A stretch of 64,000 nucleotides of DNA, from positions 62,001 to 126,000 of the forward strand of contig NZ_SMAF01000009.1 of the NCBI RefSeq assembly GCF_004343305.1. The letters run 5' to 3'. This DNA is from Pseudofulvimonas gallinarii. GTDB lineage: Bacteria > Pseudomonadota > Gammaproteobacteria > Xanthomonadales > UBA2363. Shown piece after piece: positions 1 through 64,000 of this stretch. The notes below the pieces were generated by a model that saw nothing but the letters and a program-made list of their open reading frames with translations, ran no database searches and had not been told where the DNA came from. Within the stretch, counting starts at the first letter, position 1, and each line of letters begins with the position of its first letter. The position numbers and the translations under genes are program-made.

Positions 1-3000
1 GAGCCGACAAAACCGTTCGCCACGGCCGTGGTGACCAGTTCGCCGTTGAGGTCGGTATTGCCCACCAGCGTCCCGAGCGTCGCGCCGGCCGCGGTGCTGC
101 TGGATGGGTCGGAGAACGCCACTTCCACGCCCATCACGGCACCGCCCAGTTCATCCTGGACGCGGGCGCGCAAGTCGGTGAACGCGGTATCCACCGGCGT
201 GGACTGGGTGCCGGTGCCGGCATAGGCCACGATCGAATGGGGCGTATTGATACCGCAACGCGAATCCCCGGACGGATCGGACTCCAGCGCAACAGCGACC
301 TGTGGCGCAGGCCCGTTGCCACCCATCGAAGGTGCGGCACCGCCATACCAGTTCGAGCCTACGATCACGCCACCGGTGTGATCGTTGACCAAGGCCAGCG
401 GCGCAGCGATCGCATTGTGGAACACATTGGCGATGTGGCCGCTGCCAGAAGAGTGGAAGTAGATGCCCTGATTATTTGAGGCGTCCACCATGTTGCAGGC
501 CACTTCCGCAGCAACACCGGCGTAGATGCGGATCGCGGCACGCGTTGGCCCACCATCCGTATCGGCGCTGTAAAGCTCATTGCCGGTCACGGTAATGCCA
601 TTGCCGCCGCCGATATTGATGCCACCGTGAGCAGTGCCCTCAATTCGGTTTCCGACCACCTGAGTGTCGACGTTCAGCCCACCCAGCTGGATGCCCTGAT
701 AGGCGATGTTGGAGAAGTGATTGCCGAGGACACGAAGGTTGTTCGACGCTTCGGTCTTCACACCGTTGTAACTGCCACCGGTGAGCTCAGCAAAACGGTT
801 CTGCTCAACAACGATGTTCTGTGTAAGGGTGTTGCTCAGGTAGACGCCGTTGCCGTTGATGCCGATGATGCGGTTGTTGCGCACCACCACGTCGGTAGCG
901 GTGGTGCTGATAGCCGCAACGGGCGCAGAAGTAGTTGAGCTGGTGCCGGTGATGGTGAAACCATCCAGCACCGAACCGGAGCCCGCCGGAGGAATTCTGA
1001 CCCGCACAGGCGCATCGGGGGCGATGATGGTTTCACCGCCGCTCCGCTCAGCCACCGCACTGGACGCATCCACACCTGCCTGGGCACCGAGCAGGCGCAC
1101 CCGCTTGTTGACAGTCACGGCCTGGGCAAAGCTGCCCGCCTCGACCTGGACCACACCATCAACTGCCGCAGCAGCGATGCCGTTGTTGATGGTGCCGGCA
1201 GATACGGCCGCATCGGTCGAGCCGTAGATGTTGGCTGTCTGCCCGGATCGCACGAATACATCATCGACCGCAACGCCTTCGACAGAGGCACCCGGCCCAG
1301 ACAGGACTAGCGTGTGTGCGGACGACGCCAGATCGTAGCTGTTGTCAGAACCGATGCTCAGGTGGGCAGAGCTGGCAGCCAGCCCCTTTTGCGTGTCTTC
1401 GACGTAGAACGCCGCCAACGCGATGGAACTGAAGTCGACATCGGTCACCTCAAAATTATCGACAGGTCCGTCATACCGGGTGGAGTCAGTCGCGAGGACG
1501 CCGATGTCGACATGACTGACCGAACCACCGCTGATGACATTGGCCGCACTGCCGTCATTGACCACATTGCCCAGCAGATAGCCGATGCTGGTGCGGCCTG
1601 CATCGACATCACTGCCGTCAATGCTGTTGCCACTGATGGAAACCGTGCCCCCACGAGTCAACGAGTGGACCCAAATTCCATTCCACTGAGCAGTCAAGGT
1701 CGGTTCTGCACCCTGGCCATATGCATGGATCGTATTGGAGCGAACATGGAATGTCGGCGGCGAACCAACTCCATTCAGCACATTGGCCCAGATGCCAACG
1801 CCCGTGGCTTTGATCAGATTGCCTTCCGCTTGCGCCTCGAAGCCGGCAGTCGGAGGCATTGCTGTCAGCGACTGGGCCTGGATGCCGGTCCTGACCTGCT
1901 CGATATGATTGTTGTCAACATGGGCATAGAGGCTTTCGTACAACAGGATGCCCACTCCATAACCATGGCCATCACTGTTGATGATGCGACTGTTGGCAAT
2001 GATGTTCCGGTCGCCTGGCGCAAGTGCGGATGCGGTGCCACCAATGCCGTAATAGATCGGATTCCGGACCACGACATTGATCACTTCAACAGCACTTCGA
2101 CCAGCGATGTTCACACCAATCGCGACGTCTGGGTTCGCGCCATTCATATCCGGCCGCCCCGATGCGTAGACCGTTACGAGATCCGGATTGTCCGCATCCA
2201 CAACAACACCATCCAGGACTACATCATCACTGGTGATACGGATCACGGCTCCACTGGAGGATGACCAATCCGTGGCATGCGCCCCGCCGACACTGACACC
2301 CGTCGCGGCCGTTGCCGGAACGATGATGGTTTCACCCAGCCCATTGCCGTCACGAGTACCGTTGGCGCCAGCATCGACACCCGCTTGCGCACCACGCAGG
2401 GTGACAGGCTTGTCGATGACCACGTTTTCCACGTAGACCCCGGCATCCGCCACCAGCGTATCGCCCGCCGTTGCGGCGGCAATCGCGGCGTTGATCGAGC
2501 AGTAGCGGGCGCCGGTGTCCTGGTTCAGCACACGCGAGCCGACCATCGGCACGTCTGCGGGCACATGGCGCTCGTCGGTGCCGTTGCCGGCGAAGTTGTT
2601 CTCGTCCGCATCAACGCCGAGGCTGACGCAGGTGAACGGCGCATTGCCGCGATCGAACCAATCGGCGTACTCGGGCTCGTTGGGCAGCGGTGCATCACCT
2701 GGATGACCGGCGTTGCCCTGCTGGATCTGCAAGCCGAACTGGTTGTTCTCCAGCACATTGCCCGCCACGGTGGAATTCAGACCCTCCACCACGATGCCGT
2801 AGGCCTCGTGATCCGGATTGGCAGCCAGGAAATCACGCACCTCGTTCCCGCGAACGATCACGCCACGGGTGACATCGGTCTGGCCCTGCGCTGCGGAGAA
2901 GAAGCGACGCACCACCGAAATGCCGGCACGATCAAGAGGATAGGCGCCCATATGTGTGGGAGCGAGAGCCAGATTCCGGGTGACGCCACTGACGATGTTG

Positions 3001-6000
3001 TTCTGGACCACGATGGCGCCATCACCGCTCTCGCCGCCTGTTCCATTGGGCACCTGCAAGGAGATGCCAAGGCGCCCGGGATTGAAGACCTCGTTGTCGG
3101 CGATCAGGTTTCCACGAAGGCTGGGCGAACCGGACGTCAGCTGCTGTACCGCAATGCCGGTGTCCTCGGTGTTCTCCACCAGGTTGCCGGTAATGTGCAC
3201 ACCGGTGGCCCGGCCATCATTGAGGAGGATGCCACTGGGTGTATTCGGCCCATGCACATGGTTGTCGGCAATGGTGATGTCCTGCTTGAAGCCGTTCCAG
3301 ATGATGATGCCGCGCGGCGCATCGTGAACCAGGTTGTGCTCGATGAGGACATTCTGCAGACCACCGACCGCGTTCGGGTAGATGGCGCCATTTCCGCCGC
3401 AGTGATGAACGTAGTTGTTGGCGATCACCAGACCATGATTGCCCGACGTGGCGTAGATGCAGTTGCCGCCGAAGTTGCGCACTTCGAGGTTGCGGATCTC
3501 GACATCCTGCACGCCGCCGGTAATGGTGATGCCGTTGCCCGGCGCACCGCCGCCGTCGATGATCGTCGACGGCATCGGATCAGGCCCCGCGGCCATTGGC
3601 GTGAACGCCACGCTGCCGACCAGCTTCACCGGCTTGTTCAGCACGATGGGGCCGGAGTACGTGCCCGGCGCCATTTCCAGCGTATCGCCGTCCTGGTGAC
3701 CGGCATCGGCCAGCGCATCCGCCACACTGGCGAAATAGGCGCCATCGCGTAGGCGATGCACGGCGGTGGCACCGCCGATGGTGTAGTCGGTTGCCTCCAG
3801 TTGCGGCACGTAGTCCGCATCGGCGGTGGTCGCGGTGACCGCGTAGGTGCCCACACTGACCGGTGCCGCAGGGCTGCCGTTGTAAGCCAGTGCCACCTTG
3901 GAATCCAGATCGGCCACGGCCGGGTTGGAAGCCGGTGTCACAAAGAACGCCAGCGGCTGTGCGCTGCCGGTGTAACCGGTGGGATTGTCACCGGTGATCG
4001 TGACGTCCAGATCCTGCGTTACCGCGTAAGTGAAGCTCTCGCTGCCGTAGACCGTGGTCGGCTCGATCGCGTCGAAGATTTCGGCCAGCACGTTGTATTC
4101 GCCCGGCACGCGGAACAGCACGCCGATGTCCTGCGGAGGAAGTTCAGCACCCTCATCCAGTTGCACATCAAATGGCGGCCACACCAGCGAGACACTGTTT
4201 CCATCCACAGAACGGACCAGGTCCGTCAGCCCGAAACCCGTCATGACCAGCAGCGAGTCGGCAGTGTCATCCGAGCCATCGCCTGTCGGGCGCTGCGGGA
4301 TCGGTGCGCCGTCGGCACGCGAAACGATGATGCGCCCGCGCACCAGACCCGGGCCGCCGGTGTTCACAGCGGCCAGCGTGAAGGCCTGGAGTTCGCCGGT
4401 TTTGTGGTTGTTGTCGGGATCGACGCCGATATCCAGTTCCACAGTCGGCGGCGGCGGCGGCGGCGTCCAGCCCAACAGCACGTCACCGACATCCGCGTCC
4501 GCGACGACTTTGTTGTGATCTGCAAACGTCTTGGCCTTGACCGCATTGAACTGGGCCTCATTCATGTCGCCCATGAACAGGCCACCGTAGATATTTCCGG
4601 GTGCATTCACATCCCAACGGAATGGGCGCTTGTAGCTGCTCGCGTTACTCCCTCCACTATAGGCGACGGCCTCTCCCAGCACATGCGGCGTATTGGAAGC
4701 GCCCCGACACCCACTATTGGTGCCACTGTTGTGACTGTTGGCGGTGGCGCACGTGCGATCATCCAGCGCGATATACCAGCGAATGTCAGCATCGAAATGG
4801 TTGGCATTGGCCAACGTGCCATCGCCAATCTGCAGCGTACCGCCCGGGGCAGCACCGCTCGGGTCGTTATCGTTAAGGAACAGAATCGCCTTGGTCTTGT
4901 TGCTGCTGCCGCCAGTGGCGCCGTTCGCATGGAATGTGTTGCGCAGGAACGTGACACCATAAGCTGTTGGGGCCGGCAATCCGTTCCAGACCTGCCGATT
5001 GCCCACCAACACTGCCGTGAAATCGGTCTGCTCCAGCTCCGGAGTAAACACATTGTCCTGGACGGTCACTCCTGCGCGGCTCATTACCCATAGCGCCCGG
5101 AACTGTCCTCGAAAGCCCTTGAATTCATTGCCCTCGATGATCGTCGGCTGCGTCTGGCTCGCCATCACCCGGACTGAATGCGCCTCGCTGCCGTTGCCCA
5201 AGGCGCTACCGGTGCTGCTTGGCAGGCCCGGCGGACTGAAGCTGCTGGGGAAGATGAAGTGGTTGTTGCGGATGGCGAGCGGCTCGACGATCCCGCTTGC
5301 GGACGGCAGGTACAGCTGAAGACGTCCGAAAAACCAGTTGTCTTCGATCTTCAGCACTTTCTGCGCCGCCGGGTTGCCGCTGACCACGGTAGGGCTCTGG
5401 ATCCACATGTCCTGGGTAGTCGCAGCAACCTGGTTGCCGATGATCACACCGACTGCGTTCTGCATCGCGATGGCGCGCTTGGGTACGCCGCTGGTACCGG
5501 ACGGCTCAATGACATTGCCTTCGATATGGACGAAGTTGCCCGAGCCGCGCGGCTCATCACTGGGAGCCGAGCTGTCCGTAGTTCCGGCGACACTGATTCC
5601 GATGGGTATGGCATTGGTTCCAGCGGTGACCTTGAAGTAGTTGTTGACCAAGGTAAGACCGTTGACTGCGCCGGTCGCGATCACGCCTTCCTTGGCTCGC
5701 GCCGAAAGACAAAAGAGACCACCACACGGAGCCACCTCGATATACAGGTTCTCGATCCGCACATCCTGGGCACCCCGCACCCAGATCATGCCGCTGGCAT
5801 TTCCGCTGGCCACATTGGCGCTAGCGGCCTGGAGTACGACGGCGTTTGAAGCCTTGTTGTTCGCCGTGCCATACGCCACCGACACACCCTGCACCGGATT
5901 TTCCGCGTACGGCAAGGCAAACGGACTGGTCTGGCCGATCAGCCGCAGACCGTTCTTGCCGGGGCCCTCGATCTTGATGCGATTGCTGGTGAAGGCATAG

Positions 6001-6266
6001 TTGCCACCCGCGACATAGACGGTGTCGTTGACGCCCGCCTTGTCGATCGCCGCCTGGATGGTCTGGCAGGGCGCCTCGGGACTCTCACAGCTGTTGCTGT
6101 TGTTGCCGTTGGTCGCCACGTACCAGTTCGCTGCCAGGGCGTGGCCGGAGCCCACTAGCGCCATCAGCGCCGGCAGCAACCACCTCAAGCCCCATCCCCG
6201 GGTGGTGCAGCCAGCCTTGCGGCCGGGATCGATTCCTTCGACGTTCAATTCAGGGCTTAGGCGCAT
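1..6266 (-). CDS. Giant secreted right-handed parallel beta-helix protein (3' end beyond window)
   Basis: One uninterrupted frame of about 2,088 codons runs from ATG at 6266 (AGGA 7 nt upstream) to the left window edge, so the C terminus is missing. Residues 1-45 are a long-n-region signal peptide ending HALA. At least four right-handed beta-helix modules follow, rich in N-N/G-N turns (for example GNNGI-like and RNNxI-like rungs). Modules begin with an 'AI-A-A-GDT-x-V-x-G-x-Y' entry and a 'K-V-L-x-G' turn near residues 70, 830, 1260 and 1680. Between modules 1 and 2 lie a PPPPPP linker (about residue 602), an Ig/CARDB-like segment and an MBG-like segment (AYNGSPAAP, about residue 810). The visible end resembles a Big-1/invasin Ig domain. 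This architecture suits an exported adhesin or polysaccharide-binding protein; substrate unknown. The MBG and Big-1 calls are by eye. Confidence 0.88.
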   Translation of the reverse strand, partial: MRLSPELNVEGIDPGRKAGCTTRGWGLRWLLPALMALVGSGHALAANWYVATNGNNSNSCESPEAPCQTIQAAIDKAGVNDTVYVAGGNYAFTSNRIKIEGPGKNGLRLIGQTSPFALPYAENPVQGVSVAYGTANNKASNAVVLQAASANVASGNASGMIWVRGAQDVRIENLYIEVAPCGGLFCLSARAKEGVIATGAVNGLTLVNNYFKVTAGTNAIPIGISVAGTTDSSAPSDEPRGSGNFVHIEGNVIEPSGTSGVPKRAIAMQNAVGVIIGNQVAATTQDMWIQSPTVVSGNPAAQKVLKIEDNWFFGRLQLYLPSASGIVEPLAIRNNHFIFPSSFSPPGLPSSTGSALGNGSEAHSVRVMASQTQPTIIEGNEFKGFRGQFRALWVMSRAGVTVQDNVFTPELEQTDFTAVLVGNRQVWNGLPAPTAYGVTFLRNTFHANGATGGSSNKTKAILFLNDNDPSGAAPGGTLQIGDGTLANANHFDADIRWYIALDDRTCATANSHNSGTNSGCRGASNTPHVLGEAVAYSGGSNASSYKRPFRWDVNAPGNIYGGLFMGDMNEAQFNAVKAKTFADHNKVVADADVGDVLLGWTPPPPPPTVELDIGVDPDNNHKTGELQAFTLAAVNTGGPGLVRGRIIVSRADGAPIPQRPTGDGSDDTADSLLVMTGFGLTDLVRSVDGNSVSLVWPPFDVQLDEGAELPPQDIGVLFRVPGEYNVLAEIFDAIEPTTVYGSESFTYAVTQDLDVTITGDNPTGYTGSAQPLAFFVTPASNPAVADLDSKVALAYNGSPAAPVSVGTYAVTATTADADYVPQLEATDYTIGGATAVHRLRDGAYFASVADALADAGHQDGDTLEMAPGTYSGPIVLNKPVKLVGSVAFTPMAAGPDPMPSTIIDGGGAPGNGITITGGVQDVEIRNLEVRNFGGNCIYATSGNHGLVIANNYVHHCGGNGAIYPNAVGGLQNVLIEHNLVHDAPRGIIIWNGFKQDITIADNHVHGPNTPSGILLNDGRATGVHITGNLVENTEDTGIAVQQLTSGSPSLRGNLIADNEVFNPGRLGISLQVPNGTGGESGDGAIVVQNNIVSGVTRNLALAPTHMGAYPLDRAGISVVRRFFSAAQGQTDVTRGVIVRGNEVRDFLAANPDHEAYGIVVEGLNSTVAGNVLENNQFGLQIQQGNAGHPGDAPLPNEPEYADWFDRGNAPFTCVSLGVDADENNFAGNGTDERHVPADVPMVGSRVLNQDTGARYCSINAAIAAATAGDTLVADAGVYVENVVIDKPVTLRGAQAGVDAGANGTRDGNGLGETIIVPATAATGVSVGGAHATDWSSSSGAVIRITSDDVVLDGVVVDADNPDLVTVYASGRPDMNGANPDVAIGVNIAGRSAVEVINVVVRNPIYYGIGGTASALAPGDRNIIANSRIINSDGHGYGVGILLYESLYAHVDNNHIEQVRTGIQAQSLTAMPPTAGFEAQAEGNLIKATGVGIWANVLNGVGSPPTFHVRSNTIHAYGQGAEPTLTAQWNGIWVHSLTRGGTVSISGNSIDGSDVDAGRTSIGYLLGNVVNDGSAANVISGGSVSHVDIGVLATDSTRYDGPVDNFEVTDVDFSSIALAAFYVEDTQKGLAASSAHLSIGSDNSYDLASSAHTLVLSGPGASVEGVAVDDVFVRSGQTANIYGSTDAAVSAGTINNGIAAAAVDGVVQVEAGSFAQAVTVNKRVRLLGAQAGVDASSAVAERSGGETIIAPDAPVRVRIPPAGSGSVLDGFTITGTSSTTSAPVAAISTTATDVVVRNNRIIGINGNGVYLSNTLTQNIVVEQNRFAELTGGSYNGVKTEASNNLRVLGNHFSNIAYQGIQLGGLNVDTQVVGNRIEGTAHGGINIGGGNGITVTGNELYSADTDGGPTRAAIRIYAGVAAEVACNMVDASNNQGIYFHSSGSGHIANVFHNAIAAPLALVNDHTGGVIVGSNWYGGAAPSMGGNGPAPQVAVALESDPSGDSRCGINTPHSIVAYAGTGTQSTPVDTAFTDLRARVQDELGGAVMGVEVAFSDPSSSTAAGATLGTLVGNTDLNGELVTTAVANGFVG

Positions 6267-7124
6267 GACGCGGTCCTCGCGGTTGCGATGGGATGTGGAG
6301 ATGGCGGAAACGGAGAAATGACGAGACCGGACAGTGTCCGGCTCGCCATGGGAATGCGTTGCTGGGAGCGGTGGAGGGGCGCCGCTGTCGCTGGCTGCCC
6401 GCATTCGCGAATCGCCGGGAGGTCGCCAGCGGTCAGGCCCGGGACCCGGGCCCGGTTCGGCGCCGCCGGCGCGGCCAGCAGGCCCGGCCAGGCGGACATG
6501 GCGACCAGAAGCGCAGTCGCCGGCGGCGCCGTTGGCGCTGAAACACCGGCAGCCACGGCAGGACGAGCGGGTATCGGCCTGCATCGTCGTGACGGCTCCA
6601 TCCTTTATGCGGTTCATCCTTGCATCTCCCTTGCCCCTAGCCGGCATGGCGCGAAATCCGTCGGAAACGGCTCACCTCCATGAGACAGGACCCTGCGCCA
6701 CCGTATGTACAAGCCTTTTTATACAGAAAGCGGGACGGACTTGTACTGTCCAGAATGCAAACTTTTGTGACCTGCACCCCGAAACACTTGTGACGCATCC
6801 TTGCACAGGCGGCAGGGCAGGTAAAGATTTTTGCCAACCACGTCACATTTCCGTCAAACGCCACCCATCTGGCAACCCCTAGTTCGGGGTCTTGCGTAGT
6901 TCTACGAATGATGTTCGCCGGTGCTGTGATCTCTACGTGGAGTGGACATTGCAACGCAGCATCCGGGGCGTGGGGCTCCCCAGACACCGCCGGATCGGTC
7001 CGTGTTGCAGACGCAGCATTGCCGGCCCCGGATGAAGCCAGCGCCCGATGCGGTCATACTTCCCGCCTGCGCGGCGACCAGCCAGGTCGACGCCCTGCCC
7101 GACCCGCCCGGAACAGGACCCGCA
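6267..7124. promoter_or_regulatory. Divergent regulatory gap between the beta-helix gene and gspF
   Basis: This 858-bp gap shows no convincing gene on either strand. Its middle (about 6690-6910) is clearly richer in A/T than the flanks, as expected for promoters. It contains an inverted repeat ACCCC-TAGTTC-GGGGT (6875-6890), an adjacent perfect palindrome CGTAGTTCTACG (6895-6906), and a 10-bp inverted repeat CATCCGGGGC/GCCCCGGATG (6960-6969 and 7025-7034). No confident -35/-10 pair was picked. Confidence 0.5.
6875..6906. promoter_or_regulatory. Paired inverted repeats, candidate operator
   Basis: ACCCC (6875-6879) and GGGGT (6886-6890) form a short inverted repeat, followed 4 nt later by the perfect 12-bp palindrome CGTAGTTCTACG (6895-6906). 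They sit side by side in the A/T-rich part of the gap between two divergent genes, a usual place for regulator binding. The regulator is unknown; the first repeat could also be an RNA hairpin. Confidence 0.35.
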
Positions 7125-8333
7125 ATGCCGGCTTTCGAATACCAGGCCCTCGACAACGATGGTCGCCGCCGCAAGGGGGTGATCGAGGCGGACAGCCCGC
7201 GCGGCGCGCGCGCCCTGCTGCGCGAGCGCGGCCTTTCGCCCCTGGCGGTGGACGCCGCGGCGTCCGACGCGCGCCCAGGCCAGGTGCTGTTCCGGCGCCG
7301 GCTTGGCGGCGGCGCCCTGGCGCTGCTCACCCGCGAGCTGGCCACCCTGCTGGCGGCCGGCCTGCCGATCGAGGAGGCGCTGGGCGCCCTGGCGGAACAG
7401 GCGGAAGACCCGCATCAGCGCGGCGTACTGGCCAATCTCCGCGCCCGCGTGCGCGAGGGCAGCAGCCTGGCGGCGGCGCTGGCCGAGCAGCCGGGTCAGT
7501 TCCCCGAGTATTTCCGCGCCTCGGTCGCCGCCGCCGAGCAGAGCGGCCGCATCGACTCGGTGCTGGCCCGCCTGGCGGACTACGCCGAAAGCCATGCCGC
7601 GCTGCGTCGACGGGTGTGGATGGCCCTGCTCTATCCGTTGCTGCTGACGGGTGTGGCGCTGATGGTGGTGGCCGGGCTGCTTCTCTATGTGGTGCCGCAG
7701 GTGATCGAGGTGTTCTCGTCGCTCAATCGCGAACTGCCATGGCTGACCCGGGCGCTGATTGCGCTGTCGGAAGCCCTGCCGCGCTTCGGGCCCTGGCTGC
7801 TGGCGCTGGCCGTACTGGCCGGGGTCGGCATCCGCGCCCTGCTGCGCGATCCGGCGCGGCGGGCAAGCTGGCAATCACTGCTGCTGCGCCTGCCGCTGAT
7901 TGGCCGCCTGCGACTGGCGCTGGATACCTCGCGCTTCACACGCACCCTCGGCTTGCTGACCGGCAGTGGGGTACCGATGCTGGACGCGCTGCGCATGGCG
8001 ACGGGCACGGCGGGGCTGCTGCCATTGCGGCAGGCCCTCGAACGCGCCGGCGCACGCGTCCGCGAAGGCGCCGGGCTGGCTGTCTCGCTGGCAGAGAGCC
8101 GGTTGTTCCCGCCTGTCACGCTGCGCCTGATCGGCAACGGCGAGCGCGCCGGCCGCCTGCCGGCGATGCTCGACCAGGCCGCCGACCACGAGGCGACGCT
8201 GCTGGAGAACCGGCTGTCCACCTTTGTGGCCGTGTTGGGCCCGGCGATGATCCTGCTTGTCGGCGTGCTGGTGCTGGCCATCGTGCTGGCCATCCTGCTG
8301 CCGATCTTCGAACTCAATACCCTGCTCGGCTGA
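7125..8333 (+). CDS. gspF: Type II secretion/type IV pilus inner-membrane platform protein, GspF/PilC family
   Basis: The 402-aa product matches the length of GspF. It starts MPAFEYQALDNDGRRRKG, the classic GspF N terminus, with AGGA 8 nt before ATG 7125; the same frame is open further upstream but without family similarity. Two repeats of the T2SSF cytoplasmic domain (about residues 60-180 and 265-390) each precede hydrophobic segments near residues 165-195, 220-240 and 365-395, giving the three-helix topology of the platform protein. GspF links the cytoplasmic ATPase GspE to the pseudopilus at the inner membrane. No gspE, gspG or other T2SS gene is adjacent, so the gene stands alone; a convergent membrane-protein gene ends 3 bp downstream. 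A type IV pilus role (PilC) is the alternative, but the start is more GspF-like. Confidence 0.85.
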   Translation: MPAFEYQALDNDGRRRKGVIEADSPRGARALLRERGLSPLAVDAAASDARPGQVLFRRRLGGGALALLTRELATLLAAGLPIEEALGALAEQAEDPHQRGVLANLRARVREGSSLAAALAEQPGQFPEYFRASVAAAEQSGRIDSVLARLADYAESHAALRRRVWMALLYPLLLTGVALMVVAGLLLYVVPQVIEVFSSLNRELPWLTRALIALSEALPRFGPWLLALAVLAGVGIRALLRDPARRASWQSLLLRLPLIGRLRLALDTSRFTRTLGLLTGSGVPMLDALRMATGTAGLLPLRQALERAGARVREGAGLAVSLAESRLFPPVTLRLIGNGERAGRLPAMLDQAADHEATLLENRLSTFVAVLGPAMILLVGVLVLAIVLAILLPIFELNTLLG

Positions 8334-8336
8334 GCG

Positions 8337-8969
8337 TCAGCCGTATGGGCGCTGCGACGGCCGGCGCAGCATCCATTTCGCCGCCGCGAGAGCACCGAAG
8401 TAGAGGACACCGAAAGCCAGCAGCCGGTGCGGCGATTCGACCCAGAGGCCGCTTCCAGTGAGACCGAGCGACGCGACCACGTCCGGCTGCAGCCCAAGGC
8501 GTGGCAGCGGCAGCAATGAAGTCAGCAACACGCCGCCGACATACAACGCCGCCGACAGCGCCCACAGCTGCATCTGCACGGCGGCTTCCCCCTTCGGCAT
8601 CGCTCGTCCCGGCAGCACGCCGATGAACTTGGCCAGCAGCAGCCAGCCGACGACCAGCAGGGGCCACCACTGCCGGAATATCACCACGAACATGCCCGTG
8701 AAGGCGAGGTAGAACAGGCCGACGCCGGCAATGAATCCAATGCGCCTGCGACGCGAGGTCTTCGGGTCAAGCGCAATGCCACCCAGCATGCCGCTGGCAT
8801 GAACGGTCAGGAACTCCACCAGCATGATCAGCAGTGCGGTCTCGACGTGGCCGGCGCCGAAAATGTCCGGCTGCAGCCACAGCGCAAGGAAGTAGCCGGC
8901 CGTCAGCGCATCCGGTACTGCGCCGGCGATGCGCTGCCACGTCACGGTGCCGCCGAGGGAGCTGCCCAT
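8337..8969 (-). CDS. Uncharacterised multi-pass membrane protein
   Basis: A 210-aa protein starting at ATG 8969 (MGSSLGGTVTWQRIAG); the frame is open upstream into an Arg-rich stretch that looks non-coding. Hydrophobic segments lie around residues 15-35, 40-60, 75-110, 130-150 and 185-200, so five or six membrane helices are likely. I recognise no family. Its stop lies 3 bp from the gspF stop on the other strand, and clpB is upstream on the same strand (about 90 bp away). No catalytic motif is visible, so no function is proposed. Confidence 0.7.
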   Translation of the reverse strand: MGSSLGGTVTWQRIAGAVPDALTAGYFLALWLQPDIFGAGHVETALLIMLVEFLTVHASGMLGGIALDPKTSRRRRIGFIAGVGLFYLAFTGMFVVIFRQWWPLLVVGWLLLAKFIGVLPGRAMPKGEAAVQMQLWALSAALYVGGVLLTSLLPLPRLGLQPDVVASLGLTGSGLWVESPHRLLAFGVLYFGALAAAKWMLRRPSQRPYG

Positions 8970-9060
8970 GTGGACAAGGATAGTGGCGCACCGGAGGCAT
9001 GGGCACGCGTCGGACGCGGACCGCCGCGACCGCCGCGACCGCCGGCTCACGCCGGCGGGA

Positions 9061-11646
9061 TCAGCCCTTGCCGAATACCAGGTGGCTGTCGCCGGCGCTG
9101 ACGGTCACGGTATCGCCCGCCAGATATTCGCCGGCGAGGATCTTCTGCGCCAGCGGATTCTCCAGCTGCTGCTGGATCGCCCGCTTCAGCGGCCGGGCGC
9201 CGTACACCGGATCAAAGCCGGCCTGGCCGAGCAGGTCCAGCGCCGCCTCGTCCAGCTGCAGCGCAAGGTCGCGCTCCGCCAGTCGCGCCCGCAGGCGGTC
9301 GACCTGGATCGACGCGATCGCGCGGATCTGGTCCTTCTTCAGCGGATGGAAGACGACGATCTCGTCGAGGCGGTTGATGAACTCCGGCCGGAAATGCGCC
9401 TGCACCGCGCCCATCACCGCAGCGCGCATCTGCACGTAGGCCTCCGGCGTTTCGTCGCCGGCCAGCTCCTGGATCAGGTGCGACCCGAGGTTGCTGGTCA
9501 GCACGATGACCGTGTTGCGGAAATCGACGGTGCGGCCCTGGCCGTCGGTGAGGCGGCCGTCATCGAGCACCTGCAGCAGCACATTGAACACATCCGGATG
9601 CGCCTTCTCGACCTCGTCGAGCAGCAGCACCGAATACGGCCGGCGACGCACGGCCTCGGTGAGGTAACCGCCCTCCTCGTAACCGACGTAGCCCGGAGGC
9701 GCGCCGATCAGGCGTGCGACGCTGTGCTTCTCCATGAACTCGCTCATATCGATGCGCACCATCGCTTCGTCGGTATCGAACAGGAACTGGGCGAGCGCCT
9801 TGCACAGCTCGGTCTTGCCGACGCCGGTGGGACCCAGGAACAGGAACGAACCGCTGGGACGGTTGGGGTCGGCGAGGCCGGCGCGCGAACGACGCACCGC
9901 GTCGGCGACCGCGCGCACCGCCTCGTCCTGGCCGACGACGCGCTGGTGCAGCGCGTCCTCCATGCGCAGCAGCCTGTCGCGTTCGCCCTCGAGCATCTTG
10001 CTCACCGGAATGCCGGTCCAGCGCGACACGACCTCGGCGATCTCCTCGGCGGTGACCTTGTCCTGCAGCAGCTGGAAACCCTGGGTTTCCGCCTTCTGCG
10101 CAGAAGCCAGTTGCGCTTCCAGCTCCGGCAGCCGCGAATGCTGCAACTCGCCGGCGCGGGCGTAATCGCCTTCGCGCAGCGCGCGATCCAGTTCGATGCG
10201 GACGCGCTCGATGTCTTCCTTCAGGCGCGTCACGCCCTGCACCGCGGCCTTTTCGCCCTTCCAGATTTCCTCCAGGTCGGAATACTCGCGCTCCAGTTCG
10301 GCGATCGCGGCCTCGAGGTCGTCCAGCCGCTGCTTCGAAGCGGCGTCGGTTTCCTTCTTCAGCGCCTCGCGCTGGATCTTCAGCTGGATCAGGCGGCGTT
10401 CCTTGCGGTCCAGTTCCTCCGGCTTGGAGTCGATTTCCATGCGGATGCGCGAGGCCGCCTCGTCCATCAGGTCGATGGCCTTGTCGGGCAGCTGGCGGTC
10501 GGTGATGTAGCGGTTGGACAGCGTCGCAGCGGCGACCACGGCCGGGTCGGTGATCTCGACGCCGTGGTGGACGGCGTAGCGCTCCTTCAGACCGCGCAGG
10601 ATCGCGATGGTGTCCTCGACACTGGGTTCGCCGACGAACACTTTCTGGAAGCGGCGCTCCAGCGCCGCGTCCTTTTCGATGTACTTGCGGTATTCGTCGA
10701 GCGTGGTCGCGCCGACGCAATGCAGTTCGCCACGCGCGAGGGCGGGCTTGAGCATGTTGCCGGCGTCCATGGCGCCATCGGCCTTGCCTGCGCCGACCAT
10801 GGTGTGCAGCTCGTCGATGAACAGGATGATCTGGCCTTCGTTCTTCGCCAGGTCCTTGAGCACCGCCTTGAGGCGTTCCTCGAATTCGCCGCGGAACTTC
10901 GCGCCGGCGATCAGCGCCCCCATGTCCAGCGAAAGCACGCGCTTGCCACGCAGACCCTCCGGCACTTCGTTGTGGATGATGCGCTGCGCGAGGCCTTCGA
11001 CGATCGCGGTCTTGCCGACGCCGGGTTCGCCGATCAGTACCGGATTGTTCTTGGTCCGCCGGCTCAGCACCTGCACCACGCGGCGGATTTCCTCGTCACG
11101 GCCGATGACCGGATCGAGCTTGCCCTGCTCGGCGCGAGCCGTGAGGTCGATGGTGTACTTCTCCAGCGCCTGGCGCTGGTCCTCGGCCGACTGGTCGCTG
11201 ACGCTTTCGCCACCGCGCATGGCCGCGATCGCCTGTTCCAGCCGGGCGCGCTGCACGCCGGCGGCGGCCAGCGCCTGGCCGGCCGCGCCCTTGTCGTCGA
11301 GGGCCGCGAGCACGAACAGTTCGCTGGCGATGAAGGCATCGCCGCGCTGCTGCGCCAGCTTGTCGGTGAGGTTGAGCAGCCGTGTCAGGTCGTTGCCGAT
11401 ATTGAGGTTGCCCTCCTGGCCTTTCACCTGCGGCAGGTTGTCCAGCGCTTCGCCCAGGCGCTGGCGCAGCACCGGGACATTGGCGCCGGCCTGCGCGAGC
11501 AGTGGACGGACGCTGCCGCCCTGTTGGTCGAGCAGCGCCACCAGCACGTGCGCCGGTTCGATCATGTTGTGGTCGCGGCCAACGGCCAGCGACTGGGCGT
11601 CGGCCAGGGCCTGCTGGAAGCGCGACGTCAGCTTGTCCATGCGCAT
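9061..11646 (-). CDS. clpB: ATP-dependent disaggregase ClpB (Hsp104 family)
   Basis: The 861-aa product has the ClpB layout: Clp N domain (about 1-145; start [18 protein letters not shown]), first AAA+ module with Walker A GEPGVGKT, a long coiled-coil middle domain (about residues 410-525), and a second AAA+ module with Walker A GPTGVGKT and the C-terminal D2-small domain. The long middle domain separates it from ClpA/ClpC. ClpB extracts polypeptides from cytoplasmic aggregates together with DnaK. ATG 11646 is chosen because it aligns with E. coli ClpB; the frame is open upstream. A CTTGAAA sequence on the same strand at 11724-11718 is a possible heat-shock sigma-32 -35 element. In many Gammaproteobacteria clpB directly follows pgeF; here about 7 kb separates them. 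Confidence 0.97.
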
Positions 11647-11694
11647 GTGCGGATCCTTGTAGCGAACAGGGGAGGAACGCGAATGTCCTGACCG

Positions 11695-11724
11695 CAAGGT
11701 GCGGCTGAGTGGCCCGTTTTCAAG
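11695..11724 (-). promoter_or_regulatory. Candidate sigma-32 heat-shock promoter of clpB
   Basis: On the minus strand CTTGAAA (11724-11718) matches the sigma-32 -35 consensus exactly. About 15 nt further, GCACCTTG is only a poor match to the CCCCAT-type -10. The position, roughly 50-75 nt before the clpB start, is right. Call rests on the -35 half only. Confidence 0.35.
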
Positions 11725-11764
11725 CCGTCGCCGCAGTCCGCTGGCCGGTCCGGCTCATCGCATA

Positions 11765-11893
11765 GGGACAGGCCTGCACTGCTGGGGCCACAATCTCATG
11801 GGCCAGCTCGGCAATGGGCGCCCAGGGCATGACGCGGTGCCGACGCCGCTGCGCCTGGACGGCTTGTTCGAGCACGGCTTCGAATCGCCATGA
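11765..11893 (+). pseudogene. Remnant of an RCC1-repeat protein (C-terminal end only)
   Basis: In this frame the sequence reads HCWGHNLMGQLGNG, a typical RCC1 blade motif (C-W-G-x-N-x-x-G-Q-L-G-x-G), then VPTPLRLDG and ends GLFEHGFESP before TGA 11891-11893. Only one blade is left; RCC1 proteins normally have about seven, and no start with a ribosome site or signal peptide is attached. The end carries the same C-terminal F-x-x-G-F-E tag seen on exported proteins elsewhere in the window. I read it as the 3' stump of a deleted secreted RCC1 gene between clpB and the kinase. Confidence 0.55.
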
Positions 11894-12011
11894 CCGCTGT
11901 GGCACCGGTCGCAGACCGTGCCGGCAGCAAGACAGCGCCACCAGTGCCGCGCCTGCCGTCCGGGAGGCTACAAAGGCTCGAATGGTCTTACCGCACCGGC
12001 TTCCGGCGCAC

Positions 12012-14723
12012 TCAGCCTTCCGGGCTTGCCAGGGCGGCGATCTGTGCCAGGTAGGATTCGGCGCGATGCGGCTGGCCGGTGCTGGCATAGATGTCGGCCA
12101 GCAGTTGGGCGTTGTTGCGCAGGGCGTTCGGCCGCACCGGCACCGGTGATGCCTGGTAGATGCGTTCGACATCCAGTGCCATGGCTTCGGCCTCGGCGAC
12201 ATGGCCAGCCTGGAACAGCGTGCGTGCCTGGATCATGCGGAAGTTGGCAAGGATCCACTCGTCGGGCCGGTACAGACGCTCCGCCTCCTGCAAGGCCTGT
12301 TCGCCCCACTGGATGGATTCCTCAAGTCTTCCCAGGCTGCGGAGGCTGGACGACAGGTTGATCGCGGTCGTGGCACGGCCACGTGAAAGGTCGTCGCCGG
12401 CCAATTCGTCATAGATCGCCCAGGAGCGCTCGTAGTGCACCAGTGTGCCTTCGAAGTCGCCCATGTCGGCGAGCGCCGTCGCCACCAGGGCATGGCTGTT
12501 GGCCAGGGCGCGATGCGCGGCCGGATACAGCTGCTCGGCGATGGCCAGTGATGCGCGATAGGCGTCCAGCGCCGCGGCACTGTCGCCAAGGTTGCGATGC
12601 AACGTTCCGGACAGCGCCAGCAGCCGATCCAGGCGGCGGCTGGGGCGACTGCCCAGCGCGCGCTCGATGCCAATCGCCTCGTTGGCGATGTCCAGCGCCG
12701 CCTGCCACTGCCCGGCGCGCTCGATCACGTAGACCACGCCGAGCATGGCGGACACGGTGGCGGGATGCTGCGCGCCGTACACCTGTCGCTGCATTGTCAG
12801 AGCCTGGTCGGCCACCTGCCGCGCGCGCTCGTGCTGGCCCAGGATCGAAAAGCTGTCGGCCATTTCCATCAGCAACGTTGCCAGCGTGTCGCGTCGCCCT
12901 GGATCGGTGCCAAGTTCCGCCCGCGCGCGCTCGAACCATTCCAGTGCTTCGACGTGCCGCTCGCGCCGGGCGGCGATATAGCCACGACGCTGCAGCAGTT
13001 CGGCACGATGCACCGTATCCGACGCAGGCACCGCCAGCAACGCCTGCTGCACCGATGCTTCTGCTTCATCCAGCCGCGAGTTGGCCAGATACATATTGGC
13101 CAGGGCCAGGTGCAATGACCAGTGGTCGTCGCCACCGTCGCGTGCCGCTTCCAGCAAGACCAGCGCCTCGTCGACGCGGTCGACGCCGCGCAGTGCCTCG
13201 GCCTGACCGACCAGTAGCGCGAGGCGACCCTCATCATCTTCGTCGGAAAGCTGCGTCTGCACCTGTCGCGCCCGTTCGTACAGCGGCAAAGCCAGGGCAT
13301 GCTGGCCCAGGCTGCGCCGTACCTCAGCCACCTGCAGCAGGGCGGCGACTTGCACCGCCGGCGCTGCCCCGAGCTCGCTGTCGATGCGCATTGCCGTGGA
13401 ATCGAGCAGCTCCGACAGTGTCAGGGCGGCGCCGCGCTCCTGCGCCGGATCGGCCGCCTGAATCGATGACAGCAAAAGGCCGGTGGCGGCGCGGGCGCGC
13501 GCGGACTCCAGCTCGGCACGGTCACGTTGCGCCACCAGATCGGCAGCTTGCAGCGCCAGCAATCCTGCCAGCACGGTGATGGCGACGACAGCTGCCGTCG
13601 ACAGCGGCAGCAGCACCGGACGGCGGCGCAAAAGCGTGCGCAGGCGGTAGCCAGGGCTGTCGGGACGTGCCGATACCGGCCGCCGCACCAGCACCGCGCG
13701 CAGGTCATCGGCAAAAGCAGCGGCACTGGCGTAACGTCGTGCCGGGTCGACATGCATCGCCCGGGCGATCACTGCTTCGATGTCACGTGGTGCGCCGGAT
13801 ACACGTGTGCGCAGCGGCGACGCGCCGCGCTCGATCCGCCGCAACGCCTCGGTCACCGGCACACCGGCAAGCTGGAAGGGACGCTGTCCGCTCACCACCT
13901 CGTAGCAGATGGCACCCAGCGCGTAAAGGTCGCTGGCCACCGAAGTGACCTCGCCGCGAAGCTGCTCCGGACTGGCGTAATCCGGCGTCAACCAGCGCGC
14001 CAGCGTCACCGTCGCGCTGCCCTCTTCGGAGAGCACACGCGACACGCCAAAATCCAGCAGGACCGGGCGACCTTCGGCATCGACCAGGATGTTGTCGGGC
14101 TTGAGGTCCAGATGCAGGACCAGCTGTCGATGCGCCGACGCCACCGCATCGGCGATGGCGAGCATCAGCTCGATGCGTCGATGCATCGGCTGCCTGGCGG
14201 CATACCGGTCCACGGGCTCGCCATCAACACGATCCAGCACCAGGTAGGGCCAGCCCTCGGCGGAATGACCCCAGTCACGCAGGCGACAAATGGATGGATG
14301 ATCCAGCCGCGCCAGCACGGCCGCCTCGCGCACGAAGCGCTTGCCGGCATCGGCATCGAACAGCGGCATCGCCAGCAGCTTGATGGCGGCATGTTGTTCG
14401 ATGCCGTCGCGCACACGGCGGGCCGCGTAGACCACACCCATGCCGCCGCGACCCAGTTCCTCTTCCAGCATCCAGCCGTCAAGTTCGCGGCCGACCAGAT
14501 CCAGCCACGGCCGCGCCTCGGCATCGGCGTCGGCCAGCGTGCGCCAGACCAACGCTTGCAGGTCCGGCGCGGTGGCGTCGTGGGCATCCAGCAATGCTGC
14601 CACCCGTTGCGCCAGCGCTTCATTGTCGATCGCCAGCGCCCGCAACGCCTCGGCGCGCCGCGTCTCCGGCAGCGCCATGAACTCGGCAAACACCTGTTCC
14701 AGGCGGAAAGCGTGCTCGTTCAT
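12012..14723 (-). CDS. Transmembrane serine/threonine protein kinase with C-terminal TPR domain
   Basis: 903 aa. An N-terminal helical region (1-85) is followed by a protein kinase domain (about 86-345): glycine loop GRGGMG (91-96), ATP-binding K115, catalytic loop HLDLKPDN (204-211) and DFG (224-226). A membrane helix lies at about 370-392, and the rest (400-903) is TPR-like helical repeats, so the kinase is cytoplasmic and the TPR part lies across the membrane. The loop has HLD where most Ser/Thr kinases have HRD, making it a 'non-RD' type; D206 and K208 are kept, so it is probably still active. It sits 3 bp downstream of an ECF-type sigma factor gene on the same strand; such sigma/kinase pairs are common in Xanthomonadales and suggest one signalling unit. 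Confidence 0.9.
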   Translation of the reverse strand: MNEHAFRLEQVFAEFMALPETRRAEALRALAIDNEALAQRVAALLDAHDATAPDLQALVWRTLADADAEARPWLDLVGRELDGWMLEEELGRGGMGVVYAARRVRDGIEQHAAIKLLAMPLFDADAGKRFVREAAVLARLDHPSICRLRDWGHSAEGWPYLVLDRVDGEPVDRYAARQPMHRRIELMLAIADAVASAHRQLVLHLDLKPDNILVDAEGRPVLLDFGVSRVLSEEGSATVTLARWLTPDYASPEQLRGEVTSVASDLYALGAICYEVVSGQRPFQLAGVPVTEALRRIERGASPLRTRVSGAPRDIEAVIARAMHVDPARRYASAAAFADDLRAVLVRRPVSARPDSPGYRLRTLLRRRPVLLPLSTAAVVAITVLAGLLALQAADLVAQRDRAELESARARAATGLLLSSIQAADPAQERGAALTLSELLDSTAMRIDSELGAAPAVQVAALLQVAEVRRSLGQHALALPLYERARQVQTQLSDEDDEGRLALLVGQAEALRGVDRVDEALVLLEAARDGGDDHWSLHLALANMYLANSRLDEAEASVQQALLAVPASDTVHRAELLQRRGYIAARRERHVEALEWFERARAELGTDPGRRDTLATLLMEMADSFSILGQHERARQVADQALTMQRQVYGAQHPATVSAMLGVVYVIERAGQWQAALDIANEAIGIERALGSRPSRRLDRLLALSGTLHRNLGDSAAALDAYRASLAIAEQLYPAAHRALANSHALVATALADMGDFEGTLVHYERSWAIYDELAGDDLSRGRATTAINLSSSLRSLGRLEESIQWGEQALQEAERLYRPDEWILANFRMIQARTLFQAGHVAEAEAMALDVERIYQASPVPVRPNALRNNAQLLADIYASTGQPHRAESYLAQIAALASPEG

Positions 14724-14726
14724 CGC

Positions 14727-15290
14727 TCACTCCGCCTCGCGGAGGGCATCTGTCAGCCAGGCGCTGGCAAACACCCAGTCGCGCTTGATCGTCGACAGGC
14801 TTGCCGCCCGCACTTCGGCAATTTCTTCAAGCGTGAGGCCGCCAAAGCAGCGCAGCACGACCACTTCGGCGGCGCGCGGATGATCGACCGCCAGACGATC
14901 CAGCGCGCGATCAAGATCGAGCAGTCGCCCGTCGTCGACATCGGCCTGGCCTTGCGCCAGCGACAGCGTCACCTGGTGCATTCCTCCGCCACGCTTGTCG
15001 GCCTGGCGTTCACGTGCCTGATCGACCAGCACATTGCGCATGGTGGCGGACGCCAGCTTGAGAAAGTGTTCGCGGCGCGCCATTGGCTGGCTGGCCGGCG
15101 GCCGGATGCGCAGCCACGCCTCGTGCACCAGCTCGGTCGGCGTGAAGGGCGATGCCGACTCGCGACGCAGCCGCGCCGCGGCAATGCCGCGCAATTCACC
15201 GTAGACAAGCTGCGCGAGCGTCGACGCCAGCGCCGGGTCGTCCGGATCGTCCTGCCACGCCAGCAGACTGCGGGTTGCCGGCGACATCAT
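14727..15290 (-). CDS. ECF-type RNA polymerase sigma factor of the kinase-associated (TIGR02999-like) group
   Basis: 187 aa from ATG 15290 (MMSPATRSLLAWQDDPDD); an upstream in-frame extension exists but lacks similarity. Region 2 contains LVHEAWLRI and a DQARERQADKRGGG segment; region 4 contains VVLRCFGGLTLEEIAEV followed by a helix-turn-helix (LSTIKRDWVFASAWL). The LVHEAWLR and RR-G-G-G features and the neighbour kinase fit the group of sigma factors paired with Ser/Thr kinase-TPR proteins. The kinase starts 3 bp after this stop, so the two are probably co-transcribed. How the kinase controls the sigma factor, and the target genes, cannot be seen here. Confidence 0.88.
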   Translation of the reverse strand: MMSPATRSLLAWQDDPDDPALASTLAQLVYGELRGIAAARLRRESASPFTPTELVHEAWLRIRPPASQPMARREHFLKLASATMRNVLVDQARERQADKRGGGMHQVTLSLAQGQADVDDGRLLDLDRALDRLAVDHPRAAEVVVLRCFGGLTLEEIAEVRAASLSTIKRDWVFASAWLTDALREAE

Positions 15291-15692
15291 CGGCTTGGCC
15301 TCCGCCGGCCGTGCACGGCTCCGATATTGCCATGCGCCTGCGACAGCACCAGGCACCGCAGACAGGCGCTTCGTCCAAACGAAGACTTCGCCCGCAGCAC
15401 TACGACGTGCACCGGCGATGCGTGATCAATGTCCATGGTCAACTCCCAAATCCTTGACCGGCACCCATCTGCACCGCTCACCACTGCGAATGTTTCCGCC
15501 AATGCAATGCATCCAAGACTAGCAGGCCAGGACGATCGGCAATCGCGTGCACTGCAATTGTTTACAAGGTTTTGCAATATGCCATGTCGCCACCGTGGCA
15601 TACCGCGGATGTGGTGAACCGTTTTGCGCCCGGATTGCGCCAGACATCCTGAACGCCGCTTCGCGCGGCCGACCAGCCTGGAGGAACCATCC
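15291..15692. promoter_or_regulatory. Divergent intergenic region, sigma factor versus LCCL lipoprotein
   Basis: A 402-bp gap between divergent genes must hold both promoters. The part near 15530-15600 is A/T-rich (it includes TTGTTTACAAGG and TTGCAATATGCC), but I see no convincing -35/-10 pair and no other gene. Confidence 0.4.
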
Positions 15693-16607
15693 GTGACCAT
15701 CGCCCAACGTCTTCTTGCCGCGGCCCTGCTTCTGTTGCTCGCCGGCTGCGGCAGCAAGCAACCCGATCTCGCCGACATCCGCGAGCAGTTCGCACTGGCC
15801 GAACTCCCCGGCCTGGTGGAGCTGAAGTCGTTCGAGCTGGATAAGCCACGCAATGTCGGCAGCGAGGAGTCGCCCAGCTGGCTGGCACGCTTCACCGCCG
15901 AGGTCGCCGTACGCGAGGACACCTTCGAAATCGAAACCGTGGAAGGCGACACCCGCCTGCTCAAGCCGATACGCAAGGCCGGCGAAGCGTTCAAGCTCTA
16001 CGGTACCGTGCAGTCCGACCCGGCCGGCGACGGCTGGCGGCACCGCTTCCTGCGCGACGGCAGCAGCAATCCGGTGCTCGGCCGTCCACGCGGCGACTAC
16101 GGTCCCGATGCTCTGGTCGTCGGCTCCCCGGAAGCGCAGGCCCTGCTCGCCGACATCGAGCGCCGGCGTGACCAGGAGCGTATCGCCGCCGAGGCCACCC
16201 GCGCTGCCGAGGCCGCCGAACGCCAGCGCGCCGAAGAGGCCGAAGCGGCCAAGCGCAAGCGCATCGAGGAGGCCGTCGCACGCCACAACGCCGGCTTCGC
16301 CCCGGTATCGGCGCGATCGATCTTCACCCGCGCTGGAGACACGCTCAATGTGCTGGTCACCGCGAAGATGGAGTCGAGCACCCGCCGCGGTGAAGTCTAT
16401 GGCACCGGCCGTTACGCAAATGAATCGGATTTCCCGCGCTCGGTGGTGCATGCCGGCCTGCTCAGGCCCGGCGAAACCGGCATCGTCGAGATCACCTTCT
16501 TCTACGAGGCCGGCCTGTTCCAGGGCTCGCCACGCAATGGCGTGGATTCGCTGGACACCAGCAAATGGAACACCTATTCGATGCGCCTGCTCGAGCGCAT
16601 CGACTGA
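15693..16607 (+). CDS. Lipoprotein with a C-terminal LCCL domain
   Basis: 304 aa from GTG 15693, chosen because GGAGGA sits 7 nt upstream and the product then begins with a compact signal peptide and a perfect lipobox (LLAG-C). A middle region (about 175-210) is a charged Glu/Arg/Ala coiled coil. The last about 80 residues match an LCCL domain: YGTGRYANESDFPRSVVHAG, then F-x-GS-x-x-NGVDS near the end. LCCL domains are known from eukaryotic secreted proteins and some bacterial ones, and bind ligands, but no ligand is known here. An ORF with membrane helices and a SHOCT domain follows 20 bp later, likely in the same operon. Confidence 0.75.
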   Translation: MTIAQRLLAAALLLLLAGCGSKQPDLADIREQFALAELPGLVELKSFELDKPRNVGSEESPSWLARFTAEVAVREDTFEIETVEGDTRLLKPIRKAGEAFKLYGTVQSDPAGDGWRHRFLRDGSSNPVLGRPRGDYGPDALVVGSPEAQALLADIERRRDQERIAAEATRAAEAAERQRAEEAEAAKRKRIEEAVARHNAGFAPVSARSIFTRAGDTLNVLVTAKMESSTRRGEVYGTGRYANESDFPRSVVHAGLLRPGETGIVEITFFYEAGLFQGSPRNGVDSLDTSKWNTYSMRLLERID

Positions 16608-16627
16608 GCGCGCCAGGGAGACAACGC

Positions 16628-17239
16628 ATGAACACCATCGATCGTGCCAGCGTCGATCGGGCGCTGGCACGGGCCCGTATGACCCGCCGCATCGCGGCGA
16701 CCGTCTGGACAGCGCTGGGAATGGGGGTACTGCTGCTCCTCAACAAGCTGCGGCAAACGCCGGAGTTGGCATTGCGGTACAGCCGGCAAACCCAGGAGGA
16801 AGTGGGCTACTGGGTGATGGCGCTGGTGGCGCTGTTTCTGGTCACGCTGATGTGCTGGGCCATGGCCGTCTCGGCCCGGCGCAGCCTGCGTGGACACCTG
16901 GAGCCGTATCCGGCAACGATTCTTCGCCGGCTTGCGCAAGCCCGCGCAAGTTGCGATATCAGCACACAGGTCGAAGCCGAGAGCGAACTGCGGCGACTTG
17001 AACCTCATCGTGACGCCGCCGATGCCGCGCCGGCGGTCGCCGCTGCCGGCGAAGCGACGTCGACCAGCGCACCCGGCGCACCCGCAGCTACCACGACGGC
17101 GGCGGCCGACAACCGCTCGCCGGCCGTCGCTGGCGACCGCTACGACCAACTGGCGAAGGTGAAGCGCCTGCTCGATGACGGCGTGTTGGATGCCGTCGAA
17201 TACGCGCGCGAACGCCAGCGTATCCTCGCCCGCGACTGA
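16628..17239 (+). CDS. Two-helix membrane protein with C-terminal SHOCT domain
   Basis: 203 aa; ATG 16628 has AGGGAGA about 7 nt upstream. Membrane helices at about 20-38 and 60-82 are followed by a cytoplasmic Ala/Thr/Pro-rich linker (about 130-165). The end, YDQLAKVKRLLDDGVLDAVEYARERQRIL, is a SHOCT-type short C-terminal helical motif, here shortened: key positions are L-x-x-G-x-x-x-x-x-E-Y. SHOCT motifs are thought to act in oligomerisation. It lies 20 bp after the LCCL lipoprotein gene; function unknown. Confidence 0.75.
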   Translation: MNTIDRASVDRALARARMTRRIAATVWTALGMGVLLLLNKLRQTPELALRYSRQTQEEVGYWVMALVALFLVTLMCWAMAVSARRSLRGHLEPYPATILRRLAQARASCDISTQVEAESELRRLEPHRDAADAAPAVAAAGEATSTSAPGAPAATTTAAADNRSPAVAGDRYDQLAKVKRLLDDGVLDAVEYARERQRILARD

Positions 17240-17304
17240 TCTACCACAGACCGTCGCATTCTGCCGAATTCACGCAAGCAAGCCAGTTACGGAGTGAAAT
17301 ATCC

Positions 17305-17670
17305 ATGATCGCTACTCTCATTCGCCTCACCCTGATCGGTGCCACGGCGCTGACCACCGGCTGTGGCAGCAACGCAGCCAGCAACGCCTGCGATGGCATT
17401 ACGTTCACGCCGTTCATCGAGACCGTCACCACACGTCTGGCGGTCAATCGACCGGTGCATGCACGGATACACAACGCCGGCACGGAACCGCGCCGGGTGA
17501 CCATCGCGGTGCAGGATGCGGTGGGCCGACGCCAGCTTGAAGGCCCGTTCCGCATCGAAGCCGGCAGCGTTGTCGAACACATCATCGGTGCTGTCACCCT
17601 TGATGCCGGACGCTCAATCCTTGAACTCAAGGCACGCGGCTTCGACTTCGTTGTCGAACGCTGCGAATAG
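17305..17670 (+). CDS. Small exported or lipidated protein of unknown function
   Basis: 121 aa with GGAG 9-12 nt before ATG 17305. The N terminus is a signal peptide with a weak lipobox (ALTTG-C21); -3 is Thr, so lipidation is uncertain. The remaining about 100 residues are predicted mostly beta, with a cysteine near each end (C29, C120) that could pair in the periplasm. I recognise no family. It follows the SHOCT gene by 65 bp and may belong to that operon. Confidence 0.65.
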   Translation: MIATLIRLTLIGATALTTGCGSNAASNACDGITFTPFIETVTTRLAVNRPVHARIHNAGTEPRRVTIAVQDAVGRRQLEGPFRIEAGSVVEHIIGAVTLDAGRSILELKARGFDFVVERCE

Positions 17671-17721
17671 GCGACTGCCTGCACCCGCATCGAAACGCAC
17701 CGCCGAGGCGGTCGGGAAGAC

Positions 17722-18147
17722 CTACAGAAACCGCTCGCGGAGCGCGGCATCGGGCAGCAGGCACTGCTCACGACGGCCGAACCAGCGGTAGCGGTTGCGC
17801 GCGATGCAGCGATACAGCGGATCGCGCAGCAGGCCCGGCACAATGCGCAGCGCGCCAGCCAAGCGCCATGCGCCGCCCAGGCCGGTGAGCACGGCGAGGA
17901 TGGCGTCGGTATCGCGGCGGGCAAGATCGCCATCGACCAGCAACATCGAGGCAGGATCATCAGGGTCCAGGCCGTGCTGTTGCAGCAGCGCGCGACCCGC
18001 ATCGTCCTGCATGGCGGCGAAGCGGTATCGGCGGCGATGGTCATGGTGCAGCAGGAAGCGGACCCAGCCATTGCACAGCAGGCAAACGCCATCGAACACG
18101 ATCACCGGCCCGGGTGATGTTTCAGGTGGGTTCGAGCCAGCCTTCAT
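17722..18147 (-). CDS. DCC family thiol-disulfide oxidoreductase-like protein (DUF393)
   Basis: 141 aa. The start VIVFDGVCLLCNGWVRFL carries the DCC-family signature (D-G-x-C-x-x-C) with the CxxC at about residues 22-25. The length and the conserved YRW-W-like positions near the end fit DUF393. Members are thioredoxin-like; substrate unknown. Its first 26 bp overlap the end of the DUF4166 gene, so the two are translationally linked, and both follow pgeF. Confidence 0.88.
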   Translation of the reverse strand: MKAGSNPPETSPGPVIVFDGVCLLCNGWVRFLLHHDHRRRYRFAAMQDDAGRALLQQHGLDPDDPASMLLVDGDLARRDTDAILAVLTGLGGAWRLAGALRIVPGLLRDPLYRCIARNRYRWFGRREQCLLPDAALRERFL

Positions 18148-18649
18148 ACGCGATCACTTCGCCAAGCAGCGGCAGCGCGGCCTGCACCTGGAAAGCATAA
18201 CGGCCGTCGCGCTGATATTCACGACAGCACACACCGGCGAACCAGGATGCCGGCAGCGGCAGTACGCCGAACAGGCGGACCGAGCGCACCGTCCAGTGGA
18301 TCGCGCCATCCAGCGCATCAAGGCGGAAGACGAAGCGCAGCGGACCCAGTGCCTCGACCAGCACGCCATCGACGGCACGCAGTTGCGAGTGCATGGCATG
18401 GCCGGCGAAATGACGTTGCCAGGTTTCAACGCCCTTGCTGCAACGGAGTTGCACGCGCAGCGGCGACTCGCCCATGCCCGGCGGCAGGCCTGCCATCCAC
18501 GCACAGCAACCCGCCAGCAGGCCGCTGCCGCGACGGACGACCACGCATCCGCTCCACACGGCGGTGCCGGTACTGGCATGCAGGCGCTGCACGGCCGGCG
18601 CCAGCGTCGCGAAGGCTTCGCCCAGGACGGTGCGGAACGCGGCGGGCAT
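18122..18649 (-). CDS. DUF4166 domain protein
   Basis: 175 aa. The order of features fits DUF4166: an N-terminal LGEAFATLAPAVQRLH-type helix, a G-WSG segment, an internal P-G motif, then W-RHFAGH. DUF4166 proteins are often fused to or beside NAD-dependent sugar epimerase-like or DCC proteins; function is not established. It starts 12 bp after the pgeF stop and overlaps the DCC gene by 26 bp. Confidence 0.78.
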   Translation of the reverse strand: MPAAFRTVLGEAFATLAPAVQRLHASTGTAVWSGCVVVRRGSGLLAGCCAWMAGLPPGMGESPLRVQLRCSKGVETWQRHFAGHAMHSQLRAVDGVLVEALGPLRFVFRLDALDGAIHWTVRSVRLFGVLPLPASWFAGVCCREYQRDGRYAFQVQAALPLLGEVIAYEGWLEPT

Positions 18650-18661
18650 GATCCAGGCGCC

Positions 18662-19432
18662 TCAGTCGCGCAGCCAGATCAGACTGGCCATGCGACCCGT
18701 GCGGCCGTCGCGGCGATGCGAATAGAAGCGCCGGTCGCTGATCGTGCAGTGTCCGCCGCCGCTGATGTGGTGCACACCGACGGCAGCCAGCCGGCGCCGC
18801 GCCAGTGCGTACAGGTCCACATGCCAGTGACGGGGTCGCGTCGGCTCGAACACCGTCGCGGCACCACTGTCGCGGTCAACGAAAGCGGCACGGACCTCCT
18901 CGCCGACTTCATAGGCGGAAGCACCCGCGGCCGGTCCCAGCCAGGCGGAAATCCGCGATGCCGGTGCGGCCATGGCCGCGACCGTCGCTTCCAGGACGCC
19001 GGCCGCCAGTCCGCGCCAGCCGGCATGGGCGGCGGCGATGACGCTGCCATCGTCGGCGGCGAACAGCACCGGCAGGCAATCGGCGGTCAATACCGCCAGC
19101 ACCGCACCCGGCGTGCGGGTGACCGCCGCATCGGCAACCGGCTCGTCGTCGATGGGCATGGGTCCGGGCAGCCGGCGATCCACAGGCAGAACGCCGGTAC
19201 CGTGGACCTGCTGCAGCCACCACGGCGCCGAGGGCAATCCCAGCGCGGACATCAGGCCAAGGCGATTGCCGGCCACGGCCGCCGGCGTGTCGCCGCAACG
19301 CGCGCCGAGATTGCAGCGCCCGAACGGTGCCGAGGACACGCCCGGCGCATGGCGGGTCGTCGACACGGCCACGACCGCCGCAGCTGGCGTCCAGTCCGGA
19401 ATGATCAGGCCGCCACCGTGGTCGTCGCGCAT
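18662..19432 (-). CDS. pgeF: Multicopper polyphenol oxidase/purine nucleoside phosphorylase-like protein (YfiH)
   Basis: 256 aa from ATG 19432 (MRDDHGGGLIIPDW); a GTG at 19447 is an alternative start. The laccase-domain motifs are present: Q-Q-VHG, ADCLPV, AAHAGWRGL and the C-terminal HCTISD-x-x-F-x-S-x-R. The histidines and cysteine of the Zn-binding site (in VHG, ADC and HAGWRG) are kept. E. coli PgeF (YfiH) is a peptidoglycan editing enzyme and relatives have adenosine phosphorylase/deaminase activity. It lies 37 bp after rluD, the same order as in E. coli. Confidence 0.93.
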   Translation of the reverse strand: MRDDHGGGLIIPDWTPAAAVVAVSTTRHAPGVSSAPFGRCNLGARCGDTPAAVAGNRLGLMSALGLPSAPWWLQQVHGTGVLPVDRRLPGPMPIDDEPVADAAVTRTPGAVLAVLTADCLPVLFAADDGSVIAAAHAGWRGLAAGVLEATVAAMAAPASRISAWLGPAAGASAYEVGEEVRAAFVDRDSGAATVFEPTRPRHWHVDLYALARRRLAAVGVHHISGGGHCTISDRRFYSHRRDGRTGRMASLIWLRD

Positions 19433-19469
19433 CACCAGGCCGCTCACTTGCGTTCCATTGCCGTCCCTG

Positions 19470-20459
19470 TCAGCCCGCGCGCAGGACATCGACCAGGGCC
19501 GACAGATCGGCCGGCGGTGGTGCCAGCACATCGACGGCCTGGCCGCCATCCGGACTGGCAAACGCCAGCCTCTCGGCGTGCAGTGCCTGGCGTCGCCAGC
19601 CGCGCAGGGCTTCACGCACCGGCTCGCTGGCGCCGCGCGGCAGTTTCAGGCCGCCGCCGTACAGCGGATCGCCGACGATGGGGAACCCGATGTGGGCGAG
19701 GTGGACGCGGATCTGGTGCGTGCGGCCGGTTTCCAGCCGCAGCTCGAGCAGGCTGTGGTCGCGCCAGCGTTCCCGCACCCGGTAATGCGTGGTGGCGGGC
19801 CGGCCGTCCTCGCGAACCGCCTTGCGCAGGCGGTCGCGCGGGTGGCGGCCGATGGGCGCATCGATGCTGTCGCCGGCAATGACCACGCCCTGGACCACGG
19901 CGATGTACTGGCGGTGAAGCTCGCGGCGGGCCAGGGCGGCCGTCAGGGCGGTATGGGCCGCCAGCGTGCGGGCGACGACCAGTGCGCCGGAAGTGTCCTT
20001 GTCGAGGCGGTGGACGAGACCTGCACGCGGCAGCATCGCCAGTGCCGGTTCGCGGTGGAGCAGGGCATTGACCAGCGTGCCCGAGGACTGCCCGGCGCCC
20101 GGATGCACGGTCAGTCCGGGCGGCTTGTTCAGCACCAGGCAGGCGGCGTCCTCATGAAGAATGTCCAGGTCGATCGCCTCGGGTGCATCGTGGCCGACCG
20201 GGGCCAGCTCGACGTCGAGAACGAGCACTTCGCCGCCGAGCACGCGCTCGCTGGGCTTGACCGTGCGGCCATCCAGCCGCAGCGCACCGGCTTTCAGCCA
20301 GTCGCCGAGCCGGCTGCGCGAATGTTCCGGGAACAGCTCGGCGGCGACCTGGTCGACGCGGCGGCCGCCGGCGCTGTCGGGGACATCGGCTCTGGCCTGC
20401 AGCCGTTCAGCCTGGATGGCCCGCTGTTGCGCCGGCCCGTTCGGGGTTTCCGCTATCAT
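19470..20459 (-). CDS. rluD: 23S rRNA pseudouridine synthase RluD
   Basis: 329 aa, the usual RluD length. An S4 RNA-binding domain (about 30-95: [19 protein letters not shown]) precedes the RluA-type catalytic domain with HRLDKDTSG (catalytic Asp), a RTHQIRVH motif and GDPLYGG. RluD makes pseudouridines at 1911/1915/1917 in helix 69 of 23S rRNA. It is divergent from bamD with about 30 bp between starts, and pgeF follows 37 bp downstream, as in E. coli. Confidence 0.95.
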
Positions 20460-20492
20460 CTGCCGTTCTTACCGCTCGATGGAATGATGCGC

Positions 20493-21302
20493 ATGATGCG
20501 TTGCCTGCGCCTGTTGTCGCTACTGTCCCTTCTGCTGCTGGTCGCCGCCTGTGGCGGCAAGCGGCTGGACAAGACCGAGACGCTGCCGGTTGACCAGCTG
20601 TACGAAATCGCCCGCGAATCGCTCAGCAACGGCAACAACGACCGGGCCATCCGCTACTACCAGCGCCTGATCGCGCGCTTCCCGTTCGGACTGTATACGG
20701 AGCAGGCACAACTCGACCTGGCCTTCGCGCTCTACAAGGGAAAAAAGCCCGACCAGGCCATTTCGGCGGTGGACCGCTTCCTGAAGACCTACCCCACCCA
20801 CAGCAAGGCCGATTACGCCCAATATCTGCGCGGCATCGTCAATTTCTACCGCGAAATGAGCTTCCTCGGGCGCTTCGTCGAGCTTGACCCCGCCCACCGC
20901 GACCTCAACGCGCCGCGCCAGGCGTTCACCGACTTCTCCAAGCTGCTGCGCGACTATCCTGACAGCGCCTACGCGGCCGATGCACGCCAGCGCATGGTCT
21001 ATCTGCGCAATACGCTGGCCCGGCACGAGGTCCAGGTGGCCGCCTATTACCTGCGCCGTCACGCCTACGTCGCGGCCCTCAACCGCAGCAAGTACGTGCT
21101 CGAGAACTACCAGCAGGCGCCGGAGACGGGCGACGCGCTGGCCCTGATGGTGGAAGCCTACGAGCGCCTGGGCGAACAGGAACTCGCCGACGACACCCGA
21201 CGCGTGCTGCAGCTGAACCACCCCGACCACGCCTTCCTGACGGAAGACCGCTCGGTGGTGCGCCGCAAGCCGTTCTGGCGGCGCCTGGTTCCGTTCGGCT
21301 GA
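20493..21302 (+). CDS. bamD: Outer membrane assembly lipoprotein BamD (ComL)
   Basis: 269 aa. The signal peptide ends LVAA-C with a lipobox cysteine near residue 20. Five TPR-like helical repeats follow, including RFPFGLYTEQAQLDLAF and the FLKTYPTH and DYPDSAYAADA motifs of BamD. BamD is an essential part of the BAM complex that inserts outer-membrane beta-barrels. Four ATGs lie in frame at the start (20484, 20487, 20493, 20496); 20493 is preferred because the GGA at 20481-20483 is then 9 nt upstream, while 20484 has it directly adjacent. Divergent from rluD. Confidence 0.95.
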   Translation: MMRCLRLLSLLSLLLLVAACGGKRLDKTETLPVDQLYEIARESLSNGNNDRAIRYYQRLIARFPFGLYTEQAQLDLAFALYKGKKPDQAISAVDRFLKTYPTHSKADYAQYLRGIVNFYREMSFLGRFVELDPAHRDLNAPRQAFTDFSKLLRDYPDSAYAADARQRMVYLRNTLARHEVQVAAYYLRRHAYVAALNRSKYVLENYQQAPETGDALALMVEAYERLGEQELADDTRRVLQLNHPDHAFLTEDRSVVRRKPFWRRLVPFG

Positions 21303-21339
21303 TCCTTGCCGGGACAGCCGCCGCCCGGGACAGCCGAGG

Positions 21340-21969
21340 TCAGGGCAGGTTCGCCCGGTCTTCGAGGACGCCGGACAGCACCGGCCAGACAGTGTCGAGC
21401 AGGCGCGGTTGCGCCTGGGCGGTCGGATGCAGGCCGTCGTCCTGGACCAGTTCCGGTTCCAGCGCGACGCCTTCCAGCAGGAAGGGCACCAGCGCCGTGC
21501 CGTGTGCCTGCGACAGCTCCGAATAGATCGAACGCAGCCCGCTACGGTAGCGGCGCCCGAAGTTCACCGGCAGTTCGATGCCCAACAGCACGACGCGCGC
21601 GCCCGCCGAGTCCGCCAATTCGATCATCGCCGCGAGGTTGTCGCGGATCTGCGCGATCGCCAGGCCGCGCAGCCCGTCGTTCGCGCCCAGTTCGATGACC
21701 AGGACCGACGGCCGATGCGTCGCCAGCAGCCCGGGCAGTCGGGCCAGCCCACCGGCGGTGGTTTCGCCGCTGATGCTGGCGTTGACGACCGGATGGTCGC
21801 GGCCCTGGTCCTGCAGCCGCCGCGCCAGCAGCGACACCCAGCCCGACTCCGCCGGCATACCATGGGCGGCGCTGAGTGAATCACCCAGGATGACGATGGT
21901 GCCGCCCTTCGCCCAGGCGATGGAGGGCAGCAGCAACACGCACAACAGCACACGGAAGATCGGACGCAT
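21340..21969 (-). CDS. tesA: Periplasmic GDSL lysophospholipase/acyl-CoA thioesterase TesA
   Basis: 209 aa. Signal peptide MRPIFRVLLCVLLLPSIAWA is followed directly by the SGNH blocks: block I GDSLSA (Ser), block II/III glycine and G-A-N-D asparagine (LGANDGL), and block V DGLHP (Asp, His). Length and signal match TesA/arylesterase. It hydrolyses acyl esters or thioesters in the periplasm. It is divergent from ybbA and the two ATGs share the tetranucleotide CATG (21967-21970), so each gene's leader lies inside the other. The same frame continues open upstream for 1 kb antisense to ybbAP; that part is not coding. Confidence 0.93.
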   Translation of the reverse strand: MRPIFRVLLCVLLLPSIAWAKGGTIVILGDSLSAAHGMPAESGWVSLLARRLQDQGRDHPVVNASISGETTAGGLARLPGLLATHRPSVLVIELGANDGLRGLAIAQIRDNLAAMIELADSAGARVVLLGIELPVNFGRRYRSGLRSIYSELSQAHGTALVPFLLEGVALEPELVQDDGLHPTAQAQPRLLDTVWPVLSGVLEDRANLP

Positions 21970-22666
21970 GGCGGATACAGGCAGGCAGTTGGACACGGCG
22001 ATGATCGAGGCGCGCGGGCTGGGCAAGCGCGTGGACGGCCCGGACGGCGCGCTCACCATACTCGAGGGCATCGACCTGGTGCTGAACCCCGGCCGCAGCC
22101 TGGCCATCGTCGGGCGCTCGGGTTCCGGCAAGACGACGCTGCTCAGCCTTCTGGCCGGTCTCGACCGCCCGACCAGCGGCCGAAGCTGGCTGCACGGCCA
22201 TGAGCTCACCGGCCTCGACGAGGAAGCACGCGCCGCCCTGCGGCGGCGCCTGGTCGGTTTCGTCTTCCAGTCCTTCCAGCTGATCCCGACGCTGGACGCG
22301 CTGGAGAACGTCATGGTCGCCGCCGACCTGGCGGGTCTCGATGATGCAGCCGACCGTGCCCGGCAGGCGCTGGAACGCGTCGGCCTCGGCACGCGCTTGC
22401 GCCACCTGCCGCACCAGATGTCCGGCGGTGAACAGCAACGCGTCGCGCTCGCCCGGGCCTTCGTGCATGCACCACCCATCCTGTTCGCCGACGAGCCGAC
22501 CGGCAATCTCGATGGCGAGAACGCGCGCAGCGTGACCGGCCTGCTGTTCGACCTGCAGCGCGACCACGGCACCACGCTGGTGCTGGTGACGCACGATCCT
22601 GACCTGGCAGCGCGCTGCGACCAGTGCCTGCGCGTCGCCGACGGCCGCAGCGTGGCGCCGGCATGA
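21968..22666 (+). CDS. ybbA: ABC transporter ATPase, YbbA/LolD type
   Basis: 232 aa with all ABC motifs: Walker A GRSGSGKTT, Q-loop FQSFQLIPTL, signature MSGGEQQRVALARA, Walker B ILFADEPTGNLD and switch VTHD. Order (tesA divergent, ybbA, ybbP) and sequence match the E. coli ybbAP system, a MacB-superfamily exporter whose substrate is poorly defined and which may work with TesA. GGAAG lies 9-14 nt before ATG 21968; ATG 22001 is an alternative. It ends in an ATGA overlap with the permease. Confidence 0.93.
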   Translation: MADTGRQLDTAMIEARGLGKRVDGPDGALTILEGIDLVLNPGRSLAIVGRSGSGKTTLLSLLAGLDRPTSGRSWLHGHELTGLDEEARAALRRRLVGFVFQSFQLIPTLDALENVMVAADLAGLDDAADRARQALERVGLGTRLRHLPHQMSGGEQQRVALARAFVHAPPILFADEPTGNLDGENARSVTGLLFDLQRDHGTTLVLVTHDPDLAARCDQCLRVADGRSVAPA

Positions 22667-25131
22667 AACTGCGGCGGCAGATCACCCGCGGACTGGGCGC
22701 ACAGCTGCGCCAGGGCGAGACGCGTTTGTTCCTGGCCGCGCTGCTGTTCGCCATCGCCGCGCTCACTACGGTGCAGCTGGGCGCGCAGCGCACGCAGAGC
22801 CTGCTGCTGGCGAAAGCCGCCGAGGTGAACGGAGGCGACCTCAGCCTGTCCTCCCGGGCGCCGCTGCCCGCCGCGTTTTCCGGGGCCGCGCGTGAAGCCG
22901 GCCTGCGCGTCGCGGACAGCCTGGGCTTCCCGACCATGCTGTTCGCCGGCGAGCGCCAGCAGCTGGCCGATGTGAAGGCCGTGGCCGGCGACTATCCCGT
23001 CCGCGGCGCCCTGCGCGTGCGCGGCAGCGATGGCGTCGAACGGGATGCGGCCATTCCGCACGGGGGTACCGCCTATGCCGATGCGCGCCTGCTCGACGCG
23101 CTGGGTGTCGCACCCGGCGACATGATCGAGTTCGGCGAGCTGGACGTCCGCATCGCCGGCGAGCTGACCGAAGATCCCGACGGCTCCCAGCTGTTCGCGC
23201 TGGCGCCGCGCCTGCTGGTGCGGCTGGACGATGCACAGCGCGCCGGCCTGCTCGGCGCCGGCAGCCGGCCCGGTTACCGCCAGCTGTTCGCCGGCGAACC
23301 GGCGGCGATCCGGCGCTTTGCCGCGTGGCTGGAGCCCCAGCTCGACGGCGGCCAGCGCCTGCGTCGCGTCGAAGACACCGCCGACACGCTGCGCGGCGCC
23401 TATGAGCGCGGCCGCAGCTTCATCGACCTTGCGTTGCTGCTGACGCTGGCCCTCGGCGCGCTGGCCATGTGGCTGGCACTGGCGCGCTTTGCCGAGCGTG
23501 AAGCCGACAACGCCGCACTGCTGCGCTGCCTCGGCGCCAGTCGCCGTGACACGCTGCTGCTGCCGCTGGGTCAGGTGTTGCTGCTGTCGCTGCCCTGCCT
23601 GCTGCTGGGCATGCTGGCCGGGGCAACGGCTGAACATGTCCTCAGCGGAATGCTGGCGGAACGCTACGCGCTCGACCTGCCCCGGGCGGATCCGGTTGCC
23701 GCCCTGCCCGGCGTGCTGATGCTGGCGGTGCTGCTGCTGGCCAGCGTGCTGCCGCCGCTGTTCAGCCTCCTGCGCGTGTCGCCGCTGCGCACGCTGCAGT
23801 CGGCCGCGGCAGTGCCCGGTCGCTCCGCCCGCTGGCTGCTGCTGCCGATCCTGGCCCTGCCCGTTGCCGGCGTGCTGCTCGGCGGTACGCCTCGCCTGGT
23901 CCTGATCCTCATCGGCGCGCTGGTCGCCGCCGCGCTGCTCTGCGCGCTGCTGGTCTGGCTGGCCGTGCGCGCCATGGCCCTGCTCGCGCCGCGCCTGCGC
24001 GGACTGTGGCGCATCGGCCTGACGCGGCTGGCGCGCAAGCCGATGCTCGCCATCCTGCAGGGCACCGCACTCACGCTGAGCCTGACGGCACTGCTGATTG
24101 CGACGCAGGTCGGTCCCGACCTGCTGCAACAATGGCGCGCCAGCTTGCCGGCCGACACACCGAACTGGTTCCTGCTCAACATCCAGCCCGAACAGCGCGC
24201 GCAGGTCATCGATCGGTTGCAGGACAATGGCGCGGCGCGCCTCGGCCACATGCCGGTGGCCACCGGCCGCCTGGTATCGATCAACGGCAAGCCGGCCAGC
24301 GAACACATCCCGCCGGAGCCCTCGATGCAGCGCTGGCGGGATGGTCCGCTCAACCTCAGCTGGAGCGCCGCGATGCCCGAAGGCAACACGCTTGCCGAGG
24401 GTGAATGGTGGCAGGGTGACGGCAGCGCCGGCGAGGTTTCGCTGGAACGCGGATTCGCCGGGCGCCTTGGCCTGAAGCTCGGCGACAGCCTCGGCCTGCG
24501 CATCGGCGAGCGCGATGTGGACGTGCGCATCACCAACCTTCGCAGCACCGACTGGGATTCCTTCCGCGTGAACTTCTTCGTCGTGCTCGCGCCTGCCGCG
24601 GCGAGGGACATCGCCCACGCCTACATCGCCAGCTTCCACCTGCCGCCGGAGAGCGCCGCCATCCGCGAGGTGACGCGCGCCCACGGCAACCTGTCGGCGA
24701 TCGATGTCGGCGCGATCCTGGCGCGCATCCGCGAGCTCGTCGGCCAGCTCACCAGCGCCGCGCAAGGCCTTCTGCTGCTGGCGCTGGCCGCCTCGGCGCT
24801 GGTTCTGCTCGGCGCCCTGGCCTATGCGCAGGCCGAGCGCCGCCGCGAGGCGGCCCTGTTGCGCGCGCTGGGCATCCGGCGCCGCGAACTGGCCAGGCTG
24901 CTGGCGCTGGAATGGCTGGGCCTCGGCGCGATCGCCGCGGTCATCGCCAGCGCGCTGGCCGCGACCGCCGGCCTGCTGCTGGGCAGCCAGGTCTTCCAGT
25001 TCGACTATCGGCCCTCGGCATCGATGTTCGCCTGGGCACTGTTCGCGGCGCTGGCGGTCTGCGCCCTGGCGGCGTGGACGGCAGCACGCACCGCCACGCG
25101 GACGCCGCCGGCCGAATCGCTGCGCGCCTGA
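22663..25131 (+). CDS. ybbP: FtsX-like permease, YbbP family
   Basis: 822 aa starting in the ATGA overlap with ybbA. Two FtsX-type permease modules are seen: helix 1 (about 20-45), a large extracytoplasmic region (about 45-250), a helix cluster (about 260-450), a second extracytoplasmic region (about 490-680) and a final three-helix FtsX domain (about 700-815). This two-module form (about 800 aa) is typical of YbbP rather than MacB or LolC/E. It should couple to YbbA in the inner membrane. Confidence 0.93.
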   Translation: MKLRRQITRGLGAQLRQGETRLFLAALLFAIAALTTVQLGAQRTQSLLLAKAAEVNGGDLSLSSRAPLPAAFSGAAREAGLRVADSLGFPTMLFAGERQQLADVKAVAGDYPVRGALRVRGSDGVERDAAIPHGGTAYADARLLDALGVAPGDMIEFGELDVRIAGELTEDPDGSQLFALAPRLLVRLDDAQRAGLLGAGSRPGYRQLFAGEPAAIRRFAAWLEPQLDGGQRLRRVEDTADTLRGAYERGRSFIDLALLLTLALGALAMWLALARFAEREADNAALLRCLGASRRDTLLLPLGQVLLLSLPCLLLGMLAGATAEHVLSGMLAERYALDLPRADPVAALPGVLMLAVLLLASVLPPLFSLLRVSPLRTLQSAAAVPGRSARWLLLPILALPVAGVLLGGTPRLVLILIGALVAAALLCALLVWLAVRAMALLAPRLRGLWRIGLTRLARKPMLAILQGTALTLSLTALLIATQVGPDLLQQWRASLPADTPNWFLLNIQPEQRAQVIDRLQDNGAARLGHMPVATGRLVSINGKPASEHIPPEPSMQRWRDGPLNLSWSAAMPEGNTLAEGEWWQGDGSAGEVSLERGFAGRLGLKLGDSLGLRIGERDVDVRITNLRSTDWDSFRVNFFVVLAPAAARDIAHAYIASFHLPPESAAIREVTRAHGNLSAIDVGAILARIRELVGQLTSAAQGLLLLALAASALVLLGALAYAQAERRREAALLRALGIRRRELARLLALEWLGLGAIAAVIASALAATAGLLLGSQVFQFDYRPSASMFAWALFAALAVCALAAWTAARTATRTPPAESLRA

Positions 25132-25508
25132 GGACGCAGCCGCTGGCAGATCATCCATCCGCAAGCCCCGCGATGAGCCCGCGAAGGTCGGCTCGCGTCC
25201 CGTTGCTGCCGGCAGGCGGCTGCCCGCTCACCGCTCACCGTTCACCACTCACAGATCATGGTTCACCGCGCATGGCTGATGGCTGATGGCTGATGGCAGA
25301 TGGCAGATGGCTGATCGCTGATCGCTGATCGTTGATCGCTGATCGCTCGCCACAATGGCTCATGGCGCGGGGCCACCCGCCCGGCGCTGCTGGCCGTTGG
25401 CGGGCCGCAGGGGGAAGCCGGGCAGGCCGGGACCGGAACCTCTCCGCTATTGCGCTGCGCGCGGCAAAGGCGCATAAGGCGCCACCGCCCATCCATTCCG
25501 GTGCCGCC
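25132..25508. other. Intergenic region with heptamer array
   Basis: 377 bp between ybbP and the DUF486 gene. Apart from the period-7 array at 25225-25350 I see no gene and no clear promoter or terminator. Confidence 0.6.
25225..25350. repeat. Period-7 tandem repeat array, about 18 heptamers
   Basis: Counting from 25225, the sequence splits into 18 heptamers without a gap. The first block is CGCTCAC-like (CGCTCAC twice, CGTTCAC, CACTCAC), followed by three irregular units, then GGCTGAT (three), GGCAGAT (two), GGCTGAT, CGCTGAT (two), CGTTGAT and CGCTGAT. The common pattern is [CG]G[CT]T[CG]A[CT]. It is not a coding repeat: 7 is not a multiple of 3. Similar heptad arrays are seen in other high-GC bacteria as low-complexity sequence. 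Confidence 0.85.
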
Positions 25509-25856
25509 ATGCCTTCGATGTCCGCCTACCTGACACCGATCCTGCTGCTCATCGGCAGCAACATTTTCATGACCTTTGCCTGGTACGGCCACCTCAAGTA
25601 CAAGGCCGCGCCATTGATCGCCGTCATCGCCATCAGCTGGTTGATCGCGCTGCCCGAATACCTCCTTCAGGTCCCGGCCAACCGCATGGGCCACGCCGTC
25701 TATTCCGCCGTGCAGCTGAAGACCATCCAGGAAATCATCACCCTGTGCGTCTTCGTCGGCTTCTCGGTGTTCTACCTCGGCGAAGCCATCCGCTGGAACC
25801 ACCTGCTCGGCTTTGCGCTGATCATCGCCGCGGCGTTCCTGATCTTCATGGATTGA
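25509..25856 (+). CDS. DMT-superfamily small membrane protein, DUF486 family
   Basis: 115 aa from ATG 25509. Four membrane helices (about 8-28, 36-54, 68-90, 95-114) and the family pattern N-I-F-M-x-F-A-W-Y-G-H-L, followed by SWLIALPEYLLQVPANRMG, match DUF486. These look like half-size drug/metabolite transporters that would act as dimers in the inner membrane; substrate unknown. Confidence 0.9.
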   Translation: MPSMSAYLTPILLLIGSNIFMTFAWYGHLKYKAAPLIAVIAISWLIALPEYLLQVPANRMGHAVYSAVQLKTIQEIITLCVFVGFSVFYLGEAIRWNHLLGFALIIAAAFLIFMD

Positions 25857-25936
25857 CGGTCGCCCCCTCATTCGCGGGGCCCCCAGGTTCGGCCGGGATG
25901 GCGACACTGGCGCTGTCCTTCACAGGGAGTGCGGCC

Positions 25937-27469
25937 ATGTCGATCCGGCCAGGAGCCTTCATCCTCTTCACCCTGCTGTCACCCGTCATCGCGGTGGCGC
26001 AGAATCCGTTGAACATGTCCATTTCCCATCTGGGTTACTGGACCGGATCAAGCGGATCGCCGCAGGTGATCTACAGCGACACCAACGGCACGGCCAACTT
26101 CGGCCCCCGCATCGTGCTGGCGATGTCGCGTGCCGGCAATCCGGCACCGCCGGCGCCTTACCACATCACCTTGACGCTGGGACCAGGCTTTACGGCCATG
26201 GCGCCGCTGTCACTGCCCAGCGGCACCACCTGCCAGCCAGCCACGGGCGGCGGCGCGGCACCGATCAGCATCCAGTGCACCAAGACCACCTTGCTGACCG
26301 GCGGCGCACACCAGATCATCCTGGCGCTGGACGCCGGGCCGATCGGACTGTTCCAGGGCGCCTCGCAGGTGACGGCGCGCTACACGGTGGACTACGACGC
26401 CTACCCGTTGCCGGATCCGCCCGTCTGCAGCAGCATTTCCGGCAACACCGGCTGCGTCGAACGCAGCGCTTCGGTTTTCGCTTCGTGGATCGGTCTGGAT
26501 TCGCTGTCGGTGAACGAGCCGATGATCATCGGCCAGGACAGCCCTATCCAGGTGCGCCACCGCGTGGTCGGCTATGACGGCGGCCGCATCTCCACCACCA
26601 CCTTGGTGCTGCCACCGGAACTGGAATACCGTGGCGTCAGCTCACCGTCGGCGCCGAGCCACACCTGCAGTGCCGCGTCCGGGCCACACGGCGGGGATGT
26701 GGTGAGCTGCCAGGGCAACATCCGCCATCCCTCGCCCAATGCTGCCGAGCGGACCGGCAGCTACTCGGTGATCGTGCGCACCCGGCCCGGTGTCCAGCCG
26801 CCCGGCCCCCTGCGCGTATACGCCTCGATCGGCAATGGCGCGCATCCGGCGCCGACGGATTGCGATGGGCAACCCAACCAGCTGCAATGCGCCGAGGTCG
26901 GGTTCGGCCTGGCGACGGCGCCGACGCCGGACCTGCATCTGACCGGTTCGACGTCGCCACAGCCGTGGGTCAACCTGGGCCGTAGCGAGAGCCCGTTCCG
27001 CATCGAATACCGCAACCTGGGCGGCGCCACCTCGGCGACACCGACACGGATCCTTGCCAAGCTGCCGGCCGGCTTCGGCTTCCAGCAACTCGCGGGCAGC
27101 AGCGGCCCGGTCTCCTGCACCGCCACCGGCAGCCTCGCTGATGGCCAGGAAGTGCGCTGCCAGCGCAGCACCGGCGTGCCGGCCAATGCCGTCACGTTCT
27201 GGCTGGAGCTGCGCCTGGACAGCGATCCGCTGCTGGCTGCCGATGCCGGCAACGGCGTACTCTGGGCGATCACCGATGCGGCAACGACCGATGGCGCGGC
27301 CCTGCTCGCCTGCGCCGCCGATCCGGAGCAGGCGCACTGCCGCTGGCATGACTTCGATGTGCGCCCGCCATGCCCCGGCGGTCCGGACGATTCGATCTAC
27401 TGCCACGACTACGAGGTGTTCGTGCCGCCCGGTCCGGTGGCAAACCGGATGCAGGTGCCGGCCTGGTAG
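25937..27469 (+). CDS. Secreted protein of unknown function, DUF11-like beta domains
   Basis: 510 aa with AGGGAG before ATG 25937 and a signal peptide cut after AVAQ (about residue 22). The rest is predicted all-beta, in several Ig-like/DUF11-like segments with paired cysteines and motifs such as LPxGTTC and LPAGFGFQQL. Near the C terminus DSIYCHDYE resembles the F-x-D-G-F-E tag of neighbouring exported proteins, but is followed by 15 more residues. Sits next to a gene ending SIFFHDFE. Probably surface-exposed or secreted; function unknown. Confidence 0.75.
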   Translation: MSIRPGAFILFTLLSPVIAVAQNPLNMSISHLGYWTGSSGSPQVIYSDTNGTANFGPRIVLAMSRAGNPAPPAPYHITLTLGPGFTAMAPLSLPSGTTCQPATGGGAAPISIQCTKTTLLTGGAHQIILALDAGPIGLFQGASQVTARYTVDYDAYPLPDPPVCSSISGNTGCVERSASVFASWIGLDSLSVNEPMIIGQDSPIQVRHRVVGYDGGRISTTTLVLPPELEYRGVSSPSAPSHTCSAASGPHGGDVVSCQGNIRHPSPNAAERTGSYSVIVRTRPGVQPPGPLRVYASIGNGAHPAPTDCDGQPNQLQCAEVGFGLATAPTPDLHLTGSTSPQPWVNLGRSESPFRIEYRNLGGATSATPTRILAKLPAGFGFQQLAGSSGPVSCTATGSLADGQEVRCQRSTGVPANAVTFWLELRLDSDPLLAADAGNGVLWAITDAATTDGAALLACAADPEQAHCRWHDFDVRPPCPGGPDDSIYCHDYEVFVPPGPVANRMQVPAW

Positions 27470-27489
27470 CGCCGGCACCTGCGCGTCGT

Positions 27490-28823
27490 TCATTCGAAGT
27501 CGTGGAAGAAGATGCTGTCGTCGGACGTCAGTTTGCGGATATTGCCGTTGATGCTGACCGAGTAGACGTTGCCCGCCTCGTCCTCGCCGAAGCCGACGTT
27601 GCCGGGATGGGTGGTGAACTGCGTCTTCGGCCACGGGCTGGCGGAATCGGTGGCGTACCAGACGCGGCCGTTGTTGGAATCGCCGAACCAGTAGCTGCCA
27701 TGCAATGCGCGGATCGGTCCGCGGTACATGTAACCGCCACTGATCGCGCCACCATCACTGCGCGGGTAGTCGAGGATCGGCAGCGTCGAACCGGGGAACG
27801 AATTGCTGGTGCTGTTCACACACGGTGGCGACTGCTTGTTGATGCGGAAGCCTTCCATGCAACCCCAACCGAAGTGCCGCGCCTCACCCTCGGGTGCAAA
27901 GCTGATTTCCTCGCGCGCGCCCTGCCCGACGTCGCCGATGTACATGTTGCCGGTGGCGCGGTCGAAGCTGAAACGCCAGGGATTGCGCAGGCCGGTGTGC
28001 CAGATCTCGTCGCAGGTCGAGCTGCTGCCGACCATGGGATTGTCGGCCGGAATCGAATAGTTCGCAGGTTGTCCCGCGGTCGCGCCGCACATTTCGGCCG
28101 TGGCGCTGGCGGTCGCGTTGTCCACGTCGAGGCGCAGGATCTTGCCCAGCAGCCAGTAATTGGTGCCACCACCGGGCGCGCAGTTGTTCGGTGAGTTGTC
28201 GGCCGGCTTTTTCCAGTTGCACAGCGCGAAGCCGTGCGGGTCGTTCTGCGGTCCGCCATCACCGGACGAGTAATTCCGCCATCACCGGACGAGTAATAAA
28301 GATAACCGTCGGGTCCGAAATGCAGGTCGCCGCCATTGTGGTTGCCTGCCAGGTCCGGGATGCGGATGATGTCGAGGCGACTGTCCGGATCGGCGACGTC
28401 CGGATTCTCCTTCGACACCGAGTAGCGGGCGATCACCTGGTCGGGCGAACCGCCCAGACGCGGCTCGGCGGCCGGCGCCGTGAAGGCGACGTAGAAATAC
28501 CCGTTGCTGGCGAAATCCGGATGGAAGGCCAGTCCGAGCAGGCCGCTTTCACTGGACGTGGTCACGCTGCGGCTCAGGAAATTGGTCAGCGTTTGCGGCG
28601 GCGAGCCATCCGCGGCCAGCTGGCCGACCCGGATCGTGCCGTTCTTCTGCACGATGAAGATGCGGTTGCTGCCGTCGCCGGCGTGCCGGAGCGCAACCGG
28701 TTCGCTGATGTCGGAGGTGATGAACGGACTGAGAGCGAGATCGTCGGGAATCGTCTGGGCGATGGCCGGCGTCGATGCCAGGCCGATCGCGGACACAAGC
28801 AGGCGGGTGGAGGTGATGCGCAT
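27490..28823 (-). pseudogene. PQQ-dependent sugar dehydrogenase paralogue, frameshifted by a 23-bp tandem duplication
   Basis: The first part (ATG 28823, signal peptide ending AIAQ) reads as a glucose/sorbosone dehydrogenase beta-propeller up to NHNGGDLHFGPDGYLYYSSGDGG-type blade residues, then leaves frame. The rest, in another frame, covers the propeller down to TSDDSIFFHDFE and TGA at 27490. The shift is at an exact 23-bp direct duplication (28252-28274 and 28275-28297). Removing one copy restores one frame of 436 aa (DGG-PQNDPHGFALCNW). The protein would be a periplasmic or secreted PQQ-type dehydrogenase. It is a close paralogue of the next gene. Could be recent inactivation, a phase-variable state, or an assembly error. 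Confidence 0.9.
28252..28297. repeat. Perfect 23-bp tandem duplication
   Basis: Two identical adjacent units, 28252-28274 and 28275-28297, each beginning TCCGCCATCACC and ending GAGTAAT. They lie inside the sugar dehydrogenase gene; 23 is not a multiple of 3, so the extra copy causes the frameshift. Confidence 0.97.
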
Positions 28824-28987
28824 GGCGGGCCCCGGGAATGATGGAGCGCCCGATTATCTCGACCGGGGGCGCTGGCGTGGGAACATTCCGTTATTCGCGT
28901 GACGGAATCGACATGATTCCGACCATCGGCCCAAGGCCGACGCCGCGTGGCACGGGATGTCCGCCCGCGGACATCCCGGCCGAACCA

Positions 28988-30460
28988 TCAGAGCGGTGAA
29001 TCCTCGAAGCCGTCGTAGAAGATCACGTCCGCATCAGGCATGAACACCGCCACCACCTCGCAGTCGGCGTCGATGGGCCCGGTGGTCCAGGTGGTACCGG
29101 ACAGCACACCGCCGCAACCACTGACCTCGTCGATGACGAAGTGCGGATCGGCGAGGATCTCGAAACTGACGGTATCGCCCTCTTCGACTTCCTGCGGCAC
29201 GGACGGATCGATGCTGCCGCCGGGTCCGATGACCGTCGGCGTCACGGTATGGACGATGGGCTTGATGTCAGTGGAGGTGAAGCGCGTGATGGCGACGCCG
29301 CCGCTGCGCACCACGTAGACATTGCCCTCTTCGTCCTCGCCGAAGCTGGTGATGCCGCCGCTCTGCGCCGTTCCCCATTCGCTGAAGGTCCAGCTCGTGC
29401 CGACCTTGTTGGCGAAGAAGATCTTGCGCGAACCGTAGTCGCCGAAGATATAGGTGCCGCGCAGGCCCTGGATGGGCCCGCGATACATGTAGCCACCGGT
29501 GATCGAATAACCCTGGCTGCGCGGGTACTGCATGATCGGCAGCACATGCGGATAGGCCATGCCGCCGGAGCAGTTCGTGTAGACGTTGCTCGCCTCGTAG
29601 CACTTCCAGCCGAAATTATGGATCTGGTTGAGCTGGTCGGCGGCGACGAAATCGACTTCCTCGATCGCGTTCTGGCCGACGTCGCCGATGTACAGGTCAC
29701 CGGTCACGCGGTCGAAGCTCCAGCGCCACGGGTTGCGCAGGCCGATATACGCGATCTCCGCGCATCCGCCACCATTGGCGAACGGATTGTCGGACGGAAT
29801 CGCATACGGCAGCGTGCCGGTGCCGCCGCAGGCATGGGCATTCGCGGCGCTGCCATCGACATCGATGCGCAGCATCTTCCCGAGCAGCGAGTTCAGGGCC
29901 TGGCTCCGGCCTGCACCCGTGCCGCCATTGCCACCGCCGTCACCCATGCCGATGTAGAGGTAACCATCCGGTCCGAACAGCAGGTTGCCGCCGTTGTGGT
30001 TCCAGTCCGGTTGGGCGATCAGCATCAATTGCCGGCGCGTGCCCAGGTCGGCGACATTCGGGTTGCTGTCCGATGCCTGGTACTCGACGATGCGCGTATC
30101 GCCATTGCCGTCAGTGTAGTTGACGTAGAACTTGCGGTTGCTGGCGAACTGCGGATGGAAGGCCACGCCGAGCAGGCCGCTTTCACCGCCGCCGGTGAAA
30201 CCACCCGGCGTCGAGGCGTTCAGTGTCAGGAACGTCGGCGCCAGGACGACGCCGTTCTGGATAATCTTGAGATTGCCGCCCTGCTCGAGCACGAACAGCC
30301 GGCCGCTGCCGTCGCCGGCGTGGCGCAGGCCGGTGGCACCGGACACCGTTCCGCTGGTGATCACCGGCTGCAGCGAAAGGTCGGCGGGCGGCTGCGCCCA
30401 GGCACTGGCGGACGTGCCCAGCGCGACGGCGGCGGAAAGCGAAAGCAGGCATCGATTCAT
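28988..30460 (-). CDS. PQQ-dependent sugar dehydrogenase (glucose/sorbosone dehydrogenase family), secreted
   Basis: 490 aa from ATG 30460 (MNRCLLSLSAAVALG), signal peptide cleaved after AWAQ. The six-bladed propeller (about 25-400) carries HNGGNLLFGPDGYLYIGMGD and NPWRWSFDR motifs of soluble PQQ glucose/aldose sugar dehydrogenases. A C-terminal domain (about 405-475; GPGGSIDPSVPQEVEEGDT ... DADCEVVAVF) is the 'bacterial repeat'/Flg-new type with a cysteine pair. The protein ends VIFYDGFEDSPL, a C-terminal tag shared with other exported proteins here. Its paralogue next door lacks the extra domain and is frameshifted. Confidence 0.88.
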   Translation of the reverse strand: MNRCLLSLSAAVALGTSASAWAQPPADLSLQPVITSGTVSGATGLRHAGDGSGRLFVLEQGGNLKIIQNGVVLAPTFLTLNASTPGGFTGGGESGLLGVAFHPQFASNRKFYVNYTDGNGDTRIVEYQASDSNPNVADLGTRRQLMLIAQPDWNHNGGNLLFGPDGYLYIGMGDGGGNGGTGAGRSQALNSLLGKMLRIDVDGSAANAHACGGTGTLPYAIPSDNPFANGGGCAEIAYIGLRNPWRWSFDRVTGDLYIGDVGQNAIEEVDFVAADQLNQIHNFGWKCYEASNVYTNCSGGMAYPHVLPIMQYPRSQGYSITGGYMYRGPIQGLRGTYIFGDYGSRKIFFANKVGTSWTFSEWGTAQSGGITSFGEDEEGNVYVVRSGGVAITRFTSTDIKPIVHTVTPTVIGPGGSIDPSVPQEVEEGDTVSFEILADPHFVIDEVSGCGGVLSGTTWTTGPIDADCEVVAVFMPDADVIFYDGFEDSPL

Positions 30461-30596
30461 GGCATTGATTCCCGGAAGGTGGATGGGCTGCGACCGGTAC
30501 CGGCACCAGCGACCACCGGAGTCTCGCACACATGGCCGCCGGGGTCGCCGTCGCCGGTCGATTTCCGGTCAGGCGCGGCGAGCTCCGTGGCCATGC

Positions 30597-31466
30597 TCAC
30601 GCGAGCTTGAGGCGGATCAGTGAGGAAATGTCTTCATCGCCATAGCCGGCTTCCAGCAGGTGCGCGTAGTCGGCCTGGGCGGCCGTCGCAGTCGGCAGCG
30701 TCATGCCGGCCTCTTCGGCCAGCGCGGCGACGATGCCCAGGTCCTTGTGCAGCAGGCGGAGCTTGAATCCGACGTCGAACTTGCCGGCCAGCATGGTGCG
30801 GCCGCGCTTGTCCATGAACCAGGTGCCGGCGGCACCATTGCCCAGCGTGTCGATCAGTGCATCCGTGTCCAGGCCCAGGCGCTCGGCCAGGGCCAGCCCT
30901 TCGCACACCGCTTCGGCAATGCCTGCCACCATCACCTGGTTGACCGCCTTGGTCGCCTGCCCGGCGCCGACGTCGCCGAAGCGAACCACGCGCCGACCGA
31001 AGGTTGCAAGCACCGGCCGCGCGCGTTCGAAGGCGTCGGCGGTACCGCCGACCAGTACCGACAGCGTGCCGTTGCGTGCACCTTCGACGCCACCGGTCAG
31101 CGGCGCGTCGATGAAGTCGGCGCCGATGGCGGCCAGGCGCTGCGCCGCACTGCGCGCGGTCGCCGGCGCGACGGTCGAGGTGTCGATCACCAGTGACCCC
31201 GGTTGCAGGCCGGCACACAGCGCATCGACCACATCCAGCACGTCCCTGTCGGCGGACACGCAGGTCACCACCACGTCGCAGGCGGCGGCCAGTTCCGCCA
31301 GTGTCTGCGGCAGCGCCACGCCGGTGTTGGCGGCGAAGCGCCCGGACTTGTCGCGACTGCGGTTCCAGACCGCGGCCAGCAGGCCGGCGGCATGCAGGTG
31401 GCGCGCCATCGGTTCGCCCATCGCGCCCAGACCGACAAGGCCGACGCGGGATGCAGGGGTCGTCAT
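30597..31466 (-). CDS. NAD(P)-dependent beta-hydroxyacid dehydrogenase (3-hydroxyisobutyrate dehydrogenase family)
   Basis: 289 aa. GLVGLGAMGEPMARHLHAAG is the Rossmann dinucleotide fold of the family (key G-x-G-x-M-G); VIDTSTVAPATA and DAPLTGGVEGARNGTLSV are the substrate and catalytic motifs, with the catalytic lysine in ATKAVNQ. ATG 31466 is chosen over 31478 because GGAGAT lies 6 nt before it. Family members oxidise 3-hydroxyisobutyrate, tartronate semialdehyde or succinate semialdehyde (GHB/glyoxylate reductase); the substrate cannot be set from sequence. No valine-degradation genes are adjacent. Confidence 0.9.
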   Translation of the reverse strand: MTTPASRVGLVGLGAMGEPMARHLHAAGLLAAVWNRSRDKSGRFAANTGVALPQTLAELAAACDVVVTCVSADRDVLDVVDALCAGLQPGSLVIDTSTVAPATARSAAQRLAAIGADFIDAPLTGGVEGARNGTLSVLVGGTADAFERARPVLATFGRRVVRFGDVGAGQATKAVNQVMVAGIAEAVCEGLALAERLGLDTDALIDTLGNGAAGTWFMDKRGRTMLAGKFDVGFKLRLLHKDLGIVAALAEEAGMTLPTATAAQADYAHLLEAGYGDEDISSLIRLKLA

Positions 31467-31538
31467 GGGGATCTCCATCGGTAACGTTCGACCACCGCTT
31501 GCGCGGCGCGTCGTGTGGCAGGTGCTGTTGTTGGCCGG

Positions 31539-33776
31539 TCAGTAGGTGGCCACGGCGAGGCTCTGTTCGCGCTGCGCCGCGATGCGCTGCACGAGGTCGT
31601 CGCGCAGCTCCCGGAAGCGCGGCAGGTCGCGCAGGGCGTCAAGTCGCGGATCGATGTCGACCATCCAGCGTTCGTTGAATCCCATTGCCATCGCCTTGTC
31701 CAGCTTTGCCAGCGCGCCCTCCGCATCGCCATCGACAGCCAGCAGTGTCGCCTCGCCGAATTCGGTGGCGGCACCACTGAGGCCCTGCTCGTGCGCCTGC
31801 TGCAGGCTCTGCTGCAGCAGGTCATGCACCGATGCCGCTTCACTGTCGGCGCCGGACTGGCGCAGCAGCAGGATGAGGCCGGCGGCGGGGTTGAGCTGGT
31901 CGGTGGTCAGAAGGCCGCCGCCCTGCACCTCGACCAGCTTGCGCAGCGAACGCATGGCGCGATCGCTCTGGCCGTTGCGGTAGTCGGACAGCCAGCCCAG
32001 CCACAGCAACGGCTGGTATTCCGCGGCGACCGGCTCGGAGCGGCCGAGCACCTGCTCCAGGCGTGCCACCAGTTCCAGTGACAAGGGCGCCTGCGTGTCG
32101 CGCTGGAGCTGGAGCATGAATTCCAGCCAGTGCCGCATCGGCAGGGTCGAGGGCAGCCTCGTCGTCAGGCGTTCGGCCTCGTCCAGGCGCTCCAGCGCCG
32201 ACAGCGACATGATCAGGCCCATGATGGCGTTCGGGCCTTCCGGATCCTGCCGCCATGCCAGGTCGGATTGGCGCAGCGATTCGACCAGGCGCCCGTTGTT
32301 GCGCTCGAAGGTGGCGAGGTTGACGCGTGCGACGTTGCTGTCGGGGATGACGGCCAGCAGGTCGACGAGCAGTCGCCGTGCGCCTTCGTTGTCGCCCTGC
32401 GCGTAGCGGTTGTTCGCAAGGTTGACGGTGATCGCCGGATCAAGGGGGCTCATCGCCAGGGCGCGTTCGAGGACTTCACCGCGTGCATTGAGGCGGCCCT
32501 GGCGACCGTAGAGGCCGCCCAGCCACATCAGCGCCATGTCGTAGTTGGGATCGAGGCGGATCGCTTCCAGCAGGTTGCCTTCGGCGGCGTCGAGCTGTCC
32601 TGCGGTGAAGCGCAGCAGGCCCAGCGAAGCCCAGGCCTCGCCCAGGCCCGGCGCCAGCGTCAGCGCCTTCACGACCGCCGGTTCCGCCAGGGTCACGGCC
32701 TCCGCCGCCGACACCCCGCCGTAGTCGGTCAGCAACAGCCGTGAATCCGCCAGGCCGCACCAGGCACGCGCATAGTCGGGATCGATCTCGATGGCCTGCT
32801 CGAACAGCGCTGCCGCGCGCGCCAGCGAGGACGGCGTGCGCTGGCGCCACAGCACGCGTCCCTGCAGGTACAGCTCGTGTGCCTTGAGGTCGCGGGTGTC
32901 GGCGCTGCCGACCGCCGCGCGGGCGGCCGGGCCGGGAACATCCCGGGTCAGCCCGGGAATGCGTCGGCGCAGGTTCGCGACGATGTCCGTGGTGATCTCG
33001 TCCTGCAGGTCGAAGATGTCGCGGTCGGGCCGTTCGTAGGATTCGCTCCACAGGTGATAGCCGTTGCCGGCGTCGATGAGCTGCACGGTGATGCGGATGC
33101 GCCCTTCGGCCTTGCGCACCGAGCCTTCGACCACCGTCGCCACGTTCAGCGCCTGGCCGATCCCCGTGACATCGAGCCGTCGTTCGCGCAGGGCGAACGA
33201 CGAGGTGCGCGCCGCGACGCGCAGGCCCTGCACGCGCGCCAGCCGGTCCAGCAGCTCCTCGGCCAGCCCGTCGGCGAACCAGCCCTGGTCGCGCGCCGGA
33301 CTCATGTCGTCGAACGGCAGCACGGCAATCGAATTGGGTGGCGCGGAAGGCGCCGCGGCGGCGGGCGCCGACCTGGCCTGCGGCGCGGGACCGGCCCCGT
33401 CGCCGTCGATGTCGCGATAGACATCGGACAGCCACCATGCCGCCACGCCCACGGTGATCAGGACCACGAACAGGGCGAACAGCCGCGCGGGCCCGACACC
33501 GCCGACACCGCCACGGTCGCGCGTGAGGCCGCCTTCGCCACGGTCGAACACCCAGGCCAGCACCAGCACGACGGGCAGGCCGAGCACGGCGAGCAGGATG
33601 GTCCAGGTCATCACCCAGCCGGGCAGGCCCAGCGGCTCGAAGGTGATTTCGCCCAGCTGCAGTACCACCCAGGCGACGAGCACGTAGCCGACGCCGGCCC
33701 GGACGACCTTCCGGCGCCGCAGTTCAGCCCAGGTGCGGGCCAGCAGGGGCAGGTTGTGCTCGGGGAGCTCGGGCAT
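31539..33776 (-). CDS. Membrane-anchored TolB-N-like/TPR protein (adenylate cyclase-associated type)
   Basis: 745 aa from ATG 33776 (MPELPEHNLPLLARTWAELRRRKV); this start aligns with related proteins that begin with a W-x-E-L-R-R-R-x-V motif, though no good ribosome site is seen. Three membrane helices lie in the first 165 residues. A TolB-N/FlgO-like domain follows (about 180-310: SIAVLPFDDMSPARDQGWFADG and GTVQLIDA-like strand), then TPR repeats to the end (about 330-740). The family is common in Xanthomonadales and is often a C-terminal part of adenylate cyclases or winged-helix regulators; no output domain is present here. Confidence 0.85.
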   Translation of the reverse strand: MPELPEHNLPLLARTWAELRRRKVVRAGVGYVLVAWVVLQLGEITFEPLGLPGWVMTWTILLAVLGLPVVLVLAWVFDRGEGGLTRDRGGVGGVGPARLFALFVVLITVGVAAWWLSDVYRDIDGDGAGPAPQARSAPAAAAPSAPPNSIAVLPFDDMSPARDQGWFADGLAEELLDRLARVQGLRVAARTSSFALRERRLDVTGIGQALNVATVVEGSVRKAEGRIRITVQLIDAGNGYHLWSESYERPDRDIFDLQDEITTDIVANLRRRIPGLTRDVPGPAARAAVGSADTRDLKAHELYLQGRVLWRQRTPSSLARAAALFEQAIEIDPDYARAWCGLADSRLLLTDYGGVSAAEAVTLAEPAVVKALTLAPGLGEAWASLGLLRFTAGQLDAAEGNLLEAIRLDPNYDMALMWLGGLYGRQGRLNARGEVLERALAMSPLDPAITVNLANNRYAQGDNEGARRLLVDLLAVIPDSNVARVNLATFERNNGRLVESLRQSDLAWRQDPEGPNAIMGLIMSLSALERLDEAERLTTRLPSTLPMRHWLEFMLQLQRDTQAPLSLELVARLEQVLGRSEPVAAEYQPLLWLGWLSDYRNGQSDRAMRSLRKLVEVQGGGLLTTDQLNPAAGLILLLRQSGADSEAASVHDLLQQSLQQAHEQGLSGAATEFGEATLLAVDGDAEGALAKLDKAMAMGFNERWMVDIDPRLDALRDLPRFRELRDDLVQRIAAQREQSLAVATY

Positions 33777-33871
33777 GGGCAGGCGCTGGAGGTGGCGATC
33801 ATGATGCCCCATCCGTGCCGGAGGTTGAATCGGAATCGCCGGCCCATGCTGCCCCGTACGGCGCGGCCGGC

Positions 33872-33877
33872 TACAAT
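33872..33877 (+). promoter_or_regulatory. Candidate -10 box of the etfBA operon
   Basis: TACAAT at 33872-33877, 73 nt before the etfB start, is a near-consensus sigma-70 -10 hexamer in an otherwise very GC-rich gap. No good -35 is present 16-18 nt upstream. Confidence 0.35.
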
Positions 33878-33949
33878 GGCGACCCCATTTTCCCGCCTCC
33901 GGCCGCCCCGCCGCCGGTGGCGCGCCCTGCATCGAGGTCAATCGAGACG

Positions 33950-34696
33950 ATGAAGATCCTGGTCGGTTACAAGCGCGTGGTGGACTACAACGTCCGCATC
34001 CAGGTCAAGCCCGACAGTTCCGGCGTGGTGACCGAAGGCGTCAAGCTGTCGCCCAACCCCTTCGACGAGATCGCGCTGGAAGAGGCCCTGCGCCTGCGCG
34101 AGAAGGGCATCGCCAGCGAAGTCGTGGTCGCGACCATCGCGCCGGCCGATGCCCAGGCACATCTGCGCAACGGCCTGGCCATGGGCGCCAACCGCGCCAT
34201 CCACGTCGTCACCGACGAGGTCGTGCAGCCGCTGACAGCGGCGCGCATTCTGCTCAAGCTGATCGAGAAGGAACAGCCGGGGCTGGTGCTGCTGGGCAAG
34301 CAGGCGATCGACGACGATGCCAACCAGACCGGCCAGATGCTGGCGGCGCTGTGGGATCGCCCGCAGGCGACGTTCGCCTCGGAAATCGTCGTCGACGGCC
34401 AGGTCGCCCGCGTCACCCGCGAAGTGGACGCCGGCCTTGAAACCATCGAGATCGACCTGCCGGCGGTGGTCACCACCGACCTGCGCCTCAACGAGCCGCG
34501 CTTCATCAAGCTGCCGGACATCATGAAGGCCAAGAGCAAGCCGCTGGAGACGATCGCGCTCGCCGACCTCGGGGTCGAAGCCGCCGCCGGCCTGACCGCC
34601 AGCCACTATGCCGCGCCGGCCAAGCGCAGCAAGGGCGTGATGGTCAAGGACGTCGCCGAGCTGGTCGCCGCCCTGAAGGCCAAGGGCCTGGTCTGA
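33950..34696 (+). CDS. etfB: Electron transfer flavoprotein beta subunit
   Basis: 248 aa, typical length. It starts MKILVGYKRVVDYNVRIQVK, matches EtfB throughout, and has the AMP-binding region and the recognition loop (about residues 185-200: LRLNEPRFIKLPDIMKAKSK). EtfB/EtfA take electrons from acyl-CoA dehydrogenases and pass them to ETF-ubiquinone oxidoreductase. The alpha subunit gene follows 64 bp downstream. Confidence 0.96.
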   Translation: MKILVGYKRVVDYNVRIQVKPDSSGVVTEGVKLSPNPFDEIALEEALRLREKGIASEVVVATIAPADAQAHLRNGLAMGANRAIHVVTDEVVQPLTAARILLKLIEKEQPGLVLLGKQAIDDDANQTGQMLAALWDRPQATFASEIVVDGQVARVTREVDAGLETIEIDLPAVVTTDLRLNEPRFIKLPDIMKAKSKPLETIALADLGVEAAAGLTASHYAAPAKRSKGVMVKDVAELVAALKAKGLV

Positions 34697-34760
34697 TTCC
34701 GCATCCGCCTTGCACGGACGGAGCCCGCTCCGTCCCGCACCTCAGTCGAGGACATATCCA

Positions 34761-35699
34761 ATGAGCAAGATCCTGATCGTCGCCGAGCACCTCAACGGCC
34801 AGCTCAACGCCAGCACCGCCAAGTGCGTGACGGCGGCCGGCAAGCTGTCGCCGGAAGCCATCGATATCCTGGTGCTGGCCGCCGATGCCGCCGGCATCGC
34901 CGCGCAGGCCGCCCAGATCGCCGGGGTCAGCCGCGTGCTGACGGTGGAACGCGCCGAGAACGCGCAGTCGCTGTCCGCCGTGCTGGCGCCCCAGGTGGCC
35001 AAGGCTGCCGCCGGTTACAGCCACGTGTTCGGCCCGTCGACCACCTTCGGCAAGGACCTGATGCCACGCGTCGCCGCGCTGCTCGGCGTGCCGCAGGTTT
35101 CCGACCTGATGGAAGTGGTCGATGCGCAGACCTTCAAGCGCCCTGTGTACGCCGGCAACGCCATCGTCACGGTGAGCGCACCGGCGGGCGCGATCGTCGC
35201 CACCGTCCGAACCGCATCGTTCCCGGCGGCCGCCGAAGGCGGCGGCGCCAGCGTCGAGGCGCTGTCGCTGGACGTCGCGCTGCCGACGCACACGCGCTTC
35301 GTCGAGCTGAAGGCCGGCAAGAGCGACCGCCCGGACCTGCAGACGGCGTCCCGTGTGGTGTCCGGTGGCCGCGCCCTGGGTTCGGCCGACAGCTTCCGCA
35401 TCATCTACTCGCTGGCCGACAAGCTCGGTGCCGGTGTCGGCGCCTCGCGCGCCGCGGTCGATGCCGGCTACGTGCCGAACGACATGCAGGTCGGCCAGAC
35501 CGGCAAGATCATCGCGCCGGAGCTGTACATCGCGATCGGCATCTCCGGCGCCATCCAGCATCTCACCGGCATCAAGGATGCCGGCACCATCGTGGCGATC
35601 AACAAGGACGCCGAGGCGCCGATCTTCGAGATCGCCGACTTCGGCCTGGTCGGCGACCTGTTCACGCTGGTCCCGGAGCTGGAAGCCGCGCTCGGCTGA
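34761..35699 (+). CDS. etfA: Electron transfer flavoprotein alpha subunit
   Basis: 312 aa. The C-terminal FAD-binding domain has the standard motifs: [48 protein letters not shown] and NKD[16 protein letters not shown]. Partner of EtfB in the mitochondrial-type ETF used in fatty-acid oxidation. Spacing (64 bp) implies one operon. Confidence 0.97.
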
Positions 35700-35726
35700 G
35701 CGCTCCCCCACCACGCCAGGGACGGC

Positions 35727-37634
35727 ATGATGGAACCGCGTCGCCTTGTCGCCCGATTGCTCGCGCCGGCCCTCTTGGCCGGCGCGCTGCTATCCGGCGC
35801 CTGCTCATCGGATCACGCGGCGGATGCGGGCGTCGCGGCACTCGCCGCGGATTCGCCTGCCGGCCGCTGGCATCTCCAACAGGGAGGCCGGCGACTGGTC
35901 CTCGACCTGGGCGCCGAGGGCGGACGTGCCTTCGGGGAAATCCGCCGTGAAGGCGAACCGGCGCAGAAGATCGAACGCATCGACTGGCAGCCGGAGACCG
36001 GCACGCTGTCGTTCCGCAGCGGCATCGAAGGCCACTGGCGCTGGTATCGCGCCGTGCTGGTCGACGGCGTCCTGCGCGGACGCGCGACGCTGCTCGGCAA
36101 CCATTCGGACATGCCGGCCGCCAGCGGTTTCATCGAGGTCGTGACCGGCTGGCATGCCCGCCGCTTCGACCAGGAACGGGTGCCGAGGTCCTGGGATGTC
36201 CAGCTTGCCGATGGCCGGCTGGCCCGAATCCGGATCGACCGCGGCAACGACCCGGACGGGACGGACCTCGTCGGCACCTACAAGGTCTTCGCCTCGCGCA
36301 GCCGCCATTCCAATGCCGAGGAACTGGAATACGCGCTGACCGGCATCGAATGGGACGGCGAGACGCTGCGCTTCCAGCGAGCGCTGGCCGACGGCATCGA
36401 GCAGTTCGAGGCGCGTGCCGAGGGCCGTCGCCTGCACGGCCGCTACCGGCACGACGGCGACGGCCGCTGGCGTTCGCTGCAGGGCACCCGCGCCGAGCTG
36501 CTGGGCTACGGCCTGTCTGCGCGGATGGCAGCGGAACGCGACGACTGGCAGGCGCTGACGCGGCGACGCGTCGCGCACCTGCTGATGGCCGGCGCGCCGG
36601 ATCCGGTGGACACGTCAGTCCAGGTGCTGCAGGCCCGTGTGCCGGCGCGCCGCAGCCGTCGCATCGATGAAGGGCGCGACGACATGCCGGAACAGTGGCC
36701 GGCGAACTACACGCTGGATGAACTGGCGTTCCGATGGACGTTCACGGCCGGGGATGGCACGGCACTGGAACGCCATGCACACGGCTGGATCGCCACGCCT
36801 GCCGCCGAAGGCGGACGCCGACCGGCAGTCATCGTGCTCAATGGCCACGCCAGCAGCGCCTGGCAGATGTTCGATCCCGATGCCTGGATGTACTGGTACG
36901 GCGATGCCTTTGCGCGTCGCGGCCACGTCGTGCTCGGCCTGGACGTGTCGCACCGCGACTACGGCGATGACCCCGATGGCGGCAACCATGCGCATCCGGC
37001 GATCAGCCGCGACGGCCAGAGCAGCGAGTGGGAACAGGATGGCGAACGCGCCTGGGACGTGATGCGCGCCATTGATTACCTGCTTGCGCGCGACGACGTC
37101 GACCCCGACCGGATCGTGCTGGCCGGGCTGTCGATGGGCGCCGAGGTCGCCGTGCAGGCCGCTGCGCTCGATACGCGCGTGCGATTGACCGTGCTCGGCG
37201 GCTTCATGCCCGACCTGCAGGTGATGGCCTGGAACGGCAATCACGAATGCTGGCAATGGCTCAACGCCGACATCAACGAGTACGTGGACCTGTCCACCTA
37301 CCTGGCGCTGGTCGCGCCGCGCGCGCTGATCGCGCAATCGGCGGCCCGCGACTTCACGTTCTCGCGACGCGACCCGCCCTTCAGCGCCGATCTGCAGGTC
37401 GCACGGCGCGCCCGCGTCGCCTGGAATGACCAGTCCTCGCGCTTCATCCACCTGCTCCACGACGGCGAACACAGCCTGCGCACCGGCGTCCGCGACGGCG
37501 GCGTGCGCGCCTTCGCCCACGATGTGGCGCGGGTGGAGGGCGATCCGCACTGGCAGACCGCGCCCGCGACGGTGGCGCCCGGGCGCGATCTTTTCGAACT
37601 GGTCGAACAGGCGCTGGACGACGGCCCGCGCTGA
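35727..37634 (+). CDS. Exported alpha/beta hydrolase, possible lipoprotein (paralogue 1)
   Basis: 635 aa; AGGGA 5 nt before ATG 35727. The signal ends LLSGA-C26, an atypical lipobox (Ser at -3), so lipidation is only possible. Residues 45-290 form a beta-rich N-terminal domain of unknown type; the alpha/beta hydrolase domain (about 330-620) has [31 protein letters not shown], the nucleophile elbow GLSMGAE (Ser) and a C-terminal HDGEHS (His). It resembles acetyl-xylan esterase/peptidase-like hydrolases; substrate unknown. A paralogue with the same two-domain layout is at 41414-43342, on the other side of the UbiA-dprE1-dprE2 genes. Confidence 0.82.
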
Positions 37635-37663
37635 GAACGGACGGGGCCAGGGGACCGATCCGC

Positions 37664-37669
37664 TATGAT
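37664..37669 (+). promoter_or_regulatory. Candidate -10 box before the arabinose-donor cassette
   Basis: TATGAT at 37664-37669, 30 bp before ATG 37700, in the 65-bp gap after the hydrolase gene. No clear -35 is seen, so read-through from upstream is also possible. Confidence 0.3.
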
Positions 37670-37699
37670 CGCGGCCAGGTCACCGGCCCTTTCGCCTGC

Positions 37700-39154
37700 A
37701 TGCATCCATCGTCCGAACCGACGCCATCCACCGGGAACCGCCCGCGTCCGCTGGTCGTGGATCTCGATGGCACGCTGGTGCTCGGCGACACGCTGCACGA
37801 ATCACTGCTCGGCCTGCTGCACGCGGCACCCGTCAATGCCCTGCTTCTGCCAGCATGGCTGCTGCGCGGCAAGGCCGGCTTCAAACGTGCGCTCGCGGCG
37901 CGTCATAGGGTTGATCCGGGCACGCTGGCCTACAACCAGCCGCTGCTGGAATGGATCCGATCCCAGCGCGAGGAACGACAGGTCGTGCTCTGCACTGCGG
38001 CCGATGCCGCCATCGCGCAGGCGGTCGCCGCTCATCTGGGGCTTTTCGATGCGGTGATCGCCAGCAACGGCCAGGACAACCTGTCGGCCGGACGCAAGGC
38101 CGACGCGCTGGTGGCACGCTACGGCGAGCGCGGCTTCGACTACGTCGGCAACGACGCCGCCGACCTGCCGGTCTGGCAACGCGCGCACTCGGCCATCCTC
38201 TGCAATGCCACGACGAGCGTGAGTCGCGCTGCGCTGGCGCACGGCAACGTCGTGCACGAGATTGCGCCGCGCACCGGCACCTCCATCGCCTGGCTGCGGG
38301 CGCTGCGCCTGCACCAATGGGCGAAGAACCTGCTGCTGTTCGTGCCGCTGTTGACGGCGCACCTGGTATTCGAACCGGCCGCGCTGGCGAAGGCAACGCT
38401 TGCCTTCGTCACGTTCTGCCTGTGTGCCTCGGGCGTGTATCTGCTCAACGACCTCGCCGACCTGGCGGCCGATCGCCGCCATCCGCGCAAGCGCCTGCGC
38501 CCGTTCGCCGCCGGGCAGCTTTCTGCGCTGGCTGGATCCGGTGTCGCCCTGGCGCTGCTGGCCAGCGCGTTCGCGCTGGCGATCGCGACCTTGCCGTTGG
38601 CCTTTGTCGTCGCCCTGGCCGCCTATTTCCTGCTGACCTGTGCCTATTCGCTGCGCCTCAAGCGCGTGGAGATCCTCGACGTGGTGGTCCTCGCGGCGCT
38701 CTACACCGCGCGGATCATCGCCGGTGCGCTGGCGCTGCAAGTCGAGCTTTCGTTCTGGCTGCTGGCGTTCTCGATGTTCCTGTTCCTGTCGTTGGCGCTG
38801 CTCAAGCGACATACCGAACTGGGCGCAGTCGCCGAGCTGGGCGAGGCACATGTGAGCGGACGCGGCTACCGCGTCAGCGACCTGCCGCTGGTCGCGATGC
38901 TGGGCGTGACCGCGGGATACGCCTCGGTGCTGGTGTTCGCGCTCTACATCAACAGCCCGGCCAGTGCCGCCCTGTACGCGCGGCCGACCCTGCTGTGGCT
39001 GCTGTGCCCGCTGCTGCTGTTCTGGATCGGGCGCGTATGGCTGCTCAGCCATCGCCGCCGCATGCATGACGATCCACTCGTGTTCGCACTGACCGATCCG
39101 GCCAGCCTGCTGGTCCTGGTCGCTGCGCTGGTGACCGTCGGCGCGGCGATATGA
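37700..39154 (+). CDS. HAD phosphatase-UbiA prenyltransferase fusion (polyprenyl-phosphate ribosyltransferase type)
   Basis: 484 aa in two parts. Residues 15-200 are a HAD phosphatase: VVDLDGTLV (nucleophile D21, D23), LCTAAD (motif II) and YVGNDAADLPV (motif IV). Residues 210-484 are a UbiA membrane domain with eight or nine helices, the NDLADLAADRRHPRKRLRP Asp motif and a second, Asp-poor loop DVVVLAALYTARIIAGA, as in decaprenyl-phosphate phosphoribosyltransferase (Rv3806c type). The predicted role is to move phosphoribose from PRPP to polyprenyl phosphate (UbiA) and to remove the 5-phosphate (HAD). It overlaps the next gene by ATGA, and the epimerase pair follows; this context supports the arabinose-donor role over quinone biosynthesis. 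Confidence 0.88.
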   Translation: MHPSSEPTPSTGNRPRPLVVDLDGTLVLGDTLHESLLGLLHAAPVNALLLPAWLLRGKAGFKRALAARHRVDPGTLAYNQPLLEWIRSQREERQVVLCTAADAAIAQAVAAHLGLFDAVIASNGQDNLSAGRKADALVARYGERGFDYVGNDAADLPVWQRAHSAILCNATTSVSRAALAHGNVVHEIAPRTGTSIAWLRALRLHQWAKNLLLFVPLLTAHLVFEPAALAKATLAFVTFCLCASGVYLLNDLADLAADRRHPRKRLRPFAAGQLSALAGSGVALALLASAFALAIATLPLAFVVALAAYFLLTCAYSLRLKRVEILDVVVLAALYTARIIAGALALQVELSFWLLAFSMFLFLSLALLKRHTELGAVAELGEAHVSGRGYRVSDLPLVAMLGVTAGYASVLVFALYINSPASAALYARPTLLWLLCPLLLFWIGRVWLLSHRRRMHDDPLVFALTDPASLLVLVAALVTVGAAI

Positions 39155-40467
39155 ACGACACCGGCATCGGCTGGGGTCGCCATCCGCGCCTCCCGCCAGC
39201 GCGGCAGGTCGTCTTGCGCGACCGTAACGCCGCTCTGCCGCAGACATCGACGACGCTGCTGCCGCATGGCCTGGGCCGCAGTTATGGCGACAGCTGCCAG
39301 AACGGCGACGGTACCCTGCTACTCACGCGCGGCCTCGACCGCTTCATCCACTTCGATCGTGAAGCCGGCGTCCTGGCCTGCGAGGCCGGCGTCAGCCTCG
39401 ACGAGATCCTGAGACTGGTCGTTCCGCACGGCTGGTTCCTGCCGGCGGTGCCCGGCACGCGCTTCGTTACCGTCGGCGGCGCGATTGCCAATGATGTCCA
39501 CGGCAAGAACCATCATCGCGCTGGCAGTTTCGGACGGCATGTGCGCCGCTTCGAACTGCTGCGCAGCGATGGCCGTCGCCTCGTCTGTTCGCCGGAGGAA
39601 AACACCGGGCTGTTCGAAGCCACCATCGGCGGCCTCGGCCTCACCGGACTGATGACCTGGGCGGAAATCAGGCTGGCCCCCATTCCCGGTCCCTGGATGC
39701 AGGTCGAGCATGTCCGTTTCGCGGGCCTCGACGAGTTCTTCGCCCTCAGCGAGGCATCGGCGAACAGCCACGAACACAGCGTGGCGTGGATCGACTGCCT
39801 GGCGCGCGGCAACAAGGCCGGGCGCGGCATATTCAGCCGGGCGAATTTCGTCGCCGATTCACGACCTGCGCGGCAGTTGGCGCCGCCACGGCTGGCGGTG
39901 CCCTTCACGCCGCCCGTGCCGATGATCGGGGGCCTCGGCGCGCGCTTCTTCAACGGCGCCTGGTACCGCCGGCCGTTGCGGCGCCCGCGGCGACAGCCCT
40001 ATGCCCCGTTCCTGTTCCCGCTCGACGGCATCGCCGAGTGGAACCGCCTGTACGGACCACGCGGCTTCCTGCAGCACCAGTGCGTCATCCCGCCGGAATC
40101 GGAACGCGACGCCGTGCAGGAACTGTTGCACGCGGTGGCGTCGGCCGGCAGCGGTTCCTTCCTCGCCGTGCTGAAGCGATTTGGTGACCTGCCGTCGCCC
40201 GGCCTGCTCTCGTTCGCACGTCCGGGAACGACCCTGGCACTGGATTTCCCCAATCGCGGCGACGCGACCTTGTCCCTGCTGGATCGCCTGGACGGCGTCG
40301 TCGCCGCCGCCGGCGGTGCCGTGTATCCGGCAAAGGATGCGCGCATGTCGGGCCGCCATTTCCGGCAATTCTTCCCGCGCTGGCCGGCGTTCGACCAGCT
40401 ACGCGACCCGGCCTTCTCCTCCAGCTTCTGGCGCCGTGTGATGACCGGTTCCGGCAGGATGCAATGA
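39151..40467 (+). CDS. dprE1: FAD-linked polyprenylphosphoryl-ribose 2'-oxidase, DprE1 family
   Basis: 438 aa, close to M. tuberculosis DprE1 (461). FAD-binding motifs are the signature GLGRSYGDS and GGAIANDVHGKNHHRAGSFG (His of the flavin site kept), followed by GLTGLMTWAEIRL. Further on, YGPRGFLQHQCVIP and the catalytic lysine in AKDAR are conserved. The position equal to DprE1 Cys387 (in NICVDF) is Ala here (TLALDF), so the covalent benzothiazinone target is missing. The predicted reaction oxidises the 2'-OH of polyprenylphosphoryl-ribose to the 2'-keto form in the periplasm or at the membrane. ATGA overlaps link it to both neighbours. Confidence 0.92.
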   Translation: MNDTGIGWGRHPRLPPARQVVLRDRNAALPQTSTTLLPHGLGRSYGDSCQNGDGTLLLTRGLDRFIHFDREAGVLACEAGVSLDEILRLVVPHGWFLPAVPGTRFVTVGGAIANDVHGKNHHRAGSFGRHVRRFELLRSDGRRLVCSPEENTGLFEATIGGLGLTGLMTWAEIRLAPIPGPWMQVEHVRFAGLDEFFALSEASANSHEHSVAWIDCLARGNKAGRGIFSRANFVADSRPARQLAPPRLAVPFTPPVPMIGGLGARFFNGAWYRRPLRRPRRQPYAPFLFPLDGIAEWNRLYGPRGFLQHQCVIPPESERDAVQELLHAVASAGSGSFLAVLKRFGDLPSPGLLSFARPGTTLALDFPNRGDATLSLLDRLDGVVAAAGGAVYPAKDARMSGRHFRQFFPRWPAFDQLRDPAFSSSFWRRVMTGSGRMQ

Positions 40468-41204
40468 TGAAAAAGATCCTCGTCATCGGTGCCACGTCGG
40501 CGATCGCGGAATCCTGCGCACGACTGTGGGCCCAGCGCGGCGATGCCCTCTATCTGCTCGGCCGCGACAAGGCACGACTGCGGGCCATTGCCGACGACCT
40601 GCGCGCGCGCGGCGCCGCCGAAGTCGCGATGGCGACGCTCGATGTCCGGGACAGGCCTTCGCATGTTTCCGCGATTGAACAGGCGCGCACGGCCATGGCC
40701 GGCGTGGACATCGCACTGCTGGCGCACGGAACGCTTCCGGATCCGGGCGAGTGCGACCGCGACCTTGCTACCGCGATGGATGCATTCGACACCAACGGCA
40801 CCGGCACGATCGCATTGATGCATCGGCTCGCCGCGCTGCTCGAGCTACAGGGCAGCGGCCATCTCGCCGTGATCGGTTCCGTGGCCGGTGATCGGGGACG
40901 CGCCAGCAATGCGATCTATGGCGCCGCCAAGGCCGCGGTGGAAACCTATGCCAGCGCGTTGCGACAGCGGCTGGGCCGACGCGGCATCCAGGTGCTCACC
41001 ATCAAGCCGGGGTTTGTCGATACACCGATGACTGCCCGCTTCCGCAAGAGTGCGCTCTGGGCATCGCCATCGCGTGTTGCCGCCAGCATCGTGCGCGCGA
41101 TCGACCGCGATCGCGCCGTCATCTACGTGCCGTGGTTCTGGCGCCCGGTCATGGCGATCATCCGCGCGCTTCCCGAGTTCGTCTTCAGGCGCATGAAATT
41201 CTGA
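40464..41204 (+). CDS. dprE2: Short-chain reductase, DprE2 family
   Basis: 246 aa; starts in an ATGATGA overlap with dprE1. NAD-binding ILVIGATSAIAESCAR (a G-A-T-S-x-I-A signature of DprE2 rather than the usual T-G-x-x-x-G-x-G), LDVRD, and the YGAAK catalytic pair are present. The C terminus has an amphipathic/hydrophobic end. It would reduce the 2'-keto intermediate to polyprenylphosphoryl-arabinose together with DprE1. Gene order and coupling support this over a general SDR. Confidence 0.9.
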   Translation: MMKKILVIGATSAIAESCARLWAQRGDALYLLGRDKARLRAIADDLRARGAAEVAMATLDVRDRPSHVSAIEQARTAMAGVDIALLAHGTLPDPGECDRDLATAMDAFDTNGTGTIALMHRLAALLELQGSGHLAVIGSVAGDRGRASNAIYGAAKAAVETYASALRQRLGRRGIQVLTIKPGFVDTPMTARFRKSALWASPSRVAASIVRAIDRDRAVIYVPWFWRPVMAIIRALPEFVFRRMKF

Positions 41205-41267
41205 GACGTCGATGCGGCGACGCACACGCCGAACACAGGGGTTGCGTTGACCCGGCGCTTTTCGTTA

Positions 41268-41330
41268 CAACGTGACCACCTCACGTTGACATATCCTGTA
41301 ATTTGCCATCTGTCCTGAACGACGTTCAGG
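41268..41330 (+). promoter_or_regulatory. Regulated promoter region with two palindromes and a TTGACA
   Basis: A perfect 8-bp inverted repeat CAACGTGA/TCACGTTG (41268-41275 and 41281-41288) overlaps a consensus -35 TTGACA (41286-41291). A -10 is weak around 41309-41314. A second perfect palindrome CCTGAACGACGTTCAGG lies at 41314-41330, where a downstream operator would sit. All are in the A/T-richer gap (41205-41413) before the hydrolase gene, with AGGAAGG before its ATG. Confidence 0.55.
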
Positions 41331-41413
41331 TCGATCCGTGACCTAATTCGCATCACCGGCTTCCGGCAGTGCTGCCAGGCGCGCGCTGCCATACATGCGG
41401 AAAAGGAAGGCCC

Positions 41414-43342
41414 ATGCCACTTGCCCTCCGGCTGACAACGCTTGCCCTGCTCTCGCTCTGTGTCGCTGGCACCGCGCCGGCACAGGACACCAGTTCGCCA
41501 GAAGGCTTCTGGTATCTCTCGTCGGGAGGGCAACGCCTTGAGATGCAGTTGAATCACGTCGGCGGCAACTGGAACGGCTGGATCCGCGTCGAAGGCGCAC
41601 CAGGAGCGGCCGACCCCATTGAACTTCTGGAATGGTATCCAGAGACCCGGCGCCTGACCTTCAGATCCAGCCTGCCCGGCGGACTGTACCGCTGGTACCG
41701 CGTGCATGTTGTCGAAGGCGTTCTCAAAGGGCGGATTACCGCACCGGTGGCTTTACCGTCACAGCCGGCGATTGCCGCCTTCACCGGTCACATCACCGGC
41801 TGGAATGCCACATATCTCGATGCCGGACTGGGGCCTCGCGCCTTCGATCTCGTACTGGACGGACAATATCGCGCTCGACTGCGCATCGACGAAAGCCCGG
41901 CGGGCAGCGGCCTGTTCATCGGCACGCTGAAGGTCTATGCAAGCGTGGACCAGGGTGCACTCGACGAAGCCCTGCAATATGACCTGCAGGTCACGCACTG
42001 GGACGGCACCCTGCTGCAATTCCATCGCGGCCACACCAGCGACTGGCAGGCCTTTTCCGGCACGGTCGACGGCCGCCGGATCAGCGGCCATTATTTCCAG
42101 GCCGGCGATCCTGTGCTGCATCCGTGGCAGGGCACACGCGCCGAAGTGCTCGGACGCGGGGTTGCCCCGCCATCGCCGGTTTCACAGGTCGAGAGCTGGC
42201 AGTCGCGGCTGCGAAGCCAGCTTGCCTTGCTCACGATGGCGCGGAATCCGGCACCGCTGGGCATGTCGGTGACGGCACTGCAAAGCAAGCTCCCGCCATT
42301 TCCATCGATCGCCATGACGCCACGACGCGACGACAATCCAATGGCGTGGCCACGCGCGTATCGTCTGGAGGAGCTGGCGCTCCAGTTCGAACTTCCCAAC
42401 CCCTATGGCGCAGACCCGTTGGTGCGCGACGCGCATGCCTGGCTGGCGCGACCCGTGACATCAGCGAACCCGACGAGGGCCGCAGTTGTCGTGCTCAATG
42501 GGCACGGCGGCAGCGCCTATTCCATGATGAATCCGGACGATCCCGGTTACTGGTATGGCGAAGCGTTCGCCCGTCAAGGCTATGTGGTATTGGCACTGGA
42601 TGTATCGCACCGCACGTACGGTGACGATCCGGCCCATGGCAACGTCGCTCATCCGCCCATCGCCGCTCCCGGCTTGGGCACGGACTGGGAAGAGGATGGT
42701 GAGCGCGCCTGGACGGCGATGCGTGCGATCGACTACCTGCTGACCCTGCCTGAAGTCGATCCGTCAAAAATCGTCGTCGCGGGCCTGTCCATGGGCGGTG
42801 AAGTCGCCTCCATCGTCGGCGCGATGGATGAACGCGTGGCGGCAACCATTGTCGCCGGCTACAGCCCGGACCTGGCCGTGATCCGCCACCGCGACAACCA
42901 TCCCTGCTGGGAATGGCATCATTCGACAATTACTGAATATTTGGAAATATCCGACTATCTTGCGCTGGTCGCACCGAGGTTGCTTGTCGTCCAGACCGGC
43001 GCCATCGATCCGGTGTTTTCCGGTTTCCAGCCGCCGTTCGCATCGGACAAGCAGGTCGTGCGACGCGGCCTTCCCGCCCATTCGGCGCTTGATGGCACTC
43101 TGCTTCACCACCTGCACGACAGCGGCCACGCTTTCCGTGTCGGCGATATCGCGGTCGACGGTGCCCCCGCGCCCGGGATCCGGACCGCGACGATCTTCGA
43201 GCCGACTTTCCCACTGGATTTGGACTGGCAGGTCGATGCGCAGACCACGGCCTTGGGCATGAACCTGTTCGAGCTGCTGGGGTGGTCCGACGACAGCCTT
43301 GAGTTCATCTTCAGCGATGGGTTCGAGCCGGCGACTCCGTGA
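41414..43342 (+). CDS. Secreted alpha/beta hydrolase with C-terminal F-S-D-G-F-E tag (paralogue 2)
   Basis: 642 aa with AGGAAGG before ATG 41414 and a standard signal peptide (cut after APAQ). The layout equals that of the hydrolase at 35727: beta-rich N-terminal domain, then an alpha/beta hydrolase with NGHGGSAYSMMNPDDPGYWY, DVSHRTYGDDP, nucleophile elbow GLSMGGE, and HDSGHA near the C terminus. In contrast to its paralogue it has no lipobox cysteine but a C-terminal extension ending LEFIFSDGFEPATP. The two paralogues flank the arabinose-donor cassette. Probably acts on a surface polysaccharide or its acyl groups; not shown. Confidence 0.85.
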   Translation: MPLALRLTTLALLSLCVAGTAPAQDTSSPEGFWYLSSGGQRLEMQLNHVGGNWNGWIRVEGAPGAADPIELLEWYPETRRLTFRSSLPGGLYRWYRVHVVEGVLKGRITAPVALPSQPAIAAFTGHITGWNATYLDAGLGPRAFDLVLDGQYRARLRIDESPAGSGLFIGTLKVYASVDQGALDEALQYDLQVTHWDGTLLQFHRGHTSDWQAFSGTVDGRRISGHYFQAGDPVLHPWQGTRAEVLGRGVAPPSPVSQVESWQSRLRSQLALLTMARNPAPLGMSVTALQSKLPPFPSIAMTPRRDDNPMAWPRAYRLEELALQFELPNPYGADPLVRDAHAWLARPVTSANPTRAAVVVLNGHGGSAYSMMNPDDPGYWYGEAFARQGYVVLALDVSHRTYGDDPAHGNVAHPPIAAPGLGTDWEEDGERAWTAMRAIDYLLTLPEVDPSKIVVAGLSMGGEVASIVGAMDERVAATIVAGYSPDLAVIRHRDNHPCWEWHHSTITEYLEISDYLALVAPRLLVVQTGAIDPVFSGFQPPFASDKQVVRRGLPAHSALDGTLLHHLHDSGHAFRVGDIAVDGAPAPGIRTATIFEPTFPLDLDWQVDAQTTALGMNLFELLGWSDDSLEFIFSDGFEPATP

Positions 43343-43390
43343 TCGGACGTGAGTCGCCGGCCGCCCATCGCGGTGGGGTTCACTGGTTCC

Positions 43391-44137
43391 TCAGAACCGG
43401 CCGCTGCGCAGCACACGCGCCTTCAGGCGGGCCAGTCCCTGCTGCCAGGCATAGGGCAGACTGGCGACGACGCGACGACGCAGCCGGAACAGCGCCGGGG
43501 ACGGGTCGGGCACGGCATGGCCATCGCCGATGCGCGTGGCGACGATCGAGCCCGGCAGTCCGGCAATGCGGCTGTCATGCACGTACAGCAGCGTGTTGAA
43601 CCGGTACCAGAATGGCACCGCGGCATCCGGCAACAACTGCGGCCGAATCGCGTCGAAGGCACGGTAGCCGTGGCGCGCGAATTTTTCCCGCCAGTAGTCC
43701 AGCGGCTGCTCGTTGATGTGGTACTCGCCGCCCTGTCCCGGCGGCGCGGCGGAAAACAGGACCACGCCGCTGGCATGGTTGACGAGGTTGGCGACGAACT
43801 GGTCGGCACACGCGGCGTCGACATGCTCGGCGACCTCCAGCGATTGCACGAGGTCGAATCGACGCCCGAGGTCCAGGGGGCGTGACAGATCGGCCGCATG
43901 GAAGCAGTGTTCGGGGATGAGCAGGTGCTCACGCCGCACGTAGTCGCCATCCGCCCCGTGGATGTCTTCAATGCCGCTTTCACGCCAGGCGGCCAGCCAG
44001 GTGCCCGTTGCACAACCGACGTCGAGCACACTGCGCAGCGCCAGCGGCTCGCGCAGCATCGCAGCCACCTTCATCGCCGCGTGCCGCGACGCGCTGGCCG
44101 TGTAGTCCATGAAATGCTGGTCGTAGACATGACCCAC
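43391..44137 (-). CDS. Class I SAM-dependent methyltransferase
   Basis: 248 aa. SAM-binding motif I VLDVGCATGTWLAAW and an acidic residue after beta-2 (IHGADGDYV) are typical of small-molecule or sugar methyltransferases; the later LVQSLEVAEHVD and LFSAAPPGQGG motifs occur in glycan-cluster methyltransferases. Last gene of the minus-strand glycan cluster, 172 bp from the EamA gene; acceptor unknown. Confidence 0.85.
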   Translation of the reverse strand: MGHVYDQHFMDYTASASRHAAMKVAAMLREPLALRSVLDVGCATGTWLAAWRESGIEDIHGADGDYVRREHLLIPEHCFHAADLSRPLDLGRRFDLVQSLEVAEHVDAACADQFVANLVNHASGVVLFSAAPPGQGGEYHINEQPLDYWREKFARHGYRAFDAIRPQLLPDAAVPFWYRFNTLLYVHDSRIAGLPGSIVATRIGDGHAVPDPSPALFRLRRRVVASLPYAWQQGLARLKARVLRSGRF

Positions 44138-44309
44138 GATTCAATTCTCCTCTAACGCGGCTTGCCGCAGGCATTGAATGAATGCGCGCCATCGCCCCGT
44201 TGATCCGTTCTTGTTGCAACGCATCGGACGACGGCCTGACGGTTGCTGTCGGAAGTCGATGCGTTTCCAGGCGCGTGCCCGGCCAATGGCCTGGGCAGGC
44301 GCGGCAGGA

Positions 44310-44675
44310 TCAACGCGTGCATATGAACAATCCGACCGCGATCAGGCCGATACCCAGCCACTTGGTCGGGGAGACATGCTCGCCCAGCACCAGCGCCGCC
44401 AGCAGGATCGCCGCGACATACTGCAACGACACCACGATCTGCGCCGCATGCAACTGAAAATGTTTCAGCGCCCAGGCATAGGCCAGGATGCCGAACCCGA
44501 AGCAGCCGATGCCGGCGACTGTTTGCCAGGGAAGCAAGCCGAACAGCAGGGGCCGGCCAGCCGGCGTATCGGCGCCCAGTTTCAGCAGCAGGTTGCCGAC
44601 GGCATTGCCGACGATGACCAGACCCAGTGCCGCGAAGGCGAGCCAGCGCACACCCAGTCCCTGTTCAATGCCCAT
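44310..44675 (-). CDS. Small EamA/SMR-like transporter (possible lipid-linked sugar flippase subunit)
   Basis: 121 aa with GGAGAA upstream of ATG 44675 (MGIEQGLGVRWLAFA). Four membrane helices (about 10-30, 45-65, 75-95, 100-118) and the motif LQYVAAILLAALVLGEHVSPTKWLGIGLI fit the EamA/SMR half-size family, including ArnE/ArnF-type flippase subunits. Directly after the asparagine-synthase-like gene (32-bp gap), so a role in moving an undecaprenyl-linked sugar is possible but unproven. Confidence 0.75.
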   Translation of the reverse strand: MGIEQGLGVRWLAFAALGLVIVGNAVGNLLLKLGADTPAGRPLLFGLLPWQTVAGIGCFGFGILAYAWALKHFQLHAAQIVVSLQYVAAILLAALVLGEHVSPTKWLGIGLIAVGLFICTR

Positions 44676-44707
44676 GATGTTCTCCGCCTTCTCCGCAGGG
44701 ACGCATG

Positions 44708-46582
44708 CTACTGCACCGCCTGCGCAGGACGCAGGCCTTCCAGGGCGCGACTGCCGGACAGCATGATCTCGCTCCACAGATACAGGCGATGATCGGCGCT
44801 GCCGGCGCGGTGCTCCGCGAGACGACGCGTCCACACATCGGCACGTGGCGCGGGCACCTCCAGTGATTCGCCGATGCGTCCTTCCGCCAGCCAGCGTCCC
44901 ACCGGCAGCGCAAAGCCCTGCTTGCGCCGGTGCACGATGTCGTGTGGCAACAAGGTCGCGGCGACCTCCTTGAGCAGCCATTTCGTCTGACCGCCCCGCA
45001 ACTTCAAGGACGACGGCAGGCGGCGCGCGAAGTCAACCAGTTCGATATCCAGGAACGGCGCGCGCACCTCCAGTGAATGCAGCATGCTGGCACGATCGAC
45101 CTTGACCAGGATGTCGTCCTGCAGATAGAGGTCGACGAAGAAGCTGCTGGCGCGATCGACATCGTCGTCGGAAGGACAGTTCTCCCACGCCTCGATGGCT
45201 TCGGAATACACCTCGTCCAACGGCACCGGATCGGCGAACAGCTCGGCCAGATCCATCTCCGATGCCGGTGCCAGCCACACCGGCAGGCGCAACGCGGGCT
45301 TGCGGTCGATGCCGCGCAGCAGCCGCTTCAGGCGGAAGTCGAAACTCATGTAGCGATGCGACACGGGCATACGCGATGCCAGCGTACAGATCGCGCGATG
45401 CACCGGCCGCGGTACCATCCGCGAATACCAGCGCGCGTAGCGCAGCGCCTTGAAGGGGTCGTAGCCGGCGAACAGCTCGTCGGCGCCATCGCCGCCCAGA
45501 GCGACGGTCACCTGTTCACGCGCGAAGCCACACAGCAGCCAGGTCGGCAGGATGGAGGAGTCGGCGATCGGCTCATCAATGCCGGCCAGCAATGCCGGCA
45601 GCCTGGCGCGCGCCTCTTCAACACTCAGACGACGCAGCTGATGGTCGGCGCCAATGTGCGCCGCGACGGCACGCGCGGACGCCGACTCGTCGAAACTGGC
45701 CTCGTCGAAGCCGATCGAGTACGTCCGCAGCCGTTCGCGGCCCGCCTGCCGCAACGCCACCGCGGCGATGGTGGAGGAGTCGACACCACCACTGAGAAAC
45801 AGCCCGACCGGCACATCGGCGACCAGGCGGCGGGCGACGGACCGGTCGATCAGGCCGGCCAGTTCTTCCACCAGCGCCGCTGTCGGACGCGATGCCAGCG
45901 CGGCATCCGGTTCAACCCGATAGCGCCAGTAGCAATGTTCGGATAGCCGGCCACTTGCCAGGTCCAGACGCAAGGAACAGCCGCCCGGCAACTTGCGCAC
46001 GCCTTCGACCAGGGTCAAAGGTGCCGGTACGAAGCCATAGGCGAAATACTTGCGCAGCGCGACGCGGTCCAGCGACGACGGCACGTCCGGATGCGCGCGC
46101 AGCGCCGACAGTTCGGATGCAAAGGCGAACAGCCCGGGCGCGTGACGGTAGTAGAAGGGCTTCTTGCCGAAGCGGTCGCGCGAACAGAACAGCGTCCGCG
46201 CACGGCGGTCGTGGATCACGAACGCCCACATGCCGTTCAACCGTTCGGGCAGCGCGTCGCCCCAGGCGCGATAGCCATGCAACACAACTTCGGTATCGGA
46301 GTGGTCACTGCGGAAGACGGCGCCGCCGCGTTCAAGCTCCTCGCGCAATGCCTGGAAATTGTAGATCTCGCCGTTGAAGACAATGGTCAGGTCGCCATCG
46401 CTCATGGGCTGCGCACCGCCTTGGACGTCGAGTATCGACAGGCGGCGATGGCCGAGATGGACGCCTTGTGCCCCGTCGATGGCGACGGCCTGCGCATCGG
46501 GACCCCGATGCGCCAGGCGTGAAGTCATCCGTTCGATGAGGGCGCGATCACCCCGTCCGACGAAACCGGCGATGCCGCACAT
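44708..46582 (-). CDS. asnB: Glutamine-hydrolysing asparagine synthase-like amidotransferase
   Basis: 624 aa. The N-terminal class II glutaminase has the nucleophile Cys2 (MCGIAGF), HRGPD and RLSILD motifs; the synthetase domain has the ATP-pyrophosphatase loop FLSGGVDSS and KVDRASM(L)H. Length and motifs match AsnB-type enzymes. In glycan clusters AsnB-like proteins (for example WbpS) amidate sugars or lipid-linked intermediates, so free asparagine synthesis is not certain. It starts 6 bp after the GT2 stop. Confidence 0.9.
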   Translation of the reverse strand: MCGIAGFVGRGDRALIERMTSRLAHRGPDAQAVAIDGAQGVHLGHRRLSILDVQGGAQPMSDGDLTIVFNGEIYNFQALREELERGGAVFRSDHSDTEVVLHGYRAWGDALPERLNGMWAFVIHDRRARTLFCSRDRFGKKPFYYRHAPGLFAFASELSALRAHPDVPSSLDRVALRKYFAYGFVPAPLTLVEGVRKLPGGCSLRLDLASGRLSEHCYWRYRVEPDAALASRPTAALVEELAGLIDRSVARRLVADVPVGLFLSGGVDSSTIAAVALRQAGRERLRTYSIGFDEASFDESASARAVAAHIGADHQLRRLSVEEARARLPALLAGIDEPIADSSILPTWLLCGFAREQVTVALGGDGADELFAGYDPFKALRYARWYSRMVPRPVHRAICTLASRMPVSHRYMSFDFRLKRLLRGIDRKPALRLPVWLAPASEMDLAELFADPVPLDEVYSEAIEAWENCPSDDDVDRASSFFVDLYLQDDILVKVDRASMLHSLEVRAPFLDIELVDFARRLPSSLKLRGGQTKWLLKEVAATLLPHDIVHRRKQGFALPVGRWLAEGRIGESLEVPAPRADVWTRRLAEHRAGSADHRLYLWSEIMLSGSRALEGLRPAQAVQ

Positions 46583-46588
46583 CGCGGA

Positions 46589-47656
46589 TCAGGCGCCCTG
46601 GGTGCCGACGATGCGGGCAATGCGATAGACGGGTTTCGACTGCGATTCGTGATACGTGCGGTTGATCATCTCCGCCAACAGTCCCATCAGGATGCTGACC
46701 ACGCCGATCATGAAGGCGAACACGGCCAGCAGTGGCAGCGGCGTCTGGATCAGCGACGTTCCGGCAAACACCTTGAGGCCGAGGGCCCACGACCCCAATC
46801 CGAACGACAGAAGGATCGACAGCAGGCCGAAGCCGCCGAACACGTAGATCGGCTTGCTCGAATACTTGAACAGGAATTTCACCACCAGCAGGTCGAGAAC
46901 GACCTTGATGACCCGCTCCAGTCCGTACTTGGAAACGCCATGGATGCGCGGATGATGGGTCACCGCCATCTCGCCGACGCGCGCACCGTTCCAGGCCGCA
47001 TAGATCGGCACGAAGCGGTGCATCTCGCCATACAGCTTGACGCCGTCGAGCACTTCTTTGCGGTACGCCTTCAAGGAGCAACCATAGTCGTGGAGATGAA
47101 CGCCAGACACCCGCGAGATTATCCAGTTTGCGACACGGCTTGGCATATTTCTTCGCAGCGGATGATCCTGTCGCTCCTTCCTCCATCCAGACACCACGTC
47201 AAACCCTTCATCCAATTTTTCCAGAAGACGGCCGATGTCTTCCGGATCATTCTGCATGTCCCCATCCATGGGGACCACAATGTCGCCTCGTGAATGATCG
47301 AGCCCCGCCATGAGCGCGGCCGTTTGTCCGAAATTGCGACTGAAATGGAGCACCCTGACCTGATCGTCCGAGGCCGCAAGGGTATCCAACAATTGGGCCG
47401 AACCGTCACTGCTGCCGTCGTTTACAAAAACAATCTCCCAAGTGCGCCCCAGTGCATCCAACGCATTGCGCGTACGCATGTAGAGATCAAGGATGTTGCC
47501 TTCTTCATTGAAGATGGGCACGGTGACGGTTACCTGCACGCCGCAGCCTGAGGAATTGTCTGTCTGGTTGTCCATCGCAGCCACTTGGAAACGTTGTGAT
47601 TGCCCCCGGGTCGTCCTGCGCTGTGTTTCGACACCGCCCCCCGGGGTGATGCTCAT
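46589..47656 (-). CDS. GT2 polyprenyl-phosphate glycosyltransferase (GtrB/ArnC type)
   Basis: 355 aa beginning in the ATGA overlap with the upstream GtrII gene; an internal ATG at 47575 (MDNQTDNSSG) is an alternative start nearer to the conserved part. GT2 motifs VTVPIFNEEGNI, VNDGSSDGS and the D-x-D (PMDGDMQNDPED) are present, with two C-terminal membrane helices (about 285-345). It should load undecaprenyl phosphate with a sugar in the inner leaflet, the GtrB step of the GtrA/GtrB/GtrII system. Confidence 0.9.
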   Translation of the reverse strand: MSITPGGGVETQRRTTRGQSQRFQVAAMDNQTDNSSGCGVQVTVTVPIFNEEGNILDLYMRTRNALDALGRTWEIVFVNDGSSDGSAQLLDTLAASDDQVRVLHFSRNFGQTAALMAGLDHSRGDIVVPMDGDMQNDPEDIGRLLEKLDEGFDVVSGWRKERQDHPLRRNMPSRVANWIISRVSGVHLHDYGCSLKAYRKEVLDGVKLYGEMHRFVPIYAAWNGARVGEMAVTHHPRIHGVSKYGLERVIKVVLDLLVVKFLFKYSSKPIYVFGGFGLLSILLSFGLGSWALGLKVFAGTSLIQTPLPLLAVFAFMIGVVSILMGLLAEMINRTYHESQSKPVYRIARIVGTQGA

Positions 47657-49284
47657 GGCACGTTGAATGGGTAGCCCGGCATATCACCGAGCTTGATCAG
47701 TGTATTGCCTTCGTGAACGACTACGCTGCCGGGCGCAGGCCACCTTGGCATCGCGGAAAAAATGCTCAGGTTTGCGCGCCGACGATCAGCACTGGCTTCG
47801 ACGAGATTGGTGTAACCCAAAAGGCGCATGTAAGAAACCATGCGTAAAAGATTGCCGCCGTCCCACTCGAAAAACGAATAGCCCCAGGTTGATGTCATCG
47901 GCCGCACCTGTAGAGGCTGGAAGGGCAGTGCACCATGGATGTCGACGGCATAGATCTTGTGCGAATCGAAACTCTCTTGCACCTCTGCGATGCGGCGGTA
48001 AAGGTCCGCCGCCAACTGCCGATCATGATGACGCACGGCCATGTCCACTGACTGCACGAGATTGTTCGCTTGTACCAGTCCCAATAGCGACATCAGTAGG
48101 GCTACGACGGAAATCTTCTCCAGCCAGTACTGGCCACTCGTAAGCCCCGCCATCGTGAAGAACCATACCGCGGAAGGAACCGCGACCATCGTTCGAACTG
48201 GCATTCCCCCGGAAAGGATATCCAGGGAGAAGGGCACCAGCACTAGCACCCCAATCATTGCCAGAATCACGGCGCGTTTTGCGAAAGAAGGTACGACAGA
48301 GATCGTGAGTGCCCCAATCGCAACGATCCCAACAAGGATCAGGAGCGGGAACCCAAGTATGTTCATTCCGAACACGTGGGCGCTGCCGCCGTAAACAGCC
48401 GCCATGTTCCGCAGCGCAGCCCTCACCATACCCAGCGGATCCAAAAAGAAATGCCGGATATTCACGATATTCCCAACGTATCCGCCATCGCGAAGGCCAG
48501 TGGCGTACAGGAAAATGGAATTCATGATCCAGTAAGTGGCTACTGCCAGGCAAAGGATCAGCATCAGCATGACCAGATCGCGAAGAGGCCTGGATGCCTC
48601 CGGCTGCGCCAGCGCTCTGGCAACCAGCAAGCCTAGTCCTAGTGCCGCGCAGGTAATAACAAAGCTCTGATAGATTGAAGTAGCGAGGGCAGCCAGGACG
48701 ACCGCCCGCATTAGATGCGTCAACGCACCTGCGCTGCGGCTAGTTGTTGCGTCGACATACGACACGAAGGCTCGAGCGAAAAGACAGCAGAACAGCAAAG
48801 CAAGCCCTGCGGCGGCGATGTTCGCAGAGAACGCCGCCAAGTGCATCCAGGTCGGAAAGGCCGCGAATACCGGAAACGACAGAACATGAATGACAGCAGG
48901 TCGGACCACCCCATGCGCGGACAACAGCACCAGGTACGCAATAGAAGAAAACACCCCGAAAATGAACAGTGCTGCGAAAGGTATCGCAGGGAGCGAGACT
49001 ACCCAGCGCTCAAACAGATAAGCCCCCCATCGACCCTGCATGAGCCATACCCCAGGATCACTGCGCACCGAAGCAAGCTCATCATCTATCTGAAGAGAAT
49101 AATTCGCTAGTGCGTGAAAATAGCATAAGGTAAAGATTACAAGGAGCGTCAGCAGGCGTGGCCCGATCCAGATGCGAATCCACTCAGGCCCCTCGCTACA
49201 CATTCTCATTGCGCACCCCATGGGCGACAGCGAGGCGCCCGCAAACGCCAACCTTTGCGAACACGGAAGGCCTCCAGAATTCAA
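47653..49284 (-). CDS. GtrII-family glucosyltransferase-like multi-pass membrane protein
   Basis: 543 aa if TTG 49284 (overlapping the gtrA stop) is used; ATG 49221 or 49203 are alternatives and none has a strong ribosome site. At least 11 membrane helices. The N-terminal YSLQIDDELAS motif (acidic DD) and WLMQGRWGAYL that follows match GtrII serotype-conversion glycosyltransferases. These add a sugar from undecaprenyl phosphate to O-antigen at the periplasmic side. Codon use and base composition are noticeably more A/T-rich than most of the window. Confidence 0.82.
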   Translation of the reverse strand: MNSGGLPCSQRLAFAGASLSPMGCAMRMCSEGPEWIRIWIGPRLLTLLVIFTLCYFHALANYSLQIDDELASVRSDPGVWLMQGRWGAYLFERWVVSLPAIPFAALFIFGVFSSIAYLVLLSAHGVVRPAVIHVLSFPVFAAFPTWMHLAAFSANIAAAGLALLFCCLFARAFVSYVDATTSRSAGALTHLMRAVVLAALATSIYQSFVITCAALGLGLLVARALAQPEASRPLRDLVMLMLILCLAVATYWIMNSIFLYATGLRDGGYVGNIVNIRHFFLDPLGMVRAALRNMAAVYGGSAHVFGMNILGFPLLILVGIVAIGALTISVVPSFAKRAVILAMIGVLVLVPFSLDILSGGMPVRTMVAVPSAVWFFTMAGLTSGQYWLEKISVVALLMSLLGLVQANNLVQSVDMAVRHHDRQLAADLYRRIAEVQESFDSHKIYAVDIHGALPFQPLQVRPMTSTWGYSFFEWDGGNLLRMVSYMRLLGYTNLVEASADRRRANLSIFSAMPRWPAPGSVVVHEGNTLIKLGDMPGYPFNVP

Positions 49285-49697
49285 TCTTGCGCCACATGTG
49301 GCGCCCTCGTGCCCAGCACCAGCTTGGCAATAAGGTAGTTGAAGGGCAAAAACGCAGCGATAACCACCAGAGCACTGACGCGTGGATCGATACCCACGCC
49401 TCGGATCAGTCCATGATTAAGGGCCATGCCAGCCAAAAGTTGTGGCAAGTAAACCAGAGGAAATCGCATGATTCTCTTCCATGTCGGCGGAACCCTGAAT
49501 ACCCAGCGCAGGTTCAGGACCAGACTCACACCAAGCCCACAGAGAAAGGCGAGCACATAGGCCGCGTGGTAACCGATGGCGCGAAGCAGGGTCAGATAAA
49601 CCGCGTAGGACATTCCGGTATTGACGAGCCCGGTCAGGACAAACCTGATGGCACGCCAAATTTCGGCGCACAGTTTCGCATTGAAATCCGGAGTCAC
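49281..49697 (-). CDS. gtrA: GtrA-family flippase-like membrane protein
   Basis: 138 aa starting GTG in a GTGA overlap with the wxcM-like gene. Four membrane helices and the family motifs RFVLTGLVNTGMSYAVYLTLL and LNLRWVFR identify GtrA, which is thought to flip undecaprenyl-phosphate-glucose. Its 3' end contains the perfect palindrome GCGCCACATGTGGCGC (49289-49304). Confidence 0.92.
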   Translation of the reverse strand: MTPDFNAKLCAEIWRAIRFVLTGLVNTGMSYAVYLTLLRAIGYHAAYVLAFLCGLGVSLVLNLRWVFRVPPTWKRIMRFPLVYLPQLLAGMALNHGLIRGVGIDPRVSALVVIAAFLPFNYLIAKLVLGTRAPHVAQD

Positions 49698-50638
49698 GCC
49701 TGCTCCATGGTCTCTCGGTAGTAGTCATAGTCCCTGATATAGTCTTCCGGATCATAGTGTTCGGAAGCAAAGACAAGCAGCAGGGCATCGGGTGAATATT
49801 TATATTGGATACCCCAGGTCATGGGTGGCAGCAAGAGACCGATATCGGGCCGATCCAATCGAATCTCGCGACGTTGCCGGGCGTCATCGACCACGACGGC
49901 GCAGCTTCCACGAACACAGATCAGGAACTGACTGCAACGCCAGTGAGCGTGCTCGCCGCGAACCTCCCTGCTTGGAACATCGTAGACCATGAACGCACGC
50001 TTCACTTCGAAGGGCACGTGCAGACCAAACTCTACCGCCGAAAGACTGCCCCGAAGGTCGCGTACATTCGGAAGGCGATACAGACTGGCCCCATTTACGC
50101 CCAAGTCGACAGTCTGGTCATTCCCCAACTCATCAAACCCTCGGACCGAATCGGCGCTCGCCGCCTGACCTGTGGCGTAACCGACAATTCGCGCCGGGTT
50201 GCCCACGACGACGGCGTTCGGCGGCACCGACTTGGTCACGACAGAACCCGCACCAACCATCGCATTGGAACCGATGACCACGCCTGGAAGTATGGTCGCA
50301 TTGGCCCCTATGGAAGCCCCTCTTCGCAATGTCGTCACCGGATAGCCAGCAAGATGCTGTCTGCTTCTAGGAAAAGGATCGTTGCAGAAGGTCGCGTTTG
50401 GACCGATGAACACGTCATCTTCAACAACCACTCCATCCCACAACTGCACGCCGCACTTGACCGTCACCCGGTTCCCAACTACTACACCGCTCTCTATGAA
50501 GACGTTATCGCAAATGTTGCAATCCGTACCGATGCGCGCACCTTCAAGCACGTGTGCAAAGGCCCAGATGCGGCTGCGTGCCCCGATATGGACAGACTCG
50601 CACAGCGCGGCGGGGTGACAGTAGTATTCCGAACTCAC
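49694..50638 (-). CDS. wxcM: Fused sugar N-acyltransferase/dTDP-4-keto-6-deoxyhexose 3,4-ketoisomerase (WxcM-like)
   Basis: 314 aa starting GTG 50638 in a GTGA overlap, with GGAGGA 6 nt upstream. Residues 1-160 are a left-handed beta-helix acyltransferase with hexapeptide repeats (GARIGTDCNICDNVFIESG, GASIGANATILPGVVIGSN). Residues 170-314 are a WxcM/FdtA cupin isomerase (VPSREVRGEHAHWRCSQFL with catalytic His residues, and YSPDALLLVFASEHYDPEDYIRDY). The fusion fits Xanthomonas WxcM. The predicted route is dTDP-4-keto-6-deoxyglucose to a 3-keto sugar (cupin), amination by the neighbouring FdtB, then N-acetylation, giving dTDP-Fuc3NAc or dTDP-Qui3NAc; the isomer cannot be told from sequence. 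Confidence 0.9.
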   Translation of the reverse strand: MSSEYYCHPAALCESVHIGARSRIWAFAHVLEGARIGTDCNICDNVFIESGVVVGNRVTVKCGVQLWDGVVVEDDVFIGPNATFCNDPFPRSRQHLAGYPVTTLRRGASIGANATILPGVVIGSNAMVGAGSVVTKSVPPNAVVVGNPARIVGYATGQAASADSVRGFDELGNDQTVDLGVNGASLYRLPNVRDLRGSLSAVEFGLHVPFEVKRAFMVYDVPSREVRGEHAHWRCSQFLICVRGSCAVVVDDARQRREIRLDRPDIGLLLPPMTWGIQYKYSPDALLLVFASEHYDPEDYIRDYDYYRETMEQA

Positions 50639-51594
50639 ATTGACTCCTCCGTACCCGGAGCTTCCCGCCCCCTGAATACCTCGTGTGAGCGGATCACCGA
50701 TAACGCCCGCCCCTTGGTGTTTTCATAAGCCCGCCACGCATAGATACCAACAATGCCAAGACCCAGGGCGTTTAGTCCTCCAAATCCGAGCAGGACGATA
50801 AGCGTTGCCGTATAGCCCGGCACATCGATAATTCCAATCAGCCTCGATACCATTGCAACGACGGTTAGGATCAGTGCACCTGCAAGGGACAGCATCCCGA
50901 GTCCAACCAGAAGGCGGATCGGCAGATCTGAAAATGCAAACAGGCTGTCCAACAGGTAGTCGAGCTTGCGCCGAAATCCCCACGCACTCTTTCCTTCCAG
51001 TCGCGGCAGTCGTTCGTATTCAACCCCCACCCTGCGGAATCCCAACCAGAAAAGTTGCGCAACGAGCGAGCTTCGCGCCTCCCTCATCGCCAGCAGCTGG
51101 TCGCGAACAGCCCGGTTGAAGGCGAATATGTCAACACCCCCCGGCGGGATCTCTGGCATCACCAGTTTTCGATATGCGCGCCAAAACATGCCCGACAGCA
51201 GGCGCGTCAGCCATGGATCGCTCCGTCCGCGTCGAACACCCACCACTACATCAACATCGCCGGCTTGCAGCCTCTGATGAAATCGCACGATAAGCTCGGG
51301 GGGCTCCTGCAGATCTGCCGCCATAACGGCAAAATGGTCACCGGAAGCCATCTCGAGACCTGCCCTGATGGCAGCAAAGGAACCGAAGTTTCTACTCAGA
51401 TCTACCAGACAGGCCTGGAATCCGTACTCTGGCAGGCGACAGGCCAATTCACGCGAGCTGTAGTCGGGACTCCCATCTACAACGAAGACTGCTTCGAACC
51501 CACCTTCGATCCGGCTGCGGATTTGGGCAATCGCATCAAGGAGCCGTGGAATCGATTGCTCATTACGATAGACAGGAATGATAAGTGAGAACAT
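50635..51594 (-). CDS. GT2 glycosyltransferase with C-terminal membrane helices (GtrB-like)
   Basis: 319 aa from ATG 51594, which shares one base with the fdtB stop (TGATG) and has GGAG 6 nt upstream; ATG 51606 is an in-frame alternative. GT2 motifs SLIIPVYRNEQSI, VVDGSPDYSS and ADLQEPPE with two membrane helices (about 230-290) place it with the DPM/GtrB group. It probably transfers a sugar to undecaprenyl phosphate; a second, different GtrB-like gene is at 46589. Confidence 0.88.
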   Translation of the reverse strand: MFSLIIPVYRNEQSIPRLLDAIAQIRSRIEGGFEAVFVVDGSPDYSSRELACRLPEYGFQACLVDLSRNFGSFAAIRAGLEMASGDHFAVMAADLQEPPELIVRFHQRLQAGDVDVVVGVRRGRSDPWLTRLLSGMFWRAYRKLVMPEIPPGGVDIFAFNRAVRDQLLAMREARSSLVAQLFWLGFRRVGVEYERLPRLEGKSAWGFRRKLDYLLDSLFAFSDLPIRLLVGLGMLSLAGALILTVVAMVSRLIGIIDVPGYTATLIVLLGFGGLNALGLGIVGIYAWRAYENTKGRALSVIRSHEVFRGREAPGTEESM

Positions 51595-52685
51595 CAAGGA
51601 CTCCACGCTCGGATGGCGTCGGCTACTTGCTCAACCTCACCGTCGTCCATCCACGGATGACAGGGAATTGTGACGACTTCCTGACATACGCGTTCGGTGA
51701 CCGGTAGCCGAACTCCATTGAAGCGACCATTCCAAACAGGCTGCCGGTGATCCGGACAAGGATAGTGAATGTCACTGGCCACTCCGTGGCTTGCCAGATG
51801 CGCCTGAAAGGCCTCACGATGATTGGAGCGCAGAACACAAAGATGATGTACATGCGCTTCGCCCTCATCATCTTGGAACACCAGCCCGGAATGGGGGACA
51901 CCTCGGTAGTAGCTGGCAATCGCCCGTCGGCGCGCATTTTGCTGATCCAGCGCGGGGAGTTTCGCCAAAAGAATCGCAGCCTGCAATTCGTCCAACCGAC
52001 TGTTCCGCCCACCCGGTTCGACCGCGTAGTATTTGCCGCGCCAGCCGTACTGGCGGAGCGAGCGGGCCCTGTCCATGAGTGTCTTGTCGGCGCCAACAAC
52101 TGCCCCACCGTCCCCGCAGGCGCCCAGGTTCTTGGTGGGATAAAAACTGAAAGCAGCCAGGTCACCCCAACTGCCTGCGCGCTTTCCATCGCGTTGCGCC
52201 CCGTGTGCCTGCGCGCAGTCCTCGATTACAGCCCAACCCCGGGAGCGCGCCACATTGAGTATCGCCGGCATATCCGCCAACAATCCATACAAATGGGTAA
52301 CGACAACTGCACGAACCGTTTCCCCGGACAGCGTCGCGAGTGAATCCGGATCCATGAGGAGGGTGCCGGGGTTTATATCGCAATAGACAGGAGTGCATCC
52401 GGCGGCAACAGCAGCTGTGGCTGCATACATGCCGGCGTTTGCAACCATTGCCACGCCATCGCCTGGACCCAGGCCCAGGGCCCGCATGGCAATCTCCAGC
52501 GCATCCGTCCCATTACCAACCCCTGTCGCGAAATCAACGCCGCAGAAGCCGGCGAAGCGCGACTCGAAGTCTGCCACCGACGGGCCGAGCACATACCATC
52601 CTGATTCGATGACCTGTCGGGCAGCGACAGCAATGATAATTGCGTCCTGGTCCGCGGCACGTTTGAGGTCATTCAAAGAAATCAC
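51594..52685 (-). CDS. fdtB: Sugar 3-aminotransferase, DegT/DnrJ/EryC1 family (FdtB/QdtB-like)
   Basis: 363 aa from GTG 52685, chosen because AGGTGGGGA precedes it and the product then starts MISLNDLKRA like other family members; an upstream ATG at 52742 gives 19 extra residues. PLP motifs are TDALEIAMRALGLGPGD, VIEDCAQAHGA, and SFYPTKNLGACGDGGA with the Schiff-base lysine. With the WxcM-like isomerase next in the operon, it should aminate C3 of a dTDP-3-keto-6-deoxyhexose. Confidence 0.9.
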   Translation of the reverse strand: MISLNDLKRAADQDAIIIAVAARQVIESGWYVLGPSVADFESRFAGFCGVDFATGVGNGTDALEIAMRALGLGPGDGVAMVANAGMYAATAAVAAGCTPVYCDINPGTLLMDPDSLATLSGETVRAVVVTHLYGLLADMPAILNVARSRGWAVIEDCAQAHGAQRDGKRAGSWGDLAAFSFYPTKNLGACGDGGAVVGADKTLMDRARSLRQYGWRGKYYAVEPGGRNSRLDELQAAILLAKLPALDQQNARRRAIASYYRGVPHSGLVFQDDEGEAHVHHLCVLRSNHREAFQAHLASHGVASDIHYPCPDHRQPVWNGRFNGVRLPVTERVCQEVVTIPCHPWMDDGEVEQVADAIRAWSP

Positions 52686-52788
52686 GATATCCCCACCTGT
52701 TTTAACTGCCCGCTGACGGGGCGGCGCAAGTATTAACAACACAACCCGGAATCATGTACGCGCTGCGCGAGCAAGGCAGTCCGCACTT

Positions 52789-53508
52789 TCACGAATCTAC
52801 TGCGGCACGAGGATAGATTGAATCAGTAACGTCAGCCGGCACCAGATCCCAGCGCAACCGCGTCCGGTCATAGTCACCCACCTTGCGGGCGATGATCGCT
52901 ATGCCCTGATGCATCTCGAAAAGGTGCATGGGTCGCGTGGCCGCGTCACGCACGAGCGAGAACATCCTGGCGGGCAAACCTTCCGACACGGTAACCACTT
53001 CAAAACCGGTAACCGGGTTGAACATGCAGTGTGCGCTGTGATGCAGGAATCGCCAGAAATCCCATGGCAACTCGTGTGTAATCCAAGCCGGATGAGTCGC
53101 CACAAACACATGGCCTCCCGGCTTCAGGATTTCGTTGATCTCCATGGCGGCTTTCCAAGGAAACATCAGGTGCTCAAAAACCGATATGGAGTAGACGAAA
53201 TCAAAACGCTTCTCGGGGAATGCCTTGCCCAACTGATGAGCATCCGAAACAACATCGACATACTCCCCTGGATGAATGTCCACGCCAGTGTAGTCGGTGA
53301 CGCCAGGAAAACGTTCGCGGCCATTGTGGCCTGAAACATTGCGCGAGCCGATTTCCAGTACCGCCGGATTGGTCGAATCAAGAACCATCTGCCGGAATTG
53401 GGCAAATGTCCGATGGTACGGATCATCTCCCGCAGCTTTGCGCCGCAATCCCTTCAGCAGCCAGTTGGCCAACCGTAAACGAACCTGATCCATTTTTTCC
53501 ACGCTCAC
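52789..53508 (-). CDS. Class I SAM-dependent methyltransferase
   Basis: 239 aa. AVLEIGSRNVSG is motif I, followed by GVDIHPGEYVDVVSD and the YSISVFEHLMFPW motif of DUF4942/Methyltransf_11-type enzymes. It is the first gene of the minus-strand island. Substrate unknown; likely a sugar or lipid-linked glycan, from context. Confidence 0.8.
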   Translation of the reverse strand: MSVEKMDQVRLRLANWLLKGLRRKAAGDDPYHRTFAQFRQMVLDSTNPAVLEIGSRNVSGHNGRERFPGVTDYTGVDIHPGEYVDVVSDAHQLGKAFPEKRFDFVYSISVFEHLMFPWKAAMEINEILKPGGHVFVATHPAWITHELPWDFWRFLHHSAHCMFNPVTGFEVVTVSEGLPARMFSLVRDAATRPMHLFEMHQGIAIIARKVGDYDRTRLRWDLVPADVTDSIYPRAAVDS

Positions 53509-53639
53509 CGCTTATCTCCCAGACGCCACTTTATATGGTCACGCTTATGCCTTGCCGCGCCATCGACATCGACGGGGTCCCGTCCGATGACACTGTGGGA
53601 AACCATGGGTGGAACCCTCACCGGCAAGGGGACCGCCCC

Positions 53640-54806
53640 TCAGCCCCGCAACGCCGCGTCGAGCTCGGCGCGCAGGTCTTCCAGGTCCTCGACGCCGACC
53701 GACAGGCGCACCAGGTTGTCGGCAATGCCCAGTTCGGCGCGGCGCTCGGGCGGCACGCTGGCGTGGGTCATGATCGCCGGATGGTTGATGAGGCTTTCGA
53801 CACCGCCCAGCGACTCGGCCAGCGCGAACAGCCGGCAGCGTTCCATCATCCGCACGGAAGCCTCGCGACCACCCTTGACGTAGACGCTGATGATGCCGCC
53901 GAAGCCGGCCATCTGCCGCTTCGCCAGCTCATGCTGCGGATGTGAGGGCAGCCCCGGATAGATCACCTTGTCGACACCCGGATGGCCGTCGAGCCATTGC
54001 GCCAGCGCCATCGCGTTCTCGCAGTGCGCCTTCATGCGCAGGTGCAGGGTCTTGAGGCCGCGAAGCGCCAGGAAGCTGTCGAACGGTCCCTGCACGCCGC
54101 CAACGGCGTTCTGCAGGAAGGTGAGCTGTTCTTCCAGTTCGCTGTCGTCGCCGACGACGAGCATGCCGCCGACAATGTCGGAATGGCCGTTGAGGTACTT
54201 GGTTGCCGAATGCATGACCAGGTGCGCGCCCAGTTCCAGGGGCCGCTGCAGCACCGGCGTGGCGAAGGTGTTGTCGACGGCCAGCCGGATGCCGCGCTTG
54301 CGCGCGAATTCAGCCAAGGCGGCGATGTCGAGCACCTTGAGCATCGGATTGGTCGGTGTCTCGACCCAGATCAGGCGCGTCTCCGGACGCACGGCCGCTT
54401 CCAGCGCGGCGCGGTCACCGAGGTCCACGAAGCTGAATTCCAGCCCGGCGGAGCGCTTGCGCACGCGTTCGAACAGTCGATACGTACCGCCGTAGACGTC
54501 ATCCATGCAGATGACGTGGCTGCCACTGTCGAGCACATCCAGCACCGTCGACGTGGCCGCGAGTCCGGAGGCGAAGGCGTAGCCGCGGCGGCCGCCTTCG
54601 AGGTCGGCGACGCAGCGCTCCCAGGCGAAACGCGTCGGGTTGTGGCTGCGCGAGTATTCGAAGCCCTGGTGCACGCCCGGGCTGGACTGCACGTAGGTGG
54701 ATGTCGCGTAGATCGGCGTCATCACTGCGCCGGTAGTCGGGTCGGGGGACTGCCCGGCGTGGATGGCGCGGGTACCGAGGCCCAGGTTTGCGTCGTGCTG
54801 GCTCAT
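53640..54806 (-). CDS. metB: Cystathionine gamma-synthase/lyase (PLP, Cys/Met metabolism)
   Basis: 388 aa. The family motifs are all present: YSRSHNPTRFAWE, the GGxxGYAFASGLAA phosphate loop, WVETPTNPMLKV, DNTFATPVLQRPLELGAH and the Schiff-base lysine in HSATKYLNGHSD. Follows the cystathionine beta-synthase gene by 30 bp on the same strand, so the pair probably forms the reverse transsulfuration route (homocysteine to cysteine). That context favours gamma-lyase activity; sequence alone does not exclude gamma-synthase. Confidence 0.9.
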   Translation of the reverse strand: MSQHDANLGLGTRAIHAGQSPDPTTGAVMTPIYATSTYVQSSPGVHQGFEYSRSHNPTRFAWERCVADLEGGRRGYAFASGLAATSTVLDVLDSGSHVICMDDVYGGTYRLFERVRKRSAGLEFSFVDLGDRAALEAAVRPETRLIWVETPTNPMLKVLDIAALAEFARKRGIRLAVDNTFATPVLQRPLELGAHLVMHSATKYLNGHSDIVGGMLVVGDDSELEEQLTFLQNAVGGVQGPFDSFLALRGLKTLHLRMKAHCENAMALAQWLDGHPGVDKVIYPGLPSHPQHELAKRQMAGFGGIISVYVKGGREASVRMMERCRLFALAESLGGVESLINHPAIMTHASVPPERRAELGIADNLVRLSVGVEDLEDLRAELDAALRG

Positions 54807-54836
54807 GAGGTCGATGCTTGCAGGAAGGGGTAAGGA

Positions 54837-56204
54837 TCAATGCACGCGGCGGCGCAGGTAGTTGAGCAGATCGATGCGCGTGATCAGGCCGAGGAAGCGC
54901 TCGCCATCCATGACGATGGCGACCAGGCCGCGATCGAAGACCGGCAGCAGCTTTTCGACCGGCTCGTCGACCTGCAGCTTTTCCAGCTTCGTCGCCATCG
55001 CCGTCGAGACCGGGTCGCGGAAGCGCGACTCGTCGCCGTAGACGTGCATCAGCACGTCCGATTCGTCGAGGATGCCGACCAGGTCATCGCCCTCCATCAC
55101 CGGCAGCTGCGAGATCTCGTACAGCTTCATGCGCTGGTAGGCCGTGACCAGCAGGTCGTTCGGACCGATCACCACGGTGTCGCGCTGCTGGAACGGCCGC
55201 ATGATCAGGTCGCGCAGGTCGCCGGTGGGCTGGCGCTCCAGGAAGCCGTTGTCCAGCATCCAGTAGTCGTTGTACATCTTCGACAGGTACTTGTTGCCGG
55301 TATCGCAGACCAGCGTCACCACGCGCCTGGGCTGCGTCTGCTCGCGGCAGTAGCGCAACGCCGCGGCGACCAGCGTGCCGGTCGAGGAACCACCGAAGAT
55401 GCCCTCCTTCGCCAGCAGCTCGCGCGCGGTCAGGAAGCTCTCCTTGTCCGGAATCGCGTAGGCCTTTTTCACCCGCGTGAAGTCGGAGATGCTGGGCAGG
55501 AAATCCTCGCCGATGCCTTCGACCATCCACGAGGCCGACTTGTCGCTGAGCGTGCCCTCGTTGATGTATTCGGCGAGGATCGAGCCGACCGGGTCGGCCA
55601 GGATGAATTCAACATCCGGCGCGGTCTGCGCGAAGTACTTCGACAGGCCACTGAGCGTGCCCGAGGAGCCGCAGCCGAGGATGATCGCGTCCATGCGGCC
55701 GTCCATCTGCGACCAGATCTCCGGACCGGTGCTTTCGATGTGCGCGCGCGGATTGTCGGGATTGCCGAACTGGTTGATGAAGTAGGCGCCCGGCGTTTCG
55801 CGGGCGATGCGCTCGGCGAGATCCTGGTAGTAGTCCGGATGGCCCTTGGCGACGTCGGAGCGCGTCAGCACCACCTCGGCGCCCATGGCCTTGAGATTGA
55901 AGATCTTCTCGCGGCTCATCTTGTCCGGGACGACCAGGATCAGGCGGTAGCCCTTCTGCTGCGCGACCAGGGCCAGGCCCAGGCCGGTGTTGCCGGCAGT
56001 GCCTTCGACCAGCGTGTCCCCGGGCTTGATGCGGCCTGCCTTCTCGGCCGAATCGATCATCGACAGACCGATGCGGTCCTTGATCGAGCCGCCGGGATTG
56101 GCGCTTTCCAGCTTGAGGAACAGTTCGCAAGGACCGGTGTCGAGCTGCCGCACGCGCACCATGGGCGTGTTGCCGATCAGCTCCAGGACGCTGTCGTGGA
56201 TCAT
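54837..56204 (-). CDS. cbs: Cystathionine beta-synthase
   Basis: 455 aa from ATG 56204 (MIHDSVLELIGNTPMV), with GGAA 6-9 nt upstream. The PLP fold type II core (about 1-330) has the Schiff-base K42 in GGSIKDR, the EGTAGNTG phosphate motif and GGSSTGT; a pair of CBS domains fills 335-455. There is no N-terminal heme domain. It condenses serine and homocysteine to cystathionine; the lyase gene follows. Confidence 0.93.
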   Translation of the reverse strand: MIHDSVLELIGNTPMVRVRQLDTGPCELFLKLESANPGGSIKDRIGLSMIDSAEKAGRIKPGDTLVEGTAGNTGLGLALVAQQKGYRLILVVPDKMSREKIFNLKAMGAEVVLTRSDVAKGHPDYYQDLAERIARETPGAYFINQFGNPDNPRAHIESTGPEIWSQMDGRMDAIILGCGSSGTLSGLSKYFAQTAPDVEFILADPVGSILAEYINEGTLSDKSASWMVEGIGEDFLPSISDFTRVKKAYAIPDKESFLTARELLAKEGIFGGSSTGTLVAAALRYCREQTQPRRVVTLVCDTGNKYLSKMYNDYWMLDNGFLERQPTGDLRDLIMRPFQQRDTVVIGPNDLLVTAYQRMKLYEISQLPVMEGDDLVGILDESDVLMHVYGDESRFRDPVSTAMATKLEKLQVDEPVEKLLPVFDRGLVAIVMDGERFLGLITRIDLLNYLRRRVH

Positions 56205-56596
56205 CGTGGTTCCGGAATTGGGGTTGGCCGGGGCCCGGTCCACGCATCGCGGACTGGACGGATCGCCGCCATTGTAGTCCGGAGCACTCGCGCCGCGCCG
56301 GTCGGGCGCTCCGGCGAAATGCAAAGTGCCGTTCGCGGACCTGTGATCGAGCCAGCGGCGGCCAGGGTGCCGGGCTCGGTCCGAGCGGGACCAAGGGCGC
56401 CGGACGAGTGCCCATGAGGCACCGCGGGATTTCTTGTGCGGCGGCGCGCACGCACGCCGGTTGCGTCCCGAACCTCGATTGCCAGGTCCCGCGCTCGGAA
56501 CTGGGGCGGCTCACCAGGCCAGGCCCACCGCCCCGGAGGGCGGGAGGAAGCGGCGCTTTCAGCGACCTCGCTTCGACCCGCCCAGCTGCCCGGCCG
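56205..56596. other. Intergenic region, nothing certain
   Basis: 392 bp between the CBS gene and ydcH. I see no gene. The only structure is a 6-bp hairpin CCGCCC-CGGA-GGGCGG at 56528-56543 without a T-run, so I do not call a terminator. Confidence 0.4.
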
Positions 56597-56818
56597 TCAG
56601 GCCGTGGCGCGTTGAGTTTCGAAGATCTGGGTCAGGCGGTCCTTGGCCCAGAGTTTTTCCTTCTTCATCTGGATCAGCGTGACATCGTCGATCGGCAAGA
56701 CCCCGAGCTCGGCATCCAGAACCTTCTTGTCCAGCTCGCGGTGGCGCTGGTAGAGCGTGCGGAACTCGGGGTTGTCCTTGATCAGGGATTCGATCTCACT
56801 CTGCTGCTGTTCGAACAT
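56597..56818 (-). CDS. YdcH-family DUF465 protein
   Basis: 73 aa with a near-perfect AAGGAGAG ribosome site before ATG 56818. The family motifs are E-S-L-I-K-D-N-P-E-F, RHRELDKKVLDAE and DDVTLIQMKKEKLWAKDRL. DUF465 proteins are short, coiled, cytoplasmic, and of unknown role. Confidence 0.9.
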   Translation of the reverse strand: MFEQQQSEIESLIKDNPEFRTLYQRHRELDKKVLDAELGVLPIDDVTLIQMKKEKLWAKDRLTQIFETQRATA

Positions 56819-57258
56819 CGATACTCTCCTTCTCGCTGCTTCAAGCCGGTCAGGGTGGACCGGCACACAGGCGCGACCCGGGAGGCGGCACGCCGCCCGG
56901 GTACGCATGACAACAAAGGGGGTCGCGGCCGCAGCCTGCGCTGGAGAGGGGAATCGACATCGCCCGGACCGCCGTGGTGGCGGCGCCCCACACTCCATCG
57001 CTCGGGCAGGTCCCGCGACAAGGGGGCTGCGATGTGGAGTTCCAGCGTTTCATTCGGTCACCAGTGGACTGCACTTCCACGGCAAACCCAACCTACTCCT
57101 TTCGCCTGCATCACACAAGCCTGTGTTAAATCATGTTTAACCGTAAAAACAAGGCTTTACGAGCGCAACGGGACGGCCGGGAGCGAAATTTCCGAATTCA
57201 GTTATGATCGACGCCTGCCGGTTTCACCGGCCGGCTTCGTTTGCCAGGGGGAAGTGCG
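56819..57258. promoter_or_regulatory. Divergent intergenic region between ydcH and pilU
   Basis: 440 bp. The part at 57090-57210 is A/T-rich. It contains an inverted repeat GTTAAA-TCATG-TTTAAC (57125-57141), and a TATGAT at 57203-57208 that could be the -10 of pilU 51 bp before its ATG. No clear -35 is visible. Confidence 0.4.
57125..57141. promoter_or_regulatory. GTTAAA/TTTAAC inverted repeat, candidate operator
   Basis: Perfect 6-bp inverted repeat with a 5-nt centre (TCATG) in the A/T-rich part of the ydcH/pilU gap. It could be a regulator site; no regulator is assigned. Confidence 0.3.
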
Positions 57259-58359
57259 ATGGATGTCGATCCGTATCTGCGGTTGATGGTGGACAAGGGA
57301 GCGTCGGACCTGTTCCTGAGCGTCGGGGCGCCGCCCTACCTCAAGGTCGAAGGCCGCATGCGCGCCGTCGGCTCCACTTCCCTGAACGCCGCCGCCGTCG
57401 AAGCCTTCGCCAACGCGCTGATGGACGACATGCAGGCCGCCGAGTTCGAGCGCGCCTGGGAAATGAACCTGGCGGTGAGCCGGCCGCAGATCGGCCGCTT
57501 CCGCGTCAACATCTTCCGCCAGCGTGCCGAAGTCGCGATCGTCATCCGCAACGTCAAGACCGAGCTGCCGCGCATCGAGCACCTGGGCCTGCCGCCGCTG
57601 CTGCGCGACCTGGTGATGCGCCCGCGCGGCCTGATCGTCGTCGCCGGCGCCACCGGTTCGGGCAAGTCCACCACGCTCGCGGCGATGATCGACCACCGCA
57701 ACGAAAGTTCCAGCGGCCACATCCTCACCATCGAGGATCCGGTCGAGTTCCTGCACAAGCACAAGCGTTCGCTGATCAACCAGCGCGAAGTCGGCTTCGA
57801 CACCCACAGCTACCACTCGGCCCTGCGCAACGCCATGCGCGAGGCACCGGACGTGATCATGATCGGCGAGATCCTGGATCGCGAGACCATGGAGGCGGCG
57901 CTGTCGTTCGCCGAGACCGGCCACCTGTGCCTGACGACGCTGCACGCCAACAACGCCGACCAGACCATCGACCGCATCCTCAGCTTCTTCCCCGAGAGCA
58001 CCAAGAACACGACGCTGATGAACCTGTCGATGAACATGGTGGCGATCGTGTCGCAGCGCCTCACCGTCGGCGTCGATGGCCGCCGCGTGCCGGCGGTGGA
58101 AGTGCTGATCAATACGCCGCTGACCCGCGACATCATCCGCCACGGCCGCCTCAACGAGCTCAAGGACGCCATGGAGCGCAGCCTCGAGAACGGCATGCAG
58201 AGCTTCGACCAGGCGCTGTACCGCCTTTACCAGGAACGCCGCATCAGCCAGGAGGAAGCGCTGGCGCACGCCGATTCGCGCGAAGGCCTGGCCCTGCGCA
58301 TGCGACTGGCGGAAGGCTCGGCACTGGGCAGCGAGACGGCCGAGGAAGCGATGTACTGA
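57259..58359 (+). CDS. pilU: Type IV pilus retraction ATPase PilU
   Basis: 366 aa with AGGGGGAA before ATG 57259. It matches PilU (LRLMVDKGASDLFLSVG, and the C-terminal ADSxx-type end) more than PilT. Walker A is GATGSGKST, the Asp-box is LTIEDPVEFLHKHK, His-box TLHANNA, and the Walker B-like loop reads MIGEILDRETM. PilT/PilU normally have Arg in the G-E-x-R loop; here it is Leu. PilU works with PilT in retraction and twitching motility. No pil gene is adjacent and pilT is not seen. Confidence 0.92.
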   Translation: MDVDPYLRLMVDKGASDLFLSVGAPPYLKVEGRMRAVGSTSLNAAAVEAFANALMDDMQAAEFERAWEMNLAVSRPQIGRFRVNIFRQRAEVAIVIRNVKTELPRIEHLGLPPLLRDLVMRPRGLIVVAGATGSGKSTTLAAMIDHRNESSSGHILTIEDPVEFLHKHKRSLINQREVGFDTHSYHSALRNAMREAPDVIMIGEILDRETMEAALSFAETGHLCLTTLHANNADQTIDRILSFFPESTKNTTLMNLSMNMVAIVSQRLTVGVDGRRVPAVEVLINTPLTRDIIRHGRLNELKDAMERSLENGMQSFDQALYRLYQERRISQEEALAHADSREGLALRMRLAEGSALGSETAEEAMY

Positions 58360-58536
58360 CGGCGACGGCGCGGGCGAGATTCGCCTCCGCGCCAGCGGGA
58401 TCCGCCCTGGTGCCGGCGCCGGGGTCGTCACATCGCCGCCGTAGCGGCCGCAGGATGGAACATCGCGGCAGGAACCGCGCATCGGCACCGGTGGACCCGT
58501 TACAGTCCGCCTGTCCCCAACGCCGCAAGCAATGAC

Positions 58537-59580
58537 ATGAGCCAGAGCAGCGACCATGACGACGCCACTGGCGCGACCCGGCCACGCAAGCCGCGCGCCG
58601 AAACCAGCCGCCAGGAACGGATCATGGCCCTGCACCGCAAGCTGCGGGCGGCGCGTCGGCCGATTCCGATCGATACGCTGCGCGAGGAACTGGGTTGTTC
58701 GCGCGCCACCATCTACCGCGACCTCGGCTACCTGCGTGATGCCCTGGGTGCGCCGATCATCCTCGGCGGCGAACCCAGCTCCGCGCGCTACGTCGAAGCC
58801 GGCGGCGAACGCTTCGAGCTGCCCGGCCTGTGGCTGTCCAGCGAGGAACTGCATGCGCTGGTGGCGCTGTACGAGATGGCGTCGCGCAGCAGCGGCGCCG
58901 GTCCGCTCAACGAGGCGCTGACGCCGCTCAAGGCGCGCATCGAACACCTGCTGTCGGTCGAGTCCGGCCGCAGCGGCGGCTGGCCCGAAGGCCGCATCCG
59001 CGTCGTCGCCTCGGCCGCGCGCCGTCTCGACGAGGCGGTGTTCCGCAGCGTCGCCACCGCGACCCTGGAGCGGCGCCGCCTCTCCTTCCATTACGACGCC
59101 CGCAGCACCGGACGTGGCAGCGAACGCGAAGTGTCGCCGCAGCGGCTTGTGCATTACCGGGACAACTGGTACCTCGATGCCTGGGACCATGGCCGCGAAG
59201 CGCTGCGCAGTTTCGCGGTCGATCGCATCCGCGCGCCGCAGATCGGCCGGGATGCCGCGCTCGAAGTCGATCCGGCCACGCTCGACGCGCATGTGGTGGC
59301 TGGCTACGGCATCTTCTCCGGCCCCACGCGCGCGGTCGCGGTGATCCGCTTCTCCGCCCGCGCGGCGCGCTGGGTTGCCGACGAGCGCTGGCATTCGCGC
59401 CAGGAAGGCCAATGGTTGCCGGACGGGCGTTACGAACTGCGCCTGCCTTACAGCAATTCCCGCGAACTGCTGGGCGACGTTCTGCGCTACGGCGGCGATG
59501 CGGAAATCATCGAGCCGCTGCCCCTGCGCGAGGAAGCCAAGAGCACGCTGCACCTGGCCCTGGCCAACTACAGCGACTGA
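58537..59580 (+). CDS. WYL-domain transcriptional regulator
   Basis: 347 aa. N-terminal winged HTH (about 40-90: LREELGCSRATIYRDLGYLRD) and a WYL domain (about 170-260) with the DNWYLDAWDHGR motif in the WYL position and a C-terminal WCX-type region (about 260-345). WYL domains bind nucleic acid or nucleotide ligands and regulate stress or defence genes. Its target cannot be seen; neighbours are pilU and an AEC transporter. Confidence 0.9.
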   Translation: MSQSSDHDDATGATRPRKPRAETSRQERIMALHRKLRAARRPIPIDTLREELGCSRATIYRDLGYLRDALGAPIILGGEPSSARYVEAGGERFELPGLWLSSEELHALVALYEMASRSSGAGPLNEALTPLKARIEHLLSVESGRSGGWPEGRIRVVASAARRLDEAVFRSVATATLERRRLSFHYDARSTGRGSEREVSPQRLVHYRDNWYLDAWDHGREALRSFAVDRIRAPQIGRDAALEVDPATLDAHVVAGYGIFSGPTRAVAVIRFSARAARWVADERWHSRQEGQWLPDGRYELRLPYSNSRELLGDVLRYGGDAEIIEPLPLREEAKSTLHLALANYSD

Positions 59581-59939
59581 CTGCGCCGGCGCGGCGCCGG
59601 TCCGTGCGACATCGGGGCTGCACCCTTCAGCCATGCGCGCGCAGGCTGGCGCCCCCGGCGATGCCTTGCCCGGGCATGCCGGACGGCATCCGTGTGATCG
59701 AACAACATCACACCGGACGTGCGAGGGGCCGAGGCCGGCGACATGGCCTTCCGCACGTCCCGACCCGCAATGCCGTCGTGCTGGCGGCGAGCGACGAGGT
59801 TTCGCGCCGCATGGCGCTGTCGCGGCCCGGCTTTGGCGCGACAATCCGCCCGCCGGCCTGCCCAGCGCAGGCGGCACACGTCCCGCCTGACAAGCCGCCA
59901 TGACGCCCCCACGCCGATTCCCGCTGCCGAACGACTGCC
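59581..59939. other. Intergenic region, no gene seen
   Basis: 359 bp between the WYL regulator and the AEC gene. A 7-bp inverted repeat GTGTGAT/ATCACAC (59692-59698 and 59707-59713) is a possible operator. I see no convincing coding sequence. Confidence 0.4.
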
Positions 59940-60833
59940 GTGATTGAAATTCCCGCCATGCTGGTTGCGGTCGCAGGCGGCTGGTTGTGCCGTCGTCGCC
60001 AGTGGCTGTCGGTGCGCTGGGCCGACCGCCTCAACCGCGCCGTGCTCTGGATCTGCCTGCCGGCGCTGGTCCTCGCCCGCGTGCCCGGCCTGGAACTGCG
60101 CGCGGAGCTGCTGGTCCTGGCCGTGATGCCCTGGCTGCTGACCGGTATCGCGGCGACCGCCGTGCTTGCCAGCGGCCGACTGCTGGGCTGGCCGCGCCCC
60201 GTGACCGGCGCCGTGCTGCTGGCGATGCTCGGCAACACGTCGTTCCTGGGCTTCCCGCTGATCGACACCCTGCTTGGCCCGCAGGCCGTGCAACTGGCGG
60301 CCGTGTACGACCAGTTCGGCACCTTCCTGCTGCTGTCCAGTTACGGCGTGCTGGTGCTGGCGATCTACGGCGGCCAGTCACGGCCCACGTTCGCGGGCGC
60401 CTTCAACCGCCTGGTCCGTTTCCCGCCCTTCCTCGCGCTGCTGCTGGCCTTGCTGTTGCCGGGGCCGCTGCCGCCAACGCTACGCAGCGTGTTCGAACTG
60501 CTGGCCATGCCGCTGCTGCCGATGGTGGCCTTCGCCCTGGGCCTGCACCTGCGACTGCGACTGCCCGAAGGCCGGCGCGGACCGCTTGGCGTCGGACTGG
60601 CGATCAAGCTGCTGGCCATGCCGGCCATCGCCACGGCCCTGCTCATGGCGTGGCCGCCGGGGCCGGATGTGTTTCGCGTCGCCGTGCTGGAAGCGGCGAT
60701 GCCACCCATGTTCACCGCTGGCGCCATGGCTGTCGCGGCCCGCCTGGAACCGGAGCTGAGTTCGGCGCTGGTCGGCTACGGTCTGTTCGCCGGCGTCGCC
60801 ACCGTCTGCGTCTGGGCCTGGTGGCTGGGCTGA
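59940..60833 (+). CDS. AEC (auxin efflux carrier) family transporter
   Basis: 297 aa from GTG 59940 (the next in-frame residues are MIEIPAMLVAVAGGWL). Nine or ten hydrophobic segments in two halves, with the AEC motif GNTSFLGFPLI (about residues 98-108) and a matching LEAAMPPMFTAGAMA near residue 245. AEC proteins are secondary transporters for organic acids or amino acids; substrate unknown. Confidence 0.85.
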   Translation: MIEIPAMLVAVAGGWLCRRRQWLSVRWADRLNRAVLWICLPALVLARVPGLELRAELLVLAVMPWLLTGIAATAVLASGRLLGWPRPVTGAVLLAMLGNTSFLGFPLIDTLLGPQAVQLAAVYDQFGTFLLLSSYGVLVLAIYGGQSRPTFAGAFNRLVRFPPFLALLLALLLPGPLPPTLRSVFELLAMPLLPMVAFALGLHLRLRLPEGRRGPLGVGLAIKLLAMPAIATALLMAWPPGPDVFRVAVLEAAMPPMFTAGAMAVAARLEPELSSALVGYGLFAGVATVCVWAWWLG

Positions 60834-60910
60834 GGGATCCGCGCCGTCGCGGTCGCTGAGACATCGGCGCCGCAGGCTGCCCACGTCATCAACCACGCGT
60901 GGAGCAGGCC

Positions 60911-61273
60911 ATGATTTCCGTCTTCGAACGCTTCTTCGACCGCCTTTCGTTCCGGCACCGCATGCTGCTGGCCTGGGCGGGACTGGGTGGAATGCTTCAG
61001 CTGTGCCTGCCCGCGCTGCACGCCGGCCACGTCTCGCTCTGGCTGTGGTGGCTGCCGCTGACGGCGCTGGGCCTGGATCTGCTGGTGCTGACCACGCGAT
61101 CCGACGAGCCGCCGTCCATCACGCGTATGCGGCGCCGCCCGCGCCGCGCAGCGGCCGGCCGGATTCAGTCGCGCCCGGCCGGCGCCGTGGCGGGCGTCAC
61201 TGTCCGTGCGACAAGGCCACCCAAGGGACTGAGCGTCACTTCGTATTCGACGCCTTCGCGCATCGGCAGGTAG
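60911..61273 (+). CDS. Possible small membrane protein
   Basis: 120 aa from ATG 60911 (MISVFERFFDRLSFRHRMLL). Two hydrophobic segments (about 17-35 and 41-60) resemble a real membrane protein, but the C-terminal about 40 residues (very Arg-rich) overlap a convergent gene that ends at 61165 by 109 bp. Either the two overlap or this frame ends earlier than its stop codon suggests, so confidence is limited. Confidence 0.45.
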   Translation: MISVFERFFDRLSFRHRMLLAWAGLGGMLQLCLPALHAGHVSLWLWWLPLTALGLDLLVLTTRSDEPPSITRMRRRPRRAAAGRIQSRPAGAVAGVTVRATRPPKGLSVTSYSTPSRIGR

Positions 61274-61854
61274 GCGCCGCTGCCATATTCGGTATCGACG
61301 AACGGCAGCCATTTCGGATAGGCGCGGGCGAGCTGCCACAGGTCCAGCGCACCATCGCCGGCCAGGTCATGGGCCGAACGTGACCGCGATCGTTCCAGTT
61401 CGATGTCGCGATAGCGGCCGCTGAGGCGGTCGATCTTGTACACAGGGTCCAGGCCGGCGATCACCGCGTACGGCCGCCATTTGAGTACGCGCGCATCAAG
61501 CTGCCATTCGTCGCCGGCCAGCGCCAGTTCGAGCTGGCGGCCGTCGGCGAGCCGCAGGTGCGCCAGCCATTGCTGGTCGCCGGACCGCGCGAAACTCAGG
61601 CGGGCGACCGGCACTTCGCTGGTCAGGCGGTCGTAGCCATGCAGTGCCAGTCCGAAGAACGCCGATCCAGCCGCAGCCAGTGCCAGCACCGTACTGAGCG
61701 CGAGCCGGTTGAGGGTGCGCAGCGGCCGCCTTGCCCGCGCGGCCTTCACCAGTGACGACAGCGCCCACAACGCCAGCAGCGCGAGGACGACCGCGACACC
61801 GACGAGGGCGCCGAACAGTCCGAACGTTCCCGTTAGGTGGGTGGGAGGACTCAC
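61165..61854 (-). CDS. Membrane protein of unknown function, 5' end at the group II intron
   Basis: The frame ends at 61165 and is well supported from about 61830 down: two membrane helices (about 10-32 and 48-70) followed by a soluble part with LPMREGVEYEVTLSPLGGLVA near the end. Xanthomonadales proteins of this kind are often annotated as 'cation/multidrug efflux pump-like'. The only start, GTG 61852-61854, lies inside intron domain VI; there is no ATG in the exon part. The real 5' exon is therefore probably upstream of the intron (right of the window), so this is the 3' exon of an interrupted gene, or the gene borrows an intron start. Confidence 0.65.
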   Translation of the reverse strand: MSPPTHLTGTFGLFGALVGVAVVLALLALWALSSLVKAARARRPLRTLNRLALSTVLALAAAGSAFFGLALHGYDRLTSEVPVARLSFARSGDQQWLAHLRLADGRQLELALAGDEWQLDARVLKWRPYAVIAGLDPVYKIDRLSGRYRDIELERSRSRSAHDLAGDGALDLWQLARAYPKWLPFVDTEYGSGAYLPMREGVEYEVTLSPLGGLVARTVTPATAPAGRD

Positions 61855-61876
61855 TTGCGTGAGCCCTCCCCCCTAA

Positions 61877-61910
61877 GAACCGTGCGTGCGAGTTCCCTCG
61901 CACACGGCTC
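61877..61910 (-). ncRNA. Group II intron domain V
   Basis: 34 nt on the minus strand, starting GAGCCGTGTGCGAG and ending CGCACGCACGGTTC, with a GGAA tetraloop and a two-stem fold; fits the catalytic domain V consensus, with GGAA instead of GAAA. It is the best sign that this is a group II intron. Confidence 0.9.
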
Positions 61911-61927
61911 AAGCCTGTCGTAACCCC

Positions 61928-63623
61928 CTATGGCGGGGGCGGCTTTACAACGGTCAGTCCAAGTTGGTGAACGCTGGTATGGCATACAGGGTGAAATAGT
62001 ACCCGGTTGCCGAGCGTGTGCGGTCCCCCCATCACCCGTGGGATGATGTGGTGATCGTGCCACCCGGTTTCCGCGGTGATCGCACATCCGCATACTGCAC
62101 ATCGGCCGTGTTGCGAGCGGTACAGGGCGCTCCACTGTGCCCGGTGCCGTCTGCTTCCAGCAGGCGGCGTTGGCGCAGCGTTTCCCCGTACTGCTCATCG
62201 GCTGGGTCGAAGGGGTTGAAGTTCCCTTTGACCTTGACGTGTCGCTTGATCGCGGTGTCGGCCAACCGGTGCAGCGTCAGCGTCTGCCGCGTGCCGTCGT
62301 CCTTGACGTGATCGGCGGAAAACACCCATTCCGAACGCCGATGGCTGGAAAATACTTCTCCTTGATCCACCGGGCGTTCTTCTTCGAATGCCGCCGTTTT
62401 GACCAGCGCCACAGCGCGCGAAAGATCAGGTGATCCATGCGGCTGTAGGCGGCCTTCGCCACGACCGGGCGATGATAGTTCGCCCAGCCTCGCAACATCG
62501 GGTTCAACACACGGACCAGGTCCGCCTGTCTTACCGTCTTGCGATTGCTGATTGCTTCCTTCACCTTGCGATAGAACGCCTTGACGTTCTTGGTGCTCGG
62601 TTTGATGAGCAGTTTTCCCCCGTACTGGCGGAAGTTCCAGCCCAGGAAGTCGAAGCCTTCGTCGATATGCACGATCCGAGTTTTTTCCTCGGAAAGTCGC
62701 AGACCTCGCTGGGCGAGGAACGCTTCCACCCAAGGTCGGACCTCTGACGCCAACAAGTCTTCCGACTCGCCGGTGATCACGAAGTCGTCCGCGTACCGCA
62801 CGACGTTGACTTTCAGCTTCGCGGCTTTTGTCGAGCCAAGCCGCGAACGTAGATGCGCGATCAGCTTCGATTCCAGACCGTTCAGTGCGACGTTGGCCAA
62901 CGTTGGACTGATGATTCCGCCTTGTGGCGTGCCTTCATCTGTTGGCGCCAATCGACCCTTGTGGACCACTCCGGCCTTCAACCATTTCCTGAGCACCTCG
63001 GCATTTGTGGGGACATGCCGGAGCAACCAGTCGTGGCCGATGTGATCGAAGCACCCTTCAATGTCCGCCTCCAGCACCCACCGGGCCGAAGCCTTCAGGG
63101 AAAGAGATACGAACAGTTGAGACATGGCGTCGTGCGTCGACCGGTTGCGACGAAAGCCGTAGCTGTTTGCGTCGCTGATCGATTCGCTGACCGGCTCCAG
63201 CGCCAACAGATACAGCGCCTGCATGGCCCGATCCAACATCGTCGGGATGCCCAGCGGGCGTTGCTTGCCATTGGCCTTGGGAATGAACACGCGGCGTAGC
63301 GGCATTGGCCGATAACCTCGTGTCTGTAGCCGATTGATTGCTGCCAATTTTGTCTTGGGTGTGGTCCACAGTTCCTTGTCTATTCCAGACGTTCTGCTTC
63401 CTTGATTTTCCGTTACCCGTCGTACCGCCGATGCCTTGGCGGAGAACGAGCGGGTCAGCATCCGTTGCAGGGCTTTCACCCGGCGCCAGTTGCTTTCTTG
63501 TATCGCCTTCACGATACGGACTTGCGTAGCTCGCACGTTCCGTTCAACCCGCCGCCAGTCGATGGCGTGCCAGTTGTCGGGCGCGTGGGAGTGCGCAGAC
63601 ACCGTGTTCGGGTGCTCTCTCAT
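61928..63623 (-). pseudogene. ltrA: Group II intron reverse transcriptase/maturase (LtrA), two frameshifts near the C terminus
   Basis: AAGGAG 7 nt before ATG 63623. The first 448 aa hold RT0-RT7: ASAVRRVTENQGSRTSGIDK, SYGFRRNRSTHDAM, EGTPQGGIISPTLANV, VRYADDFVITGE (YADD active site) and the X thumb motif FLGWNFR. The frame then shifts after FPAIG: the continuation WVFSADHVKDDGTRQTL and KGNFNPFDP is read in a second frame, and the C-terminal HNH endonuclease (WSALYRSQHGRCAVCG, CAITAETGWHDHHIIPRV, C-H-T) in a third, ending TAG at 61928. Two 1- to 2-nt indels therefore separate RT, X and HNH. The RT core is intact; mobility with target cutting is probably lost unless these are sequencing errors. 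Confidence 0.85.
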
Positions 63624-64000
63624 GCTTCACTCCTTGGGTTGGACCCAACGAGGACGCACGTTCCCCTGCGGGGGCGTGTGCCCCCGTAGGGTGTGATACC
63701 TGCCCCCAGAGGGTCAGGTTTCGAGCCGAGACAAGTGTCTCGTGATCGCAGACCAGCAGGAAGTGGGCTTATCCGCTTCGTTACAAAGCGGCATTTGCTT
63801 TCTCCTGCCTCCTTTACCCCGATGCCCAACAGCGTTGCTTGCGGTCGGCCTGCCCGGAGGGCGGACATAGGGGCTTACCACGTTCCTTCTTCATCACATG
63901 ACTGACACAGGGCCCTTCTTTTCGCCGGAGATCATTGTGGTGACGTAACCCGTCCATGCAGCGGGTTAACCGACCTCCTCACATGCCCAGCCAGCTTGCA
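63624..64000 (-). ncRNA. Group II intron leader (domains I-IV, partial)
   Basis: 377 nt upstream of the maturase start. Several short inverted repeats (for example GGGGGCACACGCCCCC at about 63668-63683, minus strand) and a strong ribosome site AAGGAG before the ATG. Group II introns usually have 500-700 nt here, so the 5' end is beyond the window. Confidence 0.6.

Follow-up and report, generated by a model that had tools for sequence, protein, structure and literature searches.

A run of surface-glycan genes that is poorer in GC than its surroundings raises the questions of what locus it belongs to, which sugar it handles and whether it was acquired horizontally. Such a run lies in the window analysed here, a stretch of 64,000 nucleotides from Pseudofulvimonas gallinarii (positions 62,001 to 126,000 of contig NZ_SMAF01000009.1), and a sequence-only reading had taken it for the horizontal gain of an O-antigen modification operon. 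In the explanation that we consider probable, the locus is the metB-etfA O-antigen (LPS) locus of a member of the Xanthomonas/Lysobacter order, and its low-GC part is an allele, introduced by homologous exchange, of a wxcK-L-M-N-type gene set for synthesising a Fuc3NAc branch and attaching it outside the cytoplasm.

The low-GC stretch and its borders

Seven minus-strand genes between 53508 and 46589 are clearly GC-poorer than both flanks, as had been claimed: GC in 1-kb windows is 0.55-0.60 over 46.5-53.5 kb and 0.66-0.67 immediately beside, and GC3 follows the same course. The best two-border fit on GC3 (log-likelihood gain of 96.6) places one border at 53499 (range 53681-53439) and the other at 47080 (range 47146-47014), with a GC3 of 0.62 inside and 0.86 and 0.81 outside. 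Since the second border lies inside the last glycosyltransferase gene (GT2b), the low-GC region stops short of 46589. The GC3 step inside GT2b amounts to 0.22, compared to a maximum of 0.12 among the 12 relatives measured. Mosaic ancestry of this gene was considered and rejected: its N-terminal half is less similar than the C-terminal half in all six comparisons with relatives, but the same holds when these relatives are compared with one another (13 of 15 comparisons), so that the GC3 step is the only sign of a border there.

The metB-etfA locus

The stretch sits between metB and etfA, within approximately 18 kb enclosed by metB and etfA/etfB. The metB-type gene (53640..54806, minus strand; Cys/Met PLP enzyme, PF01053, E = 1.2e-150) is 86-87% identical to its counterparts in two congeners, and etfB and etfA, which form the far flank (33815..35699, plus strand; PF01012 and PF00766), are 71-94% identical in the relatives where they were found. 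Two minus-strand frames, 34644-35714 and 33938-34606, were dropped as markers, being antisense to etfA and etfB, the true genes on the plus strand. The metB-etfA LPS locus of Xanthomonas is described as hypervariable, with clusters that are low in GC and exchanged horizontally (PMC524487, PMC2238763). The present stretch is a new example of this known kind of surface-sugar/LPS locus of Xanthomonas relatives: the glycan genes between the flanks differ in both congeners, and part of the cluster has the atypical GC3 described above. This location explains the compositional anomaly.

Part of the locus is common to both congeners, namely plus-strand genes for a UbiA/HAD fusion and for DprE1-like and DprE2-like proteins (37700..41204). 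Inverted repeats at the locus ends, an accompanying rather than a defining feature (cf. PMC524487), were not found: in local alignment, 59 of 300 shuffled sequences scored as high as the real ones. Scans for promoters (2 versus 3.4 in shuffles) and terminators (11 versus 9.4) remained around shuffle level, and the repeats shown by the repeat finder are all short imperfect pairs. ABC2-type membrane proteins have eight matches in the genome, six of them above the cut-off, and none within the stretch in the window.

Gene content and predicted pathway

In minus-strand reading order, the low-GC genes encode a methyltransferase, FdtB, a GT2 glycosyltransferase, a WxcM-type protein, GtrA, GtrII and a second GT2; gene order and coordinates are as given by the sequence-only reading, which did not mention the first gene. 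This methyltransferase gene, MT1 (52789..53508; PF13489, GC3 0.62), occupies the position of a 73% identical gene in congener G002. It is followed by a fdtB/wxcK-like sugar 3-aminotransferase gene (51594..52742; PF01041, E = 5e-94), whose solved relatives include QdtB 3frk, and by GT2a (50635..51594; PF00535), a wxcL-like, GtrB-type polyprenyl-phosphate sugar synthase gene that matches the NCBIfam PgfS and ArnC models under their cut-offs. The wxcM gene (49694..50638; PF05523 and PF00132) encodes a fusion of a hexapeptide acetyltransferase with an FdtA-type 3,4-ketoisomerase. Its best solved match is 4mzu (residues 8-310 of 314, R196 and G276 included; E = 1e-106), to which both domains correspond, and the activity is predicted from sequence; 4mzu, annotated just as "WxcM-like protein", we take to be the Fuc3NAc enzyme FdtD from Shewanella denitrificans. 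The gtrA/wxcN-like gene (49281..49697; PF04138, E = 9e-20), one of two gtrA copies in the genome, encodes a small membrane protein, the proposed flippase. The last cassette slot, the place of wxcO, holds a GtrII-family membrane glycosyltransferase gene (47653..49284; PF14264, E = 8e-30) with a doubtful TTG start. GtrII is present in two of 398 genomes of the order, that of P. gallinarii included, and its occurrence in this slot is mildly unusual.

Next comes GT2b (46589..47656; PF00535), encoding an ArnC-like polyprenyl-phosphate glycosyltransferase that scores under the cut-off of the ArnC model NF007986 (E = 4e-65). It is followed, 6 nt downstream and with host-like GC, by an asnB-like amidotransferase gene (44708..46582; PF00733), then by a gene for a small EamA-family membrane protein (44310..44675; PF00892, E = 1e-10), presumably of the size of an ArnE/F half-flippase, and by a second methyltransferase gene, MT2 (43391..44137; PF13489, E = 7e-10), which ends the run; all three are on the minus strand. 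The asnB gene also adjoins GT2b in six genomes with 69-73% identical GT2b, in three of which MT2 recurs beside the pair; the short loci of six genomes with 39-45% identical GT2b showed no asnB. A lasso-peptide reading of asnB together with an S9-like ORF was discarded, both models matching far under their cut-offs.

These families suggest a route to a lipid-linked amino sugar. RmlA and RmlB, encoded elsewhere (rmlA, rmlB and rmlD are grouped on contig C4 of the genome), would provide dTDP-4-keto-6-deoxyglucose, which the C-terminal domain of WxcM would isomerise, FdtB would aminate and the N-terminal domain of WxcM would acetylate, yielding dTDP-Fuc3NAc. GT2a would then load Fuc3NAc onto undecaprenyl phosphate, GtrA would flip the lipid-linked sugar, and in the periplasm the GtrII-family protein would attach the sugar to the O-antigen.

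The earlier proposal of a surface-glycan set joining dTDP-3-amino-sugar genes with a Gtr-type set is thus supported by the gene families in one operon, but glucosylation is not: GT2 and gtrA share the operon with FdtB and the 4mzu-like WxcM, and X. campestris wxcK and wxcN insertion mutants lack N-acetylfucosamine O-antigen branches (PMC4878081), with polar effects considered possible by the authors. Because the gene order matches that of wxcK-L-M-N-O, a set tied to such branches (PMC4878081, PMC12573098), Fuc3NAc rather than glucose is the most likely predicted donor sugar. Transfer by GtrII of another sugar, be it glucose, a GT2b-linked sugar or a pentofuranose from the UbiA/DprE1/DprE2-like genes, appears less probable. 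Phage SfII GtrII carries a glucosyltransferase annotation, and the locus encodes two GT2 enzymes besides the UbiA/DprE-like set; however, gtrII comes immediately after gtrA and the amino-sugar genes, and in genome G257 a 27-31% identical GtrII is encoded after the same four genes, with the GT2b match absent from the 20 kb fetched.

Attachment of the sugar to protein or exopolysaccharide instead of the LPS O-antigen would fit with the finding of no O-antigen ligase or polymerase family match among the scanned genes of the stretch and with the proposal that undecaprenyl-linked pentofuranose is also a donor for pilus glycosylation (PMC11127046). Yet the metB-etfA site and the gene order match the Xanthomonas O-antigen branch genes (PMC4878081, PMC2238763), making such targets unlikely.

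Gene overlaps and start codons

All five start/stop overlaps reported previously exist as ORF coordinates, but two of them depend on doubtful start codons. Nothing speaks against the starts at TGATG (fdtB/GT2a), where the GT2 domain begins at residue 7 of the 323-aa frame, at GTGA (GT2a/wxcM), where WxcM aligns from residue 8 with 4mzu and from residue 1 with the G569 protein, and at GTGA (wxcM/gtrA), where the GtrA domain begins at residue 18. At TTGA (gtrA/gtrII), by contrast, alignments with GtrII relatives start at residues 43-45 for three genomes and at residue 20 for another, and in-frame ATGs are found at 49221, 49209 and 49203. Similarly, at ATGA (gtrII/GT2b), alignments with the six nearest relatives of GT2b start at residues 29-42. 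Among the four relatives with ORFs called in their loci, GT2b is 324, 325 and 327 aa long in three, matching the ATG at codon 28 (47575), which is the likely start, and 385 aa in the fourth. For fdtB, the likely start is the GTG at 52685, since the match in congener G001 begins at residue 20, which is that codon. Consecutive overlaps are not unusual, given that 4-nt overlaps also occur twice among the plus-strand ORFs 37700-39154, 39151-40467 and 40464-41204 of the window and between gtrA and the last gene in G001.

Relationship to congeners and origin of the cassette

The family search contained two congeners, and in one of them, G001, metB is immediately followed by the same core of four genes, fdtB-GT2a-wxcM-gtrA, with a different last gene and host-like GC (0.71-0.73; GC3 0.89-0.93 in the four cassette genes picked by the caller, which missed GT2a). 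The order fdtB-GT2a-wxcM on one strand recurs in 17 of the 19 loci fetched from the order, as well as in G001 and G257. Here and in G001 the cassette occupies the metB end of the locus, but fdtB adjoins etfA in seven other fetched loci. In trees of the three core genes FdtB, GT2a and WxcM (20-22 rows from loci chosen by FdtB similarity), pairing with G001 is firm for GT2a (99/98) and WxcM (100/99) and weak for FdtB (70/86).

The shared place and order, the two firm pairings and core identities to G001 (56-69%) similar to those of neighbouring normal-GC locus genes (63-70%) could all be explained by vertical descent, with the core in place from the origin of the genus onwards and drifting down in GC here without transfer. 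We regard this as improbable, considering that a sharp border takes GC3 from 0.86 down to 0.62 and that GC3 climbs again inside one gene, with a step exceeding any in the measured GT2b relatives, that the G001 cassette genes have high GC3, and that GtrII is in neither congener. Insertion here of a gtr seroconversion unit carried by a phage or plasmid is highly improbable. Gtr sets are classic phage cargo, but GtrII has no close phage relative (three records, all SfII, 23% identity over 65%), no relatives confirmed in viral contigs and none in 72,556 plasmid records; the window contains no tRNA, and no integrase family was hit in the scanned genes between metB and etfA. The phage, viral-contig and plasmid searches for GtrII and the window tRNA scan gave no sign of carriage by a phage or its remnant.

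The expectation that GC and phylogeny would match the genome if no transfer had occurred gave a split outcome, as GC does not match the genome and the phylogenies of two of the three tested genes match the genus. Composition gives evidence of foreign DNA, but "gain" is probably the wrong word for a standing metB-etfA locus at which G001 has the same core. The presence of that core after metB at host-like GC and the firm pairing of two of the three tested genes with it make replacement of an allele already present at the locus more likely than gain of a new operon, whereas the weak FdtB pairing and the core identities close to those of normal-GC neighbours count against replacement.

These results extend the known hypervariable LPS locus to a further genus of its order and place the likely exchange borders within ~240 bases at one end and ~130 at the other. 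A constant donor-making core is combined with last-step proteins lacking a detectable sequence link between genome groups: among the fetched loci, BLASTP did not link GtrII to the group of 708-764 aa. Tentatively, one metB-etfA locus may encode three lipid-linked donors (Fuc3NAc through GT2a and GtrA; an amidated or other sugar through GT2b, asnB and EamA; and a pentofuranose through the UbiA, DprE1- and DprE2-like genes), and the order may pair an invariant donor core of four genes with last-step membrane transferases that are freely exchanged, surface type switching by a one-gene swap. Such a core with varied last-step proteins is a simple system for asking what sets branch position on the O-antigen and how phages thought to use such branches (PMC12573098) would be evaded.

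Comparison with known systems

One of the closest parallels is the Xanthomonas wxcK-L-M-N-O set ("region 3"), with which the cassette shares the order of aminotransferase, GT2, bifunctional acetyltransferase/isomerase and small then large membrane protein (FdtB, GT2, WxcM and GtrA-type genes occur here in that order), as well as the metB/etfA flanks, low GC and a variable last gene (PMC2238763, PMC4878081, PMC12573098). The last gene of the set varies even within X. campestris (PMC2238763). Unlike the 730-750-aa X. campestris proteins, that in the last slot here belongs to the GtrII family and has up to 543 aa, and a GT2b-asnB-EamA-MT2 group comes after the cassette. Another is the three-component O-antigen glucosylation system of Shigella phage SfII, as PF04138, PF00535 and PF14264, that is, GtrA, a GtrB-type GT2 and GtrII, occur here in one operon. 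In contrast to the SfII system, with the GtrII of which the present protein shares 23% identity over 65% of its length, the genes described here reside in a chromosomal LPS locus alongside amino-sugar genes, and the predicted donor is probably Fuc3NAc.

Gene content of the metB-etfA region

The region bracketed by metB (53640-54806) and etfB-etfA (33815-35699) in this 3.45-Mb genome contains a minus-strand run of ten genes, delineated by ORF coordinates and family matches, which extends from 53508 down to 43391. In order, these encode a methyltransferase (MT1), an FdtB-like aminotransferase, a glycosyltransferase (GT2a), a WxcM-type fusion of a hexapeptide acetyltransferase with an FdtA-type isomerase, GtrA, a GtrII-family membrane protein, a second glycosyltransferase (GT2b), an asnB-like amidotransferase, a small EamA-family protein and a second methyltransferase (MT2). 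The first seven genes (53508-46589) correspond to the feature described in the sequence-only reading as a low-GC glycan island with five start/stop overlaps that suggests horizontal gain of an operon. Among the best 80 of 591 matches to the MetB protein, the nearest named relatives belong to the Xanthomonas/Lysobacter order, with Lysobacter, Aquimonas and Luteimonas among them. The locus and the fdtB-GT2a-wxcM-gtrA cassette are assigned with high confidence.

WxcM aligns with 4mzu over residues 8-310 of 314, and the two share R196 and G276, which presumably bear on product stereochemistry. The genome carries one rmlB above the cut-off, adjoined by rmlA and rmlD. We assign the sugar as Fuc3NAc with moderate confidence.

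All five overlapping junction words are present in the sequence, and nothing speaks against three of them, but most relatives do not support the starts that the overlaps imply for GtrII and GT2b: GtrII alignments begin at residue 43-45 in three genomes and at residue 20 in one, whereas those of GT2b begin at residues 29-42 in the six closest relatives, with GT2b lengths of 324-327 aa in three of the four loci with called ORFs and 385 aa in the other. Given the two doubtful starts and two further 4-nt overlaps elsewhere in the window, the overlaps are those of an ordinary, tightly packed operon.

GT2b and asnB lie side by side in six genomes with a close GT2b (69-73%), joined by MT2 in three; no asnB was seen in short stretches at six more distant GT2b loci (39-45%). 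Stretches fetched around the GT2b-asnB pair (44708-47656 in the window) in these six genomes of the order contained no metB or etfA matches. UbiA, DprE1- and DprE2-like genes are found near the pair in one of the six genomes, as in the window, where a UbiA/HAD fusion (family model E 1.5e-191, above cut-off) and DprE1- and DprE2-like genes (E 2.2e-107 and 1.1e-51, both below cut-off) occupy 37700-41204 with 4-nt overlaps and are common to both congeners at the same locus. These genes are probably a pentofuranose donor set; one source describes genes of this type as supplying arabinofuranose donors elsewhere and mentions complex sets for Xanthomonas (PMC11127046). Two plus-strand ORFs for dienelactone-hydrolase/acetyl-xylan-esterase-like alpha/beta hydrolases (35727-37634 and 41369-43342) also lie within the LPS locus.

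Distribution of the cassette and its last gene

Of the 398 genomes of the order, 137 have an FdtB relative at E 1e-60 or better. Larger stretches were fetched for 19 of the 21 best matches after the window's own gene, the remaining two being the congener G001 and a further genome of the order, G257. In 17 of these 19 loci, fdtB, GT2a and wxcM are consecutive genes with a shared orientation; a gtrA match comes next in 16 of the 19, and all four genes are so arranged in G001 and G257. By contrast, no GT2a or wxcM matches were seen within about 1.5 kb in the next eight loci of the ranking (L138-L145; FdtB 43-47% identical by tblastn), and thus the 137 genomes do not all carry cassettes. Where etfA fell inside the fetched stretch (8 of 21 loci), fdtB adjoins it in seven; in the eighth, G257, it is etfB that faces the cassette.

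Nineteen loci were searched downstream of gtrA for a protein with at least five hydrophobic segments; one was found in 15 and none in the other four. Together with the window GtrII, these 16 proteins form six groups without a BLASTP link over 150 residues, and GtrII groups solely with that of G257 (28% identical). Counting the window's own genome, two of the 398 order genomes encode GtrII, as do four of 398 from the phylum, the other three of these four being 32-37% identical.

Base composition and descent

The claim of lower GC than both flanks holds. Per-kb GC falls to 0.55-0.60 at ~46.5-53.5 kb, and a two-border fit to third codon positions of eleven genes places borders at 53499 and 47080, with GC3 dropping from 0.86 to 0.62 between them and recovering to 0.81 beyond; GC3 is 0.73-0.90 in twelve other ORFs of the window. 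The lower border falls within GT2b, in which the halves differ in G/C-ending codons (102/164 versus 139/163, P 2.6e-6), a GC3 step of 0.22 compared with -0.04 to 0.12 in 12 relatives measured. Identity is lower for the N half in 6/6 comparisons with the window, yet also in 13/15 among the relatives themselves, and identity patterns of the halves therefore add no support to a mosaic GT2b. Elsewhere, 1-kb GC at 1-6500 is about 0.59-0.66, below the following 0.66-0.73, possibly marking another exchanged region, and a minus-strand Group II intron RNA match with a reverse transcriptase/maturase ORF (61836-63623) has a GC below that of its preceding flank.

The collection includes two congeners, G001 and G002. 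In G001, fdtB-GT2a-wxcM-gtrA directly follows metB (identities 56, 64, 69 and 44%), has a GC of 0.71-0.73 and is followed by a different membrane protein gene (639 aa). In G002, MT1 is the only island gene at that place (73% identical). In trees of three proteins, two of those from the window pair firmly with G001, namely, GT2a (support 99/98, 20 rows) and WxcM (100/99, 22 rows), whereas the FdtB pairing is not firm (70/86, 22 rows). Of 364 genomes drawn from the class, 5 (the window's own included) have a WxcM match at E 1e-90; the best other one is 65% identical, below the 69-70% of G001. Given the shared position after metB, the GT2a and WxcM pairings and the lower identity across the class, the genus probably had the core at this locus before its low-GC version arrived by exchange, a manner of acquisition to which we give moderate confidence. 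Since the G002 MT1 is also GC-poor (GC3 0.77 versus 0.96 for metB), low GC alone gives no arrival date.

Comparison with the Xanthomonas LPS locus

The observation is well made and concerns a kind of locus already explained. Two sources place the Xanthomonas LPS genes between metB and etfA, with strain-variable content and atypical GC, and put this variation down to repeated horizontal transfer (PMC524487, PMC2238763). An X. hortorum Tn-seq table gives the order rmlA, rmlB, wxcK (transaminase), wxcL (glycosyltransferase), wxcM (bifunctional acetyltransferase/isomerase), wxcN, wxcO, and synthesis and transfer of Fuc3NAc branches are predicted for this region (PMC12573098). In X. campestris B100, wxcK and wxcN insertions are described as abolishing the FucNAc branches, with polar effects considered possible by the authors (PMC4878081). 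The last gene is reported to be strain-dependent in X. campestris, being wxcO in B100 and a different gene of 53.5% GC in two others (PMC2238763). The window cassette has the same gene order as the Xanthomonas wxc set, with GtrII in the place of wxcO.
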